A stretch of 64,000 bases of DNA from assembly GCF_014873755.1 (NCBI RefSeq), contig NZ_JADBEG010000001.1, positions 7,042,501 through 7,106,500 on the forward strand. Reading direction: 5' to 3'. Shown here one piece after another: positions 1 through 64,000 of this stretch (position 1 is the stretch's first letter; each line of letters opens with the position of its first letter). This stretch comes from Amycolatopsis lexingtonensis (GTDB lineage: Bacteria > Actinomycetota > Actinomycetes > Mycobacteriales > Pseudonocardiaceae). The notes below the pieces were generated by a model. That model saw only the letters and a program-made list of their open reading frames with translations, ran no database searches and was not told the DNA's origin. Both the position numbers and the translations under genes were made by a program.

Positions 1-1119
1 GGCGTGCTCGGCTCGGCCGACGACGCGGTCGGCATGGCGACGGTGATCGGGCTCGGCGGCCTGACCACGGTCGGCCTGACCTACCTCGCGGCGGAGTGGG
101 TGGCGCGGCCGGTGATGACGATCGCGCTGGGCGTCCTGCCGCCGCGCGGTTCGCTGCCGGTCACCGTGCTCACCCGGCTGGTCGTCACCTGGGCGCTGGC
201 CAGCGGCGTCCCGTTCGTGGGCGTGCTGCTCGTCGCCACCCCGCCGGACCTCGGCTCGGGCGACCCCACCGCGAGCCTGGTCCTGCTGTCGGTGATCGGC
301 CTCGGCGTCGGCGCGATCGGCACCGCGCTGCTGGCCAGGGCGGTCGCGGCGCCGCTGCACCGGCTGCGCGTGGCGCTCGACGGGATCGCGCACGGCGACA
401 CGAACGTCGCGGTCGACGTCGACGACTCCAGCGAGATCGGCCTGCTCCAGACGTCGGTGAACCAGCTCGCCGCCGGCCTGCGCGAGCAGGCGCGGATGCG
501 GGACCTCTTCGGCAGGCACGTCGGCGCCGACGTCGCCCGGCACGCGCTCGAGTACGGCGCCTCGCTCTCCGGGGACGTCCGGGAGGTGACGGCGCTGTTC
601 GTCGACGTCGTCGACTCGACCGCGCTGGCCTACCGGACGCCGCCGGAGGAGCTGGTCGGGAAGCTGAACCGGCTGTTCGCGGCCGTCGTCTCCGCGGTCG
701 GCGCGCGCGGCGGGCTGGTCAACAAGTTCCAGGGCGACGCCGCGCTGTGCATCTTCGGCGCCCCGACGCGGCTCGCGGACGCGCCGACCGCCGCGCTCGC
801 CGCGGCCCGCGCGATCCGGGACGCCGTCCACGAGGCCGGGGAGCTCGACCTCGGCATCGGCGTCTCGAGTGGCCCGGTGTTCGCCGGACAGCTCGGCACC
901 AGCAGCCGCCTCGAATACACCGTGATCGGCGACGCGGTCAACGAGGCCGCACGGCTGACCGAGCTGGCCAAGACGACGCCGTCACGCATCCTCGCCAGCG
1001 ACGCCGTCGTCTCGGCGGCCCTGCCGAGCGAAGCGGCCTACTGGACGAAGCACGGTGAGCTCGAGCTGCGCGGCCGTGAGGAAGCGACGCCGACCTGGAC
1101 CACGCGTCAGGACAGCTGA
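1..1119 (+). CDS. Class III adenylate/guanylate cyclase with HAMP linker, 5'-truncated by the window
   Basis: The reading frame is open to the left edge, so the N-terminus lies outside. What remains has hydrophobic membrane segments over about residues 10-110, a HAMP-like linker at about 112-165, and a class III cyclase catalytic domain at about 185-360. The metal-binding aspartates lie in LFVDVVDST and KFQGDAALCIFG; VIGDAVNEAARL is the nucleotide-binding segment. The layout resembles the mycobacterial membrane-HAMP-cyclase group (Rv1318c-Rv1320c, Rv3645), which make cAMP from ATP at the inner membrane face. The substrate (ATP or GTP) is not proven here. The 3' end overlaps the convergent FabH-like gene by 13 bases. 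Confidence 0.88.
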   Translation, partial: GVLGSADDAVGMATVIGLGGLTTVGLTYLAAEWVARPVMTIALGVLPPRGSLPVTVLTRLVVTWALASGVPFVGVLLVATPPDLGSGDPTASLVLLSVIGLGVGAIGTALLARAVAAPLHRLRVALDGIAHGDTNVAVDVDDSSEIGLLQTSVNQLAAGLREQARMRDLFGRHVGADVARHALEYGASLSGDVREVTALFVDVVDSTALAYRTPPEELVGKLNRLFAAVVSAVGARGGLVNKFQGDAALCIFGAPTRLADAPTAALAAARAIRDAVHEAGELDLGIGVSSGPVFAGQLGTSSRLEYTVIGDAVNEAARLTELAKTTPSRILASDAVVSAALPSEAAYWTKHGELELRGREEATPTWTTRQDS

Positions 1120-2096
1120 CCCAGATCCGGCCAGCGCAGCACGGTCGACCCCCAGGTCAGGCCCGCGCCGAACGCGCTGAGCAGGACGCGGTGGCCGGGC
1201 GCGAGGGTGCCGTCGGCGCGAGCGTCGGCCAGCGCGAGCGGGATGGACGCGGCGCTGGTGTTGCCGACCCGGTCGATGTTGGCCACGACGGCGTCCACCG
1301 GCATGCCCAGCTGCTTCGCCGTCGCCTGGAGGATCCGGATGTTCGCCTGGTGCCCGACGAAGCGGTCGACGTCGCCGACCACCCAGCCCGCGCGCTCCAG
1401 CACGGTGCGCGAGGACTCCGCCATCCGCGCGCAGGCGTGCCGGAAGACCGCGGTGCCCTGCATGGCGAGGAACCGGTCGGCCGGGGTGTCCGAAAGCCGC
1501 TTCCGGGCGCCGCCGGCTTCGACCCACAGCAGGTCGGCGAGCTCGCCCTCGCTGTGCAGGTCGAACGGCCCGAACGCGCCCGGCTCGTCGGCGTCGCCGG
1601 CCCGCAGCAGGACCGCCCCGGCGCCGTCACCGAAGATCGGCACGGTGGTGCGGTCGTTCGGGTCGATGAGCGTGGTGAAGGTGTCGGCGCCGATCACGAG
1701 CACGCGCTCGGCGAGCCCGCCCGCGATGAATCCGGCCGCGGTGGCGAGCGCGTAGACGAAGCCGCTACAGACGGCGTTGACGTCGAACGCCGCGGCCGTG
1801 CCGAGCCCGAGCCGGGCGGCGACCTGCGGCGCGCTGGCCGGGCACGGCTGGTCGGGTGTGGAGGTGGCGAGCACGACCATGTCGGCGCTCCCGCCGCCCA
1901 GCGCTTCGCGGCCCGCGCCGACCGCGAGGTCCACAGTGGACTCGTCCGGCCCGGAGACGCGGCGCTCGCGGATCCCGGTACGGGTCCGGATCCACTCGTC
2001 CGAGGTGTCGAGCCGGGCGGCGATCTCGTGGTTGTCCAGGACTTTCGTCGGCAACCACGAGCCGAGGCCGGTCAGCACGGCGGCAGGTGCGGGCAC
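1107..2096 (-). CDS. 3-oxoacyl-ACP synthase III (FabH-like)
   Basis: 329 residues, full length for FabH. The thiolase-fold catalytic triad is visible: Cys110 in DVNAVCSGF, His249 in GHQANIRI and Asn279 in VGNTSAAS. FabH enzymes condense an acyl-CoA starter with malonyl-ACP to begin fatty acid synthesis; homologues also act in specialised metabolism. No FAS II cluster sits beside it, so this looks like a stand-alone paralogue. It starts with GTG behind a strong GGGGAGG ribosome site and is divergent from the Lrp-type regulator at 2309, which could control it. The start-proximal region contains one of the unusual TCCACWGTGGA palindromes (1930-1940). Confidence 0.9.
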   Translation of the reverse strand: MPAPAAVLTGLGSWLPTKVLDNHEIAARLDTSDEWIRTRTGIRERRVSGPDESTVDLAVGAGREALGGGSADMVVLATSTPDQPCPASAPQVAARLGLGTAAAFDVNAVCSGFVYALATAAGFIAGGLAERVLVIGADTFTTLIDPNDRTTVPIFGDGAGAVLLRAGDADEPGAFGPFDLHSEGELADLLWVEAGGARKRLSDTPADRFLAMQGTAVFRHACARMAESSRTVLERAGWVVGDVDRFVGHQANIRILQATAKQLGMPVDAVVANIDRVGNTSAASIPLALADARADGTLAPGHRVLLSAFGAGLTWGSTVLRWPDLGQLS

Positions 2097-2308
2097 GGGA
2101 GAGCCTCCCCACGCCGGTGGGTTGGCGGGTGACCGGCTGGTCTTCCACTTGTATGGGCTACCCCCTGGTAGACCCGTGAGTTGTGTTCCAGGTCACTCAA
2201 AAAGTTGTTTCATCTTCGCCTCGTTCGGAGTAGTGAGCGACGTCACGGAGGAGTGAGCGCCGAAGTAACTCCAGGCGGATTGTCGGGGGTGCCGGTTAGC
2301 CTGCTTGA

Positions 2309-2782
2309 GTGCAGACACCCGACCTCGACCAGCTGGACACCGCCATCCTCGCCTGCCTCCAGGCGGACGCCCGCACCATCGCGGAGACCATCGGAGCGAA
2401 GGTCGGCCTCTCGGCCGCGGCGGTCCAGCGGCGGATCAAGCGGCTGCGCGAGGCGGGCGTCATCGAGCGCGAGGTGGCGGTGCTCTCGCCGGAGGCGCTC
2501 GGGCTGAACATGACGTTCGTGGTGATGGTCGAGATGGAGCGGGAGAACCTCGCGGTCCTCGACGCGTTCCGCCGCCAGGTGCTCACCGACGACTGCGTCC
2601 AGCAGTGCTACTACGTCACCGGCAACGCGGACTTCGTGCTGATCGTGACGTGCCCGGACATGGCGGGCTTCGAGGCGTTCACGCGGCGGATGTTCTTCGA
2701 GAACCCGAACGTGCGGCACTTCACGACGAGCGTGGCGATGGACCGGGTGAAGGTGGGGCTGGACCTGCCGCTGGGGCCTTAG
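2309..2782 (+). CDS. Lrp/AsnC family transcriptional regulator
   Basis: 157 residues: an N-terminal winged helix-turn-helix (about 6-55, with LSAAAVQRRIKRLREAGVI as the recognition region) followed by an AsnC ligand-binding/oligomerisation domain (about 68-145). Members bind amino acids or related small molecules and form octamers on DNA. The GTG start lies 6 bases behind TAGCCT (2297-2302) with no Shine-Dalgarno, so a leaderless transcript is likely. It is divergent from the FabH-like gene; local control is possible but unproven. The effector is unknown. Confidence 0.9.
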   Translation: MQTPDLDQLDTAILACLQADARTIAETIGAKVGLSAAAVQRRIKRLREAGVIEREVAVLSPEALGLNMTFVVMVEMERENLAVLDAFRRQVLTDDCVQQCYYVTGNADFVLIVTCPDMAGFEAFTRRMFFENPNVRHFTTSVAMDRVKVGLDLPLGP

Positions 2783-2815
2783 GCGGCGCGAGTCTTCGCA
2801 GGCCGGTTGCTTCGT

Positions 2816-3375
2816 TCAGAGCGCGAACGCCGTGACGACGTAGCCGCCGACCTGTGCGATGTAAGTCAGCTTCACCACGTCCCCACCGGACGTCATCTTG
2901 ACGGCCAGCACCTGGGTGGGATCGGCCTTCGGGTTCGGCGGGAGCGTGAACCGGATGTCGAGGGCGTCACCGTCGCCGACCCGACCGCACCGGTCGGCTT
3001 GCGCACGGACGGCCGCGACGTCGACGGTCCCGCGCGCGGTCGTCCCGGGATCACGTGCGCCTGGTCTTCGAAGGTGTGTGTGTGTGTCGAGCGCGAACCG
3101 CGTGCCGACGTACAGCTGGCCGTCCGGGTTGCTGGTGGCTGTGCAATCCGCGGGCCGGGGACGAGCAGGGCGATCTCCGCGAGGATGAATACCCGGTGCG
3201 CGAGGCCGTTATTGCGGGTCAGGTGCGACTGGAACCCGGCGGGGTCGGGCGGGAGCGAGACGAGGTCCGTTGCCGCCTTCGCCGGAGCGGGCCCGGCCGT
3301 TCCGGCGCTCTGCCCCGCGCTGCCCGCGGCGCACATCGCCAGTAGAACCGGCACCAGCCGCCATCCGGGCCTCAT
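2816..3375 (-). pseudogene. Secreted hypothetical protein, frame broken at several points
   Basis: The ATG at 3375 opens a signal peptide (MRPGWRLVPVLLAMCAAGSA), then a coding-like segment to about 3150. From about 3146 the coding signal moves to the next frame (reading DCTATSNPDGQLYVGTRFALD). At the (AC)7 tract (3074-3087) it returns to the first frame (TFEDQAHVIPG). Near 3040-3055 it moves again to a frame that ends at a TGA (2816-2818) with the C-terminus VGGYVVTAFAL. Third-position GC follows these switches. The span is 560 bases, not a multiple of three. It is either a decayed gene or clustered base-calling errors. The product would be a secreted protein of about 185 residues of unknown family. 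Confidence 0.6.
3074..3087. repeat. (GT)7 dinucleotide tract inside the broken gene
   Basis: Seven perfect GT units (AC on the coding strand) in a chromosome otherwise poor in simple AT-containing repeats. Gain or loss of one unit would shift the reading frame of the secreted-protein gene at exactly the point where the coding signal changes frame. Confidence 0.85.
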
Positions 3376-3478
3376 GACGTCCCCTGACCGCGGCCGGTGG
3401 CCGGCGGAAATCGGTGGGACAGCCACCGGGCCACCGATATCCTGGTCCGCTGTCCACCTGGGGGAAGGACTCCGCAGC

Positions 3479-4678
3479 ATGCTCCGGGACCGCCGGCTCT
3501 TCCTCGCCGCCACCCTGATCGACGCGCTCGGCAGCGGGCTGTGGGTGCCCTTCGCGCTCCTCTTCCTCGTGCACGGCCAAGGCCTCGGACTGGTCGACGC
3601 CGGGACGTCGCTGAGCACCGGGGCGCTGCTCGCGCTCGTCACCGGGCCGGCCACCGGGGCGGCCATGGACCGGTTCGAGCCGCGGGCGCTGCTCGTGGCC
3701 GGGAACCTCGTGCGGGTCGGGGCCTTCTGCGCCTACCCCTTCGTGCACAGCAACTGGCAGGTGATCGTCGTCTCGACCGTGGCCGGGGTCGGGGACCGGC
3801 TGTTCTGGACGTGCAACGCGCCGATGGCAGCGCAGCTCGCCGGGGGACGGGACACCGATCGGGTGCTCGCGACGCAGACGGCGGGACGGTTCGCCGGGGC
3901 GGGTGTCGGCGCCGCCGCGATGGCCGTGCTGCCGACCATCACCAGTCCGTGGGCCTTCCACCTGCTCGCGTACGTGAACGCGGCGAGCTTCGCCGTCGCG
4001 GCGGTCCTGATCCGCCTGCTCCCCCGTGCCGAAGCCCGCGCCGGCCGCCCGGCGGGGAGCTGGCGAGCCGTGCTCGGAGACCGGCCCTTCACCGGTTTCT
4101 GCTTCACCCACCTGGCTTTCACGCTCGCCAGCGCCAGCAAGTTCGCCGTACTGCCGCTCGTCGTGCGGGATCTGCTGCACGGTCCACAGTGGATCGCCGG
4201 GACCGCCATCACGCTCGGGACCGTGGTCGTCGTCACGACGCAGCGGCCGGTCGTCGCGGTGCTGGCCCGGCGCAGCCGGACGGCCGGGCTGATCGGGGCC
4301 GCCGTGCTGTTCGCCGCCTGCTTCGCGCTGCTGATCCCGCTGGAAGCCGTTCCGCTGGGCGTCGCCACCGGGCTGATCCTCGTGGCCAGCGTCGGGTTCT
4401 CGGTCGCGGAGGCGATGTTCGGCCCGACCGCCACCGCGGCGGCCGCCGAAGCCGCGCCGCGCGGGGCCGAAGGGCGGGCCAGCTCGATCTTCCAGCTCTC
4501 CTGGGGGCTGCCCGTCGCGCTCGCGCCCGGCCTGCTGGCCCTGCTGCTCACCGCGGGCAACGCCCTGACCTGGTCGGTGCTGGCGCTGACCTGCGCGGCC
4601 GCCGTCCCGGCGCTGCTCGCGCTGCGGAAACGGCTGCCGGCCGCACTGCGCGAGCCGTCACCACCCGTGCCCGCCTGA
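3479..4678 (+). CDS. MFS family transporter
   Basis: 399 residues from the ATG at 3479, which follows a GGGGGAAGGA purine run. The open frame extends far upstream, but codon third-position bias begins near here. The protein is almost entirely hydrophobic, with about 10-12 membrane segments. The short loop AAMDRFEPRALLVAGN after helix 2-3 matches the MFS signature region. It is probably a drug or metabolite exporter driven by proton gradient; the substrate cannot be read from sequence. It contains a TCCACAGTGGA palindrome (4183-4193) read as Gly-Pro-Gln-Trp. Confidence 0.85.
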   Translation: MLRDRRLFLAATLIDALGSGLWVPFALLFLVHGQGLGLVDAGTSLSTGALLALVTGPATGAAMDRFEPRALLVAGNLVRVGAFCAYPFVHSNWQVIVVSTVAGVGDRLFWTCNAPMAAQLAGGRDTDRVLATQTAGRFAGAGVGAAAMAVLPTITSPWAFHLLAYVNAASFAVAAVLIRLLPRAEARAGRPAGSWRAVLGDRPFTGFCFTHLAFTLASASKFAVLPLVVRDLLHGPQWIAGTAITLGTVVVVTTQRPVVAVLARRSRTAGLIGAAVLFAACFALLIPLEAVPLGVATGLILVASVGFSVAEAMFGPTATAAAAEAAPRGAEGRASSIFQLSWGLPVALAPGLLALLLTAGNALTWSVLALTCAAAVPALLALRKRLPAALREPSPPVPA

Positions 4679-4833
4679 GCGCAAGGGGTATGTGCCCGGT
4701 GTTACACCACAATGGACGGATGCAACCGATCAAGTGAACGTGAAGCATTCTCCGTCATGACCGTCGGCCCTGGTCATCTCCTTGCCGAACAGTTCGCGCC
4801 GCGCGAACCGACCGCGAGACTCCAGGAGGGGCC

Positions 4834-5238
4834 GTGCACACCGACGCCGTACACCAGAGCCAGTTCGTGCTGCTGAACGAGAGCACCACGCCCGTCCTGT
4901 CCCGCCTCTCCTACCACGTGCACGAGCCGTTCGCGGTGACCGTGGCCTTCCGGACCGAGCGCGGCCGGTGGATCGAGTGGACCTTCGCGCGTGACCTCCT
5001 CGTGTCCGGGCTCGACGAGCCCACCGGTCTCGGCGACGTCCGGATCCGCCCGGACCTGTCCGAGGACGAAGACTTCCTCACCCTGGAAATCGAGTCACCG
5101 GACGGCTATGCGTCGTTCGAGCTGGAGCGCGAAGACATCCGGACGTTCCTCGAAGCGTCCTACGAGCTGGTGCCGCTCGGCGAAGAGAGCGCGCACTTCG
5201 ACGTCGACGGGCTGATCGAGGAGATCAGCAACGTCTGA
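4834..5238 (+). CDS. SsgA-like sporulation/cell-division regulator (SsgB type)
   Basis: 134 residues, the usual size of SsgA-like proteins. Family features visible are the N-terminal LSYHVHEPFAVTVAFRTE block, WTFARDLLVSGL, the T-G-x-GDVR motif and a C-terminal FDVDGLIEEI tail. SsgA-like proteins occur in morphologically complex actinomycetes, where SsgB helps place FtsZ at sporulation septa. It starts with GTG behind CCAGGAGGGG. The gene is transcribed alone and ends before a strong bidirectional hairpin. Its presence supports a mycelial or sporulating host. Confidence 0.92.
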   Translation: MHTDAVHQSQFVLLNESTTPVLSRLSYHVHEPFAVTVAFRTERGRWIEWTFARDLLVSGLDEPTGLGDVRIRPDLSEDEDFLTLEIESPDGYASFELEREDIRTFLEASYELVPLGEESAHFDVDGLIEEISNV

Positions 5239-5271
5239 CCCCTGAACCTCCCAATCCCGCGGCGAGGAACG

Positions 5272-5318
5272 AAGGGCGGGGTTTCGAGTGCGCTGGAGGC
5301 ACTCGAAACCCCGCCCTT
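5272..5318. terminator. Bidirectional intrinsic terminator, 20-bp perfect stem
   Basis: Arms 5272-5291 and 5299-5318 are perfectly complementary with a 7-base loop. An AA run precedes and TTT follows the stem. It separates the convergent SsgA-like gene and the protease gene, so it can serve both. Confidence 0.85.
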
Positions 5319-5332
5319 TCGCGTAACCGGGA

Positions 5333-6436
5333 TCAGCTGGTCTTGAGGGTGGTGCCGGTGCCCGACAGCGCGCCGGCGATCGGGTAGAAGTACGTCACGC
5401 TCGTGTTGCCGCCGGACAGGACGCCCTGCGCGTAGTTGCCGGCGATGAAGCCGCCGCCGGAGTCGCCGGCCGCCGAGCGGACGTTGGTCGCGGTCATGCC
5501 GTTGACCGTGCCCTCGGCGTAGCGGACGCTCTGGTTCTTGGCGCCGATGGTGCCGCAGGTCCAGCCGGTGGTCGAGCCGGCCTTGCAGACCGACGAGCCG
5601 GTCGCCGCGTTCGACGAGCCGCGCACCGCGGTGCCGTTGTTCATCTGCGCGAGCGGGGTCCAGCTGCTGTTGGTCCGGACCGCCGCGTAGTCGACGCCCG
5701 GGAAGCGGTAGGTGATCCAGCTGCCGAGCGCCGCGCCGTTCGACCCGGTCAGCGAGCCGCCGCCGGTGAGCGCGCCGCAGTGGCCGGCGGTGACGAAGCC
5801 GGTCGTGGTGGCGAAGCCGACCGAGCAGCGCGACGAGCCGCCGATGTAGTAGGCGTCACCACCGCGGATGTTCGCGTGCAGCGTCGGTTTCGCGGCCGCG
5901 TCGAGGATCGTCACCGACGACTTGTCCACACCGGACTGCGTCAGGAAGGTTTCGGCCGCGGCGCGCTGGCCCTGCAGAACCGACACCGTCACGCGGTTGG
6001 TCGTGGAGTCCACGCCCCAGCCGGTGATCGCGTACGGCGCCGAGGCGTCCCGCGCGTTCAGGGTGTCCACAGTGGAGTCGAGCTGGCGGGCGCTGAACTT
6101 CACGACCTCCGCTTCGGCCCCGGATTCGCGGATCTTGGCGACCGACGCGGCGTCGGTCGTCTGGATGTGCGCCTTGCCGGTGGCCGCGTTGTAGGTCGCG
6201 CCACCGAACGCGTCGCCGAGCGTCGCGCTGACGGCCTCGGTGACCTTGGTCGCGACTTCCTCGCTCTTCAGCCGCGTCAGCACCTGGTCGTGGGTCAGGC
6301 CGAGGTCGCGCTGCATCGCGGGCACGATGTCCGGGTTCAGCAGGTCCTGGCCCGACGCGGGAACGGCGGTCGCGGCCAGCGCGCCCGTCGCCATCACCGC
6401 GGTGGCAGCGGCACCGAGAAGTCTCGCGATCTTCAT
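5333..6436 (-). CDS. Secreted streptogrisin/alpha-lytic-type S1 serine protease with pro-domain
   Basis: 367 residues: a signal peptide (about 1-29), an alpha-lytic-type pro-region (about 30-185) that acts as a folding chaperone in this family, and a chymotrypsin-fold catalytic domain (about 188-367). The catalytic triad is His219 (TAGHC), Asp249 (VDYAAV) and Ser326 (GDSGGG). Cysteines at 204/220 and 284/294 fit the two family disulfides. It should be exported, self-processed and degrade extracellular protein. Monocistronic, with a 443-base upstream region. One TTGTCCACA nonamer (5922-5930) and one TCCACAGTGGA palindrome (6066-6076) lie inside the coding sequence. Confidence 0.94.
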   Translation of the reverse strand: MKIARLLGAAATAVMATGALAATAVPASGQDLLNPDIVPAMQRDLGLTHDQVLTRLKSEEVATKVTEAVSATLGDAFGGATYNAATGKAHIQTTDAASVAKIRESGAEAEVVKFSARQLDSTVDTLNARDASAPYAITGWGVDSTTNRVTVSVLQGQRAAAETFLTQSGVDKSSVTILDAAAKPTLHANIRGGDAYYIGGSSRCSVGFATTTGFVTAGHCGALTGGGSLTGSNGAALGSWITYRFPGVDYAAVRTNSSWTPLAQMNNGTAVRGSSNAATGSSVCKAGSTTGWTCGTIGAKNQSVRYAEGTVNGMTATNVRSAAGDSGGGFIAGNYAQGVLSGGNTSVTYFYPIAGALSGTGTTLKTS

Positions 6437-6879
6437 GCTTCTCCCTAGTTGATTACGCGCGGCTCCGCACCGGCCACGCAGTGGTACTCACCCGGCTGAG
6501 CGTCCCCGCAGTGGGCGTTACGGTGCAATCCGGGCGCCCGGCGAATGGGTATACGCATTCACCCCGGACGTATCCCCTGCTCCAAGCGGTTCCGGACGCG
6601 GCACGTCACCCGGTCGGACAGGTCCTTAAGTAGGGTTTCCGTGAACTACTTTCAGTAGCAGAAGCACCTACCTGATCAAGCTAAGCGCCCCCGGAACGCG
6701 GGAATCACCGAGGTTTCGCACGCACGGTGCACCGAAAGCCCTCGATCCCGCGGCAAACCGGTGACAGCGGGTAGGCGGACGTGTGACGGCGGTACCGGCC
6801 ACCTATTCGGTTAATGGTTTACGAGCGGATCGGCGCTGCTTAGGCTCCGCGCACAGTGCCGGAGCGCCGAGGAGGTCAT
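6437..6879. other. Divergent intergenic region without a supported gene
   Basis: 443 bases between the protease (minus) and the LuxR regulator (plus). No frame shows coding bias. It is less GC-rich than its neighbours and must hold both promoters. The clearest structured element is the palindrome at 6543-6560. An AT-richer stretch at 6800-6830 is a candidate promoter for the LuxR gene. Confidence 0.6.
6543..6560. promoter_or_regulatory. Near-perfect palindrome, possible operator
   Basis: GAATGGGTATACGCATTC is symmetrical at 16 of 18 positions around a GTATAC centre. It lies about 107-124 bases upstream of the protease start. It could bind a dimeric regulator; the regulator is unknown. Confidence 0.4.
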
Positions 6880-9789
6880 ATGTGGTTGACCGCTCCCCGC
6901 CCCACCTCCGTCTCGATCCGGTCCGGACCGGCGCGCCTGACCGGCCGCGACGCCGAGCTCGACGCCATCGTCGACGTGCTCCAGCACCGCCCCGCGGCGG
7001 TGCTGATCGAGGGTGAACCCGGCATGGGCCGGACCCGGCTGCTCGCGGAGATCGCGCGGCGCAAGGAGTTCGCGGGCTGCCGCGTGCTCACCGGCGCGTG
7101 CCAGCCGCTGCGGGAACCGTTTCCCTACGGGCCCGTCCTGGAAGCGCTTCGCGCGTGCGGCGACGCACCCCTCGGCCCGCTCAGCCCGGTCGCCGGCGTG
7201 CTGCGGCCGTTGCTGCCGGAGCTCGCGGAAGCGCTTCCCCCGCGGCCCGAGCCGCTGGCCGACCCGGTCGCCGAGCGCCACCGCGTGTTCCGCGCGGTGC
7301 GGGAACTCCTGGCCGCCTGCGGGCCGGCGCTCGTGCTGATCGACGACCTCCAGTGGGCCGACGAGGACACCCGCGACCTGATGCGGTTCCTCGCCGGCGC
7401 GATGCCGTCCGACCTGGCCGTGGTCGCCACCTACCGGTCGGCCACCGACGTGCGGCCCGGTCCGCTGGGTGCCCCGTTCCGGACCGACCCGGCCGTGCAC
7501 TCCGCCCGCGTGGCGCTGGGCGCGCTCGACGTCGCCGCGGTGCGCGGGCTCGCGGTCGAAATCCTCGAACTGCCCCGGGTCACCGACGAGTTCGCGGCGA
7601 AGCTGCACGAGTGCACCGCCGGGATCCCTTTCGTAGTCGAGGAAACGCTGCGGGCGCTCAAGGAAGCGGCCGACCGCCTGCCGGTCGGCGAAGTGCTTTC
7701 CGACCGCTTGCTGGAGAACCTCGAAGTGCCGGTGCTGCTGCGGGAAGCCGTCACTGAACGGCTTTCCGCGCTGCCCGACCCGGCGGTGCGGCTGGCCGGG
7801 GCGGCCGCCGTGCTCGGCGTCGCCGCCGAAGCCGCGGTGCTCGGCGAGCTGGCCGGGCTCGCCGACGACGTCCTGCGCACCGCGCTGCTGGCCGCGTTGT
7901 CGGGCGGCGTGCTCGGCGAAGTCGGCGACGGCAAGTACGGCTTCCGGCACCCGCTGGCGCGCAAGGCGGTCTACGACACGGTGAGCGGGCCCGAGCGGGC
8001 CTTGCTGCACGCGCAAGCGATCCGCGTGCTCGCCGCCCAGCCGTCCCCGCCGCTCACGCTGCTGGCCCGCCACTCCCGCGCGGCGGGCCGCGTCGACCAG
8101 TGGCGGCACTACGCGGAAGCGGCCGCCGACGAGGCGATCGCCCGCGGCGAGACGTCCCGGGCGATCGACCTGCTGCAGTCGGTGCTCGCCGAACCCGGGC
8201 CGGCGCAGGCGGACGCCGGGCGCGTGGCGGGCAAGCTGAGCCAGGTCGCGCTGCGGGGCTTCCGGCCCGACGTGATCGGCACGCTCGAGCGCGTCCTCGA
8301 AGAAGTGGCGCTGCCGCCGTCGGTCCGCGGCTCGATCCGGCTGAGCCTCGGCATGCTGCTGGTCCGGACCATCGGCGGGCTCGGCCGCGGCCGCCTCGAA
8401 GTCGAGCGCGCGATCGGCGAGCTGACCGACCGGCCGGACCTCGCCGCGCGCGGGATCACGCTGCTCGCCCAGCCGATCGACGGGCTGACGCCGTTGTCGT
8501 GGCACGAATCCTGGCGCGCCCGCGCGGGTGAGGTGTACGAACGGCTCGACGACCCCGAACTGCGGCTGGCGCTGACCGCCGACCGCATCGCGGCCGCGTC
8601 GCACGTCGGCGACGGCTCGGCGTGGGCGGAGTTCGAAGCGCTGTCGGACACCGTCGGCACGGTCGCCGAGCGCGTCCAGCTGGCCCGGCTGTGGTGCAAC
8701 CTCGCCGACGGCCAGTCGTGGGCCGGGCACCTCGACCGCGCGGACCGGCTGGTCACCGAGGGCGTCCGGCGCGCGACCGACGCCGGCGCGCTGTACGCGA
8801 TCGGGCTGATCCAGGGCACCCGCGTCCGGCTGGACTGGGTGCGCGGGCGCTGGACCGGCCTCGCCGAAGCCGCCGAGCAGCTGCGCGACAGCTACCCGGA
8901 GCTCGGCCCGATCGTCATGGAGTCGTCACTGGTGCTCGGCGGGCTCGCGGCCGTGCGCGGGGAGTTCGCCGCGGCGCAACGGCACCTGAGGGCGGCGAGC
9001 GTGCACGCCCCGGACCGCGGGCCGATCCCGGTGGTGCTCTCGGCCGCCGGCGTGCTGATCTCGGTCCTGCTGGCGACCGACGACGTCGACGGCGCCTGCG
9101 CGGCGGCCGACACCGCGGTGGCGGCGGCCGGGCGCAAGGGCGTCTGGATCTGGGCCGCGGCACTGGTCCCGGCGGCGGCGCAGGCGTACGCGCGAGCCGG
9201 GCGCTGGCCGGAGGCGGACAGCGTGGTCGAGGCGTTCGCCCGCGGCATCGAGGACCGCGACGCCCCGGTGGCCGCGGCCGCGCTGGTGGCCGGGCGCGCG
9301 GTGCTGCTGGAGGCTCGGGGCAAGCACCTGGCCGCGGCGACGCTGTTCGACGAAGCCGCGGCGGGCTACACGGCGCTGCCGATGCCGTACCCGGCGACGG
9401 GGATGCGGGAGCGGGCCGCGATGTGCCGGCTGGCGGCGGGCAACCGCGAGGCCGTCGAGGAGCTGACCGCGGCCGCGGAGGCGTACGAGCAGCTGGGCGC
9501 GACGCGGGATGCCGGACGCTGCCGTCACCAGCTGCGCGAGCACGGGGCCTGGGCGCCTTCGCAACGCGGGCGGCGGGGGTACGGGAGCGAGTTGTCGCCG
9601 CGGGAACGCGAGGTCGCGCGGATGCTGGCGGAGGGACGGACGAACCGCGAGATCGCCGACGGGCTGTTCCTGTCGCCGCGGACGGTCGAACAGCACGTGG
9701 CGAAGGTGCTCCGGAAGCTCGGCGCGCGCTCACGCACGGACGTGGCCCGCAAACTCCCCGGCGACTTCGCCACCGCCCCCGCCGGCTGA
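6880..9789 (+). CDS. LuxR-family transcriptional regulator with AAA ATPase domain (LAL type)
   Basis: 969 residues from the ATG at 6880, which sits behind GAGGAGG. An in-frame GTG at 6856 is less likely. The N-terminal ATPase has a degenerate Walker A (GEPGMGRTRLL) and a Walker B (LVLIDDLQWAD). A long alpha-helical TPR-like middle follows. The C-terminal LuxR helix-turn-helix spans about 905-960 (LSPREREVARMLAEGRTNRE, ending in TVEQHVAKVLRKLG). This is the large ATP-binding LuxR (LAL) architecture, often pathway-specific activators in actinomycetes. No biosynthetic cluster adjoins it, so the targets are unknown. Confidence 0.93.
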   Translation: MWLTAPRPTSVSIRSGPARLTGRDAELDAIVDVLQHRPAAVLIEGEPGMGRTRLLAEIARRKEFAGCRVLTGACQPLREPFPYGPVLEALRACGDAPLGPLSPVAGVLRPLLPELAEALPPRPEPLADPVAERHRVFRAVRELLAACGPALVLIDDLQWADEDTRDLMRFLAGAMPSDLAVVATYRSATDVRPGPLGAPFRTDPAVHSARVALGALDVAAVRGLAVEILELPRVTDEFAAKLHECTAGIPFVVEETLRALKEAADRLPVGEVLSDRLLENLEVPVLLREAVTERLSALPDPAVRLAGAAAVLGVAAEAAVLGELAGLADDVLRTALLAALSGGVLGEVGDGKYGFRHPLARKAVYDTVSGPERALLHAQAIRVLAAQPSPPLTLLARHSRAAGRVDQWRHYAEAAADEAIARGETSRAIDLLQSVLAEPGPAQADAGRVAGKLSQVALRGFRPDVIGTLERVLEEVALPPSVRGSIRLSLGMLLVRTIGGLGRGRLEVERAIGELTDRPDLAARGITLLAQPIDGLTPLSWHESWRARAGEVYERLDDPELRLALTADRIAAASHVGDGSAWAEFEALSDTVGTVAERVQLARLWCNLADGQSWAGHLDRADRLVTEGVRRATDAGALYAIGLIQGTRVRLDWVRGRWTGLAEAAEQLRDSYPELGPIVMESSLVLGGLAAVRGEFAAAQRHLRAASVHAPDRGPIPVVLSAAGVLISVLLATDDVDGACAAADTAVAAAGRKGVWIWAAALVPAAAQAYARAGRWPEADSVVEAFARGIEDRDAPVAAAALVAGRAVLLEARGKHLAAATLFDEAAAGYTALPMPYPATGMRERAAMCRLAAGNREAVEELTAAAEAYEQLGATRDAGRCRHQLREHGAWAPSQRGRRGYGSELSPREREVARMLAEGRTNREIADGLFLSPRTVEQHVAKVLRKLGARSRTDVARKLPGDFATAPAG

Positions 9790-9796
9790 CCCGACG

Positions 9797-9853
9797 CGGC
9801 ACTTTCACGTGAAAGTGCCGACCTGGGGGCGGAGCTTTCACGTGAAAGTGCCG
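9797..9853. repeat. Two copies of a CTTTCACGTGAAAG palindrome
   Basis: Copy 1 is a perfect 24-base palindrome (9797-9820). Copy 2 keeps the 14-base core (9835-9848). The 19-base string starting CTTTCACGTGAAAG and ending TGCCG recurs exactly 33 bases apart, close to three helical turns. Both lie upstream of the leaderless promoter of the DUF1345 gene (TAGCGT at 9863). They could be paired operators or a dispersed intergenic repeat of this lineage. Confidence 0.7.
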
Positions 9854-9874
9854 GGGTTGGCCTAGCGTGGGCCG

Positions 9875-10546
9875 GTGACAGAAGAGGCACTTCCCGCGTG
9901 GCGTCGGCGGACCTCCGGCGAAACCCGGTGGCCCGCGATGGGCGTCGTCGTGGCCACGCTCGTGCTGCAGGTCGCCCTGCCCGACGACATGGCGCTGCAC
10001 CCGCAGTGGCTGCTGCCCGCGGTGTCGGCGCTGCTCGTCGTGGCGCTGCTGCTGGTCAACCCGGGACGGATGTCGCAGTTCAGCGCGGTCGAGCGGGTGA
10101 TCTCGCTGCTGCTGGTCGCCGCCGTGACCGCGGTGAACGCCGGCTCCGCGGTGACGCTCGTCTACCGCATCGCGGCCGGCACGATCGGCGACCACGCGGG
10201 TGCCGTGCTGGTCACCGGCGGGATCGTCTACTGGACGAACATCGTCGCCTTTTCGCTCTGGTACTGGGAGTTCGACCGCGGCGGCCCGGGACGGCGGGCT
10301 GCAGGCCGGGCGGAGTTCCCCGACCTGCAGTTCCCGCAGATGGCCGACCCGGACCTGGCGCACCGGGACTGGGAACCGTCCTACTTGGACTACCTGTACT
10401 TCTCGTTCACCAACGCGGCCGCCTTCAGCCCGACGGACGTCATGCCGCTGCGGATCTGGGCGAAGCTGACGATGATGCTGCAGGCCGTCATCTCGCTGAT
10501 CCTCGCGGTGATGGTGGTCGCCTGGGCCATCAACAACCTCAAATGA
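9875..10546 (+). CDS. DUF1345 family integral membrane protein
   Basis: 223 residues with about five hydrophobic segments (about 20-36, 45-62, 75-98, 112-130, 195-218). The region YLDYLYFSFTNAAAFSPTDV and the flanking aromatic residues match DUF1345 membrane proteins, whose function is not established. The GTG start lies 6 bases behind TAGCGT (9863-9868), indicating a leaderless transcript. A pair of identical palindromes just upstream may control it. It ends two bases before the convergent G1 peptidase gene. Confidence 0.8.
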   Translation: MTEEALPAWRRRTSGETRWPAMGVVVATLVLQVALPDDMALHPQWLLPAVSALLVVALLLVNPGRMSQFSAVERVISLLLVAAVTAVNAGSAVTLVYRIAAGTIGDHAGAVLVTGGIVYWTNIVAFSLWYWEFDRGGPGRRAAGRAEFPDLQFPQMADPDLAHRDWEPSYLDYLYFSFTNAAAFSPTDVMPLRIWAKLTMMLQAVISLILAVMVVAWAINNLK

Positions 10547-10547
10547 C

Positions 10548-11258
10548 TCAGTGGCGGGAAATGTTGAAGCTCTGGCCGTCCGAACCGATCGCGCCCGGGA
10601 TCCACGTGTAGCTGCCGCGGTCGTCGGCGTTCAGGGCGGACGGGTTGGTCGAGGCCAGGTTCGTCCCGTTGAACTTGACGCCGGTGAACGTGATGCCGCC
10701 GGAGATCGACGGGTAGGAGTCCGTCGGCGACTCGATGATCGCCTCCGCCGACGCGTGCTCGGACGTCAGCGACTTCGTGGTGGACTTGGACCAGCCCTTG
10801 GTGGTGTCGGACAGGTCCAGCCGGTAGGTGTTCGTGGCGGTGCGCGTCACCGTCGCGGTGATGTGGTCGCCCGCGCTGACCGACACGTTGTAGTACACCG
10901 GGGCGGCCGGGTACATCTCGTACCAGGCGGAGTAAACCGGACGTCCGCTCGAGCAGTCCGTTTCGACGCCGGTCTGCTCCACTGTGGACGATCCGTCACC
11001 GTCGATGCCGACCCACGGGGCGAAGAGGTCGTTGGTGGAGTTGCAGCTCACCGACGGTTCGGTCCAGCTCGCCGTGGCCGTGGTGAAGCTGCCGAAGCTG
11101 ACGTAACCGCCCCAGTTACCGCCGGAGAACTGGTGGCCGTGGAAGTGCGAACCGTACTCGACGGCCGCGTGGGCGGTGCCCGAGACAGCGAGGCCGGCGG
11201 CGGCCGCGGCGACCGCCGTGAGGACACGGGCAGCGCGCGACGCAAGGATTCTGGACAT
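10548..11258 (-). CDS. Secreted G1-family glutamic endopeptidase (eqolisin-like)
   Basis: 236 residues with a signal peptide (about 1-31, cleavage near TAHAA). Eqolisin blocks are visible in order: GGNWGGYV (47-53), WVGIDGDGSSTVEQTGVET with the expected catalytic Gln95, AWYEMYP (111-117), and SAEAIIESPT carrying the expected catalytic Glu (172 or 176). G1 peptidases use a Gln/Glu dyad and usually act at acidic pH. They are best known from fungi, with fewer bacterial members. It should be secreted. It contains a TCCACTGTGGA palindrome (10978-10988). Confidence 0.85.
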   Translation of the reverse strand: MSRILASRAARVLTAVAAAAAGLAVSGTAHAAVEYGSHFHGHQFSGGNWGGYVSFGSFTTATASWTEPSVSCNSTNDLFAPWVGIDGDGSSTVEQTGVETDCSSGRPVYSAWYEMYPAAPVYYNVSVSAGDHITATVTRTATNTYRLDLSDTTKGWSKSTTKSLTSEHASAEAIIESPTDSYPSISGGITFTGVKFNGTNLASTNPSALNADDRGSYTWIPGAIGSDGQSFNISRH

Positions 11259-11407
11259 GCGGGGACTCCGTTCACCGATGGGGACCGGGAAAACCGTGTC
11301 CCCAAGTGTTGGATCCGCGCCCGCGAGAAGGTAGCTACTTTCGAAGGGTCTTCACATTCCGGGAAATAGTCACCAGTTTGCCGGAATTGCACGGGAATGA
11401 ACGAAAA

Positions 11408-11449
11408 GACCCGTGAAGGCCTCCACGGGGGAAGAGGCCTTCACGGGTC
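11408..11449 (-). terminator. Intrinsic terminator of the ABC importer operon
   Basis: Arms 11408-11423 and 11434-11449 form a perfect 16-bp stem with a 10-base loop. A run of T (AAAA on the plus strand at 11404-11407) follows on the minus strand. It lies just downstream of the substrate-binding protein gene. Confidence 0.8.
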
Positions 11450-11487
11450 CATGACGCTCACCTACCGCCCGGACAGGTGAGCGGGGC

Positions 11488-12537
11488 TCAGCCTTGTTTC
11501 GCGGCCGCGTCGACGAACTCGGTCGTGTACGTCTTCGACAGGTCGATCGAGTCCTTCTTCGGCTGCACGTTCTTCGAAAAGCTCGAAAGCACCTCGAGCA
11601 CGTTCTTCGCGCCGGCGGCGTCCATCTTGCCGTCGCCGTTGAACATCCCGATGCTGTCCTTGATGGACTTGATGTAGAGCGCCTTGTCGCCACCGCTGTA
11701 GGACGGCGGCATCTTCGCCGCGATCTCCTCCGGGCTGTGCTGCCCGATCCACTTCAGCGTGGCCACGAACGCGTTGGCCAGCTTCTGCACGGCGTCCTTG
11801 TTCCGGTCGACGAAGTCGCAGCTCATGTACAGCGACGACGCGGGGTACAGCCCGCCCAGCGCGGCCTTCGTGCTCTCGGCCGTCCGCAGGTCGTACAGCA
11901 CCTTCGCCTTGCCCGTGTTGGTCAGCTGCGCGATCGTCGGGTCGGTCGTCATGCCGCCTTCGATACCGCCGTTGTCCAGGCTCGCGATGAAGGTCTGCCC
12001 GGCGCCGACCTTGACCGGCGTGTACTGGTCGGCACCCACGTTCGCCTTGGCCGCCAGCGCCTTCGTGAGGAAGTCGGTGGACGACCCGAGCGAGGTCACG
12101 CCCATCTTCTTGCCCTTGAAGTCGGCCGAGCTCTTGATCTGGTCGACGTGGGCGGTGCCGACGACCAGTGCCTCACCGGGGATGTTGGCCAGCTGCACCA
12201 CGCTCTTGATGCACTGGTCCTTGGCCTGCAGGTCGATCGTGTGGTCGTAGAACCCGACCACGCCCTGCACCTGCCCGGCGACGAGCGCGGTCTCGGCGTT
12301 GGCGCCCGACTGCTCGCTCTGCAGCTCGACGTCGATGCCCTGCGCGGCGAAGTTGCCGAGCTGCTGGGTGAGCATGGCGGGCAGGTAGATGACCTTTTCC
12401 AGGCCACCGACCATGATCGTGACCTTCGGCTTGCCCCCCTCGCCCGTCGCGGCGGTGCGGGAGTCCTGGCAGGCGGTGGTCAGCCCCGCCACCACGGTCA
12501 GCGCGGTGACCGCGACGGCGATCCGGCGAATCCTCAT
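11488..12537 (-). CDS. ABC transporter substrate-binding lipoprotein (NMT1/SsuA-like)
   Basis: 349 residues. The N-terminal lipobox is LTTAC with the modified Cys at 23. The periplasmic-binding fold has the segments KVTIMVGGLEKVIYLPAM and NFAAQGIDVEL, typical of NMT1/THI5, taurine and nitrate binding proteins. It is the last gene of a minus-strand operon with a permease and an ATPase, completing an importer. The ligand is unknown; this fold serves sulfonates, aromatic compounds and pyrimidine precursors. Confidence 0.9.
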   Translation of the reverse strand: MRIRRIAVAVTALTVVAGLTTACQDSRTAATGEGGKPKVTIMVGGLEKVIYLPAMLTQQLGNFAAQGIDVELQSEQSGANAETALVAGQVQGVVGFYDHTIDLQAKDQCIKSVVQLANIPGEALVVGTAHVDQIKSSADFKGKKMGVTSLGSSTDFLTKALAAKANVGADQYTPVKVGAGQTFIASLDNGGIEGGMTTDPTIAQLTNTGKAKVLYDLRTAESTKAALGGLYPASSLYMSCDFVDRNKDAVQKLANAFVATLKWIGQHSPEEIAAKMPPSYSGGDKALYIKSIKDSIGMFNGDGKMDAAGAKNVLEVLSSFSKNVQPKKDSIDLSKTYTTEFVDAAAKQG

Positions 12538-12550
12538 CGATTCGGTCCTT

Positions 12551-13435
12551 TCAGATGACGGTCTGGCTGGAGGTGGACATCGAGGGCCGCCACCGCAGCA
12601 GCCGGTTCTCGAGGTTTCCGATGCCCCACTCGGCGACCAGTGCGACGACGGTGATGATGATCATGGCGGCGTAGATGCCCGCCGAATCGAAGGTGCCCTG
12701 CGCGTTCGAGATGAGGAAGCCGATGCCCGCCTTGGACCCGGCGTACTCGCCGACGACCGCGCCGATCAGCGCGAAGCCGAACGCGGTGTGCAGCGACGAG
12801 AGGATCCAGGACGTCGCGCTCGGCAGCACGATCGCCTTGATCACCTGCATCCGGCCCGCGCCGAGGATGCGTGCGTTGTCGATCAGGTTGCGGTCCACTT
12901 CGCGGGCGCCGGTGAAGGCGTTGAAGAACACCACGAAGAAGACCAGCACGACGACGGTCGCGACCTTCGACGCGAGCCCCAGCCCGAACCAGATCACGAA
13001 CAGCGAAGCGAGCACGATGCGCGGCACCGCGTTGGCGGCCTTGATGAACGGCGCGAGCACGTCGGCCAGGTACCGGCTGCGGCCCAGGATGACACCGAAG
13101 ATCACGCCCGCGACGGCACCGATCGCGAAGCCGACCAGCGCCTCTTCGACGGTGACCCACAGCTGGTACCAGAGCGAGCCGAAGTCAGTGCCGCTGGTGA
13201 CCCACTCGACCAGCCGCTGCCAGATGCGCGACGGCTTCGAATAGAAGAACGGGTCGATCCAGTAGGTCGCGGTCAGCTCCCAGCTGCCGAGCCAGACGAC
13301 GACCAGGGCCAGCCGCAGCAGCCACGTGTTGCGCTTGCGCCGCGACGACGCCCGCTTCGCCCGCGTGAGGATGTCCTGCTCGGTTTCCAGCACCGGCAGG
13401 GAGGCAGCCGGAGCCGCGGAGGTCTCAAGCGACAT
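12551..13435 (-). CDS. ABC transporter permease (SsuC/TauC type)
   Basis: 294 residues with about six membrane helices after a charged N-terminus. The EAA-type loop contacting the ATPase is at RILGAGRMQVIKAIVLPSA. It is the membrane channel of the importer, between the ATPase (overlapping its start by 11 bases) and the lipoprotein (13-base gap). The overlap suggests translational coupling. Confidence 0.92.
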   Translation of the reverse strand: MSLETSAAPAASLPVLETEQDILTRAKRASSRRKRNTWLLRLALVVVWLGSWELTATYWIDPFFYSKPSRIWQRLVEWVTSGTDFGSLWYQLWVTVEEALVGFAIGAVAGVIFGVILGRSRYLADVLAPFIKAANAVPRIVLASLFVIWFGLGLASKVATVVVLVFFVVFFNAFTGAREVDRNLIDNARILGAGRMQVIKAIVLPSATSWILSSLHTAFGFALIGAVVGEYAGSKAGIGFLISNAQGTFDSAGIYAAMIIITVVALVAEWGIGNLENRLLRWRPSMSTSSQTVI

Positions 13436-14231
13436 TTGCCGCTCCCTTCTCGCGGGCCTTGTCGACCTCGCTGCGCAGTGATTCCCAGATGTCCGCGTAG
13501 AGCTTGCGGAACTCGTCGGTGAGCCGGAGGTCCTCGACCTTCCGCGGCCGCTCCAGCGGGATCTCGAAGACGTCCTTGACGGTGGCCGGCGACGTCGTCA
13601 GCACGACGACCTTGTCCGCCAAGGCGATCGCCTCGTCGAGGTCGTGCGTCACGAAGATGACCGCCGCACCGGACCCCGACCACAGCCGCAGCAGCTCGTC
13701 CTGCATCAGCGCCCGCGTCTGGACGTCCAGCGCCGAGAACGGCTCGTCCATCAGCATGATCTTCGGCTTGGTGACCAGCGTCTGGGCCAGCGCGACGCGC
13801 TTGCGCATACCGCCGGAGAGCTGGTGCGGGTAGTACTTCTCGAACCCGGCGAGCCCGACGCGGGCGATCCAGTCGACGGCCTGCGCGCGGGCCTCGGCCT
13901 TCGGCACGCCGCGGAAGCGCGGGCCGGAGGCGACGTTGTCGAGCACCGAGCGCCACGGCATCACGGCGTCGGTCTGGAACATGTAGCCGACCCCGTCCGG
14001 GATGGACTTCACGTCCTCGCCGTTCACCCGCACCCGGCCGGCGGACGGCGGCTGCAGCCCGGAAACCAGCGAGAGCGTCGTCGACTTGCCGCAGCCCGTC
14101 GGGCCGACCACGGCGACGAACTCGCCGGGCTGCACGGACATGGTCAGATCGCGGACGGCCGTGTGCACGGAACCGGACCCGCTCGGGAACCGTTTCGTGG
14201 CTCCGGTGAGTTCGATCAGTGGGGGAACCAT
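13425..14231 (-). CDS. ABC transporter ATP-binding protein (SsuB/TauB type)
   Basis: 268 residues with Walker A GPTGCGKST, ABC signature LSGGMRKR, Walker B KIMLMDEP and the switch histidine in VTHDLDEA. It is the first gene of the three-gene importer operon. The operon is divergent from the CitA/CitB-like two-component system across 165 bases, a common arrangement in which the kinase senses the transported compound. Confidence 0.94.
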   Translation of the reverse strand: MVPPLIELTGATKRFPSGSGSVHTAVRDLTMSVQPGEFVAVVGPTGCGKSTTLSLVSGLQPPSAGRVRVNGEDVKSIPDGVGYMFQTDAVMPWRSVLDNVASGPRFRGVPKAEARAQAVDWIARVGLAGFEKYYPHQLSGGMRKRVALAQTLVTKPKIMLMDEPFSALDVQTRALMQDELLRLWSGSGAAVIFVTHDLDEAIALADKVVVLTTSPATVKDVFEIPLERPRKVEDLRLTDEFRKLYADIWESLRSEVDKAREKGAANVA

Positions 14232-14330
14232 GGGGAGGTGACTCCTTCGTCACGTGGTGGGGCTCACGTTGGGAAGGGACGTTAAGTACGGGTGGCGCCC
14301 GCGTGAAGCTTGTCGACGTTCTCCGCGCGA

Positions 14331-14369
14331 GCTGTGCGTTCTGAATGTTTTGCTCATTTAGCGCACAGC
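14331..14369. promoter_or_regulatory. Inverted repeat between the importer operon and the two-component genes
   Basis: GCTGTGCG (14331-14338) and CGCACAGC (14362-14369) are perfect 8-base arms around an AT-rich centre containing AATG...CATT. It lies 28 bases upstream of the kinase start and about 100 upstream of the importer start. It is a candidate binding site for the response regulator. Confidence 0.45.
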
Positions 14370-14396
14370 GCTGACCAGGGGGTATGGTCCCTAGCC

Positions 14397-16001
14397 ATGC
14401 CAAAGAGGGCGCTCTTCCCGCGCATGCGGTTCAGCAGGCAGGTGCTGCTGCTGCAGATCGGCGTGGTGCTCCTCGTCGTCGGGATCGGCGTCGCGCTGGT
14501 CAGCGTGCTGCTGAGCCACACGCTGACCGACCAGTACGGCCGCCGTGCGCTGGCCATCGCGAAGTCCGTCGCCGCGGACCCGGTCGTCGTCGCGAACGCG
14601 GCCGCGAAGCTCCCCGGCGGCCCGCTCGAGGAACGCGTCCTCGCCGTCACGAAGGCCAACGACGCCTTGTTCGTCGTGATCACCGACGACCAGGGCATCC
14701 GGCTCGCGCACCCGACGGCGAGCCTGATCGGCCAGCGGGTGAGCACCCCACCGGACGTCGCCCTCGCCGGCGGCGACGAAGTCAGCGCGGTGCAGAGCGG
14801 CACGCTCGGGCTCTCGGTGCGCAGCAAGACGCCGATCTGGCAGGGGCCGCGGGTGGTCGGCGAGGTCAGCGTCGGCTTCGAGGTCGGCGACCCGACCGGC
14901 GACTTCAACCGGTTGCTGACGATCACGCTGCTGTTCGCCGGCGGCGCGCTGCTGCTCGGCGCGGGCGCGTCCGCGCTGCTGAACCGGCGGCTGCGGCGCG
15001 TCACGCACGGCCTCGAACCGCACGAACTGACCGAGCTGCTCTACGAACGCGAAGCGGTGCTGCACGGGATCGGCGAGGGCGTCCTCGCGGTCGACGAGGC
15101 GAACCGCGTCTCGGTCCGCAACGACGAGGCCGAGCGCCTGCTCGGCACCGAGCTCCCGATCGGCGCGGCGCTGGCGGAACTCGAGCTCAGCCCGCGGCTG
15201 CACAAAGCCGTCGGCGAAGGCCTGCCGGTCGACAACCTCCTGGCCGTGGCCGGGAACCGCGTGCTGGTCGTCAATTCGCGCGCGGTCCGGCTGGACGACC
15301 GGCCGATCGGCACGGTGCTGACCTTCCGCGACCGCACCGACCTCGACGCGCTCACCCGCGAGCTCGACGGCATCCGCGCGCTGTCCGACGGCCTGCGCGC
15401 CCAGCGGCACGAGTTCGCGAACCGGCTGCACACGCTCCACGGGCTGCTCCAGCTCGGCCACCACACCGAGGCCGTCGAGTACCTGCAGACGCTGACGGAT
15501 TCGCCGTCGGCGCGGCCGAGCGAGCTGGGCGACGCCGTCGCCGACCCGTACCTGCAGGCGCTGCTCGTCGCGAAAACCGAGCAGGCGCAGGAAAAGGGCC
15601 TCACGCTCAAGCTCGCCGACGACACCTGGGTGCCGACGACCGTGACCGACCCGATCGCCGCGAACACTGTGATCGGCAACCTCGTCGACAACGCCCTGCA
15701 CGCGGCCCGGATGGGCCCGCGGCGGCCCGCGACGGTGGAAATCGGCCTGCTGGCTGAGGGCGACACCCTGCACGTGTCCGTTGTGGACAGTGGTCCGGGC
15801 GTACCCGAAGACCTGCGGCGCACGTTGTTCGACGAAGGCGTCTCGACGAAGATCGCGCCCGGTCACGGCCTCGGGCTGGCGCTCGCCCGGCAGGCCGCGC
15901 GCGCCCACGGCGGCGACGTCTGGCTGGCCGACCCCGGCGCGGGCGAGACGGGTGCCCTGTTCGTCGCCAAGCTGCCCGGAACGCTGACGGAGGACCGATG
16001 A
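14397..16001 (+). CDS. CitA/DcuS-family sensor histidine kinase
   Basis: 534 residues from the ATG at 14397. Two membrane helices (about 13-36 and 178-200) flank an extracytoplasmic sensor domain of about 140 residues. A cytoplasmic PAS domain follows (about 222-320), then a phosphoacceptor helix with QRHEFANRLHTLHGLLQLG and a HATPase domain with N-box VIGNLVDNALHAA and G-boxes GPGVP and GHGLGLAL. This family senses small carboxylates or similar ligands. It overlaps the response regulator by ATGA and is divergent from an ABC importer it may regulate. The ligand is unknown. Confidence 0.93.
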   Translation: MPKRALFPRMRFSRQVLLLQIGVVLLVVGIGVALVSVLLSHTLTDQYGRRALAIAKSVAADPVVVANAAAKLPGGPLEERVLAVTKANDALFVVITDDQGIRLAHPTASLIGQRVSTPPDVALAGGDEVSAVQSGTLGLSVRSKTPIWQGPRVVGEVSVGFEVGDPTGDFNRLLTITLLFAGGALLLGAGASALLNRRLRRVTHGLEPHELTELLYEREAVLHGIGEGVLAVDEANRVSVRNDEAERLLGTELPIGAALAELELSPRLHKAVGEGLPVDNLLAVAGNRVLVVNSRAVRLDDRPIGTVLTFRDRTDLDALTRELDGIRALSDGLRAQRHEFANRLHTLHGLLQLGHHTEAVEYLQTLTDSPSARPSELGDAVADPYLQALLVAKTEQAQEKGLTLKLADDTWVPTTVTDPIAANTVIGNLVDNALHAARMGPRRPATVEIGLLAEGDTLHVSVVDSGPGVPEDLRRTLFDEGVSTKIAPGHGLGLALARQAARAHGGDVWLADPGAGETGALFVAKLPGTLTEDR

Positions 16002-16657
16002 TCCGCACGCTCATCGTCGACGACGACTTCCGGGTCGCCGGCGTGCACGCCGGGTTCGTCGAGGAGGTCGACGGGTTCGCGGTGGTCGGCACCGCGCACA
16101 CCGCCGCCGAGGCGCGCGCCCGCGTCCGCGAGCTGTCGCCGGACCTGGTCCTGCTCGACGTCTACCTGCCCGACGAGTCCGGCCTCGCCGTGCTCCCGGA
16201 GCTGCAGACCGACACGATCGTGCTGTCCGCGGCGACCGACAGCGCGTCGGTGGCCGCGGCGATCCGGGCCGGCGCGCTGAACTACCTGATCAAGCCGTTC
16301 ACCACCCGCCAGCTCGCGGAGCGGCTGACGTCGTACGCGCGCTTCCGCGGCCTGCTCGCCGAGGACCGGGCCTTCGCGCAGGACGACGTCGACCGCGCGT
16401 ACCGGGTGCTGCACGACCAGGACCGGACGTCCGCGCCGAAGGGCCAGTCGACGGCGACGTCCCGCCTGGTTTCCGAGCAGCTGCGGCGCGCGGGCCGTCC
16501 GCTGTCCGCGGCCGAAGTCGCCGGCGAGCTGGGCATGGCGCGAGCGACGGCGCAGCGGTACCTGACCGCGCTGGCGGAGTCGGGGACGGTCCAGATGCGG
16601 CTGCGCTACGGCGCCACCGGGCGCCCCGAGCACGAATACCGCTGGAGCGGCGCCTGA
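15998..16657 (+). CDS. CitB/DcuR-family response regulator
   Basis: 219 residues. The receiver domain (about 1-120) has acidic pocket Asp8-Asp10, phosphoacceptor Asp54 (LLDVYLP) and the conserved Lys in NYLIKPF. A linker and a C-terminal helix-turn-helix (about 160-215, LSAAEVAGELGMARATAQRY) follow. It is the partner of the overlapping kinase. The likely target is the divergent importer operon. Confidence 0.93.
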   Translation: MIRTLIVDDDFRVAGVHAGFVEEVDGFAVVGTAHTAAEARARVRELSPDLVLLDVYLPDESGLAVLPELQTDTIVLSAATDSASVAAAIRAGALNYLIKPFTTRQLAERLTSYARFRGLLAEDRAFAQDDVDRAYRVLHDQDRTSAPKGQSTATSRLVSEQLRRAGRPLSAAEVAGELGMARATAQRYLTALAESGTVQMRLRYGATGRPEHEYRWSGA

Positions 16658-16658
16658 G

Positions 16659-17276
16659 TCAGCGCCCGCCCGTCTGACCGCCGTAGTGCTTCACCATGCT
16701 TTCGGCGACGTCGACCCAGGCCTGGACCGGGTTCGTGGTCGACGTCGGCGTGGTGGACGACGGCAGGTCGACCCGCGCCTCGTCCTCGGTCGAGGGCTTC
16801 TTGGGCTGCGGTTTCGCCTGGGCCTGGACCTGCCTCGGCGCGGGCTTCGCGGGCACCGGCACGAACACCGTCTTCGGCGGCGGCGCGACCACTGGCACCT
16901 GCGGGGCGGGCGGCTGGGGCGCGGGGGCCGCCGCGACCGCCGGGCGCGAATCGACCTGGGCCACCTCGTCGGCGGCCGGCGAGAACAGCCCGCCGGTGAA
17001 CAGCCCGCCGCCCAGCCAGCCGGCCGCGACGAGCAGCACCGCGGCGCCGCTGCCCAGCCACGTGCGGGCGCGGCGCCGGATCACCACGGACTTCGGCCGC
17101 AGGTCCTGGTCGCACACCGGCGGCCGGGTGAAGATCGGCTCGCTCGCTTCGACGTCGTCGTCGGTGCGGCGGCGCCGGGGCAGGCTCGCCGCCAGGATGC
17201 CGGTGCGATCCAGCAGTTCGACCGCGGTGCGGTCGCTGGACGGACGGGTCGCACTGCGCGGTGCGGTGCGAAGCAT
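16659..17276 (-). CDS. Hypothetical single-pass membrane protein with proline-rich exterior
   Basis: 205 residues from the ATG at 17276, chosen because CCGGAGGT lies just upstream; another ATG at 17315 lacks a site. A basic cytoplasmic segment (about 1-75) precedes one membrane helix (about 77-98, SGAAVLLVAAGWLGGGLF). The rest is a Pro/Ala/Lys-rich, probably disordered exterior of about 100 residues. I recognise no family. It ends beside the convergent response regulator and has a strong palindrome in its promoter (17325-17346). Confidence 0.7.
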   Translation of the reverse strand: MLRTAPRSATRPSSDRTAVELLDRTGILAASLPRRRRTDDDVEASEPIFTRPPVCDQDLRPKSVVIRRRARTWLGSGAAVLLVAAGWLGGGLFTGGLFSPAADEVAQVDSRPAVAAAPAPQPPAPQVPVVAPPPKTVFVPVPAKPAPRQVQAQAKPQPKKPSTEDEARVDLPSSTTPTSTTNPVQAWVDVAESMVKHYGGQTGGR

Positions 17277-17324
17277 CGGGACCTCCGGTGCGGGGGGCTC
17301 GCGGACCCCACGCATTCTGGACCA

Positions 17325-17346
17325 TTTCTGACGATGCTGTCAGAAA
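17325..17346. promoter_or_regulatory. Perfect palindromic operator candidate
   Basis: TTTCTGAC and GTCAGAAA are perfect 8-base arms separated by 6 bases, about 50 bases upstream of the start at 17276. It is AT-richer than its surroundings. The symmetry and position suit a dimeric repressor; the regulator is unknown. Confidence 0.5.
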
Positions 17347-17367
17347 CGCAACCCCAATGAGTGAAGG

Positions 17368-18186
17368 TCAGCTCTCCATCTGCTTGAGCCCGAGCCGGGC
17401 CAAGACCGCCAGCGGGCGCTGGTAGGCCGAGCCGAGGACACGCGGGATGGCGTCGATGACGTAGGCGTCCGGCCCGATCAGGATCCGCGCGGACTTCCGT
17501 TCCACCCCACGCAGGATCGTCTCCGCCGCCTTCTCCGGCGTGGTGTGCGCGATCCGCTCGAAGCCCCGCGCGGCCTTCTCCTGGTCGCCGGCGTCGCTGC
17601 GCGCGTTGCGCACGATGTTGGTCTTGATCCCGCCGGGGTGCACGCAGCTCACCGCGACCGGGTGCCGCGCGATCAGCATTTCTTCGCGCAGCGCCTCGGT
17701 GAATCCGCGGACGGCGAACTTCGCCGCGTTGTACGCGCTCTGCGTCGGCACGCCGACGAACCCGAACACGCTGGAAATGTTGACGACGTGCCCTTCGCCG
17801 GAAGCGATCAGGTGCGGCAGGAACGCCTTCGTGCCGTTCACGACGCCGCCGAGGTTGACGCCCATGAGCCAGTCGTAGTCCTCGAAGGACATTTCCTCGA
17901 CGGTCGCGCCGAGCGCCACGCCCGCGTTGTTCACGATGACGTTCGCGCCACCGAAGTCGCTGACGACCTCCTCGGCGTGGGCGAGCACGGCGGCCCGGTC
18001 GGCGACGTCGAGGGTGTACGCGCGGGCGTTGTCGCCGGCCAGCTTCGCCGTCTCCGCCGCGTTGTCGGCGTTGACATCGGAAAGGGCGACGCGCGCACCC
18101 CGCCGGGAGAACTCCAGCGCCAGCGCGCGGCCGATCCCCGAGCCCGCCCCGGTGATCACCACGACCTTGTCCCCGAACCGCTTCAT
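17368..18186 (-). CDS. Short-chain dehydrogenase/reductase
   Basis: 272 residues. Cofactor motif TGAGSGIG (about 12-19), NNAGV (about 86-90), active Ser in ISSVFGF and YNAAK catalytic Tyr/Lys. It is a classical SDR with an extended C-terminus, of the kind common in actinomycete lipid or xenobiotic oxidation. The substrate cannot be inferred. The start follows a GGAGGGA site. A palindromic ACTCGTGAGT in the promoter suggests control by a TetR-like regulator. Confidence 0.9.
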   Translation of the reverse strand: MKRFGDKVVVITGAGSGIGRALALEFSRRGARVALSDVNADNAAETAKLAGDNARAYTLDVADRAAVLAHAEEVVSDFGGANVIVNNAGVALGATVEEMSFEDYDWLMGVNLGGVVNGTKAFLPHLIASGEGHVVNISSVFGFVGVPTQSAYNAAKFAVRGFTEALREEMLIARHPVAVSCVHPGGIKTNIVRNARSDAGDQEKAARGFERIAHTTPEKAAETILRGVERKSARILIGPDAYVIDAIPRVLGSAYQRPLAVLARLGLKQMES

Positions 18187-18204
18187 GGTCCCTCCCTGGG
18201 TGTT

Positions 18205-18214
18205 ACTCGTGAGT
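18205..18214. promoter_or_regulatory. Small palindrome in the SDR / serine protease divergent promoter
   Basis: ACTCGTGAGT, within TTACTCGTGAGTTAC, lies 19-28 bases upstream of the SDR start. The spacing and sequence resemble half-sites of TetR-type regulators that control lipid genes in actinobacteria. Confidence 0.35.
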
Positions 18215-18319
18215 TACGGATACTAGCGGCTGTGAGCTTCCTGTGGGTGCGCTGATTGTGTCGGTGCGACGCCTTATGGTGATCTGGTCGGAGCGCCGGG
18301 ACGAACGGACGAGGAGGCG

Positions 18320-19117
18320 ATGCGCGTGCGGCGGACGGCCGTCCTGCTCAGCGTGGCCGCGATCCTGCTGCTCGGCGCGGCCTTCGTGATCTTCGTGGAC
18401 CACCAGCCGCGGTCCGCGGACGCCACGACGTCCGCCACCGTCGAGGCCGCGCCCGCGTCGACGCCCGACCTGCCCGCGGTGTCGAGCCCCGCGGTCGGCG
18501 CGCTGTTCGTCGAGGGCATGCACTACTGCACGGCCAGCGTCGTGCACAGCGACCAGGGCGACGTGCTGCTGACCGCGGCCCACTGCATCCACGACGGCGA
18601 GGGCGGCGGCTACCTCACCGGCGTCACCTTCGCGCCCGCCTACCACGACGGCGTCGCGCCGTTCGGCTTCTGGACGGTGTCCGACGAGCTTGTCGCGCCC
18701 GGCTGGAGCACGTCGTCGGACCCGGACCTCGACGTCGGCTTCGCGACCGCGCACCAGGCGGGCACGACGAAGACCCTGGAAAGCCTGGTCGGCGCGAACA
18801 CCCTCGCCACCGGCACCGGGTTCGAGCAGACCATCACGCTCACCGGCTACCCGGACGACTCCGAGGTGCCCGCGGTCTGCCAGAACACGACCAGCCAGCA
18901 GGACACCTACCAGCTGAAAGTGGACTGCAGCGGCTTCCCGACCGGCACCAGCGGCGGCCCGTGGGTCACCGGCCAGGACCCGAAGACCCGGCTCGGCACG
19001 GTCATCGGCGTCATCGGCGGCTACGAGTTCGGCGGCGACGACCCGGACACGTCGTACTCGAGCTACTTCGACACGGACGTCCAGGCCCTCTACCGGCAGA
19101 CGACCGCCCGGGCATGA
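18320..19117 (+). CDS. Trypsin-like S1 serine protease, membrane-anchored or secreted
   Basis: 265 residues. A basic N-terminus and one hydrophobic segment (about 6-26) act as signal or anchor. The catalytic residues are His in LTAAHC, Asp in PDLDVGFA and Ser in TGTSGGPW. The short glutamyl-endopeptidase-like trypsin fold is typical of actinomycete exported proteases. The ATG follows GAGGAGGCG. It ends 7 bases before the S4 protein gene, so the two may be co-transcribed though functionally unrelated. Confidence 0.9.
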   Translation: MRVRRTAVLLSVAAILLLGAAFVIFVDHQPRSADATTSATVEAAPASTPDLPAVSSPAVGALFVEGMHYCTASVVHSDQGDVLLTAAHCIHDGEGGGYLTGVTFAPAYHDGVAPFGFWTVSDELVAPGWSTSSDPDLDVGFATAHQAGTTKTLESLVGANTLATGTGFEQTITLTGYPDDSEVPAVCQNTTSQQDTYQLKVDCSGFPTGTSGGPWVTGQDPKTRLGTVIGVIGGYEFGGDDPDTSYSSYFDTDVQALYRQTTARA

Positions 19118-19124
19118 TGCGGGT

Positions 19125-19349
19125 ATGAGCGATCCCGTCGACGTACCCATCACCGGAGAGCCGATCCGGCTCGGCCAGTTCCTCAAGCTGGCCGGCCTCG
19201 CCGAGGACGGTTCCCACGCCAAGGACCTGATCGACGCGGAGGAGGTCACCGTCAACGGCGAGGTGGAGACCCGCCGCGGCCGCCAGCTGACCGACGGCGA
19301 CGTCGTGGCCGTGGGCCCCGACCGCGGCAAGGTCATCCTGGTGCACTAG
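19125..19349 (+). CDS. S4-domain RNA-binding protein (YaaA/YbcJ-like)
   Basis: 74 residues forming a single S4 domain: RLGQFLKLAGLAEDGSHAKD, then EEVTVNGEVETRRGRQLTDG. Stand-alone S4 proteins of this size are thought to bind structured RNA such as rRNA; a precise role is not known. It overlaps the convergent Ldh-type gene by four bases. Confidence 0.88.
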   Translation: MSDPVDVPITGEPIRLGQFLKLAGLAEDGSHAKDLIDAEEVTVNGEVETRRGRQLTDGDVVAVGPDRGKVILVH

Positions 19350-20281
19350 CCGACGCTGGTCAGCGGCGGCAGGCCGAGCGAAGCGGCGAGGGTGTCCAGC
19401 TCCCGGCGCACGGGACCGGCCAGCGGGACGCCGAGCGCGCGGCACTGCTCCAGGTGCTGGGCCTCGCGCCAGCCCGGGTAGCGGATCGGCGCGCCGCCCT
19501 CCCAGCCGAGCATGCTGCCGAACAACGCGCTCGCGGCGCGGTAGAAGCCGTCCGCGCTGCGCAACGTCGTCGGCGCGATGGCCAGCACCAGCACGCCGGT
19601 GTCGTGCTCGTGGTCGGCCACGCCGGAGAGCACCCCGGCGAGCACCTCGACCAGCAGCGTCAGCCCGGCGGCTTCGGAACCCGGCTCGTCCATGTCGAAG
19701 ACGAACTCGGGGTACGCGCCGCCGGGCGCGGCCATGCCGAGCGGGTTCATCGGCCGCCCCGGTTCGCCGCCGGCGGCGAGCACCAGGCCGATCATCGCGT
19801 GCGGCAGCGCCCGCGCGGCGTGGTGCCCGGCCCGGCCGAACGGCCCGATCCCGCGCAGCGAAACCAGCCCGACGCCGAACCTCCCGGCCCGGGTGACCGC
19901 GCGGTCCATCGCGTCACCGACGGCCCACAGCCCGGACGCGCGGCGGTAGTCGATCAGCGCGGCGGCCCCGCGGTCGGCGATCATCAGCGGCTGGGCGTGG
20001 GGCACGACGTCCCCGGTTTCCAGCAGGGGCAGGTGGACGCGGGTCAGGTCGGCGACGCCGGTGTCCGGCGAGCCGGTCAGGTCGCCGTGGCAGAGCGCCT
20101 CCGCCGCGATGCGCGCACGGGCTTCGGGGAAGCCGTGGGCGGCGAAGACGTGCGCGACGAGGGTGACGAGCTCGTCAGCCCGCACGCGGGGCCAGGCCTG
20201 TTCCGGGATCGGGGTTTCCGGCGGCTCGGCTTCGAGGACCGGGGGTTCGGGGCGGGCGGAGCGGAACGGTCTGAGGGGCAC
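19346..20281 (-). CDS. Malate/L-lactate dehydrogenase-type (Ldh_2) oxidoreductase, divergent
   Basis: 311 residues from the GTG at 20281; a TTG at 20299 is an alternative. It has the non-Rossmann Ldh family pattern: DELVTLVAHVFAAHGFPEAR, CHGDLTGSPDTGVADL replacing the usual SHGV block, and the Gly-rich N-P-L-G-M-A-A-P segment. The usual catalytic histidine region (SHG) reads CHGD, and several spacings are altered, so the catalytic activity is uncertain. Monocistronic. Confidence 0.7.
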   Translation of the reverse strand: MPLRPFRSARPEPPVLEAEPPETPIPEQAWPRVRADELVTLVAHVFAAHGFPEARARIAAEALCHGDLTGSPDTGVADLTRVHLPLLETGDVVPHAQPLMIADRGAAALIDYRRASGLWAVGDAMDRAVTRAGRFGVGLVSLRGIGPFGRAGHHAARALPHAMIGLVLAAGGEPGRPMNPLGMAAPGGAYPEFVFDMDEPGSEAAGLTLLVEVLAGVLSGVADHEHDTGVLVLAIAPTTLRSADGFYRAASALFGSMLGWEGGAPIRYPGWREAQHLEQCRALGVPLAGPVRRELDTLAASLGLPPLTSVG

Positions 20282-20383
20282 TGCTCCGACCTTGCCCAAG
20301 CGGCGGTTCGGGCGTCAACGAGCTGGGGCCGGGCCTACCCGACCGTGTGATCGAGGCGTCCGAAGAGTCGTACCCTGGGCGGC

Positions 20384-20665
20384 ATGTGCCGAAACATCAC
20401 CACCCTCCGGGGGCTCCAGCCGGCCGCGACGGGCGAGGAGATCGAGGCCGCGGCCCGCCAGTACGTCCGCAAGGTGACCGGCGTGCAGTCGCTTTCGGAC
20501 GCCACGCGCGAGCCCTTCGAAGCCGCGGTCGCCGAGATCACCGCGATCACCACGCGGCTGCTGGAGCAGCTGCCCGAACGCCGTCAGCCACCGGCGACCG
20601 TGCCGCCGTTGCGGCGCCCCGAGGTCCAGGCCCGGATCGCGGCGAAAGCCTTGCGCCAGGCCTGA
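20384..20665 (+). CDS. DUF2277 family protein
   Basis: 93 residues beginning MCRNITTLRGLQPAAT, the conserved opening of DUF2277, followed by a helical domain (AARQYVRKVTGVQSLSDATR). The molecular function is not established. It starts 7 bases behind TACCCT (20371-20376), a leaderless arrangement, and is followed after 23 bases by the patatin gene with its own -10 hexamer. Confidence 0.9.
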   Translation: MCRNITTLRGLQPAATGEEIEAAARQYVRKVTGVQSLSDATREPFEAAVAEITAITTRLLEQLPERRQPPATVPPLRRPEVQARIAAKALRQA

Positions 20666-20688
20666 TCCGGCGCCGATAGGGTGTCGGC

Positions 20689-21528
20689 ATGGGCGGACAG
20701 GCGTTGGTGCTGGGCGGCGGCGGGGTCGCCGGGATCGCGTGGACGACGGGGCTGCTGACCGGGCTCGCCGAGCACGGGCAGGACCTCACCGGCGCCGATC
20801 TCATCGTCGGGACGTCGGCGGGGTCGGCGGTCGCCGCGCAGGTGACCAGCGGGCTCCCGCCGGCCGAGCTGTTCGCCCGCCAGGCCGACCCGGCGCTGCA
20901 GGCGCCGGAGATCCCGGCCGACATCGACTTCGAGAAGTTCGCGGCCGACTTCGGCGGCGCGGTCACCGGCACGACGGACCCCGCCGAGATCCGGCGCGCG
21001 GTCGGGCGGCTGGCGCTGGCGGCCGAAACGGTGCCCGAAGCCGACCGGCGCGCGGTGATCGAAGCGCGGCTGCCGGTGCACGAGTGGCCGGCGCAGCGCC
21101 TGGTGATCGTGGCGGTGGACGCGGAAACCGGCGAACCCCGCCGCTTCGACCGCGCGTCCGGCGTGCCCCTGGTCGACGCGGTGGCGGCGAGCTGCGCGGT
21201 CCCGGGCGTCTGGCCGGCGGTGACGATCGACGGCCGCCACTACGTCGACGGCGGCGTCCGGTCCGGCGAGAACGCCGACTACGCGACGGGCTTCACCCGC
21301 GTCACGGTGATTTCGCCGATGGGCCCGGATTCGCCGCTGCCGATGGAGAAACCGCTGCCCGCGGTGCTGGACGAGCTGCGCGCGGCGGGCGCGGAGGTCG
21401 CGCTGATCACGCCGGACGAAGCCTCGGTCGCGGCGATGGGCGAGAACCCCTTGGACCCGTCGACGCGGACGCCGGCCGCCGAAGCGGGCCGTGCGCAGGG
21501 CGCGGCGCTCACGCTGAGCTGGGCTTAG
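20689..21528 (+). CDS. Patatin-like phospholipase/esterase
   Basis: 279 residues. It shows the oxyanion motif GGGGVAGIAW near the N-terminus, nucleophile elbow GTSAGSAVA, and the DGG motif with the catalytic Asp (YVDGGVRSGEN). It is a cytoplasmic Ser/Asp lipid acyl hydrolase of the patatin family. The ATG lies 6 bases behind TAGGGT (20677-20682). The 3' end overlaps the convergent membrane protein gene by 20 bases. Confidence 0.92.
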   Translation: MGGQALVLGGGGVAGIAWTTGLLTGLAEHGQDLTGADLIVGTSAGSAVAAQVTSGLPPAELFARQADPALQAPEIPADIDFEKFAADFGGAVTGTTDPAEIRRAVGRLALAAETVPEADRRAVIEARLPVHEWPAQRLVIVAVDAETGEPRRFDRASGVPLVDAVAASCAVPGVWPAVTIDGRHYVDGGVRSGENADYATGFTRVTVISPMGPDSPLPMEKPLPAVLDELRAAGAEVALITPDEASVAAMGENPLDPSTRTPAAEAGRAQGAALTLSWA

Positions 21529-21916
21529 CCCGCCGGATCGCCAGCCGCAGCCCGACGTTGCCGGCCAGGAACCCCGCCGCGCAGACCCCGAAGATCCACG
21601 GGCCGGGGATGCGCAGCTCGCCCGTGGTCTCGGCCGCGGGCTCCTCGTCGTGGGGCCGGTAGCGGACCTCGATGCGCGCGCCGTGCGGGTAGGCCCGGCT
21701 GATCTGCACGTCCCGGTACCGGGGACCGCCCGGTTCGTCGACGCGCGCGACCGCCGTGGTCCGGTCGACGACCCGCTCCACGGTCGCGGTGGCCACCAGC
21801 GAGCCGGACCGGTCCTTGAGCGTGCCGCCGATGATCATGGCCGCGAGCAGGGAGCCCAGCATGACCGCCAGCGAGGCTGCCGCGACCGCGCCCCGGAGCA
21901 CGCCCGGTGTTGTCAT
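21509..21916 (-). CDS. Small membrane protein, DUF3592-like
   Basis: 135 residues: a membrane helix near the N-terminus (about 10-32), an extracytoplasmic beta-rich middle (ATATVERVVDRTTAVARVDE, YPHGARIEVRYRPHD) and a second helix (about 105-128). This two-helix layout with a small exterior domain resembles DUF3592 proteins of unknown function. Confidence 0.7.
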   Translation of the reverse strand: MTTPGVLRGAVAAASLAVMLGSLLAAMIIGGTLKDRSGSLVATATVERVVDRTTAVARVDEPGGPRYRDVQISRAYPHGARIEVRYRPHDEEPAAETTGELRIPGPWIFGVCAAGFLAGNVGLRLAIRRAKPSSA

Positions 21917-21993
21917 GCGATGAGCACGCCGGCGCGGCCGCCGCGGTTGCCCTGACGAGGCGGCGGACTCCGTCGGCTACCCTCGTGGGCAGG

Positions 21994-22080
21994 GGTAGCG
22001 TGTCCGAGCGGCCGAAGGAACATGTCTTGAAAACATGCGAGGGGGCAACCTCTCCGTGGGTTCGAATCCCACCGCTACCG
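21994..22080 (+). tRNA. tRNA-Ser (anticodon UGA)
   Basis: Acceptor arms GGTAGCG (21994-22000) and CGCTACC (22073-22079) pair fully, with discriminator G at 22080. The anticodon stem is CATGT/ACATG around the loop CTTGAAA, giving anticodon TGA. There is a long variable arm (GAGGGGGCAACCTCTC), as expected for type II serine tRNA, and a T-arm GTGGG-TTCGAAT-CCCAC. The 3' CCA is not encoded. TACCCT upstream (21978) is a likely -10 element. Confidence 0.97.
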
Positions 22081-22086
22081 CACTGA

Positions 22087-22115
22087 GAGCCCGGGCGCCG
22101 GCCGCGCCCGGGCTC
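22087..22115. terminator. Terminator hairpin after tRNA-Ser
   Basis: Arms 22087-22098 and 22104-22115 form a perfect 12-bp GC stem with a 5-base loop, followed by a short T-containing run. It starts 6 bases after the tRNA and overlaps the last codons of the convergent MarR gene. Confidence 0.75.
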
Positions 22116-22587
22116 AGCTTTCGGTTTCCTTCAGGTGGTCCAGCACGCGCTCGAACGACGCCGCGAACGTGGCCTGCTCGTGCGGGCTCAGCAGGTCGAT
22201 CAGGTGCTCGCGGACGCCTTCCACGTGGGTCGGCGCGGCCGTCTTCAGCAGGGCCATGCCGTCTTCGGTCAGCTCCGTGATGACGCCGCGCTTGTCCTCC
22301 GGGTCGCGTGCCCGCCGGACCAGGCCGGTCTCCTCGAGGCGACCGATCTGGTGGGACAGCCGGCTCTTCGTCGACCCCAGCTCCGACGCCAGTTCCGACA
22401 TGCGCATCCGGTGCTCGGGCTGCACTTCGAGGCAGACGAGCACCTCGTAGTCGGTCAGCGACACCTCGTGCCGGTCGGTCAGTTCGCGGTGCAGCCGCTG
22501 CCGCAGCCGCAGCGTCGCGACGATGTAGGAGCGCCACGCCGCCATCTCGGCCTCGTCCAACCACCGCACAGGTCGCTCCTCGGTCAT
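22114..22587 (-). CDS. MarR family transcriptional regulator
   Basis: 157 residues from the ATG at 22587. Winged helix-turn-helix features are MRMSELASELGSTKSRLSHQ as recognition region and the wing RARDPEDKRGVITELTEDG, which carries the typical D-x-R-G motif. Dimerising helices lie at both ends. MarR proteins respond to phenolic or lipophilic ligands. A 5+5 palindrome (22593-22605) overlaps the likely -10 region, suggesting autoregulation. No obvious partner gene is beside it. Confidence 0.92.
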   Translation of the reverse strand: MTEERPVRWLDEAEMAAWRSYIVATLRLRQRLHRELTDRHEVSLTDYEVLVCLEVQPEHRMRMSELASELGSTKSRLSHQIGRLEETGLVRRARDPEDKRGVITELTEDGMALLKTAAPTHVEGVREHLIDLLSPHEQATFAASFERVLDHLKETES

Positions 22588-22592
22588 AAGGC

Positions 22593-22605
22593 AGCGTAGA
22601 ACGCT
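22593..22605. promoter_or_regulatory. Palindrome over the MarR promoter
   Basis: AGCGT-AGA-ACGCT, 5-base arms with 3-base centre, begins 6 bases upstream of the MarR start and overlaps the TACGCT -10-like hexamer on the minus strand. This is a plausible site for self-repression. Confidence 0.4.
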
Positions 22606-23043
22606 GATCAAGGATCCGCGCCCGCCGAGTCCGATCCGTCCGCCGGTGAATACGCCACCGCAACATCGCCCGAAGGTGGGGTTACGAAAAGGTTGAGACT
22701 CGGCCCGAAAAGGCGCATTCTGCTTGTCGGCGGACGGTTGACCAGGTATGCGGCGCGACGACGGCGACGTGCCGGCCCGGGGCCCCGCCAGGAGAGGTCA
22801 GGTGGTTGCGTGACGGGTGATCCTCGCGGTTGACCGCTTGCTGCGTCCCCGCGATCGGAACGGACTTCTGCCGGGTCGGTCGCGATTGCGGAGCAGCACG
22901 AGCGCGGGCTTCTACGGTGCGTTCACGCATTCGGCGTCGATCGGGCCTGTTTCCGGTCACGGCCTCGGAAGTCGTGACGGCAGCGCCTGAACGCCGGCCC
23001 CGGATGCGGCCAACCGCCCGACGAAACAGAACCTCGGTACAAC

Positions 23044-23082
23044 GCCTGGGTGCGGCCGTCAGCGCGACGGCCGCACCCAGGC
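23044..23082. terminator. Strong hairpin just upstream of the zinc peptidase gene
   Basis: Arms 23044-23060 and 23066-23082 form a perfect 17-bp stem with a 5-base loop, followed by TCGTTAATAT. It ends 16 bases before the GTG at 23099. It could terminate a short upstream transcript or be a structured leader of the peptidase mRNA. Confidence 0.55.
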
Positions 23083-23098
23083 TCGTTAATATCTGCGG

Positions 23099-24037
23099 GT
23101 GAGGTTCGACGACGACGCCGGCCTGGACGCTTCCGAAGTCCAGGACCTGCGCGGTAGCGGCGGTGGTGGCGGCGGAGGGATCGGCGGCCGCGTGGCACTG
23201 GGCGGTGGCGGGCTCGGCGTGGTGGGCCTGATCATCTACTTCGTGCTCTCCCAGCTCGGCGGGGTCAGCCTCGGCGGCGGCAGTGGGAGCGGCTTGAGCG
23301 GCGGGCTCGGTAGCGTCGGGTCCGGCCAGCAGGTCGACAACACGAAGCTGGCGAGCGAGTGCAAGACCGGCGCCGACGCCAACAAGAACCACGACTGCGC
23401 CATCGTGGCGATCGTGAACTCCGTCCAGGACTACTGGACCCAGCAGTTCGCGCGGTCGGGCTCGACGTACCAGAAGGCGCCGACCAAGTTCTTCAACGGC
23501 GGCGTGCGCACCGGCTGCGGCAGCGCCACCTCCGACACCGGGCCGTTCTACTGCCCGGCGGACTCCGACGTCTACATCGACCTCTCGTTCTTCGACGAGC
23601 TGAAGACGCGCTTCGGCGCGCAGGGCGGCCTGTTCACCGAGGCGTACGTGCTGGCCCACGAGTACGGCCACCACGTGCAGAACCTGCTCGGGACGTCGAA
23701 GAAGGGCACCGGCACCGGCCCGACGTCCGGTTCGGTGCGGCTCGAACTGCAGGCCGACTGCTACGCCGGCGTCTGGGCCAACCACGCCTCGACGACGCCG
23801 ACCGAGAGCGGCAAGCCGCTGATCACCGACGTCACCCAGGACGACATCGCCTCGGCGCTGGACACCGCGTCCCGCATCGGCGACGACTACATCCAGGAGA
23901 AGCTCGGCGGCGGCCAGGTCGACCGCTCGAAGTTCACCCACGGCACGTCCGCGCAGCGCAAGAAGTGGTTCTCCACCGGCTTCCAGACCGGCGAACCCGC
24001 CCGCTGCGACACCTTCGGGACGAACAACCTGGGCTAA
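23099..24037 (+). CDS. Neutral zinc metallopeptidase (YpfJ family)
   Basis: 312 residues: an N-terminal cytoplasmic piece rich in Gly, one membrane helix (about 34-58), a Gly/Ser linker, and a catalytic domain whose LAHEYGHHVQNLLG carries the HExxH zinc site. Further family blocks are CNPADSDVYIDLSFF-like (here CPADSDVYIDLSFFDEL) and RLELQADCYAGVW with the third ligand Glu. It probably faces outward. Physiological substrates of this family are unknown. It ends at a bidirectional terminator. Confidence 0.93.
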   Translation: MRFDDDAGLDASEVQDLRGSGGGGGGGIGGRVALGGGGLGVVGLIIYFVLSQLGGVSLGGGSGSGLSGGLGSVGSGQQVDNTKLASECKTGADANKNHDCAIVAIVNSVQDYWTQQFARSGSTYQKAPTKFFNGGVRTGCGSATSDTGPFYCPADSDVYIDLSFFDELKTRFGAQGGLFTEAYVLAHEYGHHVQNLLGTSKKGTGTGPTSGSVRLELQADCYAGVWANHASTTPTESGKPLITDVTQDDIASALDTASRIGDDYIQEKLGGGQVDRSKFTHGTSAQRKKWFSTGFQTGEPARCDTFGTNNLG

Positions 24038-24047
24038 GGACACGAAG

Positions 24048-24079
24048 AAGGGGCCGTCCCAGCGCTGGGACGGCCCCTT
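24048..24079. terminator. Bidirectional terminator between convergent peptidase genes
   Basis: Arms 24048-24061 and 24066-24079 form a perfect 14-bp stem with a 4-base GCGC loop, followed by TTT on the plus strand and by T residues on the minus strand. Confidence 0.88.
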
Positions 24080-24087
24080 TTTCGTCG

Positions 24088-25629
24088 TTACGCCGTCAGC
24101 GCGTGCGGGTCGCCGGCCACGGCGCGGGCGGAGAAGTTCCGCTGCGCGCCGCGTTCGGCGGCCTTCTGCTTGGCCGTCTTGCTCGTGCCCGGCTTGACGC
24201 CGTTGATGCTCTCGGTGCTCGTCGCGTAGACGCCGAGGGCCCACGCGACACCGTCCGCGTTGCGGTCCAGCGCGACCCGGTCGATGTTGCCCAGGTTGTC
24301 GCAGGCCTGGTGGTAGCACGGGTCGAACGCGATGCCGGCCGTGCCGCCCCACTTCGCCGCCTGCGCCGGGGTCTTCAGGACCTCGGCGCCGGTGTCCAGG
24401 CCGCCCGCCGGGATGCCGACGGCGATGAACTCGCCGTAGTCCGAGCGGCCGGTGAAGTCGGTGCCCTCGAGGGACACGCCCCGCGCGGCCTGCATGAAGT
24501 CGACGAAGGTCTTCTCGATCTGCGCCGAGCCGTACGGGCCGGCACCCGCGCCGACGCCGTCGGAGTTGTCGCCGTCGTAGGCGAAGTACCCGGCGTTCGG
24601 CGAGCCGATCATGTCGAAGTTCAGGTACAGCGCGATGTCGAGCTGCTGCTCGAAGCTCAGCTGGTCGACGTAGTAGGTGGAGCCGATCAGGCCGAACTCC
24701 TCCGCGCTCCAGAAGCCGAAGCGGACCGCGTTGTTGACCTTCGGGCTGCTCCCCAGCTGCAGCGCCGTCTCGAGCAGGGCCGCCGAGCCGGTGCCGTTGT
24801 CGTTGATGCCCGGGCCAGCCGGGACGCTGTCGAGGTGCGACCCCAGCATCACGACGTTGTCCTTGCGGCCGGTCTTGGTCTCGGCGATGACGTTGTAGCT
24901 GGTCCGCGCCTCCTGGAAGGCCCGCAGCTCCAGAGTCACCGGCTGCCCGGCGAGCGTCGCCAGCTGCGCGCCCGCGGCGGCCGTCACGCCGCCGGTCGGG
25001 ATCTTCGCGTTCTCCGGGCCGCCGAGCGTCCCGTTCAGCGCGCCGTCGGTGTTGTTGTAGACGATGGCGCCGACCGCCCCCGCGGCCGCGGCGGTCTGCT
25101 GCTTCTGCGCGAACGAGCAGCCACCGCGCTTGATCAGCGCGATCTTGCCCGCGACGTCCGCGGTGTAGTCGGTGGCCTCGCAGCCGCTGGTGTCGTCGAC
25201 CGCGACCACGGCGAGCGGCGCGGTGATGCCGCCGACCGGCGTCGAAACGGTGTACTCCATGGCGATGACCGGGACGTCGGCGCCGCCCGCGGTCAGCTTC
25301 TCGGCCAGGGTCTCCGAGTAGGTGAACGGGAACTCCTGGCGGGTCACCTGGAAGCCGGCCGCCTCGAGCTTGGTGGCGATGTACTCGGCGGACTTCTGGT
25401 GGCCGGCGGTGCTCGCCGCCCGCGTACCGCCGTTGGTGTCGGCGATGCGCTGCAGGGCGATCAGGTGCCGGTTGACGCCGTTGACGTCGACCTTCTTGAC
25501 GAGCTGCTTCGCCAGGGCGGGGCCTTCGGGGACCGCGTTCGCGGCGGCGGCCGGGGTGAGGCCGAGCACCAGCGTCGCACCGGCGGCGATCGCCACCGGA
25601 GGAAGGAATCTCTTTCGGAAGAGTGACAT
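24088..25629 (-). CDS. Secreted M28 family aminopeptidase with PA domain
   Basis: 513 residues. A signal peptide (about 1-33) is followed by the N-terminal part of the M28 domain, a PA (protease-associated) insert (about 130-225, containing GKIALIKRGGCSFAQK) and the zinc dipeptidase core. Metal and catalytic blocks are LGSHLDSV, INDNGTGSAALLE, SAEEFGLIGS and NFDMIGSPN, closest to Streptomyces aminopeptidase S-type enzymes. It should release N-terminal amino acids outside the cell. Monocistronic. Confidence 0.94.
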   Translation of the reverse strand: MSLFRKRFLPPVAIAAGATLVLGLTPAAAANAVPEGPALAKQLVKKVDVNGVNRHLIALQRIADTNGGTRAASTAGHQKSAEYIATKLEAAGFQVTRQEFPFTYSETLAEKLTAGGADVPVIAMEYTVSTPVGGITAPLAVVAVDDTSGCEATDYTADVAGKIALIKRGGCSFAQKQQTAAAAGAVGAIVYNNTDGALNGTLGGPENAKIPTGGVTAAAGAQLATLAGQPVTLELRAFQEARTSYNVIAETKTGRKDNVVMLGSHLDSVPAGPGINDNGTGSAALLETALQLGSSPKVNNAVRFGFWSAEEFGLIGSTYYVDQLSFEQQLDIALYLNFDMIGSPNAGYFAYDGDNSDGVGAGAGPYGSAQIEKTFVDFMQAARGVSLEGTDFTGRSDYGEFIAVGIPAGGLDTGAEVLKTPAQAAKWGGTAGIAFDPCYHQACDNLGNIDRVALDRNADGVAWALGVYATSTESINGVKPGTSKTAKQKAAERGAQRNFSARAVAGDPHALTA

Positions 25630-25711
25630 GGTTGCTCACCTTTGTGCGATATGCGAAGTACGTCAATGCGTCATTCGGCGGGAGCTTCGCGCACCGGGAT
25701 ACAGTCGACAC

Positions 25712-26689
25712 ATGTACGCGATCACCATCCGTGAACCAGGTGACCCGGACGTTCTCGAGTGGACGGAGGTCGCGGACCCGCGTCCCGGCCCCGGCGAAGT
25801 GCTGCTGGAAGTGGCCGCGAGTGCGGTGAACCGCGCCGACCTGCTGCAGCGCCAGGGCCACTACCCGCCGCCGCCCGGAGCCAGCGAAACCCTCGGTCTC
25901 GAGTGCTCCGGAACCGTCGCGGAGCTCGGCGAAGGCGTCGAAGGCTGGACCGTCGGCGACGAGGTCTGCGCGCTGCTCTCCGGCGGCGGCTACGCGGAGA
26001 AGGTCGTCGTCCCGGCCGGTCAGCTGCTGCCGGTGCCCGGCGAGGTCGACCTGCTCGCCGCGGCCGGGCTGCCCGAGGTGGCCTGCACGGTGTGGGCGAA
26101 CGTCGTCATGCACGCGAAGCTCACCGAGGGCGAGGTGCTGCTGGTCCACGGCGGCGCCGGCGGCATCGGCACGCACGCCATCCAGGTCGGCAAGGCGCTG
26201 GGCGCGACCGTCGCCGTCACCGCGGGGTCGGCCGAGCGGCTCGAGAGCTGCCGCCAGCTCGGCGCCGACATCACGATCAACTACAAGGAAGCCGACTTCG
26301 TCGAGGTCCTCAAGAAGGAGACGGGCGGCGCGAACGTCATCCTCGACAACATGGGCGCGTCCTACCTCGGCCGCAACGTCGACGCGCTGGCCGCCGACGG
26401 CCGCCTGGTGATCATCGGCATGCAGGGCGGGGTCAAGGGCGAGCTGAACGTCGGCGCGCTGCTCGGCAAGCGGGCTTCGGTGTTCGCGGCGGGCCTGCGG
26501 TTCCGGCCGCTGGAGCAGAAGGCGGCGATCGTCGCCGACGTCCGCGAACGGCTGTGGCCCCTGGTTTCCGACGGTGCCGTGAAGCCGATCGTCGGCCAGG
26601 TCGTGCCGATGGCCGAAGCCGCGTCCGCGCACCGCGCCCTGGAAGAGGGCAGCGTGTTCGGCAAGGTGCTGCTGGCGGCGAAGTCTTAA
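25712..26689 (+). CDS. NAD(P)H-dependent quinone oxidoreductase (PIG3/QOR type zinc-free MDR)
   Basis: 325 residues from the ATG at 25712, which lies 6 bases after TACAGT (25700-25705), so leaderless. The GroES-like N-domain contains NRADLLQRQGHYPPPPGA and LGLECSG, the PIG3-type signature. The Rossmann domain has VHGGAGGIGTHAIQVGKALG for NADPH. No zinc-ligand cysteines are seen. Expected to reduce quinones or enones in the cytoplasm. It overlaps the convergent class V aminotransferase-like gene by four bases. Confidence 0.93.
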   Translation: MYAITIREPGDPDVLEWTEVADPRPGPGEVLLEVAASAVNRADLLQRQGHYPPPPGASETLGLECSGTVAELGEGVEGWTVGDEVCALLSGGGYAEKVVVPAGQLLPVPGEVDLLAAAGLPEVACTVWANVVMHAKLTEGEVLLVHGGAGGIGTHAIQVGKALGATVAVTAGSAERLESCRQLGADITINYKEADFVEVLKKETGGANVILDNMGASYLGRNVDALAADGRLVIIGMQGGVKGELNVGALLGKRASVFAAGLRFRPLEQKAAIVADVRERLWPLVSDGAVKPIVGQVVPMAEAASAHRALEEGSVFGKVLLAAKS

Positions 26690-27885
26690 CGGAGTTCTTC
26701 GAGGACCCGCACGAGCTGGTTGATTTCGAAGACGTTGGAGTAGTGGGCGAGCCCGATCCGCACGGCGCCGCCCACTTCCCCGACGCCCAGTGACGCGAAG
26801 ACGCCGGCCGTGCCGTCGTCGGCGAAGGCGCACAGCCCCTGCGAAGCCAGGTACTCGGCGACCTCGGGCGCCTTCTTGCCGGCGACGGCGAAGGCGAGCG
26901 CGGGGATCCGGCGCATGGCGTTGCCGATGACCATGATGTGCCGCAGCGACAGCAGTTCCGTGGACAGCTGCTGGAGCAGCCCGGCGTGGTAGGACTTCGC
27001 CGAGCCGAGCGAGGTGACCAGGCGCTCGCGGCGCGACCCGGTGGCGGCGTCGTCGAGGCCCGCGAGGTAGTCGATCGACGCGATCAGCCCGGCCAGCAGC
27101 GGGTAGGCGTGCGGGCCGAGTTCGAGGCGGGCGGCGCCGCGCGCCATGGGGTCGAGCGAGACGGACGGGATCCGCTCGATGAGTTCGGGGTCGCGGAAGA
27201 CGAGCGCGCCCACCGACGGCCCGCCCCACGCCTGCGCGGACACGACCATGACGTCGGCGCCGAGCGCGTTGATGTCCAGCGGCAGGAACGGCGCGGCGTA
27301 GGTGGCGTCGACGACGACCAGCGCGCCGACCCGCTTGGCGAACTCGATGATCGTCGGCACGTCCGGCCGCGTCCCGACGGACCCGGAGGCGAGCGTGACC
27401 GCGACGGCCTTGGTGCGCGCGGACACGAGCTGCTCGTACTGCCACGCGGGCAGCTCGCACGTTTCGATGTCGATCTCGCCCCAGCGCACGACGGCGCCGA
27501 CGCGCTTCGCGGCGCGCTGCCACGGCGCGAGGTTGGCTTGTTCGTCGAGCCTCGACACGACGACCTCGTCGCCGATCGTCCAGCGCTCGGCGAGCGAATC
27601 GCAGAGCCGGCGCAGCATCACCGGCGCGCTCGGCCCGAGCACGACGGCGGCCGGGTCGGCCCCGACCAGGTCGGCCACGGCCCGGCGGGCCGCGGTCACG
27701 ATGCTTTCCGCGCGTTGTGAGGCCGGAAACGCTCCGCCCGGCCCCGACACCGGGGCGCGCATCGCCGTGGAAACGGCCGAAGCGACCTGTTCCGGTACCA
27801 GCATTCCGGCGGCGCCGTCGAAGTGAATCCAGCCGTCACCCAGCGCGGGAAAGAGCCCACGGATACGAGCGACGTCGAACGCCAT
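26686..27885 (-). CDS. Class V aminotransferase/cysteine desulfurase-like protein lacking the PLP lysine (Rv3778c-like)
   Basis: 399 residues from the ATG at 27885, 6 bases behind a leaderless TACGGT. It aligns by eye along its length with M. tuberculosis Rv3778c (opening MAFDVARIRGLFPALGDGWI). At the position where SufS/IscS-type enzymes carry the Schiff-base lysine (HK-x-GGP), it reads SAQAWGGPSVGAL, so the PLP lysine is absent; from memory, Rv3778c shows the same loss (AHAWGGP). It may be a non-catalytic or altered PLP-fold protein. It is divergent from bpa, as Rv3778c is close to Rv3780. Confidence 0.85.
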   Translation of the reverse strand: MAFDVARIRGLFPALGDGWIHFDGAAGMLVPEQVASAVSTAMRAPVSGPGGAFPASQRAESIVTAARRAVADLVGADPAAVVLGPSAPVMLRRLCDSLAERWTIGDEVVVSRLDEQANLAPWQRAAKRVGAVVRWGEIDIETCELPAWQYEQLVSARTKAVAVTLASGSVGTRPDVPTIIEFAKRVGALVVVDATYAAPFLPLDINALGADVMVVSAQAWGGPSVGALVFRDPELIERIPSVSLDPMARGAARLELGPHAYPLLAGLIASIDYLAGLDDAATGSRRERLVTSLGSAKSYHAGLLQQLSTELLSLRHIMVIGNAMRRIPALAFAVAGKKAPEVAEYLASQGLCAFADDGTAGVFASLGVGEVGGAVRIGLAHYSNVFEINQLVRVLEELR

Positions 27886-28019
27886 GTGGACACCGTACGG
27901 ACGTGCGGTTTCGCCGTGCGCCCGGGGTTGGGTGGAGAGCCACCGGGAACACCCGGAGCGGCTACGCTCGGAGACGGACACCCCGTGGGTGTCGCGGAGC
28001 GTGTCGAAGGCAAGCCAGG

Positions 28020-28586
28020 ATGGAGCACATGACCGAGCCGAACTTCACAGCCGGTGACGCTGGCCAGGAACATTCACCCCACGTGGTGGTCGTGGGCCCG
28101 GACGGCACCCCGGTGGGCGCGGACGAGCACCCCGAGTCGGTCGGCGACCTCGTCGAAGAGCCGGCGAAGGTGATGCGGATCGGCACGATGATCAAGCAGC
28201 TCCTCGAGGAGGTCCGCGCGGCCCCGCTGGACGACGCTTCCCGCAACCGCGTGCGCGAGATCCACGAGACGTCGGTGAAGGAACTGGCGGCCTCGCTGGC
28301 CCCGGAGCTGCAGGACGAGCTGGAGCGGCTGGTGCGGCCGTTCACCGACGACTCGACGCCTTCGGACGCGGAGCTGCGGATCGCGCAGGCTCAGCTGGTC
28401 GGGTGGCTCGAGGGGTTGTTCAGCGGGATACAGACCGCGCTGTTCGCCCAGCAGATGGCGGCCCGGGTCCAGCTGGAGCAGATGCGGCGGGGGCTGCCTG
28501 CCGGTCCTTCGGCGGGTGGACCTGGGGCCGGGCCGGGGCACGAGGGGCACGGGCCGGGGATCTCGGGGACGGGTCAGTACCTCTGA
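28020..28586 (+). CDS. bpa: Bacterial proteasome activator Bpa
   Basis: 188 residues. The core (EEPAKVMRIGTMIKQLLEEV through AELRIAQAQLVGWLEGLFSG and IQTALFAQQMAARVQLEQMR) matches M. tuberculosis Rv3780/Bpa almost residue for residue. The C-terminus GTGQYL carries the penultimate Tyr motif that opens the 20S proteasome gate. Bpa forms a dodecameric ring and delivers unfolded proteins for ATP-independent degradation. The start may be at 28020 or 28029. Its presence implies a 20S proteasome elsewhere in the genome. Confidence 0.95.
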   Translation: MEHMTEPNFTAGDAGQEHSPHVVVVGPDGTPVGADEHPESVGDLVEEPAKVMRIGTMIKQLLEEVRAAPLDDASRNRVREIHETSVKELAASLAPELQDELERLVRPFTDDSTPSDAELRIAQAQLVGWLEGLFSGIQTALFAQQMAARVQLEQMRRGLPAGPSAGGPGAGPGHEGHGPGISGTGQYL

Positions 28587-28600
28587 CGTCTGCGGTGAGG

Positions 28601-28643
28601 TTGTCCACAGACCGGAGGGCCTGTGGACAACCCCTGTGGACAA
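28601..28643. repeat. Cluster of three perfect DnaA-box nonamers
   Basis: TTGTCCACA occurs at 28601-28609 and its reverse complement TGTGGACAA at 28622-28630 and 28635-28643, all exact matches to the high-GC actinobacterial DnaA-box consensus, packed in 43 intergenic bases after bpa. No replication genes are nearby, so this is more likely a DnaA-titration or regulatory site than an origin. Confidence 0.65.
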
Positions 28644-28680
28644 CTCGCTCGGGCGGGTTTTGCCACCGGCTCGGAGGTCT

Positions 28681-28725
28681 TGAATGAGTCATTCAGGACC
28701 TCCGAAGACCTGAATGAGTCATTCA
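28681..28725. repeat. Two copies of palindrome TGAATGAGTCATTCA
   Basis: Exact 15-base palindromes (odd centre G) at 28681-28695 and 28711-28725, start-to-start 30 bases apart. They lie between the DnaA-box cluster and the 3' end of the epoxide hydrolase gene. With CC/GG flanks, copy 2 extends to 28709-28727. They could be operator, terminator-associated or dispersed intergenic repeat. Confidence 0.7.
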
Positions 28726-28774
28726 GGACGCCACCGCAGCCGCCGGCTTCACAGCACCGGACCGGCGCCGGCCG

Positions 28775-29914
28775 TCAGCGCAACGAGCTGAAGAACTCCC
28801 GCAGGTCGCCGATCAGCGCGTCCGGCTCCTCCAAACCAGCGAAGTGGCCGCCGCGCGGGAACTCCGTCCAGCGGACGATCTCGTCCGTTCGCTCCGCCAG
28901 CTCCCTGATCGGCAGCCCGATGTCGTCCGGGAACACCGCCACCGCCGTCGGGACCGGGTTCCGCGGCGGCGGCGCGCCCCAGCCCGCGGTCAGCGCCGCG
29001 TACAGCCGGGCCGATGAGTTCGCCGTCTCGGTGAACCAGTAGATCGACACGTCCGCCAGCAGGTCGTCGCGGTCGATCAGGTCCTCCGTCGTGTTCGAGA
29101 ACGAGCGGAACTTCTCCGCGATCCACGCCAGCTGGCCCGCCGGGGAGTCGTGCAGGCCGTACGCCAGGGTCTGCGGCTTCGTCGCCTGGATCATCGCGTA
29201 GCCCGTGCCCGACGCCGAGAACGCTTGGCCCTTCTCCAGCGACCGTTTGCCCAGCTCCGGGTCCGAAAGCCCCTCGAGATCGGCCGGGGTGCGGACCACC
29301 GCGGACGCCAGCATCGTCACGTGGATGCCGAGCAGCCGCTCCGGAAACTGGACCGCTAGCTCGCGCGAGATGATCGCGCCCCAGTCACCGCCGTGGGCGC
29401 CGAAGCGCTCGTAGCCCAGCGACGTCATCAGCGAGGCGAACGCCCGCGCCACCCGGTCCGGGCCCCAGTCCGGGGTCGGCGTCGGGCCCGAGAAGCCGTA
29501 GCCCGGGATCGACGGGACCACCAGGGTCAGCGCGTCCGCCGGATCGCCGCCGTACGCGCGCGGGTCCGTGAGCGGACCGATCACGTCCAGGAACTCCACG
29601 ATCGAGCCCGGCCAGCCGTGGGTCAGCAGCACCGGCGTCGCCGCCGGCTCCGGGGACACCACGTGCAGGAAATGCACGTTCGTCCCGTCGATCGTCGTCG
29701 TGAACTGCGGGAACGCGTTGAGCCGCGTCTCCTGCGCCCGCCAGTCGAAGCCCGTCCGCCAGTACTCCGCCAGCTCGCGCACGTAGTCGACCGGCGCCCC
29801 GAGCCGCCAGCCGGTGCCGGCGGGCTGGTCGGGCCAGCGGGTGTTCGCCAGGCGCGTGCGGAGGTCGTCGAGGGCGGCCTGGGGAACGTCGATGCGGAAC
29901 GGGGTGATCGTCAT
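28775..29914 (-). CDS. Epoxide hydrolase (EH-N plus alpha/beta hydrolase)
   Basis: 379 residues. The N-terminal epoxide hydrolase domain (about 1-110) has [20 protein letters not shown] and W-P motifs. The alpha/beta hydrolase core has HGWPGS (oxyanion hole), nucleophile Asp in [10 protein letters not shown] and catalytic His in [11 protein letters not shown]. It resembles microsomal-type epoxide hydrolases. It begins only 3 bases after the PseG stop codon, so it appears to be the last gene of the PseG operon, though no role in nonulosonate synthesis is known. Confidence 0.92.
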
Positions 29915-29917
29915 GCT

Positions 29918-30895
29918 TCAACGATAGGAAGCATCGCGGACAGATCCGGTCCTCGATGCCAGGGAATCCAGGACCCGGTCGACCCCGAGACCGTCCACTG
30001 TGGACGACGCCGTGGCCGACAGCGACCGCCGCAGCGAGGCGTCGGTGAGCAGCGAACGCAGCACCGCGGTCACCTCGGGCAGCCGCGAAGCCAGGGACTC
30101 CGCGGGACCGAGCCCGGCCGCCAGGCCCAGCTCGAGCGCCGCCCGGTAGCCCGGCTCCTGGTTGTCGACCAGCCGGACCGCCGCCGTCGGGACGCCGAGG
30201 CAGCACAGCTCCACGAACGTCACCCCGGACGCGCTCACGGCGACGTCGGTCGTCGCCAGGATGTCCAGCAGCGCCGGGCTCGGCGGGGCCACCCGGATCG
30301 ACTGCCCGGGAAGCAAAGAGGGGACCGAAGGCTCCCCGCGCACCAACGCGTCCACCACGAACGGCTGCTCGGTGTCGCGAAGGGCGCGAAGCAGCAACCC
30401 GACCGTCGCCGACCACTCGGCGCCGCCGCCCAGGACGACGGTGACGTGCAGCGGCGGCCCGGACGGTGCCCGGCGGGTCCCCCGCACGACATCCCGCAGC
30501 GGCGCGTACTCGATGCCGCGCAGCAGCACGTCCGAGCCGTCGTCGGGCCGGGGAGAAGGCGCGAAGCTCGAGTCGACGACGATGTCCGCGGGACGGCGGC
30601 CGAACACGTCGTCCTCGATCGACACCAGCACCGCGCCGGCCGCGTTGACCTCCGGCCGCACGTCGCCGAGGCCGTAGTGGTCGACGACGACCGCGTCGAA
30701 CCCCGTCGCGTCGAAGGGCACCCGCGAGACGCCCAGCTCGTCGAAGCGCGAAGCGAGCCACTCGGCGTTGTCGGTGCGGCCCGCGAACGCGACCCGCCAG
30801 CCGCGCGCCACCGCCCGCTCGGCGTAGGCGACCATCCGCGCGATGTGGCCGGCGCCGATCGACGCCGACGCGTCCGCGCGCAGCAGCAGCCTCAC
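29918..30895 (-). CDS. pseG: UDP-2,4-diacetamido-2,4,6-trideoxy-beta-L-altropyranose hydrolase (PseG/SpsG)
   Basis: 325 residues from the GTG at 30895. It starts RLLLRADASASIGAGHIARM, the PseG/SpsG opening with the catalytic His of the G-x-G-H motif. The C-terminal half has the GT-B nucleotide-binding pattern (VVLGGGAEWSA, VSASGVTFVELCCLGVPT, DNQEPGYRAAL). PseG removes UDP from the bis-acetamido sugar in pseudaminic acid synthesis. GTGA overlap with the upstream cytidylyltransferase indicates coupling. A TCCACTGTGGA palindrome lies near its 3' end (29994-30004). Confidence 0.9.
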   Translation of the reverse strand: MRLLLRADASASIGAGHIARMVAYAERAVARGWRVAFAGRTDNAEWLASRFDELGVSRVPFDATGFDAVVVDHYGLGDVRPEVNAAGAVLVSIEDDVFGRRPADIVVDSSFAPSPRPDDGSDVLLRGIEYAPLRDVVRGTRRAPSGPPLHVTVVLGGGAEWSATVGLLLRALRDTEQPFVVDALVRGEPSVPSLLPGQSIRVAPPSPALLDILATTDVAVSASGVTFVELCCLGVPTAAVRLVDNQEPGYRAALELGLAAGLGPAESLASRLPEVTAVLRSLLTDASLRRSLSATASSTVDGLGVDRVLDSLASRTGSVRDASYR

Positions 30896-31629
30896 GAACC
30901 GACCTTCTTCTGCTCGACGTGCGCGTTCAGCGCCACCAGGTCCGGCCGCGCGCGCAGCAGCGCGACCACGGCCCGCCAGTCGCCGACGCGGTCGCCCAGC
31001 TCGGCCACCAGCGCGGACAGCAGCTCCCAGTCCTCGGCGGTGTCGAGCGTCACGCGCAGGTCGTCGGCGGCCGGGCTCACCACGACGCCGCTGCACGCGT
31101 ACCGCGTCGGCTGCGAGTAGATGCCCGACGTCACGTGCTCCCGGTCCGCGCCGGTGGCGGAAGCAACCTGCTCCAGGAGTACGTCGGCGCGCACCAGCTC
31201 GGCGTCGAAGCCACGCGGCAGCGTCCGGACCAGCGTCGTGCTCACGTAGTCGAGCGTCGGCTGGGCGCGCCAGAGCGTCGCGAGCTGGCCGATCAGCGCC
31301 GGGTCCAGCAGCGGGCAGTCCGCGGTGAGCCTGATCACGGCGTCGGCGGGGTGCTCCCGCAGCGCGAGCCCGAACCGCTCGAGGACGTCGTCGAGCGGAC
31401 CCCGGACCACGGCGGCACCACAGCGAGCGGCTTCGAGAGCGACGTCGTCGTCGGAGGCGTCCGAGGAGGTCGCGACGACCACCTGGTCCACGCCGGGAGC
31501 GGCCGCGGCGGCCCGGACCACCCAGCCCAGCACGCTGCGGCCGGCCAGCGGGCGCAGCACCTTGCCGGGCAGCCTGGTCGAGCTCGACCGGGCCTGGATG
31601 ACGGCGTTGACACCGGGCGCTCCACGCAT
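30892..31629 (-). CDS. SpsF/NeuA-type cytidylyltransferase (CMP-nonulosonate activation)
   Basis: 245 residues from the ATG at 31629 (ATG at 31638 is an alternative). Nucleotidyltransferase opening NAVIQARSSSTRLPGKVL, then LGWVVRAAAAAPGVDQVVVA and DCPLLDP, the pattern of SpsF and NeuA-like enzymes. By position in the pathway it should couple CMP to the nonulosonic acid, the job of PseF. SpsF-type proteins are not always biochemically verified, so this is inference. It overlaps PseG and is divergent from pseB across about 50 bases. Confidence 0.82.
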   Translation of the reverse strand: MRGAPGVNAVIQARSSSTRLPGKVLRPLAGRSVLGWVVRAAAAAPGVDQVVVATSSDASDDDVALEAARCGAAVVRGPLDDVLERFGLALREHPADAVIRLTADCPLLDPALIGQLATLWRAQPTLDYVSTTLVRTLPRGFDAELVRADVLLEQVASATGADREHVTSGIYSQPTRYACSGVVVSPAADDLRVTLDTAEDWELLSALVAELGDRVGDWRAVVALLRARPDLVALNAHVEQKKVGS

Positions 31630-31678
31630 GGGTGACATGATGGCCGACGGCAACCCACCCCAAACGCGGAGGTCAACG

Positions 31679-32662
31679 ATGTCCGAGCTGGATGGCTCCA
31701 GCATCCTGCTCACCGGCGGGACCGGTTCCTTCGGCAAGGCGTTCATCGCGCACGCGCTCGCCGAACTGAACCCGAGCCGGCTGGTCGTGCTCTCCCGCGA
31801 CGAGCTGAAGCAGTACGAGACCCGCCAGCTGTTCGGCGACGACCCGCGCCTGCGCTGGTTCATCGGCGACATCCGCGACCGCCGGCGGCTCGAGCGCGCC
31901 ATGCACGGCGTCGACTACGTCGTGCACGCCGCCGCGCTCAAGCAGGTCGACACCGGTGAGTACAACCCGTTCGAGTTCGTCCAGACCAACGTCATGGGCT
32001 CGCAGAACGTGATCGAGGCCGCGATCGACACCGGCGTCAAGAAGGTCGTCGCGCTGTCGACCGACAAGGCGTCCAGCCCGATCAACCTCTACGGCGCCAC
32101 CAAGCTGTGCGCCGACCGGATGTTCATCAGCGGCAACCACTACGCGGCCGCGCACGTGACGCGCTTCTCCGTGGTCCGCTACGGCAACGTCATGGGCTCG
32201 CGGGGCAGCGTCATCCCGTTCTTCCGGAAGCTGGCCGAAAAGGGCGAATCGCTGCCGATCACGCACAAGGAGATGACCCGCTTCTGGATCACGCTCCCGC
32301 AGGCCGTGCGGTTCGTCGTCGACTCGTTCGACCAGATGCACGGCGGCGAGCTGTACGTGCCGCGGATCCCGAGCATGCGGCTGGTCGACCTGGCCCAGGC
32401 GATCGCGCCGGGCAGCGAGATGCACGAGGTCGGCATCCGCCCGGGCGAGAAGCTGCACGAGGAGATGATCGCCCCCGACGACGCGCGCCGGACGGTCAAG
32501 CTCGAGGACCGCTACGTCGTCCAGCCGCACCTCGCGGGCTGGGGCTACCAGGAGCCCGAAGGCGGGACGCCGATGCCGGAGGGCTTCGCCTACCGCTCGG
32601 ACACCAACGACCTCTGGCTGAACCCGGAGGAGCTGCGCGAGCTGGTCGAGCAGCATGGCTGA
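31679..32662 (+). CDS. pseB: UDP-N-acetylglucosamine 4,6-dehydratase (inverting), PseB
   Basis: 327 residues from the ATG at 31679 behind GCGGAGG. The SDR fold has cofactor site TGGTGSFG, then HAAALKQVDTGEYNPFEF, and the active-site block STDKASSPINLYGATK with the catalytic Lys and Tyr characteristic of C5-inverting PseB rather than RmlB or LegB. First step of pseudaminic acid synthesis, making UDP-2-acetamido-2,6-dideoxy-beta-L-arabino-hexos-4-ulose. It overlaps pseC by 8 bases. Confidence 0.94.
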   Translation: MSELDGSSILLTGGTGSFGKAFIAHALAELNPSRLVVLSRDELKQYETRQLFGDDPRLRWFIGDIRDRRRLERAMHGVDYVVHAAALKQVDTGEYNPFEFVQTNVMGSQNVIEAAIDTGVKKVVALSTDKASSPINLYGATKLCADRMFISGNHYAAAHVTRFSVVRYGNVMGSRGSVIPFFRKLAEKGESLPITHKEMTRFWITLPQAVRFVVDSFDQMHGGELYVPRIPSMRLVDLAQAIAPGSEMHEVGIRPGEKLHEEMIAPDDARRTVKLEDRYVVQPHLAGWGYQEPEGGTPMPEGFAYRSDTNDLWLNPEELRELVEQHG

Positions 32663-33785
32663 GTTCCTCCCCTACGGCCGCCAGTCGATCAGCGAAGAGG
32701 ACATCCAGGCCGTCGTGGACGTGCTGCGTGGCGACTGGCTGACGACCGGGCCCGCCGTCCATCAGTTCGAAAACGACCTCGCTGGGTACACCGGCGGCAC
32801 ACCCGCGGTAGCCGTCACCTCGGGCACCGCCGCCCTGCACGTCGCCTACGCGGCCGCCGGGATCAGGGCGGGCGACGAGGTCGTCACCTCGCCGATGACG
32901 TTCGTCGCCACCGCCGCGACCGCCGCCCTGCACGGCGCGAAGGTGGTCTTCGCCGACGTCGAACCGGACACCGGCAACCTCGACGTCGAGGCCGCGAAGG
33001 CCGCGGTAACCGACCGCACCAAGGTCGTCGCCGCCGTCGACTACGCGGGCCACCCGGCCGAGCTGGACGCGCTCGCCAAGATCGCGCACAACGCGGGCGC
33101 GCTGCTGCTGGAGGACGCGGCGCACTCGGTCGGCGGGTCCTGGCAGGGCCGTCCGGTGGGCTCGATCGCCGACCTGACGACGTTCTCGTTCTTCCCGACC
33201 AAGAACCTCACCACGGCCGAAGGCGGCGCCGTCGTGACGCCCCGGGAAGACCTGCTGGACCGGGCGCGGAAGTTCCGCAACCACGGCCTGGTCCGCGACC
33301 GCGCCGAGCAGCGCTACCCGGACGAAGGCGGCTGGCACCAGGAAGTCCACGAGTTCGGGCTGAACTACCGCCTGCCGGACGTCCTCTGCGCGCTCGGGTC
33401 CAGCCAGCTCACGCGGCTCGCGGAGTTCAAGAAGCGCCGCGCCGAGATCCACGCCCGCTACACCGCCGCGCTGAGCGACGTCGACGGCGTGGCGACGCCG
33501 CCGAGCCGCCCGGGCGCCGACCCGGTGTGGCACCTCTACCCGCTGCGGGTCCTCGAAGGCCGCCGCAAGGCGCTGTTCGAGCACCTGCGCGGTACCGGCA
33601 TCGGAGTCCAGGTCAACTACATCCCGGCGTACTGGCACCCCGTCTTCGAGGACCTGGGCTACCGCCGCGGCCTGTGCCCGAACGCCGAGGCGTACTACGA
33701 GCAGGAGCTGTCGCTGCCGCTGTTCCCGGCGCTGACGGACGCCGACGTCGACCGCGTCGTCGACGCCGTGCGCGCGTTCTTCTAG
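32655..33785 (+). CDS. pseC: UDP-4-keto sugar aminotransferase PseC (DegT/DnrJ/EryC1 family)
   Basis: 376 residues. PLP fold type I: SGTAALHVAYAAAGI, LLEDAAHSVGG with the Asp that binds the PLP ring nitrogen, and the Schiff-base Lys in FSFFPTKNLTT. The sugar-binding segment EFGLNYRLPDVLCALG follows. It converts the PseB product into the 4-amino sugar with glutamate as amine donor. It overlaps pseB upstream and the convergent pseI by four bases. Confidence 0.93.
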   Translation: MAEFLPYGRQSISEEDIQAVVDVLRGDWLTTGPAVHQFENDLAGYTGGTPAVAVTSGTAALHVAYAAAGIRAGDEVVTSPMTFVATAATAALHGAKVVFADVEPDTGNLDVEAAKAAVTDRTKVVAAVDYAGHPAELDALAKIAHNAGALLLEDAAHSVGGSWQGRPVGSIADLTTFSFFPTKNLTTAEGGAVVTPREDLLDRARKFRNHGLVRDRAEQRYPDEGGWHQEVHEFGLNYRLPDVLCALGSSQLTRLAEFKKRRAEIHARYTAALSDVDGVATPPSRPGADPVWHLYPLRVLEGRRKALFEHLRGTGIGVQVNYIPAYWHPVFEDLGYRRGLCPNAEAYYEQELSLPLFPALTDADVDRVVDAVRAFF

Positions 33786-34831
33786 ATCAGGTCCCAGGTC
33801 AGGGGCGTGCCCTTCGCGGCGTCGACGCGGAAGGTGCGCCCCACGACCTTGGTGATCTCGGCCGGGGCCAGGCCGCCCGCCGGCCGGATCGACCGGACGT
33901 TCGCCGCGGTGACCTCGTCGCCGGCGCGGACGTCCTCGACGACGTAGAGGGACCGGCGCAGCCGCAGCCCCTCCTTCTCGCTCTCCCGCGGGCCCAGCAC
34001 GGGCTCGCCGAGGGCCTCCCACGCCCGGTGCGTCTCGGCGACCAGCGCGGCCAGCTCCGCCGGCTCCAGCGAGAACTCCGAGTCGACGCCGCCGTCCGCG
34101 CGGGCCAGCGTGACGTGCTTCTCGATCGCCACCGCGCCCAGCGCCACGGCGGCCACGGGCGCGCCGATGCCCGGCGTGTGGTCCGACAGCCCCACCAGCG
34201 TCTGCGTCAGGCCGGCCAGCAGCGGCAGGCCGCGCAGGTTGCTCTCGCGCGGCGACGCCGGGTAGCTCGCCGTGCAGCCGAGCACGATCAGCTGGTCGTT
34301 GCCCGCTTCCCGGGCGGTGCGGACCGCGGCGTCGATCTCGGCGACGTTAGCCATGCCGGTCGAGATGACCAGCGGCTTGCCCGTGCGGGCGCACAGCTCG
34401 ATCAGCGGCAGGTCGACGATCTCCGACGACGCGATCTTGTACGCCGGCGCGTCCAGGGACTCCAGCAGCTCGACGACGGTCGGGTCGAACGGGCTGGAGA
34501 AGATTTCCAGGCCACGAGCACGGGCTCGTTCGAAGAGCGGCGCGTGCCATTCCCACGGCGTGTGGGCCTTTTCGTACAGTTTGTACAGGTTTTCCCCGCC
34601 CCACAGTTCGTGGGTCTCCCCGATCCGGAACGCCGGGGTGTCGACGTCGATGGTGATCGTGTCGGGGCGGTAGGTCTGCAGCTTGACCGCCTGCGCGCCG
34701 GTTTCCGCGATGGCGTCGATGATCTGCAGCGCCCGGTCGAGGTCGCCGTTGTGGTTGCCGGACATCTCGGCGATGACGAACGGCGCGTGGCCCGGACCGA
34801 TCAGGTGCGCGCCGAACCGGATGTCGTGCAT
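33782..34831 (-). CDS. pseI: Pseudaminic acid synthase PseI (NeuB family) with SAF domain
   Basis: 349 residues from the ATG at 34831 behind GGGGAGG. The NeuB TIM barrel (about 15-275) includes FVIAEMSGNHNGDLDRA, KLQTYRPDTI, IASSEIVDLPL, ISTGMA and EKHVTLARADGGVD. A C-terminal antifreeze-like SAF domain (about 288-345, RRSLYVVEDVRAGDEVT) covers the partner active site in this family. It condenses the 6-deoxy bis-acetamido sugar with phosphoenolpyruvate to give the nine-carbon acid. It is the last gene of the minus-strand group PseH-PseI. Confidence 0.93.
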   Translation of the reverse strand: MHDIRFGAHLIGPGHAPFVIAEMSGNHNGDLDRALQIIDAIAETGAQAVKLQTYRPDTITIDVDTPAFRIGETHELWGGENLYKLYEKAHTPWEWHAPLFERARARGLEIFSSPFDPTVVELLESLDAPAYKIASSEIVDLPLIELCARTGKPLVISTGMANVAEIDAAVRTAREAGNDQLIVLGCTASYPASPRESNLRGLPLLAGLTQTLVGLSDHTPGIGAPVAAVALGAVAIEKHVTLARADGGVDSEFSLEPAELAALVAETHRAWEALGEPVLGPRESEKEGLRLRRSLYVVEDVRAGDEVTAANVRSIRPAGGLAPAEITKVVGRTFRVDAAKGTPLTWDLI

Positions 34832-34857
34832 GGTGCCTCCCCGGGGTGGACTGCGGG

Positions 34858-35310
34858 TCAGCTCAGAGTCTTGCGCAGCTGCCGGAAGCCGCTGACGGCA
34901 GGCGCGGCTTCGGCGTACCCGGCGCGCTCGAAGAGCTTCGCCGAGGCGGTGTTGTCCAGATGCACGGCCGCCAGCACGGTCCGGACGCCGAGGCGGTCGC
35001 GGGCGGCCCGCTCGCCCTCGGCGAGCACGGCGCCGGACAAGCCTCGGCCGCGGCTCTCGGGGGCGAGCGTGATGCTGACCTCCCAGCCGTCGCCGTCGCG
35101 CCGGTCGAACCGGACGGTGCCGACCGGCGTCTCCTCGTGCTCGACGACGAGCAGCAGCCGTTGCGGGTCGGCCAGCACCCCGCGCAGCCACGCGAGGTGC
35201 TCGTCGAGGGCCACCACGGCCGTCGAGCGCGACGACTGGCGCGTGCGCGGGTCGTTGCGCCAGTCCAGCAGCAGCTCGGCGTCCGCTTCGGTGGCTTCCC
35301 GGGCGTCCAA
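34858..35310 (-). CDS. pseH: GNAT N-acetyltransferase, PseH-like
   Basis: 150 residues from a TTG start (35310) one base after the upstream stop codon. The GNAT fold has RREATEAD-like start (AREATEADAELLLDWRND), acetyl-CoA loop SRGRGLSGAVL and C-terminal FERAGY. The W-R-N-D motif is shared by PseH-type sugar amine acetyltransferases. In context it should acetylate the 4-amino group of the PseC product, which completes the set. Other amino-sugar substrates are possible. Confidence 0.85.
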   Translation of the reverse strand: MDAREATEADAELLLDWRNDPRTRQSSRSTAVVALDEHLAWLRGVLADPQRLLLVVEHEETPVGTVRFDRRDGDGWEVSITLAPESRGRGLSGAVLAEGERAARDRLGVRTVLAAVHLDNTASAKLFERAGYAEAAPAVSGFRQLRKTLS

Positions 35311-35311
35311 G

Positions 35312-35746
35312 CTACTGGCTGACGGGCTCTTCGACCCGGTCCTCGAGCCGGCGCAGCCGGTCCTCGTAGCGGGAGATGCCCGCCAGCCGGACCCGGATCT
35401 GCGCGTGCTGCCGCTGGATCTCCTCGATCAGCGTGCGGGCCTCGGCGATCTGCGGCGCGTCGGCCTTCGGCACCAGCGACATCGACTCGCGCAGCGTCTC
35501 CAGGCGGCCCTCCTGGGCGGCCACGTGCGGGATCAGGCGGTCGAGCTCGGCGCGGGCCCAGCGCAGGTCGCCCCGTGCCTGCTCGAGGTTGTGCTCGGCG
35601 TTGTCGAGCCGGCGCCGATGGTCGGCGGTCGCGTGCTCGAGGTTGTTGACGCGGTCGGCGAGCGCGCGGGTGCGTTCGTCGACGCGGAAGTCGATCAGCC
35701 GGGCGATCCGGTCGACGAAGCCTCTGCCCAGTTTCTGCACAGCCAT
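35312..35746 (-). CDS. Coiled-coil protein within the nonulosonate operon
   Basis: 144 residues from the ATG at 35746 behind AAGGA. Nearly all helical: heptad-rich stretches about 25-80 (TRALADRVNNLEHATADHRR, AEHNLEQARGDLRWARAELD) and about 95-140 (RTLIEEIQRQHAQIRVRL, EDRLRRLEDRV). No signal peptide or catalytic motif. It sits between the sialyltransferase-like gene (34-base gap) and PseH (one-base gap), so it is co-transcribed. It may dimerise, scaffold or measure glycan length; no function is known. Confidence 0.75.
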   Translation of the reverse strand: MAVQKLGRGFVDRIARLIDFRVDERTRALADRVNNLEHATADHRRRLDNAEHNLEQARGDLRWARAELDRLIPHVAAQEGRLETLRESMSLVPKADAPQIAEARTLIEEIQRQHAQIRVRLAGISRYEDRLRRLEDRVEEPVSQ

Positions 35747-35780
35747 GGGTGGGTCCTTACGTGGAGGTGGGGACGCGCGT

Positions 35781-36437
35781 TCAGCGCAGGAGGGTGGTGT
35801 CGCCGGTCTTCGTCCAGGAGTCCAGCAGCCGCCCTTCGGCGGCGATCTGGTGTTCCGGGCCGACGATGCAGGAGTCGCCGGCGGCGTGCTCCCACGAGGT
35901 CTGGTCCGGGTTGTCGATGAACGAGAACCCGGTGAGCACGAGCTGCGCGGTCGGGAACGACGTCCGCGCGATCCAGGCCGCCAGCGTGCCGGTGGTCGAC
36001 CACGTCGGCTCGTCGCGGGTCGGCAGGCCCAGCGCGTCCGACAGCGGCAGCACGACCTCGCGGTTCGACACCGGCACCGCGCCCAGGTCGGCGGGCCACC
36101 AGCCCGGCAGGTCCTCCGGCTCCCAGTGCATCCGGCCCGGCTCGACCAGCAGGTAGAGCCGCTTGCGGTAGTCCTGGAAGACGTACGGGGTGGCCCGGAT
36201 CGCCCGGTTGAACACCACGACGTGCGTCCGGGAGCCGACGATCTCCTCGCCGGGCTTGTCGACGACGAAGCCGTTGACCCGGATGACCAGGTCACAGGCG
36301 TCGATCGCCTTCGCGCGCTGGGGGTCGGGCGGGAGCGGCTGGTTGCCGACCACGGCCACCGAGCGCGGGTCGGGCCGGTCGGCGTACGCCGCGAGCAGGT
36401 TGACCATCAAGCTCGCCGCGCCGAGAGCAGCAGTCAT
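35781..36437 (-). CDS. Sialyltransferase-like protein (GT29/GT42-type motifs)
   Basis: 218 residues from the ATG at 36437 (another at 36407). No Shine-Dalgarno; TACTTT lies 8 bases upstream. The motif order matches sialyltransferases: SVAVVGNQPLP (26-36) then ACDLVIRVN (47-55) like motif L; WSTTGTLAAWIA (146-157) leading to LVLTGFSF (166-173) like motif S; and His196-x4-Glu201 (HQIAAE) like motif VS. I infer it uses a CMP-nonulosonate made by the adjacent enzymes. The N-terminus has a weak hydrophobic stretch, so membrane association is possible. Shorter than most characterised members. Confidence 0.7.
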   Translation of the reverse strand: MTAALGAASLMVNLLAAYADRPDPRSVAVVGNQPLPPDPQRAKAIDACDLVIRVNGFVVDKPGEEIVGSRTHVVVFNRAIRATPYVFQDYRKRLYLLVEPGRMHWEPEDLPGWWPADLGAVPVSNREVVLPLSDALGLPTRDEPTWSTTGTLAAWIARTSFPTAQLVLTGFSFIDNPDQTSWEHAAGDSCIVGPEHQIAAEGRLLDSWTKTGDTTLLR

Positions 36438-36551
36438 AAGCCGAGAAAGTACCAGCACAAAGGTCACCGGCCGCCGCGTATCGGCCACTCGGCTCTACCA
36501 CAGCGGCGGGGTGGCCCGGACGCCGCTCATCCCATCGGTACCCTCGTCCAC

Positions 36552-37505
36552 GTGCATGCCACCAGCACGGTTCAGGCCGCGAACTCCCCCGTAGCGACGC
36601 CGGCACCGCCGACGTCGGACAGCAAGACGTTCGCGCGCGCCTTCGCCGACATCAAGGCCGGTTTCCGCGCCCGCGAGCTGTGGGGACACCTCGGCTGGCA
36701 GGACATCAAGCAGCGCTACCGCCGCTCGGTGATCGGACCCTTCTGGATCACGATCAGCCAGGCCGTCATCGCGCTCGGGCTCGGGTTGCTGTACTCACAG
36801 CTGTTCAACACCCCGATCCAGGTGTTCCTGCCCTACCTGTCCACCGGCTTCATCCTCTGGGGCTTCATCAGCGGCTGCCTCGCCGAGGGCATGGAGACGT
36901 TCATCGCGAACGAGGGGCTGATCAAGCAGCTCCCCGCGCCGCTGAGCGTGTACATGCTGCGCACGGTGTGGCGGCAGTCGCTGCTCCTGGCGCACAACAT
37001 GATCGTCTACGTCGCGGTGCTGGCGATCTTCTTCACCGCGCTGGACAACCAGTACTCGCTGGGGTCGAAGGACGGCCTCTGCGCGGCCGGCCTGTACTGC
37101 CACCCCGGCCTCAGCTGGACCGTGCTGCTGGCCATCCCGGGCTTCCTGCTGCTCGCGCTGAACGCGGGCTGGGTGACGCTGCTGCTGGGCATCATCTCGA
37201 CCCGGTTCCGCGACATCCCGCAGGTCATCAACTCGCTGATCCAGCTGCTGTTCTACGCCACGCCGATCGTCTGGCCGGTGGACCAGCTGCTCGCGGGCGG
37301 TGCCCGCGCGAACGCCTCCTGGGCACTGCCGATCATCCAGCTCAACCCGCTGTACCACTTCATGCAGGTGGTCCGGGCGCCGCTGATCGGGCAGTCCTTC
37401 ACGCCCGGCAACTGGATCGTCGTCGGCGCCATCACCATCGTCGGGTGGGCGCTCGCGCTCGTCGCGATGCGCAATTACCGTGCCCGCGTCTCCTACTGGG
37501 TGTGA
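36552..37505 (+). CDS. wzm: ABC-2 type permease Wzm (galactan/O-antigen exporter), Rv3783-like
   Basis: 317 residues from the GTG at 36552, 7 bases behind TACCCT (36539-36544), a leaderless start. About six membrane helices after an amphipathic segment with LWGHLGWQDIKQRYRRSVIGPFW (cut here to the key W-D-I-K-x-R-Y-R-R-S pattern), the gating helix of Wzm proteins. With Wzt it should flip the lipid-linked galactan across the membrane, as Rv3781/Rv3783 do in mycobacteria. It is divergent from the sialyltransferase-like gene. Confidence 0.94.
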   Translation: MHATSTVQAANSPVATPAPPTSDSKTFARAFADIKAGFRARELWGHLGWQDIKQRYRRSVIGPFWITISQAVIALGLGLLYSQLFNTPIQVFLPYLSTGFILWGFISGCLAEGMETFIANEGLIKQLPAPLSVYMLRTVWRQSLLLAHNMIVYVAVLAIFFTALDNQYSLGSKDGLCAAGLYCHPGLSWTVLLAIPGFLLLALNAGWVTLLLGIISTRFRDIPQVINSLIQLLFYATPIVWPVDQLLAGGARANASWALPIIQLNPLYHFMQVVRAPLIGQSFTPGNWIVVGAITIVGWALALVAMRNYRARVSYWV

Positions 37506-37508
37506 CAC

Positions 37509-38324
37509 ATGGTCTCCATTGACGTTCAGAACGCCTTCGTCGACTTCCCGATCTTCGACGCCAAGACCCGTTCGATGAAGAAGAAGGTCCTCGGCAAGGT
37601 CGGCGGCAAGATCGGCACCGACACCAAGGTGCCGATCATCGAAGCGCTGCACGACGTGACGCTTTCGCTGCGCGAAGGCGACCGGGTCGGCCTGGTCGGC
37701 CACAACGGCGCGGGCAAGTCCACGCTGCTGCGGCTGCTCGCCGGGATCTACGAGCCGACGCGCGGCTCCTCGCGGATCGAGGGCAAGATCGCCCCGGTCT
37801 TCGACCTCGGCGTCGGCATGGACCCCGAGATCTCCGGCGAGGAGAACATCATCATCCGCGGCCTCTTCCTCGGGATGACGGCCAAGGAGATGGAGAAGCG
37901 CGTCGACGACATCGCGGAGTTCACCGAGCTCGGCGACTACCTCCAGATGCCGCTGCGGACGTACTCGACGGGTATGCGCGTGCGGCTGGCGCTGGGCGTC
38001 GTCACGTCGATCGACCCCGAGATCCTGATCCTCGACGAGGGCATCGGCGCGGTCGACGCGGCGTTCCTCAACAAGGCCCGCGACCGGCTCAAGGACCTGG
38101 TGAAGCGCTCCGGGATCCTGGTCTTCGCCAGCCACTCGGACGAGTTCCTGTTCGAGCTCTGCGACTCGGCCATCTGGATGGACGAGGGTCACCTCAAGCA
38201 ACAGGGTTCGCTGCGGGACGTCCTCACGTCGTACAAGGGGCGTGACCCCTTCGAGAACATGAGCCAGGAAACCTTGGAGCGCTTCGGCATCGAGCCGGTG
38301 GCGACGACGAACGGCGGCGAATGA
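37509..38324 (+). CDS. wzt: ABC transporter ATPase Wzt, Rv3781-like
   Basis: 271 residues. Walker A GHNGAGKST, degenerate signature YSTGMRVRL (typical of Wzt), Walker B ILILDEG and switch His in FASHSDEF. It lacks the long C-terminal carbohydrate-binding domain of O-antigen Wzt proteins, as in the mycobacterial galactan exporter. It begins 3 bases after wzm and overlaps glfT1 by ATGA, forming a wzm-wzt-glfT1 operon. Confidence 0.95.
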   Translation: MVSIDVQNAFVDFPIFDAKTRSMKKKVLGKVGGKIGTDTKVPIIEALHDVTLSLREGDRVGLVGHNGAGKSTLLRLLAGIYEPTRGSSRIEGKIAPVFDLGVGMDPEISGEENIIIRGLFLGMTAKEMEKRVDDIAEFTELGDYLQMPLRTYSTGMRVRLALGVVTSIDPEILILDEGIGAVDAAFLNKARDRLKDLVKRSGILVFASHSDEFLFELCDSAIWMDEGHLKQQGSLRDVLTSYKGRDPFENMSQETLERFGIEPVATTNGGE

Positions 38325-39232
38325 TGGCCAGCGAGACCCGGCAGCTGCCCGACGGCGCGGTCGTCGGCGTGGTCGTCACGCGGCACCGGCGCGAGCTGCT
38401 GGCGGACTCGCTGAAGGTCATCGCGGCCCAGACGCGGCCGGTCGACCACCTCGTGGTGGTCGACAACGGGCCGGACGACTCGGCCCGCGAAGTCGTCGAG
38501 AACTACCCGCTGCCGAGCACGTACCTGCCATCGCACCGCAACCTCGGCGGCGCCGGCGGGTTCGCGCTGGGCATGCTGCACGCGCTGTCGCTGGGCGCGG
38601 ACTGGATCTGGCTGGCCGACGACGACGGGCGCCCGGCCGACGAGAACGTGCTCGCGATCCTGCTGGAGGAAGCGGAAAAGCGGGACCTGGCGGAGATTTC
38701 GCCCGTGGTGTCCAACATCGACGCCCCGGACAAGCTCGCGTTCCCGCTGCGCCGCGGCCTGACGTGGAAGCGGTCGCAGGCCGAGCTGGGCGTGGACTTC
38801 CTGCCCGGCATCGCGTCCCTGATGAACGGCGCGCTGTTCCGGGCGTCCACTTTGGACGTCGTCGGCGTGCCGGACCTGCGCCTGTTCTTCCGCGGCGACG
38901 AGGTCGAGCTGCACCGGCGGCTGGTGCGTTCGGGCCTGCCGTTCGGCACGTCGCTGAAGACGAAGTACCTGCACCCGGACGGCTCGGACGAGTTCAAGCC
39001 GATGCTGGGCGGCAAGTTCCACGCGCAGGACCCGGAAAACGAGGTCAAGCGGTACTACACGTACCGCAACCGCGGGTACTTGCTGTCGCAGCCGGGGATG
39101 CGGAAGATCGGCGCACTGGAGATCGTCCGGTTCGGACTGTACTTCGTCGGCGTGAAGCGGGACCCGAAGGCGTTCCTGCAGTGGCTGAAGCTGGTGCGGC
39201 AGGGCCGCGCGGAGAAGTTCTACCGCTACTGA
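38321..39232 (+). CDS. glfT1: Galactofuranosyltransferase GlfT1 (GT2), Rv3782-like
   Basis: 303 residues. GT-A fold: VVGVVVTRHRRELLADSLKV, VVVDNGPDDSA, HRNLGGAGGFALG and metal-binding DDD in WLADDDGRP. GlfT1 adds the first galactofuranose residues onto the rhamnosyl-GlcNAc linker of arabinogalactan using UDP-galactofuranose made by Glf. It acts at the cytoplasmic membrane face and is translationally coupled to wzt. Confidence 0.94.
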   Translation: MMASETRQLPDGAVVGVVVTRHRRELLADSLKVIAAQTRPVDHLVVVDNGPDDSAREVVENYPLPSTYLPSHRNLGGAGGFALGMLHALSLGADWIWLADDDGRPADENVLAILLEEAEKRDLAEISPVVSNIDAPDKLAFPLRRGLTWKRSQAELGVDFLPGIASLMNGALFRASTLDVVGVPDLRLFFRGDEVELHRRLVRSGLPFGTSLKTKYLHPDGSDEFKPMLGGKFHAQDPENEVKRYYTYRNRGYLLSQPGMRKIGALEIVRFGLYFVGVKRDPKAFLQWLKLVRQGRAEKFYRY

Positions 39233-39302
39233 AACTGTCCGTCGAGCGCCACCGGCACGGACACCGTCCGGACGTCGGTGAGCTCGGCGGCGGGCGGGAG
39301 CG

Positions 39303-39707
39303 TCAGTACTCTTCGGTCTTGAGGTGGTCGGAGCGCACTTCGCGCAGGTCGGTGACCATGTCCTTCGGGGCCACCGCGACGAACACCATCATTTCCGGCC
39401 GCTGGAAGTCCACCTCGGGGTAGGTCTCAGGCTCCGCCCAAACCCGGGCCGCCCACCGGCCGTCCCCGGTCGTCATGAAGAGGGAGTAGCGGCCGTCGCG
39501 CTCGTCCACCACCTCGAACTCGCGCTCGAGGAAGGTGCCGTAGGTGCGGACGGTGTACCACTCTTCCAGGTCCGCGATCGGCACCAGCTTCCAGGGCTCG
39601 CCTTCGCGGTAGAGTTGCACGCCGGCAGGCACCCGCTCGGCCGCGGGATGGCTTTCGCCCTGGTAGACCGCGTATTCCGCGGGCGAGATCCTACGAACTC
39701 CCGGCAC
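39303..39707 (-). CDS. Hypothetical protein downstream of the ESX-type cluster
   Basis: 134 residues from the GTG at 39707, which follows a perfect GGAGGAGG. Soluble, mixed alpha/beta and acidic: AEYAVYQGESHPAAERVPAG, EEWYTVRTYGTFLEREFEVV, MMVFVAVAPKDMV. I do not recognise a family. It is separated from the PPE-like gene by a terminator-like hairpin, so it may be independently transcribed. It could be an immunity or chaperone-like partner, but nothing in the sequence proves this. Confidence 0.75.
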   Translation of the reverse strand: MPGVRRISPAEYAVYQGESHPAAERVPAGVQLYREGEPWKLVPIADLEEWYTVRTYGTFLEREFEVVDERDGRYSLFMTTGDGRWAARVWAEPETYPEVDFQRPEMMVFVAVAPKDMVTDLREVRSDHLKTEEY

Positions 39708-39779
39708 TCGAGCCTCCTCCTCCGCCGTCGACGATTCCGTCCCGTCCGCGCGCACGAGTCCACAACCAGCCCAAACGAG

Positions 39780-39807
39780 AAACGGCCCCGGTTGCCCGGG
39801 ACCGTTT
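39780..39807 (-). terminator. Terminator hairpin after the ESX-type operon
   Basis: Arms 39780-39791 and 39796-39807 pair over 12 bases with one mismatch and a 4-base loop. A T-containing run follows on the minus strand. It lies 12 bases downstream of the PPE-like gene. Confidence 0.6.
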
Positions 39808-39819
39808 CCGCGATGTCCG

Positions 39820-41295
39820 TTATTCGCCGATGACCGGCGGCGCGGTGCGCAGGTCGGTGCCGAAGACCTCGTCGGGGTCACCCTCGACCAGGTACGTCGG
39901 GCGCGAGTGCTCGGTGTCCTCGTCACCCTCGCCCTTCTGGCCGCGGCCCATGGCGCCGCCGCCCATCCCGCCACGGCCGGCTCCGCCCGAGCCGAGCCCG
40001 CCCATTCCGCGTCCGGCAGCCGCCTCGGCCGCGCCGATGCCGCCGGGCCGGGCCGCACCGGACGCGGCACCCGCGCCGGTCGCGTTGCCCGCGCCCGAAC
40101 CGCCGGGCCCGAAGCCGCCGGCTCCGCGGCCGCCGCCTCCGCCGACCTTGGAGTTGTAGGCCTCGTCGCCGCCGAAGTTCATCCCGCCCATCGGCATCGG
40201 GCTCATCGGCGGCATGCCCCCGAACTGCTGGTTCGGGTTCGGGGTCGACCCACCGGGGAGCGAACCCGGCGTGAAGCCGGACGGCGTGGTCGTGCCGGCG
40301 GGGAGCAGTCCCGCGCCGGTGGTCGAGCCGGGCCCGGAGAACTGCGGCGTGCCGGTGGTGCCCGGGATGTTGCCGGTGGTGAAGTTGTTGTTGCCGCCAC
40401 CCGGCATGTTCACCGAGTGCGACCCCGGCGTGTTCACGCCGGACGGGGTGTTGATGCCGTTCTTGTCCCCGGTGCCGTTGGGATCGCCGCTCCCCCCACC
40501 GGTGCTGAAGCTCGGCGGCGGCGCGAAGGCGGGCTGCTTCGACGCGGCCTCGTAGAGGTTCTTGTCGTAGGTCGCCATGACCCCGGCGGCCTGGTCGTGC
40601 GCCGCCTGGCTGTCCTTCTGCTTCTGGATGGACTTGTCGACGTTGTCCGCCAGGTTGAAGGGGTTCGAGGTCGCCCAGGAGGTGAACTCGTCCTTCCAGC
40701 TGAACGGAATCGGCGCCGGCATGGAGTTCTTGGCCGTCGACGCGGCCTGGCCCTGGTCGTAGATGGTCTCCGAGGCGAGCTTCGCGTTCTGCGAGTTGGC
40801 GTCGGACCACTTGCCGAGGCTGGTGAAGTACTGCTGGGCGTTCTCGGCCGCGGTGCCTTCCCAGGTGCCCTTGGAGGCGTTGACGGCGGTGTTCATCGAC
40901 TGGGCGAACTTGTCGAAGACCTGGTGGACCTCGTGATAGGCGGTCGAAACGCTGGAGACCTGCTCGACGTCCAGGTTGCTCTGGAGGAACGCTTGCAGCT
41001 GTTCGTGGTCGCTGCCCTTGTAGTCCGCGTTGGGCGCCTGAAGGCCCTGGACGTACTCGACGTCGCGGCCTTCGGTGGCGGCCTCGACGTTCTTGTCGCC
41101 CATCTGCTGCGCTTGGTTCTTCGCCCTGGCTTGGGCCATCCACTGCTGGATCGGACCGAACAGCCAGCTGCTGGGGTCGACGCCCTCTTCCGCCTTCTGC
41201 TGCAGGTAGGCGTCGCGCTCGGCGGGCGCCATGTCCTGCACTTCTTGGGGAGTCTTGTCCGCGGTCTTCGGCGGCGGTCCCTGTCGCGTGCTCAT
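39820..41295 (-). CDS. WXG/PPE-like secreted protein with Gly-rich C-terminal region
   Basis: 491 residues from the ATG at 41295 behind AGGGGAG. A charged N-terminus (about 1-90) precedes a helical hairpin (about 95-270) carrying the WxG turn in GTWEGTAAENAQQYF, as in PPE/WXG100 substrates of type VII secretion. The C-terminal 220 residues are Gly/Pro/Asn/Met-rich and low-complexity, ending in an acidic tail. Probably an ESX substrate. It is the last gene of EspG, 42332, DUF3558 lipoprotein, PPE-like. No ESX core ATPase is in the window. Confidence 0.82.
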   Translation of the reverse strand: MSTRQGPPPKTADKTPQEVQDMAPAERDAYLQQKAEEGVDPSSWLFGPIQQWMAQARAKNQAQQMGDKNVEAATEGRDVEYVQGLQAPNADYKGSDHEQLQAFLQSNLDVEQVSSVSTAYHEVHQVFDKFAQSMNTAVNASKGTWEGTAAENAQQYFTSLGKWSDANSQNAKLASETIYDQGQAASTAKNSMPAPIPFSWKDEFTSWATSNPFNLADNVDKSIQKQKDSQAAHDQAAGVMATYDKNLYEAASKQPAFAPPPSFSTGGGSGDPNGTGDKNGINTPSGVNTPGSHSVNMPGGGNNNFTTGNIPGTTGTPQFSGPGSTTGAGLLPAGTTTPSGFTPGSLPGGSTPNPNQQFGGMPPMSPMPMGGMNFGGDEAYNSKVGGGGGRGAGGFGPGGSGAGNATGAGAASGAARPGGIGAAEAAAGRGMGGLGSGGAGRGGMGGGAMGRGQKGEGDEDTEHSRPTYLVEGDPDEVFGTDLRTAPPVIGE

Positions 41296-41306
41296 CTGAA
41301 CTCCCC

Positions 41307-41882
41307 TTACGCCTTGGGCAGTTTCGGCTCGACGATCTTCGTCGCAACCTCTTCGGCGACCTGGCAGGCCTTGTCGACCGTGTTGGTGGCGGTCACGTTG
41401 ACGTCGACCCGCGCCTTGTCCCCGACACCGAGCGCGACCGTGCACCCGAGGGGCGCCTGGCTTGATGCCTGCTTCGCCTTGCGGCCGTTGACGTCCAGGT
41501 CCTTGATGCCACCGCCGGTGTCGACGACCGAGTCGAGGGGGGCATCGTCGCGGATGGCGACGCCGATGATGATGCCCTCTTCGCTGGCGTCGCTGAGGTG
41601 ATGCTGGTAGGAGCAGACACGAGCGCCACCGAGCTTCTTCTCCTCCGCTTCGCCGAAAGAGGTCGCGTAAGGCGCCACATCAGCTGCGGTGAGCAGAGTG
41701 CACGGCTCGAGCGAGGTGGTCGAAGCGTTGCCCGGATCCGCCGAACTCGACTCTTGCGAAGACGGCGCACTCGACTCCGAGGCGGCGGGCGAAGCCGTCC
41801 CGTTCTTCGGGTCCGTGCAGCCGGCCAGCAAAAGAGCGCCCGCGATGACGGGCAGAGCAGCGCGTGCGAGGAGTTTCATCAT
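41307..41882 (-). CDS. DUF3558 family lipoprotein
   Basis: 191 residues. Signal peptide with lipobox LLLAGC (modified Cys22), a Ser/Ala-rich linker, then the DUF3558 core with EPCTLLTAADVAPYA, CSYQ and a C-terminal CQVAEEVATKI. Conserved cysteines (about 61, 91, 147, 172) suggest two disulfides. Actinobacterial DUF3558 lipoproteins often sit beside ESX-like substrates; their role is unknown. It is 3 bases after the upstream gene. Confidence 0.88.
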   Translation of the reverse strand: MMKLLARAALPVIAGALLLAGCTDPKNGTASPAASESSAPSSQESSSADPGNASTTSLEPCTLLTAADVAPYATSFGEAEEKKLGGARVCSYQHHLSDASEEGIIIGVAIRDDAPLDSVVDTGGGIKDLDVNGRKAKQASSQAPLGCTVALGVGDKARVDVNVTATNTVDKACQVAEEVATKIVEPKLPKA

Positions 41883-41885
41883 TCC

Positions 41886-42332
41886 CTAGGGCTTGGTCTT
41901 CAGGCCGTCGAGAGCGGCGTTCTCGGATTCGTGGTAGAGACCCGCGGCGCGGGACAGCGCCTCGTTGGCCTGCTGCGCCACCTGCTTGAGCTGGGTAAGC
42001 ACGACACCCGCGGACCCTTCGGCCTGGGCCGCGCCCTTCTGGTCGTGAGCCGCGATGGTGTGCCCGTAGGGGTGGTTGCCCAGCTGGGGCGACTGGTTGA
42101 GGATGTAGGTCGTTTCGCTCAGGCCGTTCAGGTCGTCGACCAACTGGGTCAGGGCGGTCTGGAGCGGCTTGACGCCCTCCGGGGTGATCTTGAAACCACC
42201 GCTCTTGGCCGCGTCGACCAGCTTCTGCGTCTCCGCCGTCACGCTCTGCACCGCGGCGCTCATGGCACCCGACGAGAGCGGGTTGACGATGTCCGCGAAG
42301 GAGCCGCCGCCTCCGCCGTCCGCTATCAGCAT
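41886..42332 (-). CDS. Small helical ESX-associated protein
   Basis: 148 residues. Two long helical stretches (about 22-80 and 98-146, for example VTAETQKLVDAAKSGGFKIT and VVLTQLKQVAQQANEALSRA) without signal peptide or tryptophan; the N-terminus is Gly-rich. It resembles ESX-type helical substrates or secretion partners of the Pseudonocardiaceae PPE-like clusters but lacks the WxG turn, so the assignment rests on context. Confidence 0.7.
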   Translation of the reverse strand: MLIADGGGGGSFADIVNPLSSGAMSAAVQSVTAETQKLVDAAKSGGFKITPEGVKPLQTALTQLVDDLNGLSETTYILNQSPQLGNHPYGHTIAAHDQKGAAQAEGSAGVVLTQLKQVAQQANEALSRAAGLYHESENAALDGLKTKP

Positions 42333-42461
42333 CGCAGTCCACCCCGAATTCGCTTCGCCCGTGCGTGTGCACCCGGGAGTCTACTAGCCGGGCACCCAGC
42401 GCAACCGCGCTTCACCGATCTTCGGTTCGGACGCACCCGGCGCCCGGGCGGTTCCCGAAGC

Positions 42462-43226
42462 TCAGAACTGGCCTTCGAGCTGGGCGTACAGCTGCTGGGC
42501 CAGGCGTGCGTTGTCGGCCGGGGCGTAGGTGAGCCAGCGCTGGCCGTCCGCGGCCGTCCTCGAGGACATCAGCCAGCGGCCGGCCGGGGTGTCGAACCAG
42601 GCCAGGGGCGGGTACGTGCCGCCGCGGGTCTGGGCCGTGAACTGGCCCACGCGCTTCTTCGGTTCCTGGAAGACCCGCTCGATCATGCGGACCTGGGGAC
42701 CGCCGCCGCCACTCTGGCCGCGGGGGCCGCTGACGCCCGCGAACGGGTCGTACGCCTCGTCGCGCCGCTGGGTGCGGGGCTGCTGGACCGGGCGGGAGAT
42801 GGTCACCGACTGGCCGGGGGCGGCCGGGGTGAGCGGGAGGAGGTCGACGATCGCCGGGACGATGCCGGTCGGGCGGACCTCCTCGAAGACGATGAGGTTC
42901 TCCTCCTGCTTGGCGAGCACCGCGAACTGGCCGTCGGAAGCGACGCGGGCGAACAGCTGCCGGTCGCCCAGCTCAGCGGCCGCGCTGATGGTCACGCTGC
43001 CGCGGACGAACGTCGACAGCGCCAGCTCGGCGTCGGCGTCGAGGCGGCCGCGGCTCCACAGCCCGCGGCCGGTCAGGTCGCGGACGACGGCGTCGCGGAT
43101 CATCGCGCGCTGCTCGACCGTCGTGCCGACGTGCGGCACCTCGAACGGCGTCGGCGCGCGGCCCAGCCCGAGCTGCTCGAGCAGGATGTCCACCGCTGCC
43201 AGCGACAGCGAGAACGAGTGAGGCAT
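42462..43226 (-). CDS. EspG-family ESX secretion chaperone
   Basis: 254 residues from the ATG at 43226 behind GGGGGGAAAAGG. The opening SLAAVDILLEQLGLGRAPTPFEVPHVG, the central IVFEEVRPTGIVPAIVDLLP and the C-terminal FTAQTRGG-WFDTPAGRWLM blocks match EspG proteins. EspG keeps PE-PPE substrates soluble and hands them to the ESX machinery. It is the first gene of the cluster, consistent with the PPE-like gene downstream being its client. Confidence 0.88.
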   Translation of the reverse strand: MPHSFSLSLAAVDILLEQLGLGRAPTPFEVPHVGTTVEQRAMIRDAVVRDLTGRGLWSRGRLDADAELALSTFVRGSVTISAAAELGDRQLFARVASDGQFAVLAKQEENLIVFEEVRPTGIVPAIVDLLPLTPAAPGQSVTISRPVQQPRTQRRDEAYDPFAGVSGPRGQSGGGGPQVRMIERVFQEPKKRVGQFTAQTRGGTYPPLAWFDTPAGRWLMSSRTAADGQRWLTYAPADNARLAQQLYAQLEGQF

Positions 43227-43339
43227 CGCCTTTTCCCCCCGCGGGTTCTTCCGATCTCGGGAAACGGTACCGCCACCGGGTGCTCCGCCCTCAGCGAACC
43301 CGCTTGCCGCGCGAAGATCGCCGCTGGTCCGATGGACGC

Positions 43340-43585
43340 ATGGCCGATCCGAAACCCGCACTCGTACTGCACCTCGCCACCGGCGGGCAACCGCTGCTGT
43401 TCGCGCTGACGACCGAGCAATCCGCCACGCTGGCGGGCAGGCTCGCCCAGCTCGTGAAGGAGGGCTCGGTCGAAGCGGTGACCACCAAGGACCACCCGGC
43501 GGTCGTGATCAACTTCGCCCACGTGGCCGCCGCGTACGTCGACGACCTCACCCGGAAGAGCACGGTCTTCGGCATCCACGCTTGA
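43340..43585 (+). CDS. Conserved hypothetical small protein
   Basis: 81 residues from the ATG at 43340. Compact alpha/beta pattern (ALVLHLATGGQPLLFALTTE, LAGRLAQLVKEGSVEAVTT, AVVINFAHVAAAYVDDL). No signal or membrane segment. Divergent from espG and convergent with glfT2. I do not recognise the family; codon bias supports it as real. Confidence 0.72.
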   Translation: MADPKPALVLHLATGGQPLLFALTTEQSATLAGRLAQLVKEGSVEAVTTKDHPAVVINFAHVAAAYVDDLTRKSTVFGIHA

Positions 43586-43617
43586 GGCCGCCCCACGGCT
43601 GAGCGTGGGACGGCCTC
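43584..43617. terminator. Bidirectional terminator between the small gene and glfT2
   Basis: Arms 43584-43596 and 43605-43617 pair over 13 bases with one mismatch and an 8-base loop. The hairpin begins within the stop codon of the small gene and ends 14 bases before the end of convergent glfT2. Confidence 0.75.
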
Positions 43618-43630
43618 GGCGAACCCGTGG

Positions 43631-45550
43631 TCAGAGCTTGTACAGGCGCTTCCAGTTCTCGCGCGAGGTCAGCTCGGGCATGGCGCGCTTGTACTGCTCC
43701 TGCACCGCCGCGCCTTCCTTGCGCAGCCGCTGGACCACCTTCGCTCCACGCTTGGCCAGGTCGAACATCTTGACCTTGTCGTAGGACCGGACGCGGACGC
43801 CTTCCTGGTTCGCGTCCGTCACGACCGCCGTGTCGAACAGGGCGATGTGCCACCAGTTCGCCTCGTCGATCGGGACCGCGCCGAGGCCGAAGCGGCTGCG
43901 GCCGAGGACCCGGTCGAGCACGCGCTTGATCAGCACCAGGCGCTGCATGCTGGGCCGCGGCGCGCTGTTGATGATGCCGATGTCGTTGGACGCGATACCC
44001 GGGACGTCGGTCGCCTTGTGCCGCTTGGTCTCCGGGTAGGCGTCGCGGATCCGGCGGATCTCCTGCATCGCCTCGACCCCACCGTCACGCAGGATCTCCG
44101 GACCCTCGAGGAAGTCCTCGACGGCCTTGATCAGCGTCGCCGACAAGCCGTACTGCATGCCGAGCAGATAGCGCACCAGCTGCGCCAGCAGCACCCGCGA
44201 GAGCAGGTTCAGGTTGAACGGCGAGTGCAGCGCGGCGGTGATGATCGAGTTACGCAGGTTGAAGTACCGGTGCCACTCGTCCCAGTCCTTCATGTGGAAG
44301 TCCGCGTGCCACACGCCCGCGCCCGGCAGCGTCACGGTCGGGAAGCCGTGCGCGCGGGCCCGGTAGGAGTACTCCGCGTCGTCCCACTGGAAGAAGAACG
44401 GCAGCGGGTAGCCGGTCGCCTGCACGACCTCGTACGGGATCAGGCACGACCACCAGCCGTTGTAGCCGGCGTCGAGGCGGCGCTCCTGACGGTTCGGCTT
44501 GAGCGTCTCCTCGTCCACGCCGAGCAGGTCGGCCGTCGACAGCGAGTGCTCGACCGGCTGGCCGGGCTCGAGGGTGTTGAGCCGGGCGTACTCGGCGCCG
44601 ACGTGCAGCTGGTTCGGGTGGAACAGGTTCAGCATCTGGCCGCCGACGATGATCGGGTTGGCGGCGCGGTTGGAGAACGCCGTCATCCGGATCACCAGGT
44701 CCGGCTCGAGCAGCACGTCGTCGTCCATGAACAGGACGTTCGCGTGCTCGGTCGCGGTGTGCCCGGCCACCTCGAACAGACCGCGGGTGAAACCACCGGC
44801 ACCACCGAGGTTCGGCTGCTTGATGTAGTGCAGCTTGTCCGCGAGGTCCTTCGCGACCTGCTCGAACCCCTCACGCGACTCCACCAGGTCGGTGCCCTGG
44901 TCGGCGACGTAGATCGCGTCCAGGGTCTCCAGCGAGGAGACGTCCGCGGCGAGCGCCTGCAGGTTCTTCAGGCAGTCGTCGGCGCGGTTCATCGTGCAGA
45001 TCGTCACCGCCGTCGGGCGGATCTTCTCCGGCGCCTCGACCGTCCAGCGGACCTGCTCCACCCGCAGCGTCTGGCCACCCTCGGTCTCCAGGTCCAGCCA
45101 GAGCGCGCCACCGTCGTAGAACTTGTCCAGCTTGCCGGTCAGCACGACCTTCAGCTGCGTGGCGTCGGCGACCTGCTCGGCGGCCACCACACGCGGCTCA
45201 CCCTCGACGTCGGACGCACCCATCGACAGCAGGCCGGTGCCGGTCACGACGGCCTCGACCGAGACCTCTGACACGGTCGTCCAACGCTGCCAGTAGCTGG
45301 CCGGGAACCGGCCGAAGTACGTGTTGCCCGACACCTTGGAGGCGGGCTCCAGGGAGATCACCGCACGTTCCCGCACGGCCGAGCCCCACTCAAGCTCGGC
45401 GTACAGGTCCTTGCTGACGATCGGCGCCGGGCCGGCGTAGAGCCCACGCTGCGCCGTCAGGCGACCCTGCGGAGTGTGCTCGGTGAACCGCGTCTCGGCG
45501 GCCGCGCCGGCTTGGGTGGTCGGCGCCGGGGTGGCTGTTTTACCGGGCAT
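43631..45550 (-). CDS. glfT2: Galactofuranosyltransferase GlfT2 (GT78/GT2), Rv3808c-like
   Basis: 639 residues, close to the 637 of the M. tuberculosis enzyme. An N-terminal beta-sandwich (about 1-175) precedes the GT-A domain with NLGGAGGFTRG and DDD at 276-278 (FMDDDV), then WDDAEYSYRA and the catalytic His/Asp region HADFHMKDWDEWHRYFNLRN (HADFH). It polymerises galactofuranose with alternating beta-1,5 and beta-1,6 bonds. Here it follows the GtrA gene (8-base gap) rather than sitting next to glf as in mycobacteria. Confidence 0.96.
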   Translation of the reverse strand: MPGKTATPAPTTQAGAAAETRFTEHTPQGRLTAQRGLYAGPAPIVSKDLYAELEWGSAVRERAVISLEPASKVSGNTYFGRFPASYWQRWTTVSEVSVEAVVTGTGLLSMGASDVEGEPRVVAAEQVADATQLKVVLTGKLDKFYDGGALWLDLETEGGQTLRVEQVRWTVEAPEKIRPTAVTICTMNRADDCLKNLQALAADVSSLETLDAIYVADQGTDLVESREGFEQVAKDLADKLHYIKQPNLGGAGGFTRGLFEVAGHTATEHANVLFMDDDVLLEPDLVIRMTAFSNRAANPIIVGGQMLNLFHPNQLHVGAEYARLNTLEPGQPVEHSLSTADLLGVDEETLKPNRQERRLDAGYNGWWSCLIPYEVVQATGYPLPFFFQWDDAEYSYRARAHGFPTVTLPGAGVWHADFHMKDWDEWHRYFNLRNSIITAALHSPFNLNLLSRVLLAQLVRYLLGMQYGLSATLIKAVEDFLEGPEILRDGGVEAMQEIRRIRDAYPETKRHKATDVPGIASNDIGIINSAPRPSMQRLVLIKRVLDRVLGRSRFGLGAVPIDEANWWHIALFDTAVVTDANQEGVRVRSYDKVKMFDLAKRGAKVVQRLRKEGAAVQEQYKRAMPELTSRENWKRLYKL

Positions 45551-45558
45551 TGAGTTCC

Positions 45559-46029
45559 TCAGTTCTCCTCGGTCGACGGCTCGCGGAAGACGACCCACTT
45601 GAGCATCACGAAATTGATCACCGTGGCCGTGGCCTGCGACACGGCCCAGCACAGTGTGTGCTGCCACGCCGATTCCGGCAGAACCTGCAGCATCAGCTGG
45701 TTCACCCCGACCGCGACGAAGAACGTCACGGTGTAGAGCAGGACGAACGAGCCGACCTGCGCCTTGCCGTCACGGCGCCCACCCGAGAAGGTGAACTTCC
45801 GGTTCAGGAAGAAGGCCGTGGTCGTGCCCACGATGAAAGAGATAGCGCGGGCGACGTCGACCCACGGTGAAGTGGCCATCCCGGCCACCTGGGTCAGCAG
45901 CGTGTACGTGCCCAGGTCGACCAGGGCGCAGAAGCCGCCGATCAGGGCGAAGCGAATGAGCTGCCCGAGCAGTCCGATGCTGGACGGCTGAGCAGCTGCG
46001 ATGTCGGCTTGCGGATCGGTCGCCACCAC
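45559..46029 (-). CDS. GtrA-like membrane protein, Rv3789-like
   Basis: 156 residues with four membrane helices (about 20-45, 58-80, 90-112, 122-145). The loop FFLNRKFTFSG is the GtrA signature. In mycobacteria Rv3789 lies next to dprE1 and has been linked to handling of decaprenyl-phospho-arabinose or recruitment of AftA. It is divergent from dprE1 and upstream of glfT2 on the same strand. A GAGG site precedes the GTG start. Confidence 0.9.
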   Translation of the reverse strand: MVATDPQADIAAAQPSSIGLLGQLIRFALIGGFCALVDLGTYTLLTQVAGMATSPWVDVARAISFIVGTTTAFFLNRKFTFSGGRRDGKAQVGSFVLLYTVTFFVAVGVNQLMLQVLPESAWQHTLCWAVSQATATVINFVMLKWVVFREPSTEEN

Positions 46030-46154
46030 TGCATTACCTCGTTGCCTGAGTCATGGTCACCCGCGCGGGCGCTTGTGCCTTGATGCGCAAAGTGTAGAAG
46101 CGAGCACTTCAGGGTCACGTTCCGGGCGTCGTTCGGCGTGGCTACCCTGGTCGG

Positions 46155-47528
46155 GTGACCCACGTACCCGAGACACAGCGACGCACGCTTTCCGGCTGGG
46201 GACGCACCGCTCCGACCGTCGCCGACGTCCTGACCACACCGGACGTCGAGACCATCGCGCGCGCCGTGCGCCAGGCCGGCGGGCGCGGCGTCATCGCTCG
46301 TGGCCTCGGCCGGTCCTACGGCGACCCGGCGCAGAACGCGGGCGGCCTGGTCGTCGACATGACCGCGCTCGACCGGATCCACTCGATCGACCCCGACTCG
46401 GGCCTGGTCGACCTGGACGCCGGCGTCAGCCTCGACAAGCTGATGCGCGAGGCGCTGCCGCACGGCCTGTGGGTCCCGGTGCTCCCGGGCACCCGGCAGG
46501 TGACGATCGGCGGCGCGATCGCCAACGACATCCACGGCAAGAACCACCACAGCGCGGGCAGCTTCGGCAACCACGTCGTGTCGATGGACCTGCTGACCGC
46601 GGACGGCCAGGTGCGCACGCTGACCCCGGAGGGCCCCGAGTCGGAGCTGTTCTGGGCGACCGTCGCCGGCATCGGCCTGACCGGGATCATCGTCCGGGCG
46701 ACGGTCCGGATGAAGAAGACCGAGACCGCGTACTTCATCGTGGACGCCGACCGCACGTCGAACCTGGACGAGACGCTCGGCCTGTTCACCGACGGCTCGG
46801 ACCTGACCTACGACTACTCGATGTCGGTGCCGGACCTGATCTCGTCGGACCACCGCCTCGGCCGGGCGACGTTCTCGCGCGGCTCGCTGGCGAAGCTCGA
46901 CCAGCTGCCGCCGAAGCTGCGCGCCGAGCCGCTGAAGTTCGACGCGCCGCAGCTGGCGACCCTGCCGGACGTCTTCCCGAACGGCCTGGGCAACAAGCTC
47001 ACGTTCGGGCTGATCAACGAGCTGTGGCAGAAGACCGTGCCCAAGAAGGGCGCGCGCGGCAAGATCCAGAACCTGACGCAGTTCTACCACCCGCTGGACA
47101 TGCTGAGCGAGTGGAACCGCGCCTACGGCTCCAAGGGCTTCCTGCAGTACCAGTTCTCGGTGCCGTTCGGCGCGGAGGACCAGCTCAAGGCCATCTGCCG
47201 GCGGATCGCGACCTCGGGCCACTACTCGTTCCTCAACGTCTTCAAGCGCATGGGCGACGCCAACCCGGCGCCGATGTCGTGGCCGTCGCCGGGCTGGATG
47301 CTCAGCGTCGACTTCCCGATCAAGGACGGCCTGAGCCGGTTCTGCCTGGAGCTGGACGACGCCGTGCTCGCCGCGGGTGGCCGGCTGTACACCGCGAAGG
47401 ACTCCCGGACGTCGGCGGAGACGTTCGCGAAGATGTACCCGCGGCTCGAAGAATGGCGCAAGATCCGCGCTTCCGTTGACCCCGAAGGCGTTTTCGCCTC
47501 TGACATGAGCCGGAGGCTCGAACTGTGA
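46155..47528 (+). CDS. dprE1: Decaprenylphosphoryl-beta-D-ribose 2-oxidase DprE1, Rv3790-like
   Basis: 457 residues. FAD-binding PCMH domain with [36 protein letters not shown], and a C-terminal ALO-type domain ending [16 protein letters not shown]. It oxidises the 2'-OH of decaprenylphosphoryl ribose in the only known route to arabinose donors for arabinogalactan. The benzothiazinone-reactive Cys387 of M. tuberculosis corresponds to Ser384 here ([10 protein letters not shown]; codon AGC at 47304-47306). Leaderless: GTG 6 bases after TACCCT (46143-46148). It overlaps dprE2 by four bases. Confidence 0.96.
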
Positions 47529-48280
47529 TCGACGCGGTGGGCAACCCCCAATCCCTGCTCCTGCTCGGCGGCACGTCCGACATCGCGCTGGCGATCGCCG
47601 AGAAGTACCTGGCCGAGAAGCCGCTGCGGGTCGTGCTGGCCGCGCGCCCGTCGCCCCGCCTGGACGCGGCCGCGCAGCGCCTGAAGGACAAGGGCGCCGA
47701 GGTGTCCACTGTGGACTTCGACGCCAAGGACACGGCGTCGCACCCGGGCGTGCTGGACAAGGCGTTCGAGGGCGGCGACATCGACGTGGCAGTCGTGGCG
47801 TTCGGCCTGCTCGGCGACCCGGAAGAGGTCTGGCAGGACCACGCGAAGGCCGTCGAGCTGGCGACCGTGAACTACACGGCCGCGGTGTCGGTCGGCGTCG
47901 CGCTGTCGGAGAAGCTCAAGGCGCAGGGCCACGGCACGGTGATCGCGCTGTCGTCGGTGGCCGGCGAGCGCGTCCGGCGGTCCAACTTCGTCTACGGCTC
48001 CACGAAGGCCGGTTTCGACGGGTTCTACCTGGGCCTGGGCGAGGCGCTCGCGCCGTCCGGCGTGCAGGTGACGGTCGTCCGGCCGGGTCACGTCAAGACG
48101 AAGATGACCGAGGGCCTGAAGGACGCTCCCCTGGCGCAGACCGCCGAGCAGGTGGCGGAGACCGCCGTCACGGCCGCGCGAGCGGGCAAGGACCTCGTGT
48201 GGGCGCCGGCGCAGTTCCGCCTGGTGATGTCGGCACTGCGGCACGTGCCGCGGCCGATCTTCCGCAAGCTGCCGATCTGA
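47525..48280 (+). CDS. dprE2: Decaprenylphosphoryl-2-keto-ribose reductase DprE2, Rv3791-like
   Basis: 251 residues. SDR motifs [15 protein letters not shown], active Ser in [12 protein letters not shown] and YGSTK. It reduces the DprE1 product to decaprenylphosphoryl arabinose. The start overlaps the dprE1 stop, giving the usual coupled pair. It contains a TCCACTGTGGA palindrome (47705-47715) coding Ser-Thr-Val-Asp. Confidence 0.96.
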
Positions 48281-48285
48281 CGCGA

Positions 48286-48870
48286 TCAGGCGGTTCCGTC
48301 GAAGGCCCGGACCGCGAAGGCCGGGTCTTCGACGAAGAGCTTCAGCACGCGGATCTTTTCCGTGCCGCCGAGCGGGCGGGTCGCGGCGACCGGCCGGTGC
48401 AGCCGGACGACGACGTTGGTCTCCATGTTCTGCGGCATGACCAGCTCCTCGGCACCCCAGACGAGGGTCCTCGCGCTCGCGTGGTTCTCCGTGCGCCGGG
48501 TGAAGCTCTCGACGTCCGCGCGCGGCAGCCGCAGGTCGAACTGCGCGAAGGCCCGCACGCGCAGCTCGTCCGCTGACACCACGTGCGGCCGGGTGGTCCC
48601 CGCCGCCAGCGTGCCGAGCAGCCACGCCGCGGTGTAGACCTCCGCCAGCAGCAGGAGCGCGTCCCCGACCGGACCGAAGTCGACGAGCAGGAACGCTCCG
48701 GTCTCGACGAGCGAGACGACGAGGAACACCACGATCATCGGCCGTTGCGGACCGGCGTACGGGAGCGCCACACCGCCGTCCGGGACATCTTTGCGCCCGC
48801 GCAGCAGCAACCAGATGCTCGAGAAGAGGACGGCCTCGTGCCGCACCGCCCGCCGGAATGCCCCCATCAC
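48286..48870 (-). CDS. Hypothetical membrane protein
   Basis: 194 residues. Two adjacent membrane helices (about 43-62 and 66-88) and a soluble C-terminal half (ADELRVRAFAQFDLRLPRAD, GAEELVMPQNMETNVVVRLH). The start may be the GTG at 48870 or the next ATG; TAGGCT lies just upstream. I recognise no family. It is convergent with dprE2 and 12 bases after the GT-C gene, so it may belong to the glf-to-GT-C operon. Confidence 0.75.
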   Translation of the reverse strand: MMGAFRRAVRHEAVLFSSIWLLLRGRKDVPDGGVALPYAGPQRPMIVVFLVVSLVETGAFLLVDFGPVGDALLLLAEVYTAAWLLGTLAAGTTRPHVVSADELRVRAFAQFDLRLPRADVESFTRRTENHASARTLVWGAEELVMPQNMETNVVVRLHRPVAATRPLGGTEKIRVLKLFVEDPAFAVRAFDGTA

Positions 48871-48882
48871 CGGCCAGCCTAG

Positions 48883-50400
48883 CTAGCTCCCGGCGGCGTG
48901 GGCAGGCACCAGGTACAGGTTCTGGCTGCCCATCCACGGCGAGTCGATCCGCCAGCTCGCCAGTGCCGCCGGCGGGGGCGCGCGGCGGGTCGTCGCCAGG
49001 ACCAGGTCCGGGCTGATCGGCGCGACGCTGTGGTCGAAGTTGTGGAAGTTGGCTTCCAGCAGCGCGCGGCCGATGTCGCCGCTGCGGCGCTTCGTCTCGG
49101 TGATCGCCGGGTCGACCGCGCCGCGGTCGGAGAACTCGTCGACCAGTTCGCAGTCGCACGCGTAGGCCAGCGCGCCGACCTCGCCCGCCGTCTCCACCTT
49201 GCGGCCGTGGGCGATCGCCGCCAGTTCCTGGCCGATCTCGCGGTACTCCGTCGTCGACGCGTGGTTGCTGGTGATCGGCGCGAACTGGCGCGGGAGGCCC
49301 GGCATCGCGTACACGGCGACGCTGGCGGCGACCACCGCGGCGGCGGCCGTCCACGTCCCGCGGCGCACCCGCTCGGGGACCGCCGAGGCGCCGGCGGCGA
49401 GGAAGACCGTCGCGCCGATGATGCTGGGCGCGTAGTACCAGTGGTACGGCGGCACGCCGAGGCGGCTGTAGGCGACGTAGTGCAGCGCACCCGCGACGGC
49501 CAGCGCGGCGAACGGCGTCAGGCGGCGGGCGGTTTCGGAACCGCGGCGGTACCGCTCGATCCAGACCACCCCGGCCGCGGCGGCGAGCACCAGCGGCAGG
49601 AACGACAGCGCGGCGGCGGTCGGGAAGTTGCGCCAATACAGCAGCGGGCCGTTCGTGAAGCTGAACGGTCCCCACGACTGCTGGCTGATCTTGATGACGA
49701 GCGTGTCCGGCACGGCCGAGCCGAGCACCAGCCAGCTGAAGCCGAACCACGGGAGCATCACGGCGAGCGCCGAGAACGCCGTCCGCCAGATGCCCACCCA
49801 GAACTCGCGGCGAGCCGCGAACAGCACCGCCGCGATCAGCAGGAGGTCGATCCGAACGAGCGCGAGCAGCCCGATCACGACCCCCAGCCGTCCCGCGTGG
49901 CGCTCGCCGGCGTGGACGAGCGTCCAGACGACGCCGGTGGCGCCGAGCGCGACCTCCAGCCCGATCGACGACAGCAGCAGCGGGTTGACCAGCAGCAGCG
50001 CGAACGTGAGCGGCGCGAACGCGGCCGGCAGCCCGCTGCGCTCGCCGAGCCGGCGCAGGCCCAGCACGAGCAGCACCTGCGCGACGACGAACACGATCCC
50101 GGCGGCGAGGACGGCGTCGCGGACGGCGAACGTGACCGCGCCGAGGGCCAGGACGTTCAGCGGGGACGTCGCGGTGTTCGCCGTCCCCTGCTCGATCAGG
50201 CCCCAGTGGGCGTGGAAGGCGAGGTTCTTCGCGTAGGACAGCGTGATGTAGGTGTCATCGATGAGATGGTGGCTGACCAGGGCGAACACGAGGGCGGAGG
50301 CCACCGCGGCACCCGCCGGGAGGACCCACGGACGGGTGACGGGCACGGCCGCCGGCAGCGCACCGGCGGCCTCGGGGAGTTCTGCGGAGGCGCTTCGCAT
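48883..50400 (-). CDS. GT-C fold polytopic glycosyltransferase candidate
   Basis: 505 residues from the ATG at 50400, 7 bases behind a leaderless TACGGT. About 10-11 membrane helices. The first extracytoplasmic loop carries the acidic pair in HLIDDTYITLSYAKNLAF, the GT-C catalytic pattern that uses polyprenyl-phosphate sugars, and a soluble C-terminal domain follows (about 395-505). It lies near ubiA where mycobacteria have aftB (Rv3805c), so an arabinosyltransferase role is plausible but not shown. Confidence 0.75.
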   Translation of the reverse strand: MRSASAELPEAAGALPAAVPVTRPWVLPAGAAVASALVFALVSHHLIDDTYITLSYAKNLAFHAHWGLIEQGTANTATSPLNVLALGAVTFAVRDAVLAAGIVFVVAQVLLVLGLRRLGERSGLPAAFAPLTFALLLVNPLLLSSIGLEVALGATGVVWTLVHAGERHAGRLGVVIGLLALVRIDLLLIAAVLFAARREFWVGIWRTAFSALAVMLPWFGFSWLVLGSAVPDTLVIKISQQSWGPFSFTNGPLLYWRNFPTAAALSFLPLVLAAAAGVVWIERYRRGSETARRLTPFAALAVAGALHYVAYSRLGVPPYHWYYAPSIIGATVFLAAGASAVPERVRRGTWTAAAAVVAASVAVYAMPGLPRQFAPITSNHASTTEYREIGQELAAIAHGRKVETAGEVGALAYACDCELVDEFSDRGAVDPAITETKRRSGDIGRALLEANFHNFDHSVAPISPDLVLATTRRAPPPAALASWRIDSPWMGSQNLYLVPAHAAGS

Positions 50401-50481
50401 CCCGGACACCGTACCCCGCCCGTGATGCTTCCGTGATCTGAGCGGGGGGCCGGTGGTGCAGACCACAGTCGCCCCGGTGGG

Positions 50482-51045
50482 TCAGCTGCCTTCGCCGCTG
50501 CCCTGGTTGTTGCCCTGGTTGTTGCCCTGGCCGCCGCGGAAGCCCGGGCCGCGGCCGTCGAAGCCCTGGGGGCCGCTGTACTGGCGGTGCATGCCGGGGC
50601 GGCCGTCGCGGGGGCCGTGGTGGCTCGCGGCGGCGATCCCGCCGACGATGCCGCCGCCGACCAGCAGGCCGAGGACCCCCACGGCGACGAGCTGGGTGGC
50701 GCGGTGGCCGACGAACCGCCGGAAGCCGCCGGACTGGCGTGGCGCGGCCGCGGGCGGGCCCCAGGCGCCGTAGGACTGGCCGGGGCCGGGCTGGGAGAGC
50801 TGAGGGGTGGGTGGCGCCTGCCCGCCACCGGCCGCCGGAGTGGCTGGCTGAGCGGGCGGTTGCTGGCCGAGGACCGCGGTCTGGTCGGCGGCCGGGGCGG
50901 CGGGCTCGCCCGGAGCAGCCGCCGCGGGCTGGGCGGGTGGTTGCTGAGCGGGCACCGCCGGGGTCTCGGCCGGGGTGGTCGGCTGCTCGACGGTGGGCTG
51001 GTCGGCTCCCTGCGGGGCCTTCTCCTCGCGCGGCTGGTCGTTCAT
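50482..51045 (-). CDS. Hypothetical proline-rich membrane protein
   Basis: 187 residues. A cytoplasmic Pro/Ala/Gln-rich disordered half (about 1-110) with repeats of the QPPAQPA type precedes one membrane helix (about 126-148, QLVAVGVLGLLVGGGIVGGI) and a Gly/Asn/Arg-rich exterior with repeated GNNQ. The start at 51045 follows GGAGCG. No family is recognised. It lies between ubiA and the GT-C gene on the same strand. Confidence 0.7.
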   Translation of the reverse strand: MNDQPREEKAPQGADQPTVEQPTTPAETPAVPAQQPPAQPAAAAPGEPAAPAADQTAVLGQQPPAQPATPAAGGGQAPPTPQLSQPGPGQSYGAWGPPAAAPRQSGGFRRFVGHRATQLVAVGVLGLLVGGGIVGGIAAASHHGPRDGRPGMHRQYSGPQGFDGRGPGFRGGQGNNQGNNQGSGEGS

Positions 51046-51156
51046 AGTCGCTCCTGTGGTCACGGGGACGGGCGCAGTGCCCGCCCCCACCACCTCAGGG
51101 TGCGCCGTTCAGCTGTGTTTCACCTGAAACGAACCTGTCGATCCGCCATGAGAGGG

Positions 51157-52121
51157 TCACAGGTAGAACGACAGGAACAGCGTGACCACCCAGGTCGCGC
51201 CCAGCACCTGCAGGATGCGGTCCTTGAGCGCGATCTCCTCGGGCTCGCCCGCGATGCCGCCGTCGACGTCGACCGCGTAGCGCAGCACCGCCACCACGAA
51301 CGGGACCATCGAGATGAGCGCCCACACCGAGTTGTGCTCGGTCTGGCGGATCTCGAACGCCCAGAGGCAGTACGACATGATCAGGATCGCCGCCGACGTC
51401 GCCCAGACGAACCGCAGGTAGCTGGCCGAATACTTCTTCAGCGACGAGCGGATCTTCGCGCCCGTCCGCTCGAACAGCATGATCTCCGCGTAGCGCTTGC
51501 CCGCCACCATGAACAGCGAGCCGAACGCCGTGACCAGCAGGAACCACTGGGACAGCGCGATGCCGCCCGCGACGCCACCGGCGATCGAGCGCATCAGGAA
51601 GCCCGAACCGACGATGGCCAGGTCGACCACCGGCTGGTGCTTGAGGCCGAAGCAGTAGCCGAGCTGGACGGCTTCGTAGACCGCCAGCACGACCGCCAGC
51701 TGCCAGCTGGCGATGAACGACACGCCGAGGCCGGCCAGGAAGAACACGACCGCGGCCCCGTACGCGACGGGGACCGGCACGATGCCGGCCGCGATCGGCC
51801 GGTTGCGCTTGGTCGGGTGCGCCTTGTCGGCCTCGACGTCGATGGCGTCGTTGATCAGGTAGACCGAGCTCGCCGTCAGGGAGAAGGCCACGAAGGCGAT
51901 GATCGCGTCGATCAGGAGACCGGTGCGGTCGGTCGACTTCGAGAACGCGAAGAACGGGGCCGCGAAGACCAGGACGTTCTTCACCCACTGGCGCGGCCGC
52001 GCCGTCTTGATGACGCCGCCGACCAGGCCGAACCGGCCGCGTGACGCGGTGGGCTCCGTGGTCTCCGGAGCCTCGGAAGTCACGGCCGTTTCCTCACTGG
52101 GGCGCTGCTCGGTCGTTTCGC

Positions 52122-52125
<4 letters not shown>
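51157..52125 (-). CDS. ubiA: Decaprenyl-phosphate phosphoribosyltransferase (UbiA family), Rv3806c-like
   Basis: 322 residues, about nine helices after a Glu/Thr-rich cytoplasmic tail. Prenyltransferase motifs: NDAIDVEADKAHPTKRNRP (NDxxD with the K-R-N-R-P-I loop) and a second acidic region near YAEIMLFERTGAKIR. It moves phosphoribose from PRPP to decaprenyl phosphate, the step before DprE1. It overlaps the PAP2 gene by four bases in the glf-PAP2-ubiA order of mycobacteria. Confidence 0.94.
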
Positions 52126-55945
<3,820 letters not shown>

Positions 55946-55948
55946 TGC

Positions 55949-55988
55949 GCCCTCGTGGCCGCGGCGCCCCAGCCGCGGCCACGAGGGC
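55949..55988 (+). terminator. Terminator, 17-bp perfect stem
   Basis: Arms 55949-55965 and 55972-55988 pair perfectly with a 6-base loop, starting 3 bases after the DUF6541 stop codon. There is no T-tract, which is usual for high-GC actinobacterial terminators. It may also serve the convergent oxidoreductase gene. Confidence 0.8.
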
Positions 55989-56083
55989 CCCCGACCCCCC
56001 GGGGTGATCTCGGTCGTCTGTGAGGAAGGACGCCCGAGGAGCGGCAATCGGTTTCCCGCTCACCCCGATGTCACCCGGACGGC

Positions 56084-56965
56084 CTAGTGCAGCTCCGGCA
56101 GGACGTCGCTCGCCACCTGCTCCAGCACAGCCTCGCGGCCCTCGTACGGCGTCGACGAGCGCGGCCAGTGCGAGATCACGTCGGTGAAGCCCAGCTCGCC
56201 CGCCCGGCCCACGGCGTCGCGGAACGCCTCCACGCTGCTCAGCGAGAACACCGGGGACGAGTCCAGGTTGACGTACCGCTGGACGCTCGCCCGGTCGCGG
56301 CCCACTGCGTCCAGCCGCTGGTCGAAGACCTCGGTGAGCTGCTTGACGCCGGCCCACCACTCGTCGGCCGTCGCGCCGCCCTTGCCCGTCGTCACCCAGC
56401 CGGCGCCGAAGCGGGCGGCGAGCGTCATCGTGCGGGGGCCGTTGGCCGCGACGACGAACGGCAACCTGGGACGCTGCACCGGGCCGGGCAGGTTGCGGGC
56501 CTCGCGGGCCCGGTAGTACTCGCCGTCGAAGTCGAACTTGTCGGTCATCAGCAGCCCGTCGAGCGCCTCGACGAACTCGGTGAAACGGTCCACGCGCTGC
56601 TTCGCCGTCAGCTCGGGGGCGTCGAGGACCGCGCCGTCGTAGTGCAGGTGGTCGACGCCCGCGCCGACGCCGAGGACGAACCGGCCGTCGGAGACGTCGT
56701 CGAGGGTGATCAGTTCACGCGTGAACGGCACGGGGTGCCGGGCGACCGGCGACGCCACGAAGGTGCCCAGCCGGATGCGGGACGTCACCATCGCCGCCGC
56801 GGTGAGGGTCGGGACCGCGGAGAACCACGGGCCGTCGACCAGGTTGCGCCAGCCCAGGTGGTCGTACGTCCACGCGTGGTCGAAGCCGTACTCCTCGGCG
56901 GCGCGCCACTTCGGCTCGGCGGCCCACCAACGATCTTCCGGAAGAATGACGATGCCTACTCGCAC
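56084..56965 (-). CDS. LLM-class F420-dependent oxidoreductase
   Basis: 293 residues from the GTG at 56965. Luciferase-like TIM barrel: RVGIVILPEDRW, YGFDHAWTYDHLGWR, RIRLGTFVASPVARHPVPF, DVSDGRFVLGVGAG and RPRLPFVVAANGPR. These features match actinobacterial F420-type members rather than FMN monooxygenases, but cofactor choice is not proven. TAGCGT lies 8 bases upstream. It is divergent from the HAD gene. Confidence 0.88.
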   Translation of the reverse strand: MRVGIVILPEDRWWAAEPKWRAAEEYGFDHAWTYDHLGWRNLVDGPWFSAVPTLTAAAMVTSRIRLGTFVASPVARHPVPFTRELITLDDVSDGRFVLGVGAGVDHLHYDGAVLDAPELTAKQRVDRFTEFVEALDGLLMTDKFDFDGEYYRAREARNLPGPVQRPRLPFVVAANGPRTMTLAARFGAGWVTTGKGGATADEWWAGVKQLTEVFDQRLDAVGRDRASVQRYVNLDSSPVFSLSSVEAFRDAVGRAGELGFTDVISHWPRSSTPYEGREAVLEQVASDVLPELH

Positions 56966-57046
56966 AGGTCCGGACGCTAGCGGTAACCACCGACAGTCGC
57001 ACGGACGGGGACGTGGCCACCCGAACGTGTCAGGGACAATGGCAGG

Positions 57047-57862
57047 GTGGAGAGACCCCAGTTGATCGCGTCCGATGTCGACGGCACCCTGCTCGGCCCC
57101 TCCGAAACCCTCACCGCCCGCACCATCGCGACCGTCCGGCGGGCGATCGACGCGGGGGTGCCGTTCGTGCTGGCCAGCGGCCGGCCGCCGCGGTGGATCG
57201 CCCCGGTCGCGAAGCCGCTCGAGCTGACCGGCTACGCCGTGTGCGCGAACGGCGCCGTGCTCTACGACTGCGGCCGCGAGGAGATCCTCGAGGTGCACGG
57301 CCTGCTCGCGCCCACGCTGCTGCACGACATCGCGCACGCCCTCGACAAGGCGCTGCCCGGCTGCCGGCTGGCCGCCGAGCGCGTCAGCACCGGCGCGGTC
57401 GACCACGACATGCGCAACTTCGTGATCGAGCCGGACTACCACAACCCCTGGGGCGACGGCGAAGGCCGGACCGCGCCGCGGGGCGAGGTGCTCGGGCACC
57501 CGGCGATCAAGCTGCTGGTCAGCCACCGCGGGATGTCGTCCGAGGAGATGGCCGACGGGGTCAACGCGCTGTTCGACCGCGAGGTGGACGTCACGTACTC
57601 GTCGTCGGGCGGCCTGGTGGAGCTGTCGGCGCACGGCATCACGAAGGCGACCGGCCTGGCCGACCTCGCGCGGCGCCTGGACGTCGACCCCGAGCGGGTG
57701 ATCGCGTTCGGCGACATGCCCAACGACGTCGAGATGCTGCGCTGGGCCGGCCACGGCGTCGCGATGGAGAACGGGCACCCGCAGGTGCTCGCGGTGGCCG
57801 ACGAAGTCACCGGCCCGGCCGGCGAGGACGGGGTCGCGCAGGTCCTTGAGCGCTGGTTCTAG
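57047..57862 (+). CDS. HAD-superfamily (Cof-type) phosphatase
   Basis: 271 residues. Motif I DVDGTLLGPSE with nucleophile Asp10, motif II LASGRPP, motif III Lys in HGITKATGL, and motif IV FGDMPNDVEMLRWAG. A large C2-type cap lies between motifs II and III. It is likely a sugar- or nucleotide-phosphate phosphatase. The GTG lies 6 bases behind GACAAT, a leaderless start. It overlaps the convergent acyltransferase by four bases. Confidence 0.92.
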   Translation: MERPQLIASDVDGTLLGPSETLTARTIATVRRAIDAGVPFVLASGRPPRWIAPVAKPLELTGYAVCANGAVLYDCGREEILEVHGLLAPTLLHDIAHALDKALPGCRLAAERVSTGAVDHDMRNFVIEPDYHNPWGDGEGRTAPRGEVLGHPAIKLLVSHRGMSSEEMADGVNALFDREVDVTYSSSGGLVELSAHGITKATGLADLARRLDVDPERVIAFGDMPNDVEMLRWAGHGVAMENGHPQVLAVADEVTGPAGEDGVAQVLERWF

Positions 57863-58587
57863 CGGCGGTCGAGCTCGGCCGCTTCGGCCGGGGTCGGCGC
57901 CGTCCCGCCCAGGTGGGCGGGCAGCCACCAGCGTTCCTCGTCGGAGGCGGGCTGGTCCGGGTACTCGGCCTGGGCGCGGTCGAGCAGCGCGCTCATCCGG
58001 GTGCGCAGCTCCTTCGTCACGACGTCCCAGTCGTCGCCCTTCGCCGGGTGCATCGGCTCGCCGATGAGGATCGAGATCGGCACGTGCCGCCGGGTCAGGT
58101 CCTTGGGCCGGCCCTTCGTCCAGAGCCGCTGGGTGCCCCACAGCGCCATCGGCACGACCGGGACATCGGCCGCCGCGGCCATCCGGACGGCGCCCGACTT
58201 GATCCCCTTGACGGTGAACGACTGGCTGATCGTCGCTTCCGGGAACACGCCGACGACCTCACCGGCCTGCAGCTTTTCGAGCGCCTCGCGGTAGGAGGCC
58301 AGCCCGGCGGAGCGGTCGACGGAGATGTGGTGCATCCCGCGCATCAACGGTCCGGCGATCTTGTTGTCGAAGATCTCCTTCTTCGCCATGAACCGCGTCA
58401 GCCGCTTGGCCGGGCGCGCGCCGAGGCCGCAGAAGATGAAGTCCAGGTAGCTGACGTGGTTGCACGCGATGACCGCGCCGCCGCGGCGCGGGATGTGCTC
58501 CGCGCCGTCGACCCGGATGCGGTTGTCGAGCACGCGGAACATCGTCCGGGCCGCGGCGATCACGGGCGGGTACACGAAGTCGGCCAT
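57859..58587 (-). CDS. 1-acyl-sn-glycerol-3-phosphate acyltransferase-like (PlsC)
   Basis: 242 residues. Acyltransferase block I NHVSYLDFIFC (H-x4-D), block III FPEATISQSFTVKG and block IV VPVVPMALWGTQRLW. It transfers acyl chains to a glycerophosphate or similar acceptor at the membrane. The ATG lies 6 bases behind TAACCT (leaderless). It follows two polytopic membrane genes on the same strand but has its own start signal. Confidence 0.92.
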   Translation of the reverse strand: MADFVYPPVIAAARTMFRVLDNRIRVDGAEHIPRRGGAVIACNHVSYLDFIFCGLGARPAKRLTRFMAKKEIFDNKIAGPLMRGMHHISVDRSAGLASYREALEKLQAGEVVGVFPEATISQSFTVKGIKSGAVRMAAAADVPVVPMALWGTQRLWTKGRPKDLTRRHVPISILIGEPMHPAKGDDWDVVTKELRTRMSALLDRAQAEYPDQPASDEERWWLPAHLGGTAPTPAEAAELDRR

Positions 58588-58596
58588 CGCGCCAGG

Positions 58597-60042
58597 TTAC
58601 GCGACCGTAGGTTTCGGGCGGCCGTTCAGCGGTGAAGGACACACGGCCAGCACCACGGCCAGCAGGAGCGTGAACAGCGCGACCGACTGGTGCTTGATGC
58701 CCTCGATGCCGTCGCCCAGCGCCGCGGTGCCGAACTGTGTCAGCGAGACGGCGAGCAGGAACGCCAGCACCACGCCCACTGCGGTGCGCCGCCGAAACCA
58801 GGCTCTGACCAGCACGAACAGCCAGATCGGCACCAGCGCGAACAGGCCGAGCGGGGCGAGCACGCCGGTCAGCCACGACACGACCGGCACCCGGTGCTCC
58901 TGCGCGTGCGGCGCGAAGCCGGCCTCCTGGTCGAAGCTGCCGAGGTAGTCCGGCCGTGCGGTGAGCTGGTCGGTCGCGGCCCGGTTCAGGACTTCGAGAG
59001 TCCGGCCGGGGTGCGTCGCGAAGTAGCCGACGACGTGCGGGCGGCTCATCAGCTCGCGGTAGCGCGGGTAGAGCGGGTCGATCCGGGCCGGGTGCGGGTG
59101 CCACCAGCCGTTGCCCGCGTACTGCGCGAACGACGGCGGCAGGCCGAGCGCGGCGAGGTCGGCCTGGGTGTCGTGCCTGCCGTCGACGATGTTCAGGAAG
59201 ATCGAGTTGAACATGTTGATCTCGCGCGAGTCGTCCCCGGGGAACTCGGCGTACGTGCCGTCGGGGGCGAGCGCGGGTTCGACGCTCCGCTGCGCCGCCA
59301 GCGTGACCAGCCCGACGGCACCGATGACCAGCACCGCGGCCGCCCACCGCTTGACCCCGCGCAGCGTGCCCGGCCGGACCAGCAGCACCGCGAGCGCGAG
59401 GATCGGCAGGATGATCAGCGTCTGGACCTTGGCGTTGACCGCCAGGACGCCGCCGGCGAACGTCACCGCCATGCCCGCGTAGCTCCAGGCGCCCTCGCGC
59501 GCGGTCAGCAGCAGGCCGCCGACGGCGAGCAGCAGGCCGAGGAAGGCCGCGCCTTCGCCCAGGATCGCGGCGAAGTACCCGAAGAACGCCGAATCGGCGA
59601 CGACCAGCAGCAGCCCGGCCGCCACCGCGAGCCGGACGCGCCGCGCGTACGGCAGGCCGAGCACGATCGCCGTGACGGCGGCCGCGGCGATGACGCTGCT
59701 CAGCAGGCCCAGCACGACCAGGCTCAGCGTGCCGGGGTGGCCGGCCGGCCCGCCGAGCCGGACGGCCAGGTCCGCGAGCCAGCTCTGCGTCAGCAGGTAC
59801 GTCGGCCGGCACGGCGGCGTCCCCGGCGCGGGCGTGTAGGCGAGGTGGACGAACGCCTCGGGCAGGCCCTTCCAGGTGATCCCGGCGCCGCACAGCACGC
59901 GGCCGCCGTCGCCGTTGTTGGACATCGCGATCGGGCGCGGCACCAGGAACCGCACCACGAACAGGGCGAGCGACGCGCCGAACACCCCGATCCCGAGCCG
60001 CGTCTCGGCGGGCAGCCGCCGTGCCGGGGCCTCGAGCTTCAC
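58597..60042 (-). CDS. Polytopic membrane protein, probable GT-C glycosyltransferase
   Basis: 481 residues from the GTG at 60042, overlapping the upstream stop as GTGA. About 11 helices. The first exterior loop has PRPIAMSNNGDGGRVLCGAG with an Asp after helix 1. A long exterior segment near 270-360 includes EFPGDDSREINMFNSIFLNI and NGWWHPHP. The layout resembles GT-C hexosyltransferases of surface glycans (WsfD-like) but I cannot assign a family with confidence. Coupled to the next gene upstream. Confidence 0.7.
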   Translation of the reverse strand: MKLEAPARRLPAETRLGIGVFGASLALFVVRFLVPRPIAMSNNGDGGRVLCGAGITWKGLPEAFVHLAYTPAPGTPPCRPTYLLTQSWLADLAVRLGGPAGHPGTLSLVVLGLLSSVIAAAAVTAIVLGLPYARRVRLAVAAGLLLVVADSAFFGYFAAILGEGAAFLGLLLAVGGLLLTAREGAWSYAGMAVTFAGGVLAVNAKVQTLIILPILALAVLLVRPGTLRGVKRWAAAVLVIGAVGLVTLAAQRSVEPALAPDGTYAEFPGDDSREINMFNSIFLNIVDGRHDTQADLAALGLPPSFAQYAGNGWWHPHPARIDPLYPRYRELMSRPHVVGYFATHPGRTLEVLNRAATDQLTARPDYLGSFDQEAGFAPHAQEHRVPVVSWLTGVLAPLGLFALVPIWLFVLVRAWFRRRTAVGVVLAFLLAVSLTQFGTAALGDGIEGIKHQSVALFTLLLAVVLAVCPSPLNGRPKPTVA

Positions 60043-61694
60043 GTAGGACAGGGTACGTAGCGGAAGTCCGGCCCCTTGTCGAGGTCGGCGACCACGGCCT
60101 TCGCCTGTTCCGCGCGCGGGTACACCGCGACCCAGTACGGCGTGCCGACGCGGCGGAAGGTCGCGACCTCGTACTGGCCCGCGTAGACCGGGTCGATGGC
60201 GCAGTGCTGGCGGTCGGCGTAGCCGCCGTCGCCCGGCACGGCGACGGTCGGGCGCCGGCCGTTGACGACGTAGTCGTAGTCGGTCGAGACGCCGCCTTCG
60301 TGCCGCCCTTCGCGGGCGATGTGGTCGTCGGTGCGGCCGAGGACGTCGACGATGAGCAGCTGACCGCCGCGGGCGGCGAGCGCGCCGGGCGCGCTGCCGC
60401 TGACCACGGACCCGGGCGGCAGGTACTCGCCGAGCCAGCCGCCGATCTCGGCGAGCTGGGTGCCGTTCGCGCGCCAGTCGCGCACCCGGTCGAGCATCTC
60501 GGGGCTGAACACCGAGACGAGCACCGCGATCCCGGCCAGCCCGCAGGCGGTCACCGGCACCAGCCGCGTCGCGGTGGGCCACGACCGCGGCGACGGCGCC
60601 GGCCGGCCTTCGACGTCCGCGGTGAGCACGCCCCACACCGCGACGGAAGCGACGGCGAGCAGCGGCGGCACCGGGGCCAGCAGCCGCCACGCCGGGCCGG
60701 GGTCGCCGCCGATCAGCACCGCGGCGGCCGCGAGCCCGAGCGCCATCGCGAACAGCAGCCAGACCAGCGCCCGTGCCTCGCCCGCGCCACGGCGCAGCAG
60801 GAGCGCGACCGCGGCGACCAGCCCGAGCAGCAGGAAGCCCTGGTGCGCGAGCGCGAACCCGGACAGGTACGGCCAGCCGGTGGCGACCTGCGAGCCGAAC
60901 GGGGCACCGAGCTTCGCGGCCAGCGGCGTGGGCAGGTAGTGCTGGTAGAACGTCATCCGCCAGGCCAGCCGCGGGATCAGGAACACCAGCGCGCCCAGCA
61001 GGTAGCCGGCCGGCGCCCACCAGCTGTGCTGCTTCTTCGCGGCGGCGCCGGTCAGCCACAGCCCGCCCAGCGCGGCCACGACGAGCCCTTCCGGGCTGGT
61101 CATGACGGCGAAGGCGACCAGCACCCCGGCGACGACCGGGCGGCGCGCCGCGAGCGAGTAGCCGACGGCGAGGACGAGCAGCACGAACAGCGGGACCTCG
61201 GAGCCGGACGGCCCGTAGACGGCCAGGCCGCCGGCGCTCGCCGTGAGCACCGCGGCGGCGACGCCGATCGCGGCACGCGGCTCGGCACCCTCGGGCGTGG
61301 CCGCGGCGACGATCCGGTTGACCAGGAAGTAGGCCAGCAGCACGCAGCCGAGCGTGGCGGCAACCCCGAACACGACGGCGGTGGTGTCGACCTCGGCGCC
61401 GAACGCGGCGCGCGGCAGGGCGATCAGCACCAGCCACAAGAAGTTCGTGTAGCCCTCGACGCGCTCTCCCGGGTTGAAGACGGGCCCGTTGCCGTCGGCG
61501 ATGTTCTGCGCGTACCGGAAGGACACCAGGGCGTCCTCGGTGACGGTCGCGAACAGCAGCTGGTGGAGCAGCGAGAGGCCGAGGGTCAGCGTGAGGACCG
61601 TGCCGCGCCAGCCGCGTTCGGCGTCGAGGCGGGTCCAGGACAGGACGACGATCGCGGCGAGGACGAGCCACGCCACCACGACCGCGTAGACCAC
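60039..61694 (-). CDS. GT-C membrane glycosyltransferase, AftB-like
   Basis: 551 residues behind GAGGGGG. About 10-11 helices and a soluble C-terminal domain (about 430-551). The first exterior loop reads VTEDALVSFRYAQNIADGNG then PVFNPGERVEGYTNFLW, the pattern of the AftB (Rv3805c) family of arabinofuranosyltransferases and related GT-C enzymes, with acidic residues E-D as likely catalytic. It may add terminal arabinose or another polyprenyl-phosphate sugar. It forms an operon with the polytopic gene downstream. Confidence 0.75.
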   Translation of the reverse strand: MVYAVVVAWLVLAAIVVLSWTRLDAERGWRGTVLTLTLGLSLLHQLLFATVTEDALVSFRYAQNIADGNGPVFNPGERVEGYTNFLWLVLIALPRAAFGAEVDTTAVVFGVAATLGCVLLAYFLVNRIVAAATPEGAEPRAAIGVAAAVLTASAGGLAVYGPSGSEVPLFVLLVLAVGYSLAARRPVVAGVLVAFAVMTSPEGLVVAALGGLWLTGAAAKKQHSWWAPAGYLLGALVFLIPRLAWRMTFYQHYLPTPLAAKLGAPFGSQVATGWPYLSGFALAHQGFLLLGLVAAVALLLRRGAGEARALVWLLFAMALGLAAAAVLIGGDPGPAWRLLAPVPPLLAVASVAVWGVLTADVEGRPAPSPRSWPTATRLVPVTACGLAGIAVLVSVFSPEMLDRVRDWRANGTQLAEIGGWLGEYLPPGSVVSGSAPGALAARGGQLLIVDVLGRTDDHIAREGRHEGGVSTDYDYVVNGRRPTVAVPGDGGYADRQHCAIDPVYAGQYEVATFRRVGTPYWVAVYPRAEQAKAVVADLDKGPDFRYVPCPT

Positions 61695-61773
61695 CCGTCC
61701 CCCTCACGTCGTCCCCCATCCGCCCGGCCGGGCGGCACCGCCAGGTTATCGGGCCCCGACGGTGGTGCGTTTC

Positions 61774-61855
61774 CTTCGGTTTACCCCGGGCGATCGAAAA
61801 AACCGAAGATCGCCTACTCCGCGTTAGTCAATCAAGGAAATTCACTCGTTAATAT
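61774..61855 (+). promoter_or_regulatory. AT-rich promoter region of DUF6541 copy 2 with inverted repeat
   Basis: CTTCGGTTT (61774-61782) and AAACCGAAG (61800-61808) form 9-base arms around CGATCG. Further right is TAATAT (61850-61855), a good sigma-A -10 match, giving a leader of about 100 bases before the GTG at 61964. The stretch 61790-61870 is markedly AT-rich for this genome. Confidence 0.5.
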
Positions 61856-61963
61856 AACCCGATCGGGTGGCAAACTCGACGGTCGAAGTGACGTCACTGA
61901 ATTGCCGCATCGGACTCCTCACCCCGCGACGCGAGGCCGATCTTCGTCGGCTTACTCTCCACC

Positions 61964-63850
61964 GTGCTTTCCGTCTGTACCGCCATTGTCGTCATCGCCG
62001 TCCCGGGACTGCTGCTCGGTCTCGCGGCCGGTTTGCGCGGCTGGGCCTTGGCCGGGCTGGCGCCGTTGTCGAGCTACGCGATCGGCGGGCTGACCGGACC
62101 GTGGACCGCGGCGCTGGGATTGCCCTTCAACGCGGTGACTTACGCCGTTTCCACGGTCGTTTTCGTCGCGGTCGCGTTCGGTGCCCGGAAACTGGCGGTG
62201 CGCCGCCGGCCGCCGGAGCCGGAGCCCGGCTTGTGGGCGCGGCGCGGGCACCTCGCGGTGGGGGCGTGCCTGCTCGTCGCGGCCGCCGCCGGCCTGTCCG
62301 CGGCCCTGCTCGGAATGGGCCGCCTCGGTGCGCTGCCGCAGGGCTTCGACGCGGTCTACCACGGCAACGCGGTCCGCTACATCGCCGACACCGGCGACGG
62401 CGGCCTGTTCGGCACCGGCCAGGTGAACTGGTACGGGGACGCGGCGCCGGTGTTCTACCCGAACGGGTACCACCTGCTGGCCTCGGTGACCTACCGGCTG
62501 AGCGGGGCGTCGATCCCGGAGACGCTGGACGCGAACACCGTGCTGCTGCCGGGCTTGCTCGCGTTGTCGCTGGTGACGCTGGTGCGCGAGTTCCGCGGCC
62601 GCGCGGTGCTGGCCGGCGCGGTGGCGCTGACGGCGGTGGCGCCGGTGATGGGCGTCTACGAGTCGATGGACCGCGGCCCGCTGCTGCCGTTCGCGCTGGG
62701 GGTGGCGCTGACGCCGCTGGGCGCGGTGGCCCTGCACCGGTACCTCGAGCGGGCGGCGCCGGACACCGGCCTGGTGCTGGTGCTGGCCGGTGTGGGCCTG
62801 CTGTGCGTCCACTCGTCGACGTTGTTCGGCGGCATCCTGTTCGCCGGGCCGCTGCTGGTGCAGCGCTGGCTCACGGGGTGGCGCCGGATCGGCCGCGACC
62901 TGCTCGCGCTGCTGCCGATCGCGGTGGCGTCGCTGGTGGTGGCGTGGCTGCAGCTGTCCGGCGCGCTGGGCCTGGCCACCGGCGCGGTGCCGTACTACGG
63001 CTGGCCTAGCGAGTACCGCGCGTCGACGGCGCTGGGGGCGCTGCTGGGGTTCCAGCACTTCGAGCCGCACCCGCAGGTATGGCTCTCGGTGGCGTTGTTC
63101 CTGGGCATCGTGTTCTTCGCGCGGGCGGGCGCGCTGCGCTGGATCGGCCTGACGGCGGCCGTGACGGGCCTGGCGTACATCGCGGTGGCGTCGTCGAACG
63201 CGCCGATCGTGATGGCGCTGTCCCGCCCGTGGTGGGACGACCCGTACCGCTTCTTCTCGATGGCGGCGATCCCGCTGTCCGTCCTGGCCGCGCACGGCCT
63301 GGCGTCGGCACAGGCCTGGCTGCGCGACCGCCTGCCCGCCCGGATCCCGGCGGTGGCCACCGCGGTGGTGGTGCTGCTGGGGTTCGTGGTGCTGTCGAAC
63401 GGCCTGTACGTCCGCTCCAACGGCGCCCGCGTGTACACCGGCTACCAGGCGGCGGACCCGGCGAAGCTGCGCACGACGCCCGGCGAGATCGCCGCGATGG
63501 AGGAACTCGGCCGGCTCGCGCGCCCGGGCGAATGGGCGATGAACGACCGTTTCGACGGAACGGCGTGGACCTATGCTTTGTCGGGTATTCGCACGGTCGC
63601 CGGGCATTTCGACGAAACTTTGCCGCCGAAGGACGCGCTCTTGCTGGCGGAGCGGTTTCACGATTACGAGAGCGACCCCGCGGTGCGTGCCGCGGTGCGG
63701 CGGTTGAACGTGCATTGGGTGATTTTGGGCAAGCCGTCGACGGAGCCAGGAAAGCCTTATCAGCCGGGGTTGATCGGATTGGCGGGTGCGCCGTTCTTGA
63801 AGGAGGCTTTCCGCAACTCGGACGCGGTGATCTACCGGCTGGTGGCCTGA
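61964..63850 (+). CDS. DUF6541 polytopic membrane protein, GT-C-like (copy 2)
   Basis: 628 residues from the GTG at 61964, the only start after an in-frame TGA upstream. It matches copy 1 (53936) throughout: GLRGWALAGLAPLSSYAIGG, GFDAVYHGNAVRYIADTGDG, NWYGDAAPVFYPNGYHLLAS, and the C-terminal MNDRFDGTAWTYALSGIRTV. About 12-13 helices and a soluble C-terminal domain. The last 300 bases use more A/T-ending codons than the rest. Likely a paralogous envelope glycosyltransferase with different acceptor or linkage; activity unproven. Confidence 0.8.
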   Translation: MLSVCTAIVVIAVPGLLLGLAAGLRGWALAGLAPLSSYAIGGLTGPWTAALGLPFNAVTYAVSTVVFVAVAFGARKLAVRRRPPEPEPGLWARRGHLAVGACLLVAAAAGLSAALLGMGRLGALPQGFDAVYHGNAVRYIADTGDGGLFGTGQVNWYGDAAPVFYPNGYHLLASVTYRLSGASIPETLDANTVLLPGLLALSLVTLVREFRGRAVLAGAVALTAVAPVMGVYESMDRGPLLPFALGVALTPLGAVALHRYLERAAPDTGLVLVLAGVGLLCVHSSTLFGGILFAGPLLVQRWLTGWRRIGRDLLALLPIAVASLVVAWLQLSGALGLATGAVPYYGWPSEYRASTALGALLGFQHFEPHPQVWLSVALFLGIVFFARAGALRWIGLTAAVTGLAYIAVASSNAPIVMALSRPWWDDPYRFFSMAAIPLSVLAAHGLASAQAWLRDRLPARIPAVATAVVVLLGFVVLSNGLYVRSNGARVYTGYQAADPAKLRTTPGEIAAMEELGRLARPGEWAMNDRFDGTAWTYALSGIRTVAGHFDETLPPKDALLLAERFHDYESDPAVRAAVRRLNVHWVILGKPSTEPGKPYQPGLIGLAGAPFLKEAFRNSDAVIYRLVA

Positions 63851-63857
63851 CCCCGAG

Positions 63858-63912
63858 TTGTCCACATGTGCGTAAGCCCTGTGGACAACCTGTGGGTGAC
63901 CCTGTGGACGGC
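63858..63912. repeat. DnaA-box-like cluster at the right edge
   Basis: TTGTCCACA (63858-63866) and TGTGGACAA (63880-63888) are perfect; TGTGGGTGA (63891-63899) and TGTGGACGG (63903-63911) are degenerate. They follow the DUF6541 stop codon. The rest of the window to 64000 shows no supported gene. Confidence 0.55.
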
Positions 63913-64000
63913 GTCGGCGGAGTCGGATCGGCGCGCCGGTCGCGGGCCTGGCAGGGTCCGGTCACGCCCCTTCATGCCGGTGTCCCGGTGAGGTCGGGCG

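Follow-up and report, generated by a model that had tools for sequence, protein, structure and literature searches.

A nonulosonic acid module beside the galactan exporter genes of Amycolatopsis lexingtonensis and its possible role in placing an acidic sugar on lipid-linked galactan

The genome of the soil actinomycete Amycolatopsis lexingtonensis encodes a pathway for a sialic-acid-like nonulosonic acid (NulO) next to its galactan exporter. The stretch of DNA analyzed here, termed the window, comprises 64,000 nt (GCF_014873755.1, contig NZ_JADBEG010000001.1, forward strand, 7,042,501-7,106,500). The original prediction placed the island between bpa and wzm, which is confirmed by the PF10759 match of the former and by the matches of wzm, wzt and glfT1 above the cut-offs of galactan equivalogs (Table 1). 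Its three tightly coupled gene groups are also confirmed, with overlaps of at most 8 bp or gaps of at most 34 bp within the groups. The six pathway genes extend over 5.4 kb (29918-35310), rather than the 4.7 kb first quoted.

Table 1. Features of the bpa-wzm interval and of the neighboring galactan genes (window coordinates)
Feature	Position	Strand	Evidence
bpa (bacterial proteasome activator), bordering the slot on the left	28020..28586	+	PF10759 BPA 250.3 bits
Epoxide hydrolase-like gene	28775..29914	-	EHN 140.9 bits
pseG-like UDP-sugar hydrolase	29918..30895	-	TIGR03590 79.3 bits, below cut-off 153.55
Cytidylyltransferase (PseF role)	30892..31638	-	CTP_transf_3 87.7 bits; PDB 6oew 6.6e-26
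pseB, UDP-GlcNAc 4,6-dehydratase (inverting)	31679..32662	+	TIGR03589 484.8 bits, cut-off 407.75
pseC, aminotransferase	32655..33785	+	TIGR03588 427.2 bits, cut-off 423.5
pseI, pseudaminic acid synthase	33782..34831	-	TIGR03586 448.1 bits, cut-off 340.25; PDB 8h2c 2.8e-69
pseH-like GNAT N-acetyltransferase	34858..35310	-	Acetyltransf_3 61.8 bits
Coiled-coil protein CC	35312..35746	-	adjoins GT29 in 80/80 loci
GT29-like nonulosonyl (sialyl-type) transferase	35781..36437	-	GT29 fold and motifs
wzm, galactan exporter permease	36552..37505, start provisional	+	NF050109 429.8 bits, cut-off 380
wzt, galactan exporter ATPase	37509..38324	+	NF050108 468 bits, cut-off 400
glfT1, initiating galactofuranosyltransferase	38321..39232	+	NF050113 506.3 bits, cut-off 330
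glfT2, galactan polymerase (context)	43631..45550	-	GlfT2_domain3 and Glft2_N
glf, UDP-galactopyranose mutase (context)	52633..53856	-	TIGR00031 349.4 bits, cut-off 303.75

The limits originally drawn for the island (28775-36437) do enclose it, but their first gene (28775-29914), which is epoxide hydrolase-like and follows pseG on its strand after a gap of 3 bp, is not counted as part of the module. This gene is also present in intervals that lack Pse genes (L092, L094, L095 and L096), and it is thus probably not a component of the pathway. The island had further been described as inserted, a word that suggests a recent event. Comparison of the bpa-wzm interval among the Pseudonocardiaceae revealed the module at this site in several genera, and a pyruvyltransferase or nothing elsewhere; this recurrence fits an old, variable decoration slot, as far as gene content can tell, rather than a recent insertion. 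A recent foreign origin is likewise unsupported by base composition, the G+C content of the island (0.722) being close to that of the window (0.712; flanks 0.716 and 0.687).

All six activities of the known pseudaminic acid pathway (PseB-C-H-G-I-F) can be assigned by homology, yet the assignments differ in strength. PseB, PseC and PseI rest on NCBIfam equivalog cut-offs, which all three pass, whereas PseG, PseH and the cytidylyltransferase are assigned more weakly. PseB matches PDB 2gn4 at E 1.7e-108, and the synthase is of the PseI and not the NeuB type, scoring 259.5 bits against the NeuB profile TIGR03569 (cut-off 399.65); pseI gives the only NeuB (PF03102) match in the 10.74 Mb genome. The PseG-like protein matches PDB 3hbm at E 0.82 only, and the cytidylyltransferase attains 28.9 bits against the PseF profile TIGR03584, below its cut-off of 205.7. 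The PseH-like GNAT has four PDB matches, among which the PseH entry 4xpk (6.5e-6) stands level with three other acetyltransferases. A CMP-NulO donor is well supported, while the identity and stereochemistry of the sugar are predicted from sequence.

Two genes of the island, encoding a GT29-like protein and a coiled-coil protein (CC), are additional to the six pathway genes of the first annotation. The GT29-like gene has candidate starts at 36437, 36488 or 36407, the first of which gives a protein of 218 aa. Its match to Pfam PF00777 (23.3 bits, gathering score 23) is confined to the motif L region, but its predicted structure and sequence conform to the GT29 fold, and sialyltransferases are the best structural matches among the PDB matches listed. 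The alignment of 38 sequences, comprising 37 among the best 120 of the 207 relatives found and the window's own, contains sialylmotifs L, S and VS, with N32, T149, G150, H196 and E201 invariant and N55 conserved in at least 90%. The N-N, T-H and H-E spacings equal those of hST3Gal1, whereas H184, the candidate histidine of sialylmotif III (at least 90% of the 38), lies 12 residues ahead of H196, as opposed to 17 in hST3Gal1. Assignment of the protein to the sialyl-type GT29 class is well supported by sequence and model.

The coiled-coil protein is encoded separately, 34 bp from the GT29 gene, and its single-chain AlphaFold2 model consists of two helices, residues 2-91 and 98-139 (pLDDT 91.1, pTM 0.52). 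The pair of GT29 and CC is constant in all 80 related loci, which were retained from among 92 relatives; 78 of the CC neighbors were detected by tblastn and two (L052 and L062) by gene calls, and the CC alignment comprises 31 of the 77 called proteins and the window's own. As the constant partner of GT29, CC probably anchors the transferase at the membrane or at the polymerase, and a role in controlling galactan length is conjecture.

A NulO synthase is encoded in each of the 80 genomes, inside the locus in 71 and elsewhere in nine, a co-occurrence that bears indirectly on transfer from a CMP-nonulosonate, and the type of sugar pathway differs between the loci while the GT29/CC pair stays. The eight changes of pathway type that were counted overstate the true switches, since the class labeled "other" includes possibly incomplete loci, such as L061 and L029, the latter truncated at a contig end. 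The carriers include species of Amycolatopsis and Microbacterium. Family counts refer to a sample of 249 genomes, in which 61 carry GT29 and strong NeuB matches (E 6.5e-37 or better) number 73 in 71 genomes. Three genomes without the synthase retain GT29, but its presumed catalytic His/Glu and the Asn for CMP binding have been lost; here NeuB was sought genome-wide and the other Pse genes within stretches of 12-16 kb, one of which (L084) ends short of bpa.

Galactan genes lie near GT29/CC in 61 of the 80 loci, and the proximity to Glf, GlfT1, GlfT2, Wzm or Wzt recurs across three families. The Microbacteriaceae and Geodermatophilaceae have the pair within 37 kb of the sole UDP-galactopyranose mutase gene in 18 of 21 genomes; the Fisher and binomial values calculated for the linkage are uncorrected for kinship. 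Seven of the eight genomes in which Glf is more than 10 kb away were inspected (G555 was left out), and the wzm-GT29 distances, among the matches listed, cover the 61 GT29 genomes except 15. The original prediction envisaged an unrecognised decoration of the envelope or of a secreted protein; the linkage to galactan genes sustains the former and favors lipid-linked galactan over a secreted protein.

The same site may carry a different cargo. In Amycolatopsis, the slot beside wzm contains the NulO module in 8 of 17 genomes and a pyruvyltransferase in 7, never both together. Sixteen GT29-less intervals were picked by hand, covering eight of the nine GT29-less genomes of the genus (G214 was left out) and eight from other genera; eight of these intervals have a pyruvyltransferase (the L093 stretch being without bpa) and six have bpa-wzm gaps of only 215-428 bp, while L104 holds other small genes and L105 was left out of the gap figures. 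The pyruvyltransferase query has matches in 72 of the 249 genomes at 1e-30. Six of these genomes belong to the 61 that carry GT29, and in just one, G049, the match lies no more than 10 kb from GT29.

The reading that we favor, with a probability of roughly 0.6, is that GT29 works in the cytosol, adding an acidic NulO as a cap or decoration to lipid-linked galactan that Wzm-Wzt then exports. PseB, PseC, PseH, PseG and PseI, followed by the cytidylyltransferase, would produce cytosolic CMP-pseudaminic acid or a close isomer, from which the GT29-like enzyme would transfer the NulO to the growing galactofuranan, as a terminal cap or a side group. The acceptor would be decaprenyl-PP-GlcNAc-Rha-Gal_n, the product of GlfT1 and GlfT2, and the neighboring Wzm-Wzt would flip the decorated galactan outward to become part of arabinogalactan. 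The bpa-wzm interval may thus be a slot for species-variable cargo (pseudaminic-type, neuraminic-type or other NulO, pyruvate, or nothing), whose common outcome would be a carboxylate on galactan. It is unlikely that GT29 and CC act more specifically as a chain-terminating cap and ruler, whereby NulO or pyruvate stops GlfT2 and CC sets the length; on such a reading, a swappable bpa-wzm cassette would encode both the chain length of arabinogalactan and its surface charge.

The sugar may instead belong to a wall or capsule polymer of its own, either poly-NulO or one that resembles teichulosonic acid, in a region that serves wall polymers in general. Kdn teichulosonic acid is the major wall polymer of Streptomyces coelicolor, according to the available portion of PMC7831098, and the Microbacterium loci hold another GT2 (L065), cluster u12 has members near GT29 (the one in L052 matches Wzy_C), and thirteen family genomes of the 249 sampled have NeuB without GT29. 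Between bpa and wzm, however, profile searches of the window detected neither a polymerase nor an initiating transferase or exporter, and the galactan linkage across three families also argues against a separate polymer, which we consider unlikely. Transfer to proteins, either cytosolic or exported, is very unlikely, even though pseudaminic acid is best known as a modification of flagellin. One wall protein family does recur: an LGFP-repeat protein lies near GT29 in Naasia, and in Geodermatophilus its protein cluster adjoins GT29/CC, but this cluster (11 members) occurs in just 6 of the 80 loci, compared to the 61 with galactan genes nearby. A Maf-type transferase (PF01973, MptE/Maf-like) was not found in the genome itself by a search whose four control matches were all archaeal, its sensitivity for bacterial Maf being unproven.

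The genus Amycolatopsis is rich in antibiotic clusters, such that the NulO might serve as a donor for glycosylation of specialised metabolites and lie in this cluster by accident. The conserved position of the module in several genera and the structural resemblance to sialyltransferases render this hardly credible. It is also highly improbable that GT29/CC act on galactan with the GT29-like protein as a regulator or scaffold devoid of transfer activity. Its activity is predicted here from sequence and model, yet there is little or no variation at the presumed catalytic His/Glu and the Asn that would bind CMP (n=38), and the loss of these residues in the three genomes lacking the synthase also speaks for catalysis.

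The proposed decoration of lipid-linked galactan resembles chain-terminated, ABC-exported O-antigens (WbdD, WbbB and the CMP-Kdo terminator of Klebsiella O4), for which the available text of PMC11231755 describes a CMP-ulosonate-type transferase, a coiled coil and Wzm-Wzt; it also describes a terminal pyruvate in Klebsiella O1. Likewise, the window has a coiled-coil protein beside the candidate terminator, with a modeled helix of 90 residues. In contrast to WbdD and WbbB, however, the two are separate proteins, the acceptor candidate is a Gram-positive galactan, and Wzt (271 aa, matched by ABC_tran alone apart from a sub-threshold hit to AAA_21) has no C-terminal carbohydrate-binding module. 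The window contains orthologues of the mycobacterial GlfT1, GlfT2 and Wzm-Wzt, yet the accessible portion of PMC10951656 makes no mention of a NulO in that system, and for the regulation of galactan size it offers a working hypothesis under study. NulOs in actinobacterial walls are already known from the Kdn teichulosonic acid of S. coelicolor, which in the available text of PMC7831098 is a standalone Kdn-galactose polymer, unlike the attachment to arabinogalactan proposed here. Searches of the accessible literature on NulOs, GT29 and galactan, from which subscription journals were mostly absent, brought up no account of galactan bearing a NulO.

The present analysis suggests an acidic sugar on the wall galactan of many actinobacteria. 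If so, a negatively charged, sialic-acid-like sugar would join the constituents of arabinogalactan, the actinobacterial branch of GT29 would gain a function, and there would be an entry point into the control of galactan size. The window protein shares its fold, also used by animal sialyltransferases, and motifs L, S and VS with the GT29 family, but it belongs to an actinobacterial clade of only about 209-218 aa, with a constant coiled-coil neighbor and ties to NulO and galactan genes. Trees of the bacterial GT29 members known in 2018 gave no prediction of function in the available text of PMC5811610, in which the word actinobacteria has no occurrence. Several of the GT29 relatives are already named "glycosyltransferase family 29" in their source databases.

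The window occupies positions 7,042,501-7,106,500 of a single-contig genome of 10,737,921 bases, and its gene order, together with the PF10759 match and galactan equivalog matches, bears out the predicted placement of the nonulosonic acid (NulO) island between bpa and wzm. Within the coupled groups of the island neighbouring genes overlap or lie ≤34 bp apart. Wzm, Wzt and GlfT1 score above the NCBIfam cut-offs for galactan equivalogs, DprE1, DprE2, UDP-galactopyranose mutase (Glf) and GlfT2 are encoded farther right in the window, and the genome yields one PF04602 match for an Emb-type arabinosyltransferase, so that the host, judged by its genes, is an arabinogalactan maker.

Features of the window, in gene order, and of compared loci (L-numbers)
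Feature	Sequence	Position	Strand	Remark
bpa	window	28020-28586	+	PF10759, 250 bits
epoxide hydrolase-like gene	window	28775-29914	-	3 bp from pseG
pseG, cytidylyltransferase gene	window		-	
pseB, pseC	window		+	
pseI, pseH	window		-	
coiled-coil gene	window	35312-35746	-	144 aa
GT29-like gene	window	35781-36437	-	sialyltransferase fold, 218 aa
wzm, wzt, glfT1	window		+	
525-aa protein	L007	16916-18493		after pseG
CMP-sugar synthetase fusion	L075 (A. thermalba)	7881-9074		adjoins NeuB
520-aa protein	L075 (A. thermalba)	11149-12711		beside GT29/coiled coil
LGFP-repeat protein	L052 (Naasia)	2559-4163		near GT29
LGFP cluster members	L068 (Geodermatophilus)	11279-17885		adjoin GT29/coiled coil

The island had been predicted to encode a complete pseudaminic-type pathway, and this stands most firmly for PseB, PseC and PseI, which pass their NCBIfam equivalog cut-offs (484.8, 427.2 and 448.1 bits), whereas the remaining matches are weaker: PseG scores 79.3 bits against a model cut-off of 153.55, PseH is a GNAT protein with weak similarity to one solved PseH, and the cytidylyltransferase matches CTP_transf_3, with a weak PseF score. 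The best solved relatives of PseB and PseI are the UDP-GlcNAc C6 dehydratase 2gn4 (1.7e-108) and the pseudaminic acid synthase 8h2c (2.8e-69), respectively; PseI, the one NeuB-family match in the genome, falls far under the cut-off of the neuraminate synthase model. A pseudaminic-type sugar, of whichever isomer and acylation, is thus well supported by the genes.

The nearest GT29-like proteins among the best 80 of 92 relatives are from Amycolatopsis, at 99% identity, so the host is probably itself an Amycolatopsis. Directly downstream of the GT29-like gene lies that of the coiled-coil protein, predicted to form two helices, the first of 90 residues (pLDDT 91.1, pTM 0.52). Each of the best 80 of the 92 loci found has a coiled-coil relative adjoining its GT29-like gene, detected with tblastn in 78 and through gene calls in the remaining two. 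The C-terminal part of the coiled-coil protein is conserved and the remainder variable in length. The pair is the constant part of these loci, while the sugar pathway varies: 54 of the 80 carry PseB and PseC, 8 are NeuC-type and 9 have another synthase only. When mapped onto a quick GT29 tree, the labels for pathway type, some of which in the "other" class may mark merely incomplete loci (L029, L061), need 8 changes against a shuffled mean of 16.4 (as low in 0/200 shuffles); the types are therefore clustered but not fixed. The clearer switches are Neu-type loci within supported Pse-type clades. L041 of A. arida is one such locus, its NeuC scoring 331.8 against a cut-off of 235.9 beside a NeuB-type synthase and a CMP-sugar synthetase; two more, L049 and L055, fall among Blastococcus and Modestobacter. 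L075 encodes a short NeuB and a cytidylyltransferase-phosphatase fusion. The fused domain is KdsC/Kdn-9-phosphatase-like and the adjoining NeuB has no SAF domain, which suggests a NulO made via a 9-phosphate.

A NulO synthase lies inside 71 of the same best 80 loci, and all nine others have a strong NeuB-family match elsewhere in the genome; in the genome of L050 such a match is split in two pieces at contig ends. Among 249 sampled Pseudonocardiaceae genomes, GT29 occurs in 61 and strong NeuB in 71, 13 of the latter without GT29. Strong NeuB accompanies GT29 in 58 of the 61 carriers (54 within 10 kb, 4 on another contig). The three exceptions, all of one genus and two only 82-83% complete, retain GT29 and the coiled-coil relative, with no NeuB genome-wide and no Pse gene in the stretches read. 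Their GT29 has lost N32, N55, the H184-bearing segment and H196, and keeps T149-G150 and much else. Since these genomes are close relatives, the loss of residues and synthase is possibly a single event. The interval as far as bpa is contiguous in L082 and L083. In a Sciscionella-like genome (G040; L085, L086) the slot looks split: GT29 and the coiled coil lie by wzm, while the Pse genes are next to bpa on a different contig.

Galactan genes (any of GlfT1, GlfT2 and Glf, or Wzm together with Wzt) are found ≤10 kb away in 61 of the best 80 loci: 49/53 in Pseudonocardiaceae, 7/10 in Microbacteriaceae, 4/11 in Geodermatophilaceae, 1/2 without a family name and 0/4 in Nocardioidaceae, whose contigs (7.3-18.4 kb in three cases, others 20.6 to 41.7 kb) are too short for a test beyond the flank. 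The position in Pseudonocardiaceae may simply be inherited, and other families were therefore tested. All 21 genomes of Microbacteriaceae and Geodermatophilaceae have exactly one mutase match and one GT29; in 18 the two are separated by 2.3-36.2 kb, and in 3 they are on separate contigs. Glf lies more than 10 kb away in eight genomes; the stretches read from seven of them all contain relatives of Wzm and Wzt and of GlfT1 or GlfT2, the last match being weak in two (67 bits in G541, 88 bits in G540). Such nearness would rarely arise by chance in genomes of 3.3-5.5 Mb, though kinship makes the formal probability too small.

In 16 hand-picked intervals without GT29, the bpa-wzm gap is 215-428 bp in six, and a PF04230 pyruvyltransferase relative adjoins wzm in eight (Pfam run on four). 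Pyruvate ketals and NulOs each place a carboxylate on a sugar chain. The 17 same-genus genomes comprise eight with GT29 and strong NeuB, seven with a near-wzm pyruvyltransferase (77-100% identity), none with both and two with neither, one of these (G214) assigned from homology searches. Some pyruvyltransferase relative occurs in 6 of the 61 GT29 carriers (G049, G115, G124, G205, G226, G231), 7 kb from GT29 in G049, with similar nearness in locus L040, so the two can coexist. Many distant PF04230 relatives in family genomes have one in-frame stop within the aligned range, perhaps a natural stop with alignment run-over. The epoxide hydrolase-like gene is also retained in several intervals of the same genus that carry the pyruvyltransferase.

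Of the genes found in the bpa-wzm interval of the window, one encodes a transferase and none an initiator, polymerase or exporter. The NulO donor would be made in the cytosol, and the GT29 N-terminus appears to leave little room for a membrane anchor; residue 10 to 11 of the window protein is where many homologues begin. Lipid-linked galactan is the glycan that the neighbouring genes build there (PMC10951656). Together these points favour the view that GT29 attaches the NulO to galactan ahead of export, as a cap or side group, with the coiled coil as putative anchor or ruler. For Klebsiella, O1 is described as bearing a terminal pyruvate and O4 as having a terminator that depends on CMP-Kdo and includes a coiled-coil ruler (PMC11231755). 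Two features of the window speak against a strict O-antigen-like terminator: the coiled coil is a separate protein, and Wzt shows no carbohydrate-binding module. Pse enzymes, bacterial GT29 in Proteobacteria (PMC5811610) and NulOs in actinobacterial walls (PMC7831098) are already known; in the literature searched, mostly titles and the beginnings of abstracts, neither NulO on galactan nor the GT29/coiled-coil pair was found described.

Further genes accompany some loci. The 525-aa protein, with no Pfam or NCBIfam match, occurs in L007 and 11 further loci, after pseG in part of Amycolatopsis, with relatives in Prauserella and Saccharomonospora loci. The other protein, of 520 aa and likewise with no family match, is shared by L075 and L078 (A. 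deserti), in both beside the GT29/coiled-coil pair. Members of the cluster of the Naasia LGFP-repeat protein recur in Geodermatophilus.
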